Positions 1 to 37,277 of a stretch of 37,277 bases of DNA are shown in pieces. How positions within the stretch are numbered: position 1 is the stretch's first letter; each line of letters begins with the position of its first letter. The stretch is taken from the NCBI GenBank assembly GCA_007129405.1, contig SKVN01000129.1, positions 1-37,277 on the forward strand, written 5' to 3'. The notes beneath the pieces are model-generated. The model searched no databases. It was not told the origin of the DNA and saw nothing but the letters and a program-made list of their open reading frames with translations. The translations under genes were made by a program, and so were the position numbers. This DNA comes from Kiritimatiellia bacterium (lineage in GTDB: Bacteria; Verrucomicrobiota; Kiritimatiellia; UBA8416).

Positions 1-138
1 GCTGGTTCCCGGCTGGCTTGACTGGCATATCGACCCTCCTTTGGTTTGGTTTCCAAGGAAGATCATAGCCAGTCGGCCAGCCGCTATAAAGTTTAGATCA
101 CCGTGTATGGGACGCTACTGAAAAAATATATATTACCA

Positions 139-960
139 CTATCTAAAAGCTGGCAGTTGCACAGGCGCACGTCTCTCACGCCCGCTCTCGCGAGACGGCA
201 CCGGCGATGGCCCCGGCGGAACGTCTGAAGAGGCTCCGCTATCTCCTGAAACCACTCCATGAATTCTATCGTGGGCACGCCGACCAATCTCTTGAATTCG
301 CTCATCAAGCACAGCGTCATAGAATGCTCCTGCGGCGGCCTCGGCTATTTTCCCCCCCGCAACATAACCTATCGGTACCGTAATCAAAACCAAAGGCCCC
401 CCTTTAAGCCCAATGACCCCAATCTTCGCCCCCCCTTTCTGCCCAAGTTTTTTTGCGCCTTCCAAAAACAATTCGCGGACCAGAGCGCTGTAGGCCTCAC
501 CAAACGCATCGCGATCGTCAGCACGCAAAGTGTCCTGCAATTCGTAAAGCAGATTCCCCCACTTAATGGCATCAAGCACAGAACTCAATACACTAGCGTA
601 CTCACCCGCTTGTTTGAGCAACTCCGAATCTGCGGCGAGCTCTTTGGCTAGATCAGATAGCCCCTCTGTTTGGGCTATCACCGCATCATAATCGGTTATA
701 CCTTTGGTGATTTTCAGCGCATCCTCAACATCCCCAACAACGCTGTTTAAAGCATCTGCACCTGATACGATACCCTTACGCAATCTTTGTGCAACCCCAG
801 CGTCAGACTCGCTTGCAACAACAGCGAAATGCCTCTGAACATCAGAAGGCATATTCGGGATGCCGTACATACCTGGCCCCCGAAAAACGATTGAAAAAGC
901 CATCACATTAGATGATAAACCAAGGCTGAAAATAACCGCAAGTAAGCATAGCCGTTTCAT
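139..960 (-). CDS. Exported protein of unknown function with a glycine-rich hydrophobic segment
   Basis: 273-aa ORF with N-terminal signal peptide (MKRLCLLAVIFSLGLSSNVMAFS) and Gly-rich hydrophobic stretch (GGAKIGVIGLKGGPLVLITVPIGYVAGGK). Start overlaps the upstream stop as ATGA (957-960). Confidence 0.7.
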   Translation of the reverse strand: MKRLCLLAVIFSLGLSSNVMAFSIVFRGPGMYGIPNMPSDVQRHFAVVASESDAGVAQRLRKGIVSGADALNSVVGDVEDALKITKGITDYDAVIAQTEGLSDLAKELAADSELLKQAGEYASVLSSVLDAIKWGNLLYELQDTLRADDRDAFGEAYSALVRELFLEGAKKLGQKGGAKIGVIGLKGGPLVLITVPIGYVAGGKIAEAAAGAFYDAVLDERIQEIGRRAHDRIHGVVSGDSGASSDVPPGPSPVPSRESGRERRAPVQLPAFR

Positions 961-2048
961 CGCATCCCCTTTCGATTCAGCAGCTCAAGAACTTGAGAGC
1001 TTGCGTCTAAATCCAGCATTTCAGTTTTCAGCACCAAGGAATCATCATCACCATCTTGCATCAAAACCATGAAAATCCATTTCGGGGCAACCGGACTCAT
1101 CAAACCAACGAGCCCCTCCTCACCCTTTCGTCCGAAGAATGCGACGGTCATGTGCGATCGAATCTCTTCAGGAATTTCCAGAAGACTATCCAGCGGCAAA
1201 GGTGACTGCTCTGGACTGAACAGTCCCCGCACCGTGTCGGGTTCTCCTTCTTCGATGGCGCTTAGCAGAAGACCGGTTTGTGCCAGGAAGCGGCTGTTTT
1301 GCTCTTCTGCAAGAAGCTCTCGAAACATATACTGGCGATAGATCATACGCCCTTTAAGCATGGCCGTTTCTTGCGTGTCCTTTTTTACTCTGTCAGCCAG
1401 ACGCGCAGGCAGCAGTTTTAGTTCACTCTGTCCCAAATAAGCCGCTTCGAACGCATTGAGACTATCTGCGTACAAACGAGATAACGCCACAGTGGGAGCC
1501 TCGCCACCCACATACAAACGCAATGTCTTCTGGACATCAGACGCTGTAGGAATGGCCTCCTTGCGCAGGGCTTCCCCGCTCATGATGCGGAAATCTGTCA
1601 TCCGCGATTCCCAACCATCTATCGTTACATGCAACACCACTATACCGTCGCACCACGGACTATATAGCGCCGCAATTGCCGCACCATCTTGTATTGTTCC
1701 CACCCAGACGACACTACCCGAAAAGAAATCTTCCCACATGATCATTTCCGGTTTTTCAAAAAGTGTCATCACCTCCGAATCCCAGCGTTCCATAAAATCA
1801 GGTGTCGCCCATTGACGCAGAGCCATCCCCGTATTACGTGAGGCATCCATCCGCACTTGATTGACAAACCCGACAAGCGTCAAAACTTCTGCCGCCTCTT
1901 CCTCATCCATAGCCGCTGCCTCTGAACTAGTTCCTTCTTGTGCACCATGAATAAGCAATCCGCCCATTATAACCATAGCTGCCGCAATCACGCCACCCCG
2001 TATCCACCTATCTCTTCTACCCATTTTGATCCCCCTTTTAGTATGCAT
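957..2048 (-). CDS. Single-pass membrane protein of unknown function in the Tad cluster
   Basis: 363-aa ORF with N-terminal TM (WIRGGVIAAAMVIMGGLLIHGA). Likely start is the internal Met at 2024. Confidence 0.7.
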   Translation of the reverse strand: MHTKRGIKMGRRDRWIRGGVIAAAMVIMGGLLIHGAQEGTSSEAAAMDEEEAAEVLTLVGFVNQVRMDASRNTGMALRQWATPDFMERWDSEVMTLFEKPEMIMWEDFFSGSVVWVGTIQDGAAIAALYSPWCDGIVVLHVTIDGWESRMTDFRIMSGEALRKEAIPTASDVQKTLRLYVGGEAPTVALSRLYADSLNAFEAAYLGQSELKLLPARLADRVKKDTQETAMLKGRMIYRQYMFRELLAEEQNSRFLAQTGLLLSAIEEGEPDTVRGLFSPEQSPLPLDSLLEIPEEIRSHMTVAFFGRKGEEGLVGLMSPVAPKWIFMVLMQDGDDDSLVLKTEMLDLDASSQVLELLNRKGMR

Positions 2049-2093
2049 CTCGTGTAATGAACTTGCACTTCCTCCCCGACCGCCCCCACTCGC

Positions 2094-4385
2094 CTACAGT
2101 CCTTCACGCATCTGTCTGGATGCGTCTCTGGACGTCCACATTTTTCTGACGACAGGATCCCCTGGCAACCCTGTTTCCAAAATCTGCGTACGCAGGGCAA
2201 TTTGTCGTTGCGGAGAAGCAAACGAGTATTCCCGATCCAGATCAGCCATTTCGTTGCGCAGTGTCCGTAAACGTTGCACCAACCAAGAGGTCAAATCAGT
2301 ACCATCAAGCTGTAACTCGTCCGGATTGGCGGCCAGCAGGTATGCCATGCCACCATGAATCAATGCCTGACGCCCGGCCGCCTCCCTTGCCGCCGCAGCC
2401 AAATGCTGTTCTACCAACGCATCCCGAACACGCAGATAATCTTCGATTTGCGTTCGAAATGCGAGGAGCTTCCCCGTTTGCAGCCATGCATTGTAGGGAT
2501 CATCTAGAAAACTCATAAACAGCTCGATATCACGACACATGGTCCGGAATTGGCGAACGACGGGAACAAACGGCATCTGCTGCAGCAACATACCTTCCGG
2601 ACGATTTGGTAAAGCACGCAGACTCGTGTAAAACTCTTCTACCCCCAAAACACGGTCATAGAGGGAGGTCGGCTCCGTTCGCGACCGTGCCGGCATGGCC
2701 GTATTTATGCTGTCGCAGGCTAAAACTGCCTGCATAATCCGGTTATCGAGCAGTATTGCCATAATCTCCGGGTGGCGATCATCCCCGCGCATGAAAGGCG
2801 CCAAACGCTCATGCAAACCCTGCAGTTGTTGCACCGTCCGGTTCAAATTTTCACTTATATAAATCAAATTAACCCTGGACTGCGAAATACGTGGATCCAC
2901 CGCGCAAGCATCAACCGATGGCAGTTCCAGTTGCATCTGCAAGGCTTCCGCAAAGTCCATGTTTCGTGTATGATTCACAGCTTCAAGCAATCGATCAAAA
3001 CTGTATGACAGACTTTCAATCGGAGGCATTACGATGTCAACTCTACGCAAGACGGTCCCGGATGCCTCACGGCGCAAATTCCGTAACATCGTTAATATTT
3101 CTTGATAGGGCGGATAATCGGTATCCAACAGATTCAGTGCCGTATTCATTCGCTCGTTTTGCGCAAGCAACGAGCCGAGCACCTGTGCCGTCTCCAGTAA
3201 CGCGCTCACTAAGGGTTCCAAATACATGTCGTCCGCATCGGCCACGCGCTTTGTATGCCGATCAATTTGGTTCTGCACCGCGAGTAACTCGTCCATGGAC
3301 GTATGATCCCTACGAACGGTATTTTGCGCACGCAATAACAAATCCAACAAATCTTTGGCTTGCATCGCAGCGTCTTTCTCTGCGGCAGCGCCCGGATTCC
3401 AATTCCATGCATCCATCGAGGCTGCCTGCAACACCGCCAAGTCACGCGATGCACGTACCCAATCGGCATTTTGCAGATTTTCACGGGCGCGGCTCCAAGT
3501 CGAATAAGCGGCTTCCCATTCATTAATAGAGCGTCGTAATAAACTAACATTGAGCTCTTGCTGGCGAAATCCGCGACTCGTTTCAGCACGGTTTAATGTT
3601 TGACGGGCCTCCTCAAAACGCTCTTGACGAGCCAGTTTACGACTTGCGTTCAACTGATACTCCGCCGAGGGGCGTAACCGCTGTACACCATGATAACCCA
3701 ATGCCAGCAAGGCAAACGTAACAACCAAAACCCCTATCTTTAACCAAACCTGCGAAGATTCCCGCGCCAATGCACCATCTTCAAAAAGTAACTCATACTG
3801 GCCAATACCAATCCGATCACCATCTTTCAAATACCGTTCTTTGCCCGCAGCCAAAGACGAGCCATTTATAAGAGTCGCATTTTTGCTGCCCTGGTCTTCT
3901 ATCCAGCAACTGCCGTCTTCGCGAACAGAAATCTCCGCGTGTTCGCGAGATACCAACTCACTGGGCAAAAAACAATCACTCTCCGTTTTCGCTCCAATCG
4001 TGAATACCGGTCCCTCTAGAATGTGCTTCCGTCGCTTGTTGAGTCCACTCACCACAGTCACGGAAGAACGCGCCCCCCCACTGTTGCCACGAGGAGACAA
4101 CACAGCCAACGTGCAATCTCCAAAGGTATATTCATCTCCGATTTCAAGCTTTTTGCGCGTAATCCGTTTGTCCTTGAGGTAAAGACCATTCGTGCTTTTC
4201 AGATCTTCAATCCAAAGACTCTTGCCTTTACGAAAAATACGCGCGTGACGGTTACTGATGACGCTATCTTCTGCAGAAACGCGCCAATCACACTTTTTGC
4301 TGCGGCCAATGATGATCTCTTCTTTGATCTCGTCTGCCGCGCAACTTTCCAGTAGTGCATTATTGTATTCCAATTCGAGGTGCAT
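2094..4385 (-). CDS. Tandem-FHA transmembrane protein
   Basis: 763-aa ORF. FHA1 has the canonical residues (IIIGRSKKCD...SNRHARI...STNGLYL). FHA2 is degenerate (TIGAKTESD...SREHAEI...GSKNATL). TM VWLKIGVLVVTFALLALGYHGV is followed by a long, probably helical, periplasmic region. Confidence 0.88.
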   Translation of the reverse strand: MHLELEYNNALLESCAADEIKEEIIIGRSKKCDWRVSAEDSVISNRHARIFRKGKSLWIEDLKSTNGLYLKDKRITRKKLEIGDEYTFGDCTLAVLSPRGNSGGARSSVTVVSGLNKRRKHILEGPVFTIGAKTESDCFLPSELVSREHAEISVREDGSCWIEDQGSKNATLINGSSLAAGKERYLKDGDRIGIGQYELLFEDGALARESSQVWLKIGVLVVTFALLALGYHGVQRLRPSAEYQLNASRKLARQERFEEARQTLNRAETSRGFRQQELNVSLLRRSINEWEAAYSTWSRARENLQNADWVRASRDLAVLQAASMDAWNWNPGAAAEKDAAMQAKDLLDLLLRAQNTVRRDHTSMDELLAVQNQIDRHTKRVADADDMYLEPLVSALLETAQVLGSLLAQNERMNTALNLLDTDYPPYQEILTMLRNLRREASGTVLRRVDIVMPPIESLSYSFDRLLEAVNHTRNMDFAEALQMQLELPSVDACAVDPRISQSRVNLIYISENLNRTVQQLQGLHERLAPFMRGDDRHPEIMAILLDNRIMQAVLACDSINTAMPARSRTEPTSLYDRVLGVEEFYTSLRALPNRPEGMLLQQMPFVPVVRQFRTMCRDIELFMSFLDDPYNAWLQTGKLLAFRTQIEDYLRVRDALVEQHLAAAAREAAGRQALIHGGMAYLLAANPDELQLDGTDLTSWLVQRLRTLRNEMADLDREYSFASPQRQIALRTQILETGLPGDPVVRKMWTSRDASRQMREGL

Positions 4386-4388
4386 ACC

Positions 4389-6194
4389 TCACCAACGCTC
4401 CCTTCGCACAAGCATATAACGATTATCTTCCGTACTGGAAAAAACCCCTTTACACATATCGGCAATTTGGCGGACACGCGCGTGATCCCCCTGTGCCAGC
4501 GCCTCAAACCGGGCGATACGCTGCGCATTGAACCATAGCGCTTGCATTTCGCGTAAGCGAACCAGCAACCGTTCCGCCTCCTCTAAACTCTCGCGATCAT
4601 CCGCAAGCAAGGCTTGTCGACACGCTCGCATCAAATTATTTTCCAACCCTACCCACGTTGCGGGTGCCACACGATCCAGTTCGGGGCGTACACGCCGAAT
4701 CATTTCAGAGGCTGATAGTTCAACCCGATCCGCTGCTCCTGCCCACCGTCGCCGCTCTAACTCCTGACTGGTACGGATATAGGCAATATCCAGCATACCG
4801 GCTGCCCGATTACGTTCGGTGTATGGGATATCAGACCGTAGCACGACACGCCGTGCACCAATTTGGAAAATTCTTGCGCTTCCATACCACTCGCCGTGAT
4901 CGGTCATGGTGTAGTATACCGTGTAAAACGGCACGCCATTTTCTCTACCCAAAAACAGCGGACCTCTTGGTGTGTCAAATGTCCAAAGGCCCGTCTGCCG
5001 CCTCTCTTCCATCCACGCCTCCACCACATCTGTCAGCGGCATACGCAAATACTGCAAATTTTCTCGCTCTTCCAAAGTTAACAATAACGGAACATCCAGA
5101 TCACGACCAACCCGCGTAGCAAGTACCAATCCATTTTCCGATTTCTCTTTTGTCCATCCCCTTGTGCCAGGAAATCCAACGCTGTACCCACCTTCATGCA
5201 ATCCTCCCATGATACCGTCAACCGAAGCTGTAATGGGCACATTGTTTGCATCCCGGGGCCAACCAATCTCTGTTTCAGGCGGGGGGGCTTTCGGCCAAAT
5301 CAGAAAAACGGCAACGAGAAGTAGTGCTATCGCCCCACCCATGGTAATGAATCGTTTACGAGGCTTGGCTCGTTCAGCTTCGCGAAGTGCCTCCAGATCC
5401 TCTGGACGCAAAGCCCGCGTTTCCAGTGCCCGGGTAGCTGCTTCATCGTATTCCTGTGTGCCATACTCCTCTTCTTCATCCATCTCCTGGATCACAGGGT
5501 CGGACGAATATCCGGCCTTGGGCATAGGAGAATCAACAGAAATGCTGGTTACCTCCTCATCTTCAAGCAGCGGTGCCCCCGATTCTCCCGGGGCATCCTC
5601 AACCTCAAGGGAAGGGTCACCTGTCGGTGGTTCTTCGTCCCCCACCGCCACATCCGGTGCCTGCCCTGTGAGCGATACGTCATCGCGCCGCATAGCTGGT
5701 ATATCCTCGACAGGTTCCTGCTCCAAGTGTGAGGAATCTGGAGCAGACAAAGTGGATGCAGGAACAACTTCCGACGGAGAAATGGAGTCTATATCAGGTG
5801 GTACTTCGGAAATTTCACGGGGGGGGCCACCCATATCAGGATCTCGCGCTGTAGGCAAAGAAGCAATGTCGCTTTCTTCTGGCGCCTGTACGTCAAACGC
5901 TGCAGTCACAAGATCCAGACGCAACGCCGTATCGGACCCCATCTTGAGAACTTGCCCCACATTCATCAGGGTAACAAACTCCAAGGGCTCATCGTCCAAT
6001 AATGTTCCGTTCTGGCTTAGATTTTCGACAGCAACAGTACCAGACGAAATCGTTATCTTGCAGTGTTTCCCTGATGTATCCGGCGCCGAAACACGCACGG
6101 TACAGGATCGAGATCTGCCGATGAAGTTTTCACCCTCCTGTAGCCGGTCATTATCACCGGCAATCTCTCTTGTAAGCGCTGATAATTTATACAT
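4389..6194 (-). CDS. FHA-domain transmembrane protein with acidic linker
   Basis: 601-aa ORF. N-terminal FHA (NFIGRSRSCTVRVSAPDTSGKHCKI...LSQNGTLL), acidic Ser/Thr/Pro-rich linker, TM (FITMGGAIALLLVAVFLIWP), C-terminal extracytoplasmic domain. Confidence 0.85.
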   Translation of the reverse strand: MYKLSALTREIAGDNDRLQEGENFIGRSRSCTVRVSAPDTSGKHCKITISSGTVAVENLSQNGTLLDDEPLEFVTLMNVGQVLKMGSDTALRLDLVTAAFDVQAPEESDIASLPTARDPDMGGPPREISEVPPDIDSISPSEVVPASTLSAPDSSHLEQEPVEDIPAMRRDDVSLTGQAPDVAVGDEEPPTGDPSLEVEDAPGESGAPLLEDEEVTSISVDSPMPKAGYSSDPVIQEMDEEEEYGTQEYDEAATRALETRALRPEDLEALREAERAKPRKRFITMGGAIALLLVAVFLIWPKAPPPETEIGWPRDANNVPITASVDGIMGGLHEGGYSVGFPGTRGWTKEKSENGLVLATRVGRDLDVPLLLTLEERENLQYLRMPLTDVVEAWMEERRQTGLWTFDTPRGPLFLGRENGVPFYTVYYTMTDHGEWYGSARIFQIGARRVVLRSDIPYTERNRAAGMLDIAYIRTSQELERRRWAGAADRVELSASEMIRRVRPELDRVAPATWVGLENNLMRACRQALLADDRESLEEAERLLVRLREMQALWFNAQRIARFEALAQGDHARVRQIADMCKGVFSSTEDNRYMLVRRERW

Positions 6195-6196
6195 CG

Positions 6197-7084
6197 TTAA
6201 TTCCCGAAAAAGTGACCCATTCCCGATTCCTGTACCCTTATAAATACCGGCGTAAAAATGATAATAAATACGGCTGGCAAAATAAAAATAGCCATAGGTA
6301 ACAGCATCAAGGACGGTGCACGTGCAGCCTGGCGCTCGGCCTTATGAAAGCGTGAACGCCGAATCTCTTCGGCCTGAATTTTAAGCGTAGCGGCAATGCT
6401 CGATCCCATTTCCGTGCTCTGTACAACAGATGAAACAAGCGTTTGAAATTCCGGCAATTGGACCCGTTGCGACATGGCCTTCAAGGCATCCAATCGATTC
6501 TTACCCAATTCCATTTGACGCAACATGACGTTGAACTCATCACAGAGAGCGCCTTGCAACCCTTCTGAAACCAAGTGCCGCAACGCGGCGGTGAAATCCT
6601 GTCCGGCTTCCATGGCCACCGTCAGAAGGTCAATCGCAAAAGGAAGCGCCCCGCTCATGATGTCTTGTCGACGCTGCGATGTTCCAGCAAGCCAACTCGC
6701 CGGATAAACCCATCCGACCCCGCCAAGAATCACAACAGCCAGAGCCGTCCATCCAACTTGAAGCGTGGCCAAAAAAATCATTGCACCGCCAGTCAAAGCG
6801 CCGACCAGACACGCCAGACATTGCATGCCCCTGATTTCCTTGACCTCTAAATGGACGTTTCCACAGATCAATTGTTGTTGCATGCGTGCTGTCTTTGCCG
6901 GATTTGCATTATGCAAGAACGGATGCACAAAATTGCCCATCCACATGACTTCCCGTTCAAAAGCACTGAAGAGCGCTGGCTTACCCTGCGTTCCTGCCGC
7001 GTTTGGCAAAAAAGCCGCCCGTAAACCAACCACAAGTAAAAAAACTGCCGCGAACGCAAGAATTTGTATGAATATAATTTCCAT
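6197..7084 (-). CDS. tadC: Tad pilus inner-membrane platform protein TadC (T2SSF family)
   Basis: 295 aa. T2SSF signature (LPFAIDLLTVAMEAGQDFTAALRHLV...MELGKNRLDALKAMSQRV...STEMGSSIAATLKIQAEEIRRSRFHKAERQAARAP) and several TM segments. Directly follows tadB with a TAATG overlap. Confidence 0.9.
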   Translation of the reverse strand: MEIIFIQILAFAAVFLLVVGLRAAFLPNAAGTQGKPALFSAFEREVMWMGNFVHPFLHNANPAKTARMQQQLICGNVHLEVKEIRGMQCLACLVGALTGGAMIFLATLQVGWTALAVVILGGVGWVYPASWLAGTSQRRQDIMSGALPFAIDLLTVAMEAGQDFTAALRHLVSEGLQGALCDEFNVMLRQMELGKNRLDALKAMSQRVQLPEFQTLVSSVVQSTEMGSSIAATLKIQAEEIRRSRFHKAERQAARAPSLMLLPMAIFILPAVFIIIFTPVFIRVQESGMGHFFGN

Positions 7085-7998
7085 TATACTTTTATGGTTA
7101 CAATTTTGTTAATAACAAAGAAACCGATAATTTCAAGTACCGCCACGATGCCTATGGCAATCCACCCTGTGTGCGTGGTAATAAGCGGCATCATTAATTC
7201 CCTATCCACAAGCAAAATGATCGCAAACGCCGCAATCGGAGCGGAGGCCATGGCAATCGCTTCAAAACGACCTTGTGCCGTCATGGTACGTAATTTCTGG
7301 TGAAACTCCGTTCGACTCCGGATCGTTTCCGCTATCCGGTCTAATACCTCAGCAAGACTTCCGCCTGATTGCATCGTGAGGCGCACGGCCGTAGTCAAAA
7401 GATATAAATCTTCCCCCGGCATACGGCGACTAAGCCGCATCAGGGATTCCGGCAAATCCACACCTAAACGATATTCCTGCAGGACAAACGTAAACTCCTC
7501 CTGAATGGGTCCCGTCATTTCCCTCGTAATCATTTCGATACATTGCGGTAATGCACCTCCTGACCGCAGTCCATTGGCGAGCGCCAATGTCAGATCCATT
7601 AACCGGCTTTCAAATGTGAGTTGCCGATTGCGGATCTTCCGGTTCACCCACCATCGAGGCACTTGATAGCTAATCGCACCCGTCAGAAGACAAGCACCAG
7701 TAAGAATATACTCGTTCAGGATGCCGAATACCAACAGAATGGACCCCATCAAGCCACCAGCCAGAACAGCAGCAGACCAGCGTGCCTTCAAAAGACGCTC
7801 TGGTGTCGTGAACCGATAGATCGGATCTTGATGGGATCCCTCGCGTCGAATGTGCTGCGATTGACCCCGTTCGAAACCGATTTGGGCAATCAAAGGAGAA
7901 ACCACCCACGTGATCCAAAATACAGCCGCGAACACCAAGCCTAAAACCAAAACATGATCTATTACGAGTGCTGTCATACTCTCTTTTCCTACGCACAC
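7084..7998 (-). CDS. tadB: Tad pilus inner-membrane platform protein TadB (T2SSF family)
   Basis: 304 aa. LMDLTLALANGLRSGGALPQCIEMI...EYRLGVDLPESLMRLSRRMPGEDLYLLTTAVRLTMQSGGSLAEVLDRIAETIRSR is a typical TadB signature. Confidence 0.9.
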   Translation of the reverse strand: MCVGKESMTALVIDHVLVLGLVFAAVFWITWVVSPLIAQIGFERGQSQHIRREGSHQDPIYRFTTPERLLKARWSAAVLAGGLMGSILLVFGILNEYILTGACLLTGAISYQVPRWWVNRKIRNRQLTFESRLMDLTLALANGLRSGGALPQCIEMITREMTGPIQEEFTFVLQEYRLGVDLPESLMRLSRRMPGEDLYLLTTAVRLTMQSGGSLAEVLDRIAETIRSRTEFHQKLRTMTAQGRFEAIAMASAPIAAFAIILLVDRELMMPLITTHTGWIAIGIVAVLEIIGFFVINKIVTIKV

Positions 7999-9675
7999 TC
8001 AGCTTTTGGGAACGAACACTTCCATATTCAAGCGCAGGTCACCCTTCTGTTTGAGTGTATCTATGAAGTATGGAATATTCCCCGTCGCAACATAGCGCCC
8101 TTTTACCCTTCCATCCGCATCAAAATCTTCCTGTTTGAAAACAAATATATCCTGCATCAGAATAACGTCCCCTTCTCGCCCCGTAACCTCGGAAATATGC
8201 GTAATTTTTCGCGATCCATCCACGAGGCGGCTTTGTTGTACAATCAAATCAAGGGCCGAAGCCACCTGCTCACGAATCGCACTGGACGGCAAATCAAAAC
8301 CAGCCATCATGACAAGATTTTCTAGACGACCAAGTGCATCGCGCGGGTTATTAGCGTGGATCGTGGTGAGCGATCCGTCATGTCCGGTATTCATTGCCTG
8401 CAACATATCCAAAGCCTCCGCCCCTCGACATTCCCCGACGATAATACGATCTGGCCGCATACGCAGCGCATTGACCATGAGATCGCGAATCGATATCCGA
8501 CCACGCCCTTCGATATTGGGGGGGCGCGATTCGAGACGAACCAGATTACGATGGCTTAACTTCAATTCCGCAGAATCCTCGATGGTAACCACGCGCTCGC
8601 CCAAAGGAATAAATTGCGAAAGCACATTTAGCAATGTCGTCTTGCCCGACCCGGTTCCGCCCGAAACAATCATATTCTGCCGTGCACGCACCGCTTCCTC
8701 CAAGAACAGGGCGATTTCCGGCGTCATGGAGCCGAACCGAATGAGATCATCTGTCGTCAATTTCGTTTCGGCGAATTTGCGAATCGTAATAGAGGGGCCG
8801 TCCAGCGCCAGCGGAGGGATAATAGCATTCACACGTGAACCGTCGGGTAGCCGCGCATCCACCATCGGGCTCGCTTCGTCTACATGGCGGCCGAGCGGCT
8901 CAACAATACGTTGAATAATATGTATCATATGCCGGTCATCCATGAATTTCGCACCGGTTTCAAAAAGCCGCCCTTTCAGCTCAACAAAAATACGATCCGC
9001 ACCGTTCACCATGACCTCGTCTACATCTTTTTCGCGCAACATCGGGGAGATGGGACCATAGCCAATCAACTCATCTTCCATAACCTCACGAAACAATTCC
9101 ATGTCGGTGCCACGCGGCAACTCGTGCCGGATCTCACGCAGTGCAGCATCCAACGCCCCACCCAGCTTGGCACGCATGGATTCGTCTTCTATTTCCTGTG
9201 CCGCTACCTGCGCTAAATTCAGTTTACTCAAAACCATTTCGTGAATACGCCGTTTCAACGCCATCATATCCACTGTATAAAACGCAACATAAGGCGCGAA
9301 ACGCTTATCGACCGCAGCAGGTTTTTCGGCATGTTTCTTATCGCGCAACGGAGGTGGTGGACGCATCGAATCAGTCGGCACTAACGTTTTGTCCAACGAG
9401 TACAAGAGATGATGATCTCCAACTTGAATCGTATCGCCCTCCGATAGAACTTGCGGCCCCTCGATACGCATACCATTCAGAAGCGTGCCGTATGTACTGC
9501 CACAATCTTTGAGTACGAACACACCGTTCTGGGCGATCACCTCGGCATGTTTTCTCGATACGTTTTTCCCCTCTAGAACAATCTGATTTCCAGGTGAACG
9601 ACCGATGACCGTTTGCCCCTGTTTGTCCAGAACAAACGGTTCACTCACCCCGGATTTCAGAATCAAATAGGACAT
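7999..9675 (-). CDS. cpaF: FHA-CpaF/TadA fusion: pilus assembly ATPase with N-terminal FHA domain
   Basis: FHA motif (VIGRSPGNQI...VSRKHAEV...STYGTLLNG) followed by a full CpaF ATPase (Walker A SGGTGSGKTT, PDRIIVGECRGAEALDMLQAMNTGHDGSLTTIHANNPRDAL). The ORF track starts at 9750, but Met at 9675 avoids overlap with the secretin gene ending at 9683. Confidence 0.93.
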   Translation of the reverse strand: MSYLILKSGVSEPFVLDKQGQTVIGRSPGNQIVLEGKNVSRKHAEVIAQNGVFVLKDCGSTYGTLLNGMRIEGPQVLSEGDTIQVGDHHLLYSLDKTLVPTDSMRPPPPLRDKKHAEKPAAVDKRFAPYVAFYTVDMMALKRRIHEMVLSKLNLAQVAAQEIEDESMRAKLGGALDAALREIRHELPRGTDMELFREVMEDELIGYGPISPMLREKDVDEVMVNGADRIFVELKGRLFETGAKFMDDRHMIHIIQRIVEPLGRHVDEASPMVDARLPDGSRVNAIIPPLALDGPSITIRKFAETKLTTDDLIRFGSMTPEIALFLEEAVRARQNMIVSGGTGSGKTTLLNVLSQFIPLGERVVTIEDSAELKLSHRNLVRLESRPPNIEGRGRISIRDLMVNALRMRPDRIIVGECRGAEALDMLQAMNTGHDGSLTTIHANNPRDALGRLENLVMMAGFDLPSSAIREQVASALDLIVQQSRLVDGSRKITHISEVTGREGDVILMQDIFVFKQEDFDADGRVKGRYVATGNIPYFIDTLKQKGDLRLNMEVFVPKS

Positions 9676-9682
9676 ATCTTTT

Positions 9683-11236
9683 CTACCTGAAGAAGTATCG
9701 GCGGCTTCGCTGTTCCCGTTCACGTTGCTGCACAGGCTTTTGGGCTTCAACTTCTACACGCGGACTTGTTTCAGACAAAGGCAAGGTTTCCCGTACACGA
9801 GGTGCGCCAGCTAAATTCGGGCTAATCATGATCAGCACCTGATTCTCCTCCTGCACGCGATTTCGCTCCGAAAACAACCATTGTAATACCGGCACGCTGC
9901 GCAGAAAAGGAACCCCTTCACTTGAAGACTGTTCTACCAAACCACGCATCCCCCCCAGTACCAACGTATGTCCAAGCGGACAACTTATTGTTGTACTAAT
10001 CGTATTACGTTTAAGATCATAATCGGTGCCTACCGGCATCGGATAACTCAGTTCCAAATTCAATTCCAATGACACATTATCCGAATCACTCAATCCTCCT
10101 CGTGCACGCAAAATCATGCCATAGTCGATATCTTCCAACCCCACAGTATCCCCTGCAGCTACACGAACCTTAAGCGTACCACCGCTTTGATATTGGCTCC
10201 AATCCGGTGAATCGTTTCGAAACGACATGTGTCCCTCCTGTACGAAACGCCCCGGCCCTGTTCCCCGGAAAAACGTCAATGCCCCCTGCAACCCGCTACT
10301 GATTGTATACGCCCCGCCAAAACCACTGGATCGATCTCTCCCGATTGTACCTTGAAAAGCGGCCGAAGTGGTATCGATGGCTAGAACACCGGCACGCACC
10401 AAATTGACGCCGATCTGTTGATACTCCACATCGCTTACCCCGACAAAAGCCACTTCGACTTCAAGCATTGTGGGAATCACTTCCGTTTGCAAAAGCGCAC
10501 GCACACGCGCATCTCCCTCTCTGACCTGATCCAAGCTATCTACCACAACAAGCCAAGGGTGCGTACGAACAACATCTTGCAACCGGCGCTCGTCACGCGC
10601 TGCATATAGCTGCGAAGCGATAAAGATCGTATTCCCCGACCAGCGTAAGCGCACCTTACCCGGCTCCAACGGTTCATCTGCTTCCAGTAACGTGAAACCA
10701 GCCTGTTTCAAAGAATCGGTTAGCTGATTCATGACTTCCGGAGCGGGTCGGAACGTGGCCAAATTAACAACCTTTCCTTCATAGATGCGAATGACGCGTT
10801 GCAGCATATCCCAATTGGCGATACTGTTGACTTCCCCCCTGACGACGACCCGACCGAGGTTGACACTCAGTTCCACTTCCGGTACGGAGTCCAGATCCCG
10901 CATCATGGCCATTAACACATCATTGATGTTTTCCACGACCGTAACCTGAAACACCTGATCCCGGCCACCGCCGGTGACCAGCAAATCGGTGGATCCCAAA
11001 GCCCGACCGGAAATCTGTAGCCGCCGTTGGCCAGGCAATTGTGTCGCCGTGATCACCTCGCGGTTGACAATGGTATAACCCTCAATAATAAAAGGGACCT
11101 CCACAATTTCTGCAGACCCAATGCTCACGGTCAGGGACTCCGGTTGGGCTCGCCCTGCAAGCGCAGAGCAGAACAATACGCAACAGACCATGATCATCCA
11201 CAGCAATCCCGACACCTTGTTGTTTTGCGCTTTCAT
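9683..11236 (-). CDS. cpaC: Tad secretin RcpA/CpaC
   Basis: 517 aa with signal peptide, N-terminal pilus/BON-like region and C-terminal secretin domain (LELNLELSYPMPVGTDYDLKRNTISTTISCPLGHTLVLGGMRGLVEQSSSEGVPFLRSVPVLQWLFSERNRVQEENQVLIMISPNL). Confidence 0.92.
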   Translation of the reverse strand: MKAQNNKVSGLLWMIMVCCVLFCSALAGRAQPESLTVSIGSAEIVEVPFIIEGYTIVNREVITATQLPGQRRLQISGRALGSTDLLVTGGGRDQVFQVTVVENINDVLMAMMRDLDSVPEVELSVNLGRVVVRGEVNSIANWDMLQRVIRIYEGKVVNLATFRPAPEVMNQLTDSLKQAGFTLLEADEPLEPGKVRLRWSGNTIFIASQLYAARDERRLQDVVRTHPWLVVVDSLDQVREGDARVRALLQTEVIPTMLEVEVAFVGVSDVEYQQIGVNLVRAGVLAIDTTSAAFQGTIGRDRSSGFGGAYTISSGLQGALTFFRGTGPGRFVQEGHMSFRNDSPDWSQYQSGGTLKVRVAAGDTVGLEDIDYGMILRARGGLSDSDNVSLELNLELSYPMPVGTDYDLKRNTISTTISCPLGHTLVLGGMRGLVEQSSSEGVPFLRSVPVLQWLFSERNRVQEENQVLIMISPNLAGAPRVRETLPLSETSPRVEVEAQKPVQQREREQRSRRYFFR

Positions 11237-11281
11237 ATGTTATCCCCTTTCCTTTGGGCTATTCCAATCCGCGTTAAGATC

Positions 11282-12070
11282 CTATTGCACGGGAGCCCCC
11301 CGGCGATCAGGCACTTGGGGCACCGCGACAGAATTTAACCCTTGCAAAAGTTCCCGGAACGTTTCTTCATCCACCATTCCCGCGTCCATCCGATTGAGAC
11401 TGCTGTCATCGTTGGGACGTCGCAATGCCAAGGTAATATCTGCACGCCGCTGCGCGGCAATCAAAACCTGCGCCTGCTGCGGAGGCAATGCCAAAATGAT
11501 ATCACTGCCGCCTCCGCCAGCACCCTGTGCGCTGGTTACATCCAGCACACGTACACGAGGAAACAGAACCAGTGTAGCTTCTTTCGTCGTCACGACTTCT
11601 GGAGCTGCGAGGTCAGTTGTTCGCTCCAAAACTTCGACCTTGAAATTACCGATGACCGCTACTTCATCCCCCGGCTGCACCAATCGTCCGAGACCAGAAC
11701 GAGGCAACGTCAAAGAGACGGCCCACTCGCCCTCCCCAACCACATTGGCCAAACTCCGTGAAAACCCCACATCAGACAATAGAACATAATCATTCACAGT
11801 CACCGGACGTAACGCTTTTTGCCCAACAATCATTTCACCACGCGTCCAAGCGATAGCTTGTGCAGGCAACGCCGATACAGGAATCTCTTTGGGACGAATA
11901 ATATCCTGCGTGATTTCCTGCCCCTGCTGGATATCGCGCGCAGCAGCAACAACCGTAATCGTATCCTCTTGCGCATGGCGTTGAGCCGACAATAAACGCC
12001 CTACAGCCAATACGGCCGCCAAACCAAGAACAACAGCTAAGATCAATGGAATAAAATTCTTCATATGCAC
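11282..12070 (-). CDS. cpaB: Flp pilus assembly protein CpaB/RcpC (SAF domain)
   Basis: 262 aa. N-terminal TM, then SAF-like VVAAARDIQQGQEITQDIIRPKEIPVSALPAQAI...VQPGDEVAVIGNF. Sits immediately upstream of the secretin gene. Start may be 12064. Confidence 0.9.
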   Translation of the reverse strand: MHMKNFIPLILAVVLGLAAVLAVGRLLSAQRHAQEDTITVVAAARDIQQGQEITQDIIRPKEIPVSALPAQAIAWTRGEMIVGQKALRPVTVNDYVLLSDVGFSRSLANVVGEGEWAVSLTLPRSGLGRLVQPGDEVAVIGNFKVEVLERTTDLAAPEVVTTKEATLVLFPRVRVLDVTSAQGAGGGGSDIILALPPQQAQVLIAAQRRADITLALRRPNDDSSLNRMDAGMVDEETFRELLQGLNSVAVPQVPDRRGAPVQ

Positions 12071-12122
12071 ATCCCCCCTTTTCGTACTATATTGATTTTA
12101 CACCTTTTTACAATATTTCATT

Positions 12123-12641
12123 TCAACGCGAAAAAATACCGCCTGGATCGCCGGATTCCAAGCCCCAACTAAATCCTGTACGATTTACATCCTCCTCCCA
12201 AAGCATGAGCATGATGCGCACGTTGTCACGCTGCCATATCGAAATCTCAGTCCGAGGCGATGTATCGCGCACGGGCACGTGCATCACAGCCGACCAACCA
12301 CCTCTATACAGGCGCGCCTGAAAAGATTGTCCAACAGCGGTAAAGTGCGCGGGCATATGCCCGAGTTGCCGCCATACATTTTTACCGGATTCCGTCCGTG
12401 TAATTACGGCAGAGGGCGGCAAGGGCAACCGCAGGACATATTGGGGTTTTTCCTCGCTTACGCGAACAGAAACACGATCCGGGCGCGCATGGAGAACAGC
12501 ATCCTGCGCCGCTTGCACTCCCACAAGAAACAGCCCACGGAACAATAGCAGCACTGCCAATGACCGACCAGCCCACTGGGTACAGCATTCCACGAGACCA
12601 TAACACTTGAAAAAAAAGATATTAATAGCTCCACTCCACAT
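12123..12641 (-). CDS. Small exported/membrane protein of unknown function within the pilin cluster
   Basis: The ORF track gives 12123..12881, but the upstream part overlaps another gene out of frame. A start at 12641 or 12650 gives an N-terminal hydrophobic segment (SLAVLLLFRGLFLVGVQA) and a soluble domain. Confidence 0.55.
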   Translation of the reverse strand: MWSGAINIFFFKCYGLVECCTQWAGRSLAVLLLFRGLFLVGVQAAQDAVLHARPDRVSVRVSEEKPQYVLRLPLPPSAVITRTESGKNVWRQLGHMPAHFTAVGQSFQARLYRGGWSAVMHVPVRDTSPRTEISIWQRDNVRIMLMLWEEDVNRTGFSWGLESGDPGGIFSR

Positions 12642-13326
12642 AAGGTTCATGCCGCTCATGCTCGAAACCAGGCGGTTCGGGCGGAGCCGCAGGGGCAAAG
12701 GTGAGTTCCCCGGCTGAGGTCCCTGCCAAATCGCCGACTTCTGGCCAATCCTCCTGAAAAACAGCCCAATCCCATGGTAGACTCCAGTCAGCCAGCTCTT
12801 GCGGCGACCATGTCCTGTAGGCAATTTCACTGAACGGAGTCCGCATGAGAACGGCATGATGGGAAGGCCCATCTGCAGCATCCGGATCGCGCCCCGTAAA
12901 AACCGCTAGATTAGCGAGGGCGGGCGCACCATCCCAAGCAACGCCAGCACGCAGCCAACCCTCCGTCCATAGAGGCATAAACATCATGAAATCAACTCTT
13001 GCCCCAAAATACGTGGACCATGTTTCGGGAGTACCACGTTCATATTCCACGCTCTCAACACGTTGATCCCCCACATTCTCGAAGGGAAACAAATACTCTT
13101 GTATATCCTGCTCAATGCGCTCTTTGGCCAACATGTGCCGGTTCCCGCCGCTCCAGGCAGCATAGCGATCCGCACTGACCAGCTTACACTTCGCGAGAAT
13201 AATATCACCCAACCACATCGTGCCGCCAATCATCACCACAAACAATGCCACCGCAATCACGAGCTCCATCAGTATGACGCCCTCGCGTGCATCACGCTTT
13301 CGATCTTTATTCGTGAAAGGAATCAT
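12622..13326 (-). CDS. Pseudopilin-like protein with class III prepilin-type N-terminus
   Basis: MIPFTNKDRKRDAREGVILMELVIAVALFVVMIGGTMWLGDII has G|VILMEL (Glu at +5) before a hydrophobic helix. Likely start 13326; the ORF track starts at 13395. Confidence 0.65.
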   Translation of the reverse strand: MIPFTNKDRKRDAREGVILMELVIAVALFVVMIGGTMWLGDIILAKCKLVSADRYAAWSGGNRHMLAKERIEQDIQEYLFPFENVGDQRVESVEYERGTPETWSTYFGARVDFMMFMPLWTEGWLRAGVAWDGAPALANLAVFTGRDPDAADGPSHHAVLMRTPFSEIAYRTWSPQELADWSLPWDWAVFQEDWPEVGDLAGTSAGELTFAPAAPPEPPGFEHERHEPYVEWSY

Positions 13327-13642
13327 GATAATCCCGCGCTCTATCAGAGTATTCCTGCATATCTTGCCGACGTTTATGCAAACTTTCCTGTGCATCGGTA
13401 TGACGCAGCGTGGTACCCTCAGATGCCGTAATCATGGAAGCGACAATTGCGCGCCCCAACACAACGACTGCCATACCACATGCAACCGCTATGAGCACGG
13501 CCAAAATCACATATTCCATTTGCACGGCCCCCGTGCGGTCACCCCAATGACGACGCATCCCCTTCCGCCGTACGAAAGGCCATCGGTTTGCGCCTCCCCG
13601 CTTTCGTATTAGTGTAGCGTCCATCCTTCCAATGCTCTCCAT
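13307..13642 (-). CDS. flp: Flp-type prepilin with extended charged C-terminus
   Basis: DRTG|AVQMEYVILAVLIAVACGMAVVVLG is a canonical Flp processing site G|XXXXEY. The C-terminal tail ends ARDYHDSFHE. Confidence 0.82.
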   Translation of the reverse strand: MESIGRMDATLIRKRGGANRWPFVRRKGMRRHWGDRTGAVQMEYVILAVLIAVACGMAVVVLGRAIVASMITASEGTTLRHTDAQESLHKRRQDMQEYSDRARDYHDSFHE

Positions 13643-15186
13643 TCAGGTTCTCCTCCTCTCATTCCATCCGGTGCTACCTGTACCCCGACAGCACCGCCCC
13701 CACCATATAGCGGTTGCCATGAACCAAAACGCACTTCTTCCAAAATCTCACCCGCCGTTTCGCCATGAAATGAACCGGCCATTGCATCTGCCCACGCCCG
13801 ATGCAACGGCAGCATCACCGCGTCCCAATCCGTGTTCATCAGATTTTGCTCAATCAGGCCACCGTCCCAAAACGTGGGATCATATTCACCATTGCTATAG
13901 CCGGGCCAATGCGGATTAAAGGCTGCCCGCGCAGCACTCGCCGTCCACATAAAACGTTCATACTCATTCAGCGTCAAACCTTTGAAAATGCCTTCCTGTC
14001 CCTTGGCACGATACAGAAAAAACAGTGGATTATTCATGCGCCGCGCCACGCCAACCACAATGGCTCCTTCTTCACCAAAAAATTCCGGCAGTAGCCATAG
14101 CGGTTTGGCATGTTCCGTCTCGGCAAAATAGTCTCCGCCAATCACGCTTTCTGCCTCCAGTTCGTTATCCCCGGACTGGGACGTAATCAACACACAAACA
14201 CCCTCTACCATTTGCCAAAGAGCCCCATACCAATCCCAATTCGCCACAAGCCGCCCCGTTTGCTTATAGCGACGCTGAAACCCTTCGCCACCTGGAGAAT
14301 CCAATATCCACCAATCATCCGTACCAAGATCAAAGGCCTCAAAGGGATGCCTGTAGACATCCGTGAAGTTTAGGAAATGCGCTTCCTCACCATCGGGCAT
14401 GACTTCTGTATACGCGGAAAGGGGGTGAAAGGATTGAATCAACTGCCAGGAAATATCGGCACCGCCAGCCAACAGGTCGTTACGCGTATCTCGGATGTTT
14501 TTACGTAACACCGCCTCCACCTGCTCCTCTATCCGTTCCGGCAACAACGCGAACAGATCCTCCTCGGCCTCATTCATCTGCATAATAATCTTCCGAAGCT
14601 CTTGAATCGGATCCTGCAATGCTTCCCAACTCTTCTCTGCGGCAGCAGCACGTTCACGTGCCATTTCAATATCCTCAGCCGTGACCCAGATACGATTATT
14701 GATAAAAACAGATTCCTTGTGCACATGACGGCTCAATCCGGCGTACCAATCGCCTTCATTGCAATTACTGGGCGCACTGATACTATAGGCCAAATCGCGA
14801 TCAATTTCCCAAAGCAGCAACACTTCTTCCAGCCATTTATCTACGATATAGTCCATGTTCATGCGACCCAGTTGTACATAGGTCCATGCCATGGCGCGAT
14901 TAATCACGGCTACCCGAGAAAGCGTGTCGGCCTGAACCACAGCCGCAGAATAGGCCGCGGCATCAGCGGCGTTCTGAAGTTCAATACGTTGACGAACGGT
15001 TTCCCCTACGGCATATACGGCAAAACTCATGACAAAAAGAAGCAGAAAGCTCAAAACCGTAACCGCCAATACCGCGCCATCTTCATCACGGTACAAACGC
15101 AGACATCCACGACTCAGCCGAAGCACCAGCGAGGGTCTCCCACCGGGACACGGTTTAGGCATAGTCAATCGAAACGCCATCACCAA
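13609..15186 (-). CDS. TadG-like pilus assembly protein
   Basis: 525 aa. RDEDGAVLAVTVLSFLLLFVMSFAVYAVGETVRQRIELQNAADAAAYSAAVVQADTLSRVAVINRAMAW matches the TadG/'putative Flp pilus-assembly TadE/G-like' N-terminus. Lacks Glu at +5. Confidence 0.82.
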   Translation of the reverse strand: MVMAFRLTMPKPCPGGRPSLVLRLSRGCLRLYRDEDGAVLAVTVLSFLLLFVMSFAVYAVGETVRQRIELQNAADAAAYSAAVVQADTLSRVAVINRAMAWTYVQLGRMNMDYIVDKWLEEVLLLWEIDRDLAYSISAPSNCNEGDWYAGLSRHVHKESVFINNRIWVTAEDIEMARERAAAAEKSWEALQDPIQELRKIIMQMNEAEEDLFALLPERIEEQVEAVLRKNIRDTRNDLLAGGADISWQLIQSFHPLSAYTEVMPDGEEAHFLNFTDVYRHPFEAFDLGTDDWWILDSPGGEGFQRRYKQTGRLVANWDWYGALWQMVEGVCVLITSQSGDNELEAESVIGGDYFAETEHAKPLWLLPEFFGEEGAIVVGVARRMNNPLFFLYRAKGQEGIFKGLTLNEYERFMWTASAARAAFNPHWPGYSNGEYDPTFWDGGLIEQNLMNTDWDAVMLPLHRAWADAMAGSFHGETAGEILEEVRFGSWQPLYGGGGAVGVQVAPDGMRGGEPEWRALEGWTLH

Positions 15187-15797
15187 CCTCCCGCAGGTAC
15201 ACCGGTTGGGTACATCGTCTTGAAAGGTTTAGCCACAAGGGCGGATTCTCGTAAAACAACATGCGGATACGCTACGGTATCTAAATACCGATGCGCGTTA
15301 CCGGTAGGGTCGGCGCGGGTCTCAAGCCACTCCGTGCCCTGCCCCCACGGATTGACAGCCCACGCGATCATCGGTCCGGCAATCGGCATGATCAAACCAA
15401 AATCAAACTCAACATCTACACGGTAATTCCAATCGTCAATCGCCTGCACCTCCACACGTGTCTTTCGATCAATCGAACCCGAGCCTGGAATGAGTCCCCA
15501 CCCCGGAACTTCTTTCGGAATTTCACCAAATGCCTGCCCGATCACCGTCCAAGACAGCACCTGCTCGGCGGCCTGTTGGGCGGCATCCTCATATTCAGAT
15601 TCATGCGCCGTGAGTATAGTCCGCGCCGCTGCCGTCGCAGCATAATAAACAACCAGCCGCGCCGTCCATATATGCGCAATCTGCATGCAGGCGAAAAGGA
15701 GTGCCAGCATTAAAGGAAAAGCGAAAACAAATTCCAGAAGTACCGAGCCGTAACGATCCGTTCTGTGATCCCTACTTTTCACATCACGCCTACCCAT
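15180..15797 (-). CDS. tadE: TadE-like pseudopilin
   Basis: 205 aa. DRYG|SVLLEFVFAFPLMLALLFACMQIAHIWTARLVVYYAATAAARTI is the TadE signature. Confidence 0.87.
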   Translation of the reverse strand: MGRRDVKSRDHRTDRYGSVLLEFVFAFPLMLALLFACMQIAHIWTARLVVYYAATAAARTILTAHESEYEDAAQQAAEQVLSWTVIGQAFGEIPKEVPGWGLIPGSGSIDRKTRVEVQAIDDWNYRVDVEFDFGLIMPIAGPMIAWAVNPWGQGTEWLETRADPTGNAHRYLDTVAYPHVVLRESALVAKPFKTMYPTGVPAGGW

Positions 15798-16297
15798 AAC
15801 GTAGTCATCATCCCAATCGCAATTGCCATACTGAACGGCATGCGCACACGCTCATCAACACGCGAAGGAAGCGTCGCAGATCCTGCCTTCCGATCATACC
15901 ACGGATTCAAAATCGATTGTATAAAATGCGAAACCCGCACGGAACTGACCGCCCCCGCCGCAAGTAGTGTAATCGCCATAACCATGCCAGCCAAAGATGT
16001 TAAAATCAACAAATCCAGCAGTCCGCCCCAGCCGACCGCCGCACCGGCAGCAAACATCATTTTTACATCGCCACCGCCAGCCGCCCGCATGAGCCACGGC
16101 AAAACCAAAAACAAGCCCGCCACAGACGCCGCTGCAAATGCCGCCACCAATCCGGGCGCACCATACAGAAGATACTGCACCAACAGAAATCCAAACGCCC
16201 CACCCAACGTCAACACATTGGGTAAACGGCGAATGTTAAGGTCGTATCCGCATAGAACAGCACACCATAAGCAGTAGACAACCAGCAAGGCGGTCAT
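15779..16297 (-). CDS. cpaA: CpaA/TadV-type prepilin peptidase (A24 family)
   Basis: Start Met at 16297 (MTALLVVYCLWCAVLCGYDLNIRRLPNVLTLGG). Retains both Asp motifs of the A24 family (YDLNIRRLPN; GGGDVKMM) in a multi-TM protein. Confidence 0.85.
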   Translation of the reverse strand: MTALLVVYCLWCAVLCGYDLNIRRLPNVLTLGGAFGFLLVQYLLYGAPGLVAAFAAASVAGLFLVLPWLMRAAGGGDVKMMFAAGAAVGWGGLLDLLILTSLAGMVMAITLLAAGAVSSVRVSHFIQSILNPWYDRKAGSATLPSRVDERVRMPFSMAIAIGMMTTLWVGVM

Positions 16298-16400
16298 AGT
16301 CCACCCTCTCCCTTGTCGTATCGGCCCGCACACGACAGGGTCCGCATCAAACCAGCGGGCATCTGGCCGGAATCGCACCGACCAGATACCTGACCAATTT

Positions 16401-16715
16401 CTATTGGTGCATGCTATCGTGGTAATCCCGAGCAGCTTGCGCATCAGCGTCTTGCTGTGCCCGCGTCGCCTCTTGGGCTTGGCGCGCTCCCGTATGGTCC
16501 GCCGTTGCACCTTTGCCTGCAGTATCGAACATACCCACAATCGTGCGACCGAACATAGCGACCGCCACAACCGCTGCAGCAGCGATCAACACCGCGAGAA
16601 TCACATATTCCATCATCACGGCCCCTGTCTTGTCACCAGCCAGACGACATAGCAAACGACCCAATACCGTACGTTTTGCACGCTGAACCATTACCTGCAT
16701 CCTTACCGTACTCAT
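16401..16715 (-). CDS. flp: Flp-type major prepilin candidate with extended charged C-terminus
   Basis: 104 aa. DKTG|AVMMEYVILAVLIAAAAVVAVAMFGRTI, then Gln/Ala/Asp-rich tail ending ARDYHDSMHQ. Confidence 0.87.
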   Translation of the reverse strand: MSTVRMQVMVQRAKRTVLGRLLCRLAGDKTGAVMMEYVILAVLIAAAAVVAVAMFGRTIVGMFDTAGKGATADHTGARQAQEATRAQQDADAQAARDYHDSMHQ

Positions 16716-16780
16716 TCTCTACCTCTCCTTTCACAAGCGCCCCCATGGCGCATTGACAATGTATATGAATGAACATTCGA

Positions 16781-17113
16781 TCATGGAATCGGAAGCGCGA
16801 TACCGGACATGATGCGGCGATATGCCTCCACCATGCCATTACCCAATAAACCGTAGTCTTCCCCTGTCAGTGTATCGTCCATCGTCAAAGCCGTCCCCGT
16901 TGGATTGATGATACCTGAAGTCACGCCGATGAAGAACAAGATAATGATGGTATTGACCAATACGTACTCCAGCAAAACGTCACCCCGCCGGTCTCTTCGC
17001 AACCGACTGCACCAACCTTGTCTGGAAATTGCCAATCGCACTCTCATGGCTGTATCCGACGATAATATTGTAAAAAAAGCAAGACGAATAATCCTCGCAA
17101 GAAGATTTTTCAC
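16781..17113 (-). CDS. Flp-like minor prepilin candidate
   Basis: RDRRG|DVLLEYVLVNTIIILFFIGVTSGI has a G|XXXXEY site. Likely start Met at 17047. First gene of the minus-strand cluster. Confidence 0.75.
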   Translation of the reverse strand: MKNLLARIIRLAFFTILSSDTAMRVRLAISRQGWCSRLRRDRRGDVLLEYVLVNTIIILFFIGVTSGIINPTGTALTMDDTLTGEDYGLLGNGMVEAYRRIMSGIALPIP

Positions 17114-17186
17114 ATTTTTTTAAATTTGACAAACATCACAATTCCAAGCAGTCTCACATAGCACGTATGCAAAACAGGAGACAGCC

Positions 17187-18272
17187 GTGGCGCAAGATAG
17201 CTCCAATTCCTTTTTAGTTTTGTTCTTCGAACCTATTCGCGTTTTTTTGGAAGATGATAATGTTTCTGAAATTCTAATCAATGGCCCCGACCAAATCTAC
17301 GTGGAGCGGAAAGGGCGCCTGGCTAAAACCGAAGCGCGCTTTGTCAGTGAACCTGCACTGCGTGCGGCGGCCACAAATGTAGCCAAAAGCGTAAATCGTC
17401 TATTAAATGATGAACAGCCTCGCTTAGACGCTCGTCTGCCTGACGGGTCGCGGGTACACGCTGTCATTCCTCCCTTATCCGTCAAAGGCACGGTCGTAGC
17501 CATCCGTAAATTCCGCAAAGAAGCATTGACGCTCGAACAGTTGGTTCATTTTGAAAGTCTCGACCAGACGGGGGTTACCCTCATCGATGTCGCCGTGAAA
17601 CTGCACAAAAACATCATGGTTTCTGGTGCAACGTCTTCGGGAAAAACATCTGTCCTGAATGTTTTGAGCAGTTGCATTGGTCCCACGGACCGGATTCTTG
17701 TAATCGAGGACGCCAGCGAGCTGCAATTAATGCAGGATCATGTCGTAAGCTTTGAAACACGAAAACCCGACGCCAAAGGAAAGGGAGAAGTCACGATCCG
17801 CGATCTGGTGCACTCCTCATTGCGTCTTCGCCCCGACCGATTGGTTATCGGCGAAATCCGGGGAGGCGAAGCACTCGACCTGCTCCAGGCATTGAACACC
17901 GGACACGCAGGCAGCATGTCAACCATTCATGCCAATAGCCCACTCGATTGCCTGTCGCGTCTGGAAACTTGCGCACTACTGAGCGGCATCGAAATCCCCT
18001 TGAGCGCTTTGCGATCACAGGTCGCCTCAGCCATTGATATGGTAGTACATACAGCGCGTTTATCGGATGGAAGTCGAAAAATCACAGAAATTGCAGAAGT
18101 CATGCCACTGACCGATGGACAATATGTAACGCATCCACTGTATCGCTACACCATGGACCATGTGGATGCAGAAGGCAGGATTGTCGGCAAACATGAAGCT
18201 ATAGGACGTCCCTCTTTTCTGGATCAAGCCCGCATAGAAGGATTGCCACTGGATCCCTCCCTGTTTCCCTAG
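17187..18272 (+). CDS. Second CpaF/TadA-family secretion ATPase, no FHA domain
   Basis: 361 aa, GTG start with AGGAG at 17176-17180. Walker A SGATSSGKTS, RPDRLVIGEIRGGEALDLLQALNTGHAGSMSTIHANS. Divergent from the pilin operon. Confidence 0.92.
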   Translation: MAQDSSNSFLVLFFEPIRVFLEDDNVSEILINGPDQIYVERKGRLAKTEARFVSEPALRAAATNVAKSVNRLLNDEQPRLDARLPDGSRVHAVIPPLSVKGTVVAIRKFRKEALTLEQLVHFESLDQTGVTLIDVAVKLHKNIMVSGATSSGKTSVLNVLSSCIGPTDRILVIEDASELQLMQDHVVSFETRKPDAKGKGEVTIRDLVHSSLRLRPDRLVIGEIRGGEALDLLQALNTGHAGSMSTIHANSPLDCLSRLETCALLSGIEIPLSALRSQVASAIDMVVHTARLSDGSRKITEIAEVMPLTDGQYVTHPLYRYTMDHVDAEGRIVGKHEAIGRPSFLDQARIEGLPLDPSLFP

Positions 18273-18279
18273 GACGGCC

Positions 18280-19068
18280 ATGAAAAAAGCTTTTCAACAT
18301 CTTGATGCGGCCTTTACTACCGATCCGGGACGGATCCGCAAAACAAATGAAGACGCCGCACTGGTCGCCACGGAGCAAGGCTTGTTCGCCGTGGCAGATG
18401 GCATGGGCGGTGGAGCCTGCGGGGAAGTAGCAAGTCGGTGCGTAATTCAAGCTCTGACATCCTATCGTTCACAAAACGATATACCCGAAAAAGGAATCAA
18501 ACAAATCCAGGAAATTGTCCAAAAAGCCAATGCGCACATCTACAACATGGCACACGAACAAAACCTGTCGGGTATGGGCACCACTCTGATCCTAATGCTT
18601 TTTCATGCAGAGCGACCCGATCGAGCCACGCTGCTGCATGCAGGCGATAGTCGCGCCTACCGTTTGCGCGGACGCAAATGGACGCAACTGATGACCGATC
18701 ACTCGCTAGAAGCGGACAGACGAATCCCCCGACGGAAAATGATCCCGTATTTACGCAACATCATCACACGCGCCATTGGGATTCGAGAAACCGTCGAATT
18801 GGAACAAAATGCATGCACCATTGCGCCGGGTGACCTTTTCCTGCTTTGTTCTGACGGATTGTATAACATGATTGCCCCCAGAAAGCTTAAACGATTCATG
18901 CGAAAACATTGCGAGATTGCGCTCAAGAATCTATCCGGTCTACTGGTGGATGAAGCAAACAAAAATGGTGGCAAAGACAACGTAACTGCACTACTCATCC
19001 GCGTCGGTCACCCCGATATCGCAGAAGACAAACCAACAACCGACACCGTCAAAATATTGAAAGCATAA
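18280..19068 (+). CDS. PP2C-family Ser/Thr protein phosphatase
   Basis: 262 aa. RKTNEDAALVA, AVADGMGGGACGEVAS, GMGTTLILM, LLHAGDSRAYRLRG, MTDHS, LLCSDGLYNMI, GGKDNVTALLI: PP2C motifs and metal-binding Asp residues intact. Confidence 0.95.
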   Translation: MKKAFQHLDAAFTTDPGRIRKTNEDAALVATEQGLFAVADGMGGGACGEVASRCVIQALTSYRSQNDIPEKGIKQIQEIVQKANAHIYNMAHEQNLSGMGTTLILMLFHAERPDRATLLHAGDSRAYRLRGRKWTQLMTDHSLEADRRIPRRKMIPYLRNIITRAIGIRETVELEQNACTIAPGDLFLLCSDGLYNMIAPRKLKRFMRKHCEIALKNLSGLLVDEANKNGGKDNVTALLIRVGHPDIAEDKPTTDTVKILKA

Positions 19069-19105
19069 AGTAAAGTCACAGAAGCATATCGACAGCCTTT
19101 AAAAC

Positions 19106-19134
19106 TTGACGAATCCATGGTTATGCTTTCTAAA
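19106..19134 (+). promoter_or_regulatory. Candidate sigma70-like promoter for the kinase gene
   Basis: TTGACG (19106-19111), 17-nt spacer, TCTAAA (19129-19134), about 53 nt upstream of the RBS-supported ATG at 19188. Confidence 0.4.
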
Positions 19135-19187
19135 TGTTCGATGAGGCTGAAGGTGACGCTTGGTCAAATACGGGTAGGAGGCCATTT

Positions 19188-22103
19188 ATGATCGACAAGG
19201 GCACAAACGACAAGAATGCATCACAATCCGACAGCGACTTTGAGCGAACGATTCCTACGATAGCACCCAGCAGCCCCCCCACTCCGGCTCCGCCTCCCAA
19301 GGAAAATAGCGTCGCCGGTTCCTCTTCCTCGAACACGGAATCCCATGCTTCCCCCGAGTCTTCCTCTCCGAATACAGCATCGGCACCCGCAACCTCAACG
19401 GGGCTCTCAACAAGTCAAGGGTACAAGGAAGACGACGTGATACTCGGGCGGTACCGCGTAGACGGCGAACTGGGCAAAGGCGGCATGGGAGTCGTCTACC
19501 GATGTACGGACTTGGTAGGCGATGTGCGTGTGGCTGTAAAAACCATTCCCCCTGAAATATCCTGGAATGCGGAGGAAATTGAAGAAATCCGAGATAACTT
19601 TCGCTTGGTAGAACGCCTCCATCACCCGCATATCACTGATGCAAAAACCATCGAACGTGACCCGGCCAACGGGCAGTATTTTCTCGTCATGGAACTGGCA
19701 GACGGTATTAACCTGCGCCAATATAGAAAGAAAATGGGTGGCTCCCTCCCCATGGAGGAATGCATCAATCTTGGGCGGCAAATCGCATCTGCACTAGATT
19801 ACGGGCACAGCGAGATGATCATACATCGCGATATCAAGCCCAGTAATATTATGATCACCGACTCAGGCAAAGTGAAGGTATTGGACTATGGCATTGCCAG
19901 CCAGTATCACGAATCCATGTCCCGTGTAACCAACGCAAAATACGAAACCAGCGGAACGGGTCCCTACATGGCACCGGAACAATGGATGGGTGAGTTTCAA
20001 GATGCAAAAACCGATCAGTACGCTTTAGCTGTTCTGCTATACGAATTGTATGACGGAAAACCGCCATTCACCAACCCGGACTTACAGATTCTAGGGCAGG
20101 CTGTACGCAAAGAACAACCACCCAAGCCCGAAGGCATGACAAGTCAAACTTGGGCCGTTTTCCGGAAAGCTCTTTCCAAAAAGCGCAAGGATCGATTCAA
20201 AAGTTGCTCCGAGTTCATTGTTGCTTTGGAAGAAGCACAGGGAGGCTTGGAATCCATCATGGCCAAACGGAGAGTACGATACGGAATCGTCGCCGCTGCA
20301 GCCGCGCTCGTCATTATGCTTGCTCTCACCGCCCTGCTAAACAACACGAAAAAGAACAATGCCACACAACTTCATCAACAAGCCATCGCAGCGGTGGAGA
20401 TGCGAAATTGGTCTGAAGCCGCTCGTCTTCTTGAACGCAGTATCACGCTGCACGAAAAACAACCTGATGCGCAGGCATTGCTGGACCGCATTCGATCACG
20501 CGGAAGAATCAGCCTGACCAGTTCACCAACCACTGCGGAAGTGTGGGTGGATGGACGTCGTCTAGGAACAACCCCCATGATCATCGATCAGTTGTCAGAA
20601 GACCCGGTGATTGTTGAATTGCGCGCCGATGGCTACCGCCCATATCGCCAGAGTCTCACGGTCCGGGAAAACCGCACCGAAGAACACCATGCAACGATGC
20701 TCGGAACAGGACAGCTCCGCATAACCAGCAATCCGGAAGGTGCCGAGGTATTCCTCAATGGGCGGTCCGTAGGGCAGACTCCCGCCAATATCAGCAGTTT
20801 GGAAAGCGGTGAATATGACGTGCGGATCATACACGAAGGATTTCGATCGCAGGAACGAACCATTCAGTTCGCGACCAATCAATCACGGGATCTGAATTTT
20901 GGGGCACTCGTTCCCTTGCACGGTACCGTAACAATTGAAACCACGCCGAGCGGGGCCTCGGTGCAGCTAGGCTCCGAATCCGGCATCAGTCCAGCCACTT
21001 TTTCGCAAATTCCGGTAGGCACCCACACGGTAACAGTAGCATTGCATGATCACGAAAAACAAATAGAGTCAATAACGGTCGAGGACGGGGCGAACCTGCA
21101 TAAGACTTGGACGCTGTCACGCTTGGAACAAACCGATGCCCCACCAACCGCAGATCCCACCGAACCCGCCACAACGAGAGATCCGAAAACGGCAGTTGAT
21201 GTACCGACTCGTCGTGCGACCACACCGACTCTCACGGAAGCCCGCCAAACCGACGGCCTACAGCCAAAAGCACGCGTTGTGGTGGCCCCCGCTTCATTCG
21301 ATTCTGTGGCGCGCGCGCGGTTTATACAAGAAGCGGAAACCATGTTCGATATCCCAGCAGCAACGATCGCGGATAATCTGGGCTTTACTCGGCACCTTAC
21401 CGATGCTCTCTTTCATTTGCATGCATTCGACATGCTTGAACAAAATGCCGTCCACACCGCCATGCAAAAACTGGATTTGGACCGCGCCAACGCTGTAAAT
21501 CAGAATCAAGCTGTAAAGATGGGCGAAGAGCTACAAGCAGACTTTGTCGTTATACCGGAAATTCAATCCCTTTCCACCACGGTAGAAAGGCGCGAAATCC
21601 CCATTGTAAACAGGATGCGTACCACATTAAGAGGGAATTTCGGCATTCATGTGCGCGTCGTGGATGTACAATCTTCACGGATCGTGTCCACTTGGCAACG
21701 TCAGGTCGACCTGCAAGAGCGATTGGACAACGACACCACTGACCATGGCGCGAAAGGGCTGCAATTCATCAATCGCCTATACGAGCAAGCGGCCAGGGAG
21801 GCTAGTCGGGAAATTGTCGATGCCGTGCATCCCCTGCGGATTGTCGCAATTGACGGACGCCAAATTACGCTTAACCGCGGACAAGGGGCCGTTCAAGAGG
21901 GTGACCTTTTCGTAGTCTATAAACAAGGAGAACCCATTCTGGACCCCGACACCCAGGCCCCTCTCGGGCATGCTGAACAAATCACAGGAGAAATTCGCGT
22001 AACTCAGGTGTTGCCCCGTATGAGCATCGCCGAAGCAATCGGAGACTCCGATTCAATGAATGTCCGAGATATCTGTCGCCCCAAAATTACTGAAGAACAA
22101 TAG
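19188..22103 (+). CDS. Transmembrane Ser/Thr protein kinase with PEGA-like repeats and CsgG/FlgT-like extracytoplasmic region
   Basis: Kinase motifs GELGKGGMGVVY, VAVKTI, HRDIKPSNIM, DYG, MAPEQW; TM YGIVAAAAALVIMLALTALL; three PEGA-like repeats (ISLTSSPTTAEVWVDGRRLGTTP; LRITSNPEGAEVFLNGRSVGQTP; VTIETTPSGASVQLGSESGISP). AGGAGG at 19176-19181 supports a start at 19188 rather than 19134. Confidence 0.93.
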   Translation: MIDKGTNDKNASQSDSDFERTIPTIAPSSPPTPAPPPKENSVAGSSSSNTESHASPESSSPNTASAPATSTGLSTSQGYKEDDVILGRYRVDGELGKGGMGVVYRCTDLVGDVRVAVKTIPPEISWNAEEIEEIRDNFRLVERLHHPHITDAKTIERDPANGQYFLVMELADGINLRQYRKKMGGSLPMEECINLGRQIASALDYGHSEMIIHRDIKPSNIMITDSGKVKVLDYGIASQYHESMSRVTNAKYETSGTGPYMAPEQWMGEFQDAKTDQYALAVLLYELYDGKPPFTNPDLQILGQAVRKEQPPKPEGMTSQTWAVFRKALSKKRKDRFKSCSEFIVALEEAQGGLESIMAKRRVRYGIVAAAAALVIMLALTALLNNTKKNNATQLHQQAIAAVEMRNWSEAARLLERSITLHEKQPDAQALLDRIRSRGRISLTSSPTTAEVWVDGRRLGTTPMIIDQLSEDPVIVELRADGYRPYRQSLTVRENRTEEHHATMLGTGQLRITSNPEGAEVFLNGRSVGQTPANISSLESGEYDVRIIHEGFRSQERTIQFATNQSRDLNFGALVPLHGTVTIETTPSGASVQLGSESGISPATFSQIPVGTHTVTVALHDHEKQIESITVEDGANLHKTWTLSRLEQTDAPPTADPTEPATTRDPKTAVDVPTRRATTPTLTEARQTDGLQPKARVVVAPASFDSVARARFIQEAETMFDIPAATIADNLGFTRHLTDALFHLHAFDMLEQNAVHTAMQKLDLDRANAVNQNQAVKMGEELQADFVVIPEIQSLSTTVERREIPIVNRMRTTLRGNFGIHVRVVDVQSSRIVSTWQRQVDLQERLDNDTTDHGAKGLQFINRLYEQAAREASREIVDAVHPLRIVAIDGRQITLNRGQGAVQEGDLFVVYKQGEPILDPDTQAPLGHAEQITGEIRVTQVLPRMSIAEAIGDSDSMNVRDICRPKITEEQ

Positions 22104-22145
22104 CCGCCGATGCGGCCATCCATGAATAAACACAAGGAAACAAGT

Positions 22146-22571
22146 ATGAAAATGAAAATACTCGTCGGGTATTGTATCCTGATTGGATTTGGCATTATGA
22201 CGCTTCAACTGACCGGTTGCGCCTCCGCCCCCACGTCCGGCACTGTCGTCCGGAGTCACCCTTCGGATAACATTCGTGAAAATTCGCCATTGGTCGCCAA
22301 ATATCTTATGGTTCTGGATATAAAATATGACCGCGAAATCAATGACCTGAAACGCATACAAATCCAGGTCGGGAACATATCGAAACATGCTCTTGAATTT
22401 GAATACCGGTTCCGTTGGTTCGATGCGAACCAGTATGAAGTCAAATCAATTGCATCGCACTGGCGTACTGCGTACATCGCTTCACGAGACACCTATAACA
22501 TACAAGCTGTCGCGCCCCATGCGAGAGTGACCGATTTTGAATTAATGATTCGGTACCCGGACACTTGGTAA
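22146..22571 (+). CDS. YcfL-like (DUF1425-type) lipoprotein
   Basis: Lipobox LQLTGC, YcfL-like pattern VGNISKHALEFEYRFRWFDANQYEV...W. ORF track start 22110; Met at 22146 begins the signal peptide. Directly upstream of an lpoB-like gene. Confidence 0.7.
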   Translation: MKMKILVGYCILIGFGIMTLQLTGCASAPTSGTVVRSHPSDNIRENSPLVAKYLMVLDIKYDREINDLKRIQIQVGNISKHALEFEYRFRWFDANQYEVKSIASHWRTAYIASRDTYNIQAVAPHARVTDFELMIRYPDTW

Positions 22572-22595
22572 ACAAACAAATGAGAGGAACACATC

Positions 22596-23192
22596 ATGCA
22601 TAAATACCGCTTATGGCTCTCCTGCGCCCTTCTTGGAGCATCCGTTTTACCGATTGCTTGCGTTCGCCAACCGACCGTAATGTCCGGATCCGGTCCGCAA
22701 GCCGTTACGCTCAACATTGACGCGCGCGACTACGACCGTATTGCTGCGGAATTATTTAACTCCCTGATGCTGCATGAAGGTCTGAAAGAACATGCGGTCA
22801 TCGCCCTAGCCCCTGTGGCCGAGTCGTTTGATGGCCCCTACAACTTTGATGCGCGCACCTTTCAGGAAAAACTACAGGTACTGGCCATGCGCAGTGGACG
22901 CTTTCGTTTCAGTTTCGCAGTAGATGTGATGGACGGGGAATCCCCCGCAGCAGAACGCATGCGCATTATGCAATTGCAATACGAGAGAGATCGAACGATT
23001 GATCCAGAAGACCTTCGCGTCTTTGGAGGTCTGGTAGATATTGATTACATGATTTTTGGCCGGGTTAGTTCCGTAACGTCACAATTAGGCCGACGCCGGG
23101 AAGTTACCTTTAATTACAGTTGGCGCTTAGGCAATACCGTTAATGGCCTTTTGGAATGGGGCGACGAAGCATCCATCACCAAAAGCCGCTAA
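22596..23192 (+). CDS. LpoB-like outer-membrane lipoprotein
   Basis: 198 aa, lipobox LPIAC. ARDYDRIAAELFNSLM...NFDARTFQEKLQVLAMRSGRFRFSF...RTIDPEDLRVFGGLVDIDYMIFGRVSS resembles LpoB (PBP activator). Confidence 0.72.
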   Translation: MHKYRLWLSCALLGASVLPIACVRQPTVMSGSGPQAVTLNIDARDYDRIAAELFNSLMLHEGLKEHAVIALAPVAESFDGPYNFDARTFQEKLQVLAMRSGRFRFSFAVDVMDGESPAAERMRIMQLQYERDRTIDPEDLRVFGGLVDIDYMIFGRVSSVTSQLGRRREVTFNYSWRLGNTVNGLLEWGDEASITKSR

Positions 23193-23198
23193 CCAGAA

Positions 23199-23855
23199 TT
23201 ACCATGTAAGTGGCAATTTACCTACCGCATCTTCTAGCGCCGCACGGCATGCAAGTCCCACCATACTCTCATCCACGGCCCAGATGCCCTCACCCTGCCG
23301 CATATGATCTCGATCCACAGTAACAACCACGCCCCATGCCCCCACTTCCGACCGACCACGCCCTTCCACTACAACGTCCGGATGCCCGGCGCGTTTCAAG
23401 CGCACGCGCACGGTAGCCCGTGCAAATCTCCGCTGTCGAGACACGAGACCAACCCGAACCGTTCCTCCTAATCGCTCCTCCAGATTCACGATATGAACAG
23501 AAACAAACCCCTCTGGTTTGGCATGCTCCATTTCCTCAGCAGACACATTCGCATCTAGGTCGCTCCACCGCAACGCCACCTCCGGATCCAGTAACATACG
23601 GTAGTTACGATGCCGCTCCAGTGCACCGATCGCTTGATCAACCATATAACGTTCTACCGCATCCATAAACGCAGGGTCCTCGACGTCCACCTCATGCGTC
23701 ACCCCCGTCATTTGCACATAAGGCCCCGTCGGCTCAAAATTCCGCGATCCTTGACGTGACGTATCCACCTGCGTCCGCGTCACCCCACCGCAACCCGTAA
23801 CCACCATCAGCATGCCGATTGTCAGCACGGGCATTGTATATATCATAAACTTCAT
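23199..23855 (-). CDS. Lipoprotein of unknown function
   Basis: 218 aa with lipobox MVVTGC. Translationally coupled (ATGA, 23852-23855) to the upstream LpoB-like fusion gene. Confidence 0.7.
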   Translation of the reverse strand: MKFMIYTMPVLTIGMLMVVTGCGGVTRTQVDTSRQGSRNFEPTGPYVQMTGVTHEVDVEDPAFMDAVERYMVDQAIGALERHRNYRMLLDPEVALRWSDLDANVSAEEMEHAKPEGFVSVHIVNLEERLGGTVRVGLVSRQRRFARATVRVRLKRAGHPDVVVEGRGRSEVGAWGVVVTVDRDHMRQGEGIWAVDESMVGLACRAALEDAVGKLPLTW

Positions 23856-25075
23856 AATGTGCGCTCCCTCCGTCGTAACATACGATGAACCAAACGATCC
23901 GACGCAATACGGGCCGCTTCCGATGTCGCCGTTAACAAGTCATCCGCACGTGCTTCACCTTTGGCAATCACAGGCACATTGACATGCGCGCCGTCCAGCT
24001 CGTACAAGCTCAAAAAGATTTCCACATGATACTGCGTAGTTCGATGCACCGTTCCGAACCGAAGGGTTTCCGTCTTACTCTCAAAGAAATTCATGTTCGG
24101 AACCAGAATATTGGATGGTATACGATGCGAGATCCGGCGTTGCGCATCCGTTAACACGCCTCCCGTCTGACCCATCAGCAACGATTCGAGCACAGGAAGA
24201 TCAATCGGCGGTACCGTAACCACTTCCAAAACGTCGGTATCATAAAGCATATCTTCAAGAGTATGCCAGATAGCGTGCCCATAGCCCTGTTCTCGCCATT
24301 GACGGACCAACTCCGGATAATCGCGTTCACTATGCGCATGAAAGGCCGTCGGGGCCACCAGCACGGGAATGCGCGCCAGAGCGGGGTCAAACCGACCATC
24401 AATACGCGGCCCCGCTTTGGTAAACTGCTCCTGATCAGCCCATAAAACCAACCCTGACTCACATTCACCCAACTGCCATGTATAGGTATAGGTTACTTCC
24501 GTGCGATTCCCGACTGTCGTGGTTTGGCTGCTTACACGGCCGAAAAGAAGAAGGTCGATGTCTGCCAGCCCCCCCAGCGTGCGTAAATCCTCCGGACGCA
24601 CGGCACTTTCCCTTTCCCATTGCAATCGCATCAAATCATACCGCGAATGGGCAGCGGACCGACCCGCCATGGCATCTGCGGCAAATAAAACACGAAAACG
24701 TTGCGACTGCACCAGGCGCGTTTGAATCTTGTCCGCCAGCAGGCGGGCATCGAAACGATACTGGCATTGGGCGGAATCCACAGGCCCCATGACAACCACG
24801 CGAGGAATGTTTGGTATATCCGCCAGAAGCAGCGAATCCGCCATCGCATTGGCCACGAGATCGTAGTCTTGCGGATTCACACCAAAGGTAACCAAACGTG
24901 CCTGATCTCTTACCTCCACCGAAGAAGGCGCGATACATCCTCCCGACAAAAACACCATGACCATCGCCACATAGCCGGAAAACACCCGAGAAACAGCCCT
25001 GTTCCCCCGCAACAATGTCCTTAATCCATTATGGCTTTGAAAAAAAATAATAGCGTCTCTCCAATCGCACGTCAT
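23852..25075 (-). CDS. LpoB-like/CsgG-like two-domain lipoprotein
   Basis: 407 aa. Signal and Cys region (MVMVFLSGGC), LpoB-like half (RPEDLRTLGGLADIDLLLFGRVSSQTTTVGNRTEVTYTYTWQLG) paralogous to the 22596 gene, then a second CsgG-like half (GYGHAIWHTLEDMLYDTDVLEVV...). N-terminal start uncertain. Confidence 0.65.
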   Translation of the reverse strand: MTCDWRDAIIFFQSHNGLRTLLRGNRAVSRVFSGYVAMVMVFLSGGCIAPSSVEVRDQARLVTFGVNPQDYDLVANAMADSLLLADIPNIPRVVVMGPVDSAQCQYRFDARLLADKIQTRLVQSQRFRVLFAADAMAGRSAAHSRYDLMRLQWERESAVRPEDLRTLGGLADIDLLLFGRVSSQTTTVGNRTEVTYTYTWQLGECESGLVLWADQEQFTKAGPRIDGRFDPALARIPVLVAPTAFHAHSERDYPELVRQWREQGYGHAIWHTLEDMLYDTDVLEVVTVPPIDLPVLESLLMGQTGGVLTDAQRRISHRIPSNILVPNMNFFESKTETLRFGTVHRTTQYHVEIFLSLYELDGAHVNVPVIAKGEARADDLLTATSEAARIASDRLVHRMLRRRERTL

Positions 25076-25158
25076 CCGGCCAACACTTCAACAGACCGAA
25101 GAAAGGCGCTCCCAAACAACCTACGGCCTGCTGAAAGTGTTTAGTTATATATCATGTA

Positions 25159-26217
25159 TCAGAACACCCAATTAGAACCAATATAGACTTCCGTAGATTT
25201 AACATTTTTTGCCCCTACAGCGGTCTTGAGGCCGCTGGAGAAGGACCATGCCCCGCGGACCCATGCTACATCCAAACCAATGTCTGAGTAAAGATCATCG
25301 ACGCTATCGGAGTCAAAGTTCTTGTAGTTGATCAAGTAACCGTTCAGGGCAACGGCTTCGGACAAGTTGTAGCCCATGTTGACCGCAGGCACTACTTCGA
25401 TGAGGACATCACCCTCATTGGGTTTGGTGATCTCGAGCAGTAACCCTCCAGACACGATCCAATCGGGGTGAAAACGATAGCTGTATCCCACGAAAGGACC
25501 GCCACCAAAAGTCACGGCCGTATCGTCACCGCCAAAAAATCCCATTCCATAAAGATGCGCACCTACAATAAAATTCTCCATTGTCCCTGTAAACGGATAT
25601 TTGAATGCCCCGTCAAGACCAGTCCCGAAAACAGTATCACCGCCCTTTGGACTGATGACATGCAGTGGCAAGGTCAGAGTCAAGTCATACGTTTCGCCCC
25701 ACGTCGCAGAAGGGTTGATACCGAAGCTCTGACCTTTTACTTCACTGAGATAGCCCTCAATTTCCCACACATTCAAGAAGATATCAGCCGAACCAGAGTG
25801 CAATCGCCCGACATTCGGAATGCTTTCATAAAACGGCTGACTTGGTGTCGGCTGATCCACGGCAGGAGCAATCGGTGCCGGTCTACGCTGCTCGGTTCGC
25901 GGTCGCGCCTGCACAAAAACCGTCTGGCGGATGATCTTATTAACCGCGATGCTGGAACTCGAGGCAGCATGACCTGCATCACTGGCAACTTCACTTCCCG
26001 CATCACCGACATATCGCCAATGCATTCGATTTCCGAAATAAATGTCATTCCCCACAAAGTGTCGCCCACCCCCGGCAACGCAATCAGCCGGACCAGTCAA
26101 AATGCAATGCACACGTTCATAGCGCTTACCATCATAGTACCCGTAATTGCCCAACGCCAGAGCCGTCTGCATTGTCAATAAGACAATCGTAAACGCAAAT
26201 ATAATACTCTTCTTCAT
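25159..26217 (-). CDS. Outer-membrane beta-barrel-like protein, tandem paralogue 1
   Basis: 352 aa with signal peptide, Pro-rich linker, alternating Gly/aromatic C-terminal half ending in Phe (GSNWVF). Strong similarity to 26373..27374. Confidence 0.72.
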   Translation of the reverse strand: MKKSIIFAFTIVLLTMQTALALGNYGYYDGKRYERVHCILTGPADCVAGGGRHFVGNDIYFGNRMHWRYVGDAGSEVASDAGHAASSSSIAVNKIIRQTVFVQARPRTEQRRPAPIAPAVDQPTPSQPFYESIPNVGRLHSGSADIFLNVWEIEGYLSEVKGQSFGINPSATWGETYDLTLTLPLHVISPKGGDTVFGTGLDGAFKYPFTGTMENFIVGAHLYGMGFFGGDDTAVTFGGGPFVGYSYRFHPDWIVSGGLLLEITKPNEGDVLIEVVPAVNMGYNLSEAVALNGYLINYKNFDSDSVDDLYSDIGLDVAWVRGAWSFSSGLKTAVGAKNVKSTEVYIGSNWVF

Positions 26218-26372
26218 CGCATCAACCTTTCCTAGTTAGGTAAACGCGCTCAATTCTTGGCCTTAGCAGCCAATGTTTCCATTTCCGTGTCGAGCGCTTT
26301 GACACGGGAAAGCAACCGTCGTCAACACCAAATCGCATCTACAGAGAAGTTATTACGAATAGATATATCCGA

Positions 26373-27374
26373 TCAGAACACCCAATTAGAACCTATGTAT
26401 ACTTCCGAGGATTTTACGTTCTTCATGCCAACAGAAGTCTTGATGCCACCGGATAGGGACCACGCTCCACGGATCCAGGCCACATCTGCCCCAATGTCGG
26501 TGTAGGCATCATCACTGGTGTCGCTGTCAAGATTCTTACAGTGAATCAGGTAACCGTTCAGCGCAATACTCTCCGACAGGTTATACCCCACGTTAGCTGC
26601 AGGAATAATCTCTATGGTTGCGTCTCCCTTGTTCGGTTTCGTTATTTCCAGTAGTAGACCCCCAGACACGATCCAGTCGGGATGAAAACGATAACTGTAT
26701 CCCACGAAAGGACCACCACCAAAAGATGCTACGGTGTCATCACCACCAAAAAATCCCATTCCATAAAGATGTGCACCTACAATAAAATTCTCCATCTTCC
26801 CAGTAAACGGATATTTGAATGCACCGTCAAGACCGGTCCCGAAAACAGTATCACCCTCTTTTGGACTGATGACATGCAGCGGAAGGGTCAGAGTCAAGTC
26901 ATACGTTTCGCCCCATGTAGCAGAAGGGTTGATACCGAAGGTATGCCCGTCAGAATTTCCAATTTCCCATTTATTGTAAAACACATCCGCTGATCCGGAA
27001 CCCAAACGACCAATACCGGGCATACTCTCATAAAATGATTGTTGCGGAGCAGGCTGATCCGGTGCAGGTGCTGGAGCAGGCGGGCGACGTTGCTCTAAAC
27101 GTGGCCGGGCTTGAACAACGACCGATTGCCGGATAACCTGATTGACAGCGATACGCGAGCTTGATGCGGGTTGCGCTCCATCAGTGACGCTTTCTTCCGT
27201 AACTGATATATTCGTCATCCAACGGCTTTCCCCTTGGCTTAAACAGAAACTACAATTATCACAACCGCTAGACACAATGTCAGGCACACAATATATGCAG
27301 TCCCGAGCAAAAGAAAAAGACGCTCCGCCCATAAACAACAAACCAAGACACATAAAGAAAAGACTTTTTCTCAT
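26373..27374 (-). CDS. Outer-membrane beta-barrel-like protein, tandem paralogue 2, Cys-rich N-terminus
   Basis: 333 aa. Same C-terminal half and GSNWVF terminus as paralogue 1. N-terminus CIYCVPDIVSSGCDNCSFC is unique. Confidence 0.72.
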   Translation of the reverse strand: MRKSLFFMCLGLLFMGGASFSFARDCIYCVPDIVSSGCDNCSFCLSQGESRWMTNISVTEESVTDGAQPASSSRIAVNQVIRQSVVVQARPRLEQRRPPAPAPAPDQPAPQQSFYESMPGIGRLGSGSADVFYNKWEIGNSDGHTFGINPSATWGETYDLTLTLPLHVISPKEGDTVFGTGLDGAFKYPFTGKMENFIVGAHLYGMGFFGGDDTVASFGGGPFVGYSYRFHPDWIVSGGLLLEITKPNKGDATIEIIPAANVGYNLSESIALNGYLIHCKNLDSDTSDDAYTDIGADVAWIRGAWSLSGGIKTSVGMKNVKSSEVYIGSNWVF

Positions 27375-27651
27375 TTCATTTCCCTTTCTTCAGCTTGTAA
27401 TCGATAACCTCATCAGCAATGACTAATTCATCTTCCCAGCAAGGCGAACCTATGCAGTACGATCTAGTTTCAACCTTTTTTACGTCAAAACAACAACAAC
27501 TTTTCCACAATGCGTTGAAGGGCACGCATATCATGAAACACGAAAATCTAGCACCGAGTAGCGAGCACCTCTTCCTTCCGGTACTAAACATTCGTAGCAG
27601 ACAATCCGTGCTGATGGCATTGCGCAATCAGATGGAGAAAAAGGTTGTAAA

Positions 27652-28410
27652 TTAGCGCCGTTCCAGCCAGCGCAACGAAAAGATTTCATCCTCGATATCA
27701 ATACCGAAAGAAATATCGCGCATCATAAGAACGGTTTTGGAACCCGCGCGCAATTGATCCGATATTTCCATCCTCGTCGGTATATTACGTCCATCGATTT
27801 CCTTGATCTCCGTCATGGTCCAGGTTTTTAGCAACATGCCGGAAAGTGCGAATAGTTCCTGTCGAATGGGTATAAATGCTTCCTTGTCCACCCAGAGAAC
27901 ACGTGCAGGATATGTGACCGTTTCATCCTTGGCCGTGGCCTCCAGGCGCCATACGGGTCGATCATCAACAAGCTCACTGCCCGTGACTTTGGCCTCATAC
28001 TGGTCCAGGAAATTGACCCCCTCCATCATATCCTCATAGGAGACGTCAGACCCCATCATTCCCTGTCGTAACATATGCCCAGATATCCGTTGCACACGTT
28101 CAGCACGCGGCATATAAAGCCATAGATTGTCTTCCTGCTTTAGCATGCGTGTTCCACGATCACGTGCAGGCGCAAGATATTCAACGGCGGCCTCCTCCAA
28201 TCCACGAGCATATACTACCATCCGGTACTCCCGCGTCCGGCGTCCATCCACCACCTGCATAACCGTTGTAGACTTGCGCGTGTCAAACTGCAAATTCCGA
28301 TCAATCTCGCGCAACACATCCTCAGCCGCAGGCAACTCACCTTCCGTACTAGCCACAGTCGCCACTGCAAAGAGCACAACAGCAATAATCCACACGAACC
28401 ATCTTCTCAT
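27652..28410 (-). CDS. Outer membrane lipoprotein-sorting protein (LolA-like, COG2834 type)
   Basis: 252 aa with signal peptide. RMLKQEDNLWLYMPRAERVQRISGHMLRQGMMGSDVSYEDMM and YPARVLWVDKEAFIPIRQELF are typical of this family. Confidence 0.87.
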   Translation of the reverse strand: MRRWFVWIIAVVLFAVATVASTEGELPAAEDVLREIDRNLQFDTRKSTTVMQVVDGRRTREYRMVVYARGLEEAAVEYLAPARDRGTRMLKQEDNLWLYMPRAERVQRISGHMLRQGMMGSDVSYEDMMEGVNFLDQYEAKVTGSELVDDRPVWRLEATAKDETVTYPARVLWVDKEAFIPIRQELFALSGMLLKTWTMTEIKEIDGRNIPTRMEISDQLRAGSKTVLMMRDISFGIDIEDEIFSLRWLERR

Positions 28411-28421
28411 AACCCCGCCTC

Positions 28422-29669
28422 CTAACGCCTGTTCCGCATCGCAATCACGGGAGCCACCAGCCCTGCCCGATAAGCCGGAATTAACACCCCAACAATAGCC
28501 ATGACCACACCGAGGAAGAAAGCGTTCAAGACAATGCGCAGATTCAATTCTCCATACAACGTGGTTTGAACTGGCATACCCGCGCCCATCTTATCGACGA
28601 GATCAGCAGACAGGGTTACACCATGGATTTGCAGATAAGCCGCCCCGATCGAGCCCAAACCCGTTCCAACAAAACCGCCCAATACACCGATAATCGCTGC
28701 CTCAAACAGTGTCATGCACATAACACCGAATCGTGTCATGCCCATTGCACGCATCACGCCAATCTCTCCTGTGCGTTCCATAACCGACACCGTCATCGTA
28801 TTAAAGATAGCCAAAGCCGTAACCAGAATCATCAAGGCGGCAATAAACCCCCGCATGCCCTCCATGATGGACATCATGCCCGCAAACGTCTCGTCCTCAT
28901 ACCAAGGAATAATAGCCAACCCCTCCAGTTCCTGTGCTTGTCTATCGCGTATTTGTGTATAGACGAATGCAACATCCTGTCTGCGGCGCGACCGAGCATA
29001 TACAAGTATCTCCAAGGCGGCATCTTCCATATCCGTCAGCCAGCGCATGTCCTCCAACGAAACATAGGCTTGCATCTCCATCATCGCATCCCCACCAATG
29101 ATCCCCGTGACGGTCACACGCAACGGCGACATCGCACCATCCTGCGTCTGCCCCAGCAGCAGAACATCATCCCCCACACCTGCGCCAACTTGCCGGGCAA
29201 TCCTACGCCCCAAGACAACGTCCCCTTGGTCACGCGCAAGCCAATTACCGTCATACAGCAACGCCTCCACATCCAGTTGTTCGCGGTACCATCTGTCAGT
29301 CGCCCCATGCAGCATCACAAAATCATCGCCGATATCTTCCCCGACCGTGATAATCACGCCCGAACGAATACGCGGCTCAACAGAAACCACACCAGAAATC
29401 GCTCCCAAAACGGCAACCAACGCATCCGCATCTGGTATGTTCTCATACAACGGATGCAAAGATCTACGCGCATGAAATTCTTCCGTAACCAAGCGGATAT
29501 GACCCGAGGCAGCCGTAAAACGATCCATAATGCCACCAAAAACACCCGTCATCCATCCATCGGCCAGGGTTATAAACAAGGTTCCGACAACCACAATGCA
29601 AGCCGTCAAGACTGTACGCCGCGTATTCCGCATTAGGTTTCGCAAACAAAGCTGGATCCAGACTCTCAT
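28422..29669 (-). CDS. ABC transporter permease, FtsX/LolC-E-like
   Basis: 415 aa. MacB-PCD/FtsX layout with four TM; FNTMTVSVMERTGEIGVMRAMGMTRFGVMCMTLFEAAIIGVLGG motif. Confidence 0.92.
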   Translation of the reverse strand: MRVWIQLCLRNLMRNTRRTVLTACIVVVGTLFITLADGWMTGVFGGIMDRFTAASGHIRLVTEEFHARRSLHPLYENIPDADALVAVLGAISGVVSVEPRIRSGVIITVGEDIGDDFVMLHGATDRWYREQLDVEALLYDGNWLARDQGDVVLGRRIARQVGAGVGDDVLLLGQTQDGAMSPLRVTVTGIIGGDAMMEMQAYVSLEDMRWLTDMEDAALEILVYARSRRRQDVAFVYTQIRDRQAQELEGLAIIPWYEDETFAGMMSIMEGMRGFIAALMILVTALAIFNTMTVSVMERTGEIGVMRAMGMTRFGVMCMTLFEAAIIGVLGGFVGTGLGSIGAAYLQIHGVTLSADLVDKMGAGMPVQTTLYGELNLRIVLNAFFLGVVMAIVGVLIPAYRAGLVAPVIAMRNRR

Positions 29670-29672
29670 ATA

Positions 29673-30908
29673 TCAACTCCTGACCGCATCGGCGGGCTCT
29701 TTTCGTGCGGCAATCATAGCAGGATAAAGTGACGATATCGTTGCCACAATCATACCTACTGCAATCGCAAGGAGAATCGTGCGACCGGAAAATCCGAAGT
29801 ATAACATGGAAGAAAACGGAATATCCTGAAACATCTCACCGCTGCCCATCTCTTCGACGAGTGCTGTCATATCAATTCCCTCAATCGAATACTTGAACGT
29901 AAGCCATGCCCCCAACATGGCTCCGATTAGGGAGCCGATCAGTCCCATAACAAAACCTTCTGCCATAAAAAGGCCTGCAACCCCCCGTCGCGTGAGCCCC
30001 ATGGCCCGCAACGTACCGACTTCACGAATGCGCTCGTAGGCAGCCATCAAAACCGTATTGGCAATACCCGCCGCCGCCATCACCAGAAGCGCAACAACGA
30101 GTATATCCAGAAAACGCTGCCGTAGATCCTGCGCCTCCAGACCGGGTGCCGCTTCCTTCTCCCATGTGGTCGTTTGCACCGCCTCCCCTAGGAGTTCCTG
30201 CAGTTGCTGCGCGGCGGCATCCGCATCCGTCCTTCGTCCCAGCAGCAAGGACACATGCGAAATAGCACCATCGGTGCGCAACAGATCCTCGCCCGCAGAC
30301 AACGGTAGAAACAGAATAATACTGTCGATGGCAGGATTACCTGTCGAGACAATCCCCGCCACAGGCATTTGTAGCGCATTCATCGCACCCGCCACGGTAC
30401 GTGTTTCCAACACAACCATATCTCCGGGTTGCACGGAAAGCGTTCGCGCAATCCCGCGCGAAAGCAATACGCCATCGCCAGCCGTTTCCGGGATACGACC
30501 CTCCACCCGCCAATCACGACGCGGAAATACATCCGCATCCGTAGCCGGGTCAAAAGCAATCGCCCGCACACGGATAGCATCAATGCCAGAGACAAGACGC
30601 GGAGCAAAAAACAATCGACGCGTCCAAGCAACCGCATTCGCATGTAACCACTGTTCTGCCGCAGGCGGAAGGCTGTACAATCCATCCAATGGGTGTAAGA
30701 GCCCGGAAGTCGGATAATCCGCAGGCAAGACGCTCACATGCCCCGTCATGCCATCGATTTCTCCGCGAATCACACTTTCCCGTAACCCCGTGATGGTACC
30801 ACGCCCCAGAATAATCACCAAGACGCCCAGAATAATCGAAACCAGCGAAAGACTGGTGCGCCCGTAATGGCGTAATAAATTCAAGAACGGTAGCTTAAAG
30901 AAAAACAT
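29673..30908 (-). CDS. ABC transporter permease, FtsX/LolC-E-like
   Basis: 411 aa. ANTVLMAAYERIREVGTLRAMGLTRRGVAGLFMAEGFVMGLIGSLIGAMLG motif. Confidence 0.92.
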   Translation of the reverse strand: MFFFKLPFLNLLRHYGRTSLSLVSIILGVLVIILGRGTITGLRESVIRGEIDGMTGHVSVLPADYPTSGLLHPLDGLYSLPPAAEQWLHANAVAWTRRLFFAPRLVSGIDAIRVRAIAFDPATDADVFPRRDWRVEGRIPETAGDGVLLSRGIARTLSVQPGDMVVLETRTVAGAMNALQMPVAGIVSTGNPAIDSIILFLPLSAGEDLLRTDGAISHVSLLLGRRTDADAAAQQLQELLGEAVQTTTWEKEAAPGLEAQDLRQRFLDILVVALLVMAAAGIANTVLMAAYERIREVGTLRAMGLTRRGVAGLFMAEGFVMGLIGSLIGAMLGAWLTFKYSIEGIDMTALVEEMGSGEMFQDIPFSSMLYFGFSGRTILLAIAVGMIVATISSLYPAMIAARKEPADAVRS

Positions 30909-30920
30909 GATCGTACCAAG

Positions 30921-31664
30921 CTATGCATTACTTTCATTGGAGGCATCGGAAGTAAGAGCAACCTCGCCTGCTGCGGACGGCTTTTCGCGCGTTCGATCTT
31001 CAGCAATGCGACCATCATGTAGCGATACAATCCTGCGCGCACGTTCCATCACACGCGGATCATGCGTCGAAAAAAGAAACGTCACGCCAAAAGATTCATT
31101 CATCTGCCGCATCACATCCAGAATCTGCGTACCCGTCTTGGAATCTAGATTCGCCGTCGGTTCATCTGCAATCACCAATCCGGGATGTTTCACCAAGGCA
31201 CGTGCTACTGCAATCCGCTGCTGCTGTCCGCCGGATAGCTGCGTCGGTCGCCGTCTCATCTGATCACGCAAACCAACGGCATCCAGCATCTCTGCCGCCG
31301 TCTTTCGCCGGTTCCCGGAAAAGCGTGCCAAATGTAATGCGGTTTCAACATTTTCCAGCGCACTCAGAACGGGAACCAGATTAAAGGACTGAAAGATAAA
31401 ACCGATCCGCTTGGCCCGCACATGTGCCAACGCACGCTCCCCTAACGTTGAAACATCTTTTCCTTCAAGCACCACGCGACCCGATGTCGGTGTATCCAGA
31501 CAACCGACCATATTCAATAGCGTAGTTTTTCCGGATCCTGAAGGACCAGATATAACGGTGAACTCTCCCGGCTCAAAAACAAGCGAAACGTCATCCAGCG
31601 CACGAACTTCAGCCGCACCGCGCCCGTAGATTTTACACACGCTTTCGACTTCACATATTTTCAT
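30921..31664 (-). CDS. ABC transporter ATP-binding protein, LolD/MacB-like
   Basis: 247 aa. Walker A GPSGSGKTT, signature LSGGQQQRIAVARAL, Walker B LVIADEPTANLD. Confidence 0.95.
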   Translation of the reverse strand: MKICEVESVCKIYGRGAAEVRALDDVSLVFEPGEFTVISGPSGSGKTTLLNMVGCLDTPTSGRVVLEGKDVSTLGERALAHVRAKRIGFIFQSFNLVPVLSALENVETALHLARFSGNRRKTAAEMLDAVGLRDQMRRRPTQLSGGQQQRIAVARALVKHPGLVIADEPTANLDSKTGTQILDVMRQMNESFGVTFLFSTHDPRVMERARRIVSLHDGRIAEDRTREKPSAAGEVALTSDASNESNA

Positions 31665-31793
31665 AGCCGGCTACCCCCCTCGTTGTAGCTTTCATCAAAC
31701 ACATGATACCCGCCGATCAGGATAGGCTTTTGATAATAGTAACGCCCTTCGTAGCACACCTCTCTCCATCTGGCATGGCAAACCGCTACACGA

Positions 31794-33473
31794 TCACTTA
31801 TGCTTTTTGCCCCAGGAATCTTTCAGGGCAACAATCCTATTGAAAACAGGCTTACCAAGCTGTGAATCCTTTGCATCCGCAATAAAATATCCGTTGCGCT
31901 CGAATTGATAACGCGCGCCCGGTTGCGCTTCGAGCAGCATGACCTCACCCTTAGCCACGATTTCCTTACAGGAATCCGGATTCAGATGATCACGGAAATG
32001 TCCGCCCGCAGGAACATCATCCGGCAATTCAACGTTAAACAAACGATCAAATAACCGCACAGGCAAATCGGCGCACGCCTGCTTGCTTACCCAGTGTATG
32101 GTACCCTTCACGCGGCGGCCATCCGGCGCATTGCCACCCCGAGTCTCCGGATCGTATATGCAAGTTACCGCACTGACCTCGCCGGTCTCCGGATCTTTCT
32201 CGCAGCCCGTGCACGTAACCAGATACCCATAACGCAAGCGTACTTCCTGCCCCGGCTTGAGCCGAAAGAACTTCTTCGGCGCATCTTCCATGAAATCTTC
32301 GCGCTCGATATACAGTTCACGCGAAAAAGCAACCGGGCGCGTCCCGGCTTCGGCATCCTCTGGATTGTTCACCCCATCCAAATACTCGATCTGATTTTCC
32401 GGATAGTTTTCAATGATTAGCTTCACAGGATCCAGAACCACCATGGCACGCGCGGCCGATGCATTTAGTTCATCGCGAATGCAATGCTCCAATAAAGCAA
32501 TATCCGTTAAACTGCCCATCTTGGTAACGCCGATTTTGCGGCAAAAAGCTCGTATGGACGCCGGCGTGTATCCCCTACGTCGCAGTCCACATACTGTGGG
32601 CATCCGCGGATCATCCCATCCCCATACGACCTTGTCCCGCACCAGTTCCAGCAACTTGCGTTTGCTCATAACGGTATACGAAAGATTCAGACGCGCAAAC
32701 TCAATCTGTTGTGGATGACACGGAACCGACAATTGATCCAACAACCAATCGTACAAGGGGCGGTGCACCTCGAATTCAAGCGTGCAGATTGAATGCGTCA
32801 CGCCTTCAATTGCATCTTCCAAACCGTGCGCGAAGTCATACATGGGATAAACACACCACGCGTCTCCCGTGCGATGGTGATGTGCGTGTTTGATTCGATA
32901 AATTGCCGGATCCCGCATGTGTAAGTTTGGAGAGATCATATCGATCTTGGCACGCAGCACATACGCACCATCCGCAAATTCACCAGCCCGCATTCGCCGG
33001 AACAAATCCAGATTTTCCTCGACCGGACGGTCACGCCATGGGCTCGGTTTACCGGGACGCGTGGGCACTCCGCGGTATTCTTTGAATTCCTCGGGCGACA
33101 ACGTACAAACATACGCCTTGCCAGCCGAAATCAGTTCCTCGGCATACTGATACATCTGCTCGAAATAATCAGAAGCAAAATAAAGTCGATCCTCCCAGTC
33201 AAACCCAAGCCAGCGAACATCTGCCTTGATCGAGTCAACATATTCAACCTCTTCAGCAGTCGGATTCGTATCGTCAAAACGCAGGTTGCAAATTCCACTG
33301 AATTGCTCTGCCAAACCAAAATTCAGACAAATCGATTTAGCATGTCCAATATGCAAGTAGCCATTAGGTTCGGGCGGGAAACGCGTCATGATTTGCTGAT
33401 GACGTCCATCCGCCAAATCTTTCTCAATCATATCCGCAATAAAGTGCGATACGGGTTCGTCATGTTCAGCCAT
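31794..33473 (-). CDS. glnS: Glutaminyl-tRNA synthetase
   Basis: 559 aa. [42 protein letters not shown] and GlnRS anticodon-binding C-terminus. Confidence 0.97.
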
Positions 33474-34980
33474 CTTGTCCGCCCTCTTCTACATACCGCT
33501 CACGGTAAGATTTTTCCAATCGTTTTAACGCTTTGCCACTCAGTCCAACGCCGGCCTCACGCAATGCCTCTTGCGCATACTGCAACCGCCGCAAGGCCAT
33601 ATCGCGTCCCAACCAAACAAGCGAATCAAACAAGGGCAACGCTACCGCACGCCCACTGAATGCGCGAAAAAAAACCCCCAGAAAGATTTTGAGTTTCACA
33701 TCTTCTTGCTCGGCGACCCGCTCAAAACAAGCGCGTATATCATCGGCCTGCCATCGCTGTAAACGTTCGAATTCCCACTGCACAAACTGAATCCATTCGG
33801 CAGCCTTGCCAGACTCCTTGCCTGCTTTATCGATATCGACGGGATCCAAGGGAACCCCATCCGCAAACAAATAGGCGATCATCGGCACAAAATCGGCTAA
33901 TTGTTCCAGTCGGGGCTGCGACATACGCACAACATCCAGCAAGGTCGCATCATGCAATAACCAGCTCTTGAGGGACTCCAACAAGTCTGTATCCGTCAAT
34001 TCCCGTATGTAATGCCCATTCAAGGCGCGGAGTTTCTGCACATCAAAAATCGGCCCACCCAAACTTACACGATTAAAATCAAAACTCGAAACCATGGTTG
34101 CAAAATCAAAGATCTCCAGATCGCCTTCAGGGCGATATGCCATCAATCCGAGATAATTGAGAATCGCCTTGGGCAAAAATCCCGCTTGGCGATAATACAA
34201 GATGCCGGTGGGATTCTTGCGTTTAGAAAGTTTCGACTTATCCGGATTTCGCAAGAGCGGCAAATGCGCCAATACAGGGGCTTGCCAGCCAAACGCCTCA
34301 TACAACAAAAGATGTTTCGGGGCCGAGCTGATCCATTCTTCGCCACGAATCACATGCGTGATTTCCATGAGATGATCATCAACGACATTGGCCAAGTGAT
34401 ATGTCGGAAACCCATCTCCCTTCATCAGGATCTGATCATCAACCGTCTCCCATTCAATCTCGATTTCCCCTCGAAATTGATCCGCAATCTTGCAAATCCC
34501 TGTATCGGGTGTGCGCAAACGGATAACATGCGGTTCCCCTGCCGCAACCCGCCGCGCCGCCTCGGCAGGATCCAATCCCGCACAATGCCCATCATATCCA
34601 ATCCGCTGCTGGTTCAATTCCTGCTCGCGACGCACAGCAACCAGACGATCTGCCGTACAAAAACATGGATACGCATGCTCGGAGGCCACCAATTTTGCCG
34701 CATGCTCCCGATAGATATCCGTGCGCTCACTTTGCCGGTAGGGACCATAATTTCCACCGACATCCGGCCCCTCATCCCAATCGAGCCCTAACCACCGCAA
34801 GGCATCAAAGATCGCCGTCTCAGATTCACTCGTAGAGCGCACCTGATCCGTATCTTCAATGCGCAGAATGAATTGACCACCGTGATGTTTGGCAAATGCA
34901 CGATTGAACAAAGCAATATATGCGGTTCCTATGTGGGGGGCTCCGGTTGGCGATGGAGCAATTCTCGTACGCACTGTCAT
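33466..34980 (-). CDS. gltX: Glutamyl-tRNA synthetase
   Basis: 504 aa. [36 protein letters not shown]. Stop overlaps glnS start by 8 nt (ATGGCTGA). Confidence 0.97.
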
Positions 34981-35166
34981 AATTTTACCAGTTCTACAAA
35001 TGATAGGTGAACAAAAGCACTAACGATCTGCACACGGAATGGGAGATCGGACTTCAGAATATAGAGGCACAGAATCCAAACGCAAGATCATAAATCCCAC
35101 GCGCGACACCCGACACTTGTTCAATTTCATTGACCCCCACCCTTGGCTTCTGCTTCCCTACCTGGC

Positions 35167-36168
35167 ATGAATCAAAGCGATGTACTTGTAATTGGTGCTG
35201 GCATCTCCGGGCTACTGTGCGCCACAGAGCTTCAAAAGGCAGGTCTTGACGTCCAGATCGTGGACAAAGGACGCGGAGTTGGCGGACGAATGGCAACGCG
35301 ACGTATGAGCGGCGGCCGTATAGATCATGGCGCACAATTCTTTACCGTACGAGACAACCGGTTTCGTGCATATGTACGAGAATGGCTGGATCTTGGTGTC
35401 GTGCGCGAATGGTACCGAAATGCGCAAATAGATCAACAAGAGGAAGATCACATTCGCTACTGCGGGGTGTCCGGCATGTCCGATGCGCCCAAGCAAGTAG
35501 CTAGCATCCTCAACGTGCATTGTTCACAGCGCATCCAGAAATTACTTTGGAATGGTAAACAGTGGAACGCCATGGCAGAAAGCGGCGACAGCTTCTGTGC
35601 ACGCGAGCTCGTGATCACTGCGCCACTCCCGCAAGCCTTGCAATTGCTGGAGACAACCGGCCTCGATTATGCTGGAGGCGTCATCGCGAAACTTCGAGAT
35701 ATTACGTACGCAAAGGGACTTGCTCTTTTGGCGATATTGGATGGTCCTAGCGGCTTGCAACATCCGGGCGTGATCAAGCCCAAGAGTGATGCCGTAGAGT
35801 GGATTGCTGACAACAGCATCAAAGGCATTTGTCCCAGCAAGGTAGTTGGCATCACCGTTCAAGCGACGCGGGCATATGCGGAAAAATACTGGGAGGCGGA
35901 AGATGCTGTTCGCGCACCGGCAATGCTGCAAGTCATGCAGGACAACCTGCAATCCAGAGTCGTAGAATATCGATGTCATCGTTGGGGCTTCACCCACCCG
36001 TTGCATATCTGGAAAGGCCCAACCAAGTGCTTTAGAAATCCCGAACAAAAGCTAACCTTGGCAGGCGATGCCTTTGGCGGTCCACGCGTAGAGTCAGCCG
36101 CTCTCTCCGGACTGGATGCGGCGGTGCAGATACTAGGTTGTAACTTCATCAGTTCAAATGCAGATTAG
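35167..36168 (+). CDS. FAD/NAD(P)-dependent amine-oxidase/renalase-like oxidoreductase
   Basis: MNQSDVLVIGAGISGLLCATELQKAGLDVQIVDKGRGVGGRMATRRMSGGRIDHGAQFFT: Rossmann GxGxxG followed by the renalase-like GRMATR...DHGAQFFT motif. ORF track start 35143; Met at 35167 is more natural. Confidence 0.9.
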   Translation: MNQSDVLVIGAGISGLLCATELQKAGLDVQIVDKGRGVGGRMATRRMSGGRIDHGAQFFTVRDNRFRAYVREWLDLGVVREWYRNAQIDQQEEDHIRYCGVSGMSDAPKQVASILNVHCSQRIQKLLWNGKQWNAMAESGDSFCARELVITAPLPQALQLLETTGLDYAGGVIAKLRDITYAKGLALLAILDGPSGLQHPGVIKPKSDAVEWIADNSIKGICPSKVVGITVQATRAYAEKYWEAEDAVRAPAMLQVMQDNLQSRVVEYRCHRWGFTHPLHIWKGPTKCFRNPEQKLTLAGDAFGGPRVESAALSGLDAAVQILGCNFISSNAD

Positions 36169-36286
36169 GGCGAAAGATTAAGGCGAAAGATAAAGGTTGC
36201 CTCTGTATCTCCCCTAATCTTCTTGTCCTGCGTAGTCCCGCCAAGCGGGACGAAGCATGGATCCACCTAATCTTTCGCCTTAATCT
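36162..36286. repeat. Composite inverted-repeat intergenic element (REP/MITE-like)
   Basis: Exact 17-bp inverted arms at 36175-36191 and 36270-36286. Also a 21-bp arm with 2 mismatches at 36162-36182 versus 36266-36286, and a 13-bp near-tandem repeat GATTA(G/A)GGCGAAA at 36163-36188. Confidence 0.75.
36226..36261. repeat. REP-like hairpin GTAGTCCCGC-CAA-GCGGGAC inside the composite element
   Basis: 7-bp perfect stem 36235-36241/36245-36251 with 3-nt loop, GTA/GAA internal mismatch, then TGC/GCA and TCC/GGA outer pairing. Confidence 0.7.
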
Positions 36287-36367
36287 CTTCTGCACGAACA
36301 CATCCTCCACGCAAAAGTTTCATTCCCGCATCATCTGGGGCACCCCCGGGGCCGGGGCTAACCTAAA

Positions 36368-37276
<909 letters not shown>

Positions 37277-37277
37277 A

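Follow-up and report, generated by a model that had tools for sequence, protein, structure and literature searches.

The Tad pilus locus of a Kiritimatiellia bacterium raises the question of what a second CpaF-type ATPase does in a system that is generally credited with one. In Caulobacter, a single CpaF drives both directions. According to a 2026 paper, every Tad pilus relies on a single bifunctional ATPase (PMC13170226), and the only ATPase duplications listed by Denise et al. 2019 are PilB/PilT and PilT/PilU, with no PilT in Tad systems (PMC6668835). Searches of literature outside subscription journals yielded no description of a second CpaF, or of one lacking the three-helix bundle (3HB), within one Tad locus. 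A sequence-only reading of the window, which is the whole 37,277-nucleotide stretch of DNA that was analysed, had proposed that two catalytically intact CpaF-type ATPases share this locus. Both are present, and the pairing is conserved across relatives.

The tad genes proper lie on the minus strand. They encode a CpaC secretin (9683-11236), a CpaB/RcpC protein scoring above its NCBIfam cut-off (11282-12070), a TadG-like protein with the Pfam Tad domain (13609-15186), TadE (15180-15797) and the CpaA prepilin peptidase of the Peptidase_A24 family (15779-16348). The ordinary motor of the locus is CpaF1 (7999-9750), a class III protein with the order FHA, 3HB, N-terminal domain (NTD) and ATPase domain, in which Pfam detects FHA (1.4e-19) and T2SSE. 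Next to it are the T2SSF platform proteins TadB/CpaG (7084-7998) and TadC/CpaH (6197-7084), an FHA/YscD-like protein (4389-6194) and a protein with two FHA domains (2094-4385). A Flp pilin with the motif GAVMMEY (16401-16715) scores 21 bits for Flp_Fap, below the cut-off of 32.2, and a second Flp-like pilin with GAVQMEY (13307-13642) has weak Pfam support. The G-x4-EY cleavage motif of these two minus-strand genes also occurs in a third gene on the same strand (16781-17113), which is more weakly pilin-like. No TadZ/CpaE gene is recognized within the window.

The second ATPase gene, cpaF2 (17187-18272), is on the plus strand. The 73 bp that separate it from the divergent tad operon (17114-17186) gave nothing above chance in a promoter scan. 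A PP2C-family Ser/Thr phosphatase gene begins 7 bp 3' of cpaF2 (18280-19068, plus strand) and is followed by a gene for a Hanks-type Ser/Thr kinase that spans the membrane, contains three PEGA domains and has a C-terminus weakly similar to LpoB/FlgT (19134-22103, plus strand). Judging by an AGGAGG element, the true start of the kinase is probably 19188 rather than 19134. The sequence-only reading was correct to group cpaF2 with this phosphatase and kinase. Farther along, two mutually similar LpoB-like lipoproteins are encoded in opposite orientations (22596-23192, plus; 23852-25075, minus), and a tandem pair with near-identical C-terminal halves (25159-26217 and 26373-27374, minus) looks like outer-membrane or secreted proteins.

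The cpaF2 reading frame occupies exactly 17187-18272, comprises 361 codons and starts with GTG, six bases after an AGGAG sequence (17176-17180). The protein consists only of an NTD and a C-terminal ATPase domain. T2SSE is its sole Pfam match (E 5.8e-53), and its best relatives of solved structure are the Caulobacter CpaF entries 8rkd and 9e24 (E about 1e-94 over 344 residues). It is identical to CpaF1 at 148 of 340 residues (44%). CpaF2 had been described as FHA-less, which is accurate but understates the difference, because the entire 3HB (NTD1) is gone as well and the sequence begins at the NTD. An in-frame stop 5' of the gene caps the stop-to-stop frame at 380 amino acids and permits no more than 19 extra N-terminal residues, so an N-terminal domain cannot hide upstream. 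An AlphaFold2 model of CpaF2 built from a two-row alignment had a mean pLDDT of 39.7 and was discarded.

CpaF2 has the core of a CpaF/TadA protein, namely an NTD joined to an ATPase domain with the full set of catalytic motifs. These are a Walker A sequence GATSSGKT (within GATSSGKTS, residues 147-155, 17625-17651), an Asp box, Walker B, GEIRG, a His box and both Arg fingers. A survey of 292 CpaFs recognizes three architectures, with a 3HB in all of them and 3HB-NTD-ATPase as the minimum (PMC12019362). CpaF2 falls outside these classes I-III, since no 3HB precedes its NTD. It also does not group with neighbouring families. The PilT/PilU model TIGR01420 gives it 45.4 bits (cut-off 319.1), and the VirB11/TrbB models give 214 and 215 bits (cut-offs 250 and 305). 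The TrbB/VirB11 conjugation ATPases resemble CpaF2 in lacking a 3HB; however, it stays below their cut-offs, and the window contains no conjugation (virB/trb) genes.

The clade to which CpaF2 belongs is widespread. A search covering 346 genomes of the class together with a phylum-wide sample of 388 separates CpaF2 orthologues (at least 423 bits) from ordinary CpaFs (at most 382 bits) by a clean gap. Within the class, 44 genomes including the source genome carry an orthologue, and 31 genomes of other classes do so as well. These approximately 75 carriers in the phylum span about 22 families, and most of their CpaF2 proteins are 65-74% identical to that of the window. Clear orthologues in so many genomes, set apart by this gap in score, indicate that the observation is not due to chance. 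The distribution is patchy, and CpaF2 is absent from the only other genome of the window's genus included in the search, which is 68% complete. None of the 65 CpaF2 sequences analysed contains a 3HB. At least ten relatives have stop-to-stop frames of 344-364 amino acids that leave no space for one, whereas nearly all other CpaFs have at least 100 residues ahead of the NTD. In five relatives, an FHA-like stretch is joined directly to the NTD. The similarity is weak (hhalign probability 75.8%; E 0.014 against the EmbR FHA structure in the PDB, others worse), and Pfam finds no significant match in the four of these N-termini that were searched. The clade is thus better defined by the absent 3HB than by an absent FHA domain.

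CpaF2 proteins combine an intact catalytic center with changes at sites that matter in Caulobacter. In Caulobacter numbering, K287, E308, D309, E312, R347, E357, H382, R217 and R223 are invariant in all 65 sequences, which also keep both the lysine and the threonine of Walker A. Close CpaF2 pairs have dN/dS values of 0.01-0.09, one saturated pair aside, as expected for strong purifying selection. The invariant catalytic residues and the low dN/dS exclude the suggestion that the second ATPase is a dead decoy. Most members carry GATSSGKTS where other CpaFs have GGTGSGKTT, making TSSGKTS a signature of the clade. The window protein has lost both hinge-1 glycines, G147 and G149. Their equivalents belong to an F-F-E sequence (residues 13-15, 17223-17231) that places F13 and E15 at these positions, and the G147 position is F in 64 of 65 CpaF2 proteins. 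The platform-contacting central loop, E331-G-S-G in Caulobacter, is K-G-K-G in the window protein (residues 197-200, 17775-17786). Glutamate occupies the E331 position in 71 of 73 other CpaFs and in 0 of 65 CpaF2 sequences. In loop 8, D208 is D in 73 of 73 other CpaFs and N in 34 of 65 CpaF2 proteins. In Caulobacter, mutation of the hinge glycines abolishes CpaF function and constructs lacking the 3HB are undetectable in vivo (PMC11300603, PMC12019362), while mutations at the E331 and D208 positions also abolish function (PMC11300603). With its platform loops changed in this way, CpaF2 may not contact TadB/TadC at all.

Phylogenetic analysis shows that the two ATPases are distant relatives and not sisters, a comparison that the sequence-only reading had proposed. 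Under a site-heterogeneous model, the CpaF2 sequences form a clade with support of 94/96 to 96/95, and those of window-type CpaF1 form a separate one (100/99). A branch with support of 100/99 places all 3HB-bearing CpaFs on one side, including those of Caulobacter, Arthrobacter, Vibrio and Burkholderia. CpaF2 and a second ATPase from Rhizobium (see below) fall on the other side with the TrbB/VirB11 outgroup, which is distant and itself lacks a 3HB. Because the 3HB-bearing proteins group to the exclusion of CpaF2, it looks like an old lineage instead of a new duplicate of CpaF1. The tree speaks against a recent tandem duplication as its origin. Forcing CpaF2 and CpaF1 together costs 26.7 log units, although the corresponding p-AU of 0.065 falls short of formal rejection. 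A 3HB is also present in FlaI, the ATPase of the archaellum (PMC12019362), so that loss of this element in CpaF2 seems likelier than primitive absence. Subclades of CpaF2 track the type of partner CpaF1. Two other genomes encode CpaF-like ATPases, short (about 425 amino acids) and divergent, that lie outside both groups (C269:20510-21559 and C23:67289-68338); the first of them was placed in the tree.

These relationships bear on whether CpaF1 and CpaF2 might assemble into mixed hexamers, in which CpaF2 would dilute the subunits carrying 3HB and FHA domains, thereby adjusting platform docking as well as phospho-control. The residues that reach the active site of the neighboring subunit in the ring (R217, R223, D215 and R347) are conserved in CpaF1 and CpaF2 alike, making cross-complementation chemically possible, and the linkage to PP2C and kinase genes described below would suit such an arrangement. 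Mixing is nonetheless quite unlikely given identity of only about 44% and the separation of the two proteins in the tree. Moreover, the described motors of this superfamily are homohexameric, including PilT and PilU (PMC6821130).

CpaF2 accompanies CpaF1 far more often than it occurs elsewhere. It is present in 31 of the 37 genomes with a window-type CpaF1, whereas 13 of the 309 genomes without that type have it (Fisher p 6e-28, uncorrected for shared ancestry), and six of the 37 have this CpaF1 without CpaF2. At least eight of the 13 genomes that carry CpaF2 but no window-type CpaF1 encode another CpaF1 lineage on the same contig as CpaF2, and a few CpaF2 genomes have no clear CpaF1 partner. 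Approximately 30 contigs in the sampled genomes, counting the window, encode both proteins. Neighbors within 9 kb were scored for the 43 CpaF2 loci that are flanked by 3 kb or more of sequence on each side. Of these loci, 24 have tad genes, 29 have a PP2C or kinase gene and 38 have a gene of one or more of the tad, PP2C/kinase and FHA types. Single-ATPase Tad loci examined for comparison have a kinase in 2 of 14 cases and PP2C in none of the 14. Two loci (L181 and L182) have, on one strand, the order CpaF1-TadB-TadC-FHA-FHA-PP2C-CpaF2-kinase. The divergent placement of cpaF2 that had been remarked on is real in the window, but it is one arrangement among several and not an essential feature, as co-directional genes are common in relatives.

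The source genome contains three CpaFs and only two TadB/TadC pairs in an assembly that is 76% complete. The third CpaF and its own TadB/TadC pair belong to an ordinary single-ATPase Tad locus on a separate contig, leaving one pair for the two ATPases of the window. This ordinary locus (contig C148, 6100-17000) encodes one FHA-CpaF, one FHA protein and a protein with five PEGA repeats. It has no kinase or phosphatase gene, and its kinase-like matches proved to be PEGA repeats. Other ATPases in the genome include six PilB/GspE-like and two short PilT-like proteins, and three PilB/PilT-type genes are neighbors on one strand at C126:46253-50249.

Perhaps CpaF2 powers a different filament, built from other pilins or pseudopilins, or a secretion function, and is only a neighbor of the Tad operon. 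The window does have several pilin-like genes, and some CpaF2 genes are distant from any tad gene, as in two loci (L082 and L083) where the surrounding 8-10 kb lack both Tad and kinase genes. Yet this is a very unlikely explanation in view of the co-occurrence with CpaF1, the co-directional linkage, the layout on Rhizobium plasmids and the absence of a spare TadB/TadC-type platform from the genome at its present completeness. The single TadB/TadC pair, the shared contigs and the one-strand gene order likewise argue against the assignment of CpaF2 to an unrelated secretion system, the outcome that the sequence-only reading had named as contrary to its proposal.

A comparable arrangement exists on Rhizobium plasmids. 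Those with accessions NZ_CP072867.1 and NZ_CP050093.1 each have a Tad operon whose ATPase is extended at the N-terminus (632 amino acids in NZ_CP072867.1) and, beside the operon, a divergent second ATPase of about 384 amino acids without a 3HB. A full reading of the NZ_CP072867.1 locus found one TadB/TadC pair. The second ATPase, WP_246717755.1, is present in 89 plasmid records, all from Rhizobiaceae. It has 13 of 29 CpaF2-diagnostic residues, including a K-P-D motif ahead of the central loop, and the tree neither rejects nor establishes a single clade joining it to CpaF2 (p-AU 0.48). The missing 3HB, the orientation relative to the Tad operon, the extended partner and the lone TadB/TadC pair are thus common to both systems. 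In contrast to CpaF2, the Rhizobium protein has a canonical-type Walker A (GGTGTGKT) and no PP2C or kinase gene alongside. The NZ_CP072867.1 locus (246691-259183) has no annotated secretin or TadZ, ends with an adenylate/guanylate cyclase-domain gene, and has its divergent ATPase annotated merely as a T2SS/T4P/T4SS ATPase.

The genes closest to CpaF2 are most often those for PP2C and the kinase, and CpaF2 differs at the positions that touch the platform in Caulobacter. CpaF2 might accordingly be imagined as a regulator, an ATP-dependent partner of the kinase, phosphatase and FHA proteins whose task is to sequester CpaF1 or the FHA proteins or to change them by modification or remodelling. Strong purifying selection on a full catalytic and ring-assembly set is difficult to reconcile with this role, as is the Rhizobium version with no adjoining kinase or phosphatase, and the regulator explanation is considered unlikely. 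The comparisons of sequences and gene neighborhoods give good support to CpaF2 as a second ATPase that is conserved, under selection and complete in its catalytic residues, and that is linked to a Tad system as well as to a set of phospho-signalling genes. It probably works as a second motor for this Tad system.

Which direction such a motor would drive can be judged only indirectly. In type IVa pili, assembly ATPases add an N1D domain to an N2D-CTD core that is common to all of the motors (PMC11656802). CpaF2 and PilT/PilU are similar in being core-only ATPases with a partner motor that carries an extra N-terminal domain, and in providing two motors per pilus, although they are not orthologous and CpaF2 derives from the CpaF lineage. 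Since CpaF1 and CpaF2 repeat the extra-domain contrast of type IVa pili, retraction is the best guess for CpaF2; a bias in this direction is plausible but has slightly less than an even chance of being correct. The Caulobacter protein resembles CpaF2 in its NTD and ATPase core, its catalytic residues and its surrounding Tad genes, while differing in the 3HB, the hinge glycines, E331, its place within the 3HB clade and the canonical CpaF1 beside which CpaF2 sits. Its disordered N-terminus is reported to favor retraction, and loss of this segment lowered retraction (PMC11300603). Direction therefore cannot be read from architecture and could be reversed. If so, CpaF2 might be the main motor and FHA-CpaF1 a phospho-regulated auxiliary. 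This exchange of roles is highly improbable, because cpaF1 lies between the secretin and TadB genes, adjoining the platform genes just as it would in an ordinary Tad operon, and because its product retains both the 3HB and platform loops of the canonical type and is found without CpaF2 in some genomes.

Phosphothreonine is the ligand of FHA domains, and type VI secretion is gated by a kinase/phosphatase/FHA pathway (PpkA, PppA and Fha). The window resembles this pathway in linking a membrane kinase, a PP2C phosphatase and FHA readers. It differs in that the set accompanies a two-motor Tad pilus, and no type VI structural genes are among the annotated window proteins. The Tad-like Kil system of Myxococcus, with an FHA-fused ATPase (KilF) and several FHA proteins, likewise recalls the FHA-ATPase and extra FHA proteins found here. 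However, Kil, for which control of the kinase/phosphatase/FHA type has also been suggested, is described with one ATPase (PMC8460266).

The preferred interpretation is a two-motor Tad (type IVc) pilus in which CpaF2 is the second, retraction-biased motor and motor use is phospho-gated, a composite picture that is given about an even chance of being right. CpaF1 would be the main motor, docked to TadB/TadC through its 3HB. CpaF2 would form a separate hexamer without 3HBs that alternates with CpaF1 on the same platform, serving either as a retraction-biased second motor or as an auxiliary of retraction. The PEGA kinase and PP2C would set a phosphothreonine state that is read by the FHA domain of CpaF1 and by the two FHA proteins. 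This state may decide which motor is engaged, as in the gating of type VI secretion.

The presence of CpaF2 in some 75 genomes within a single phylum, and of a similar ATPase on rhizobial plasmids, contradicts, at the genome level, the generalizations that Tad systems use a single bifunctional ATPase and that CpaFs have a 3HB at minimum. Such second ATPases suggest that Tad pili sometimes split pushing and pulling between two motors, as type IVa pili do. More tentatively, a subtype of Tad pilus may have evolved a dedicated retraction motor and a kinase/phosphatase/FHA switch across distant phyla, in a pairing that stands apart from PilB/PilT and PilT/PilU. CpaF2 constitutes a natural experiment on the role of the 3HB and on how a single platform reverses direction.
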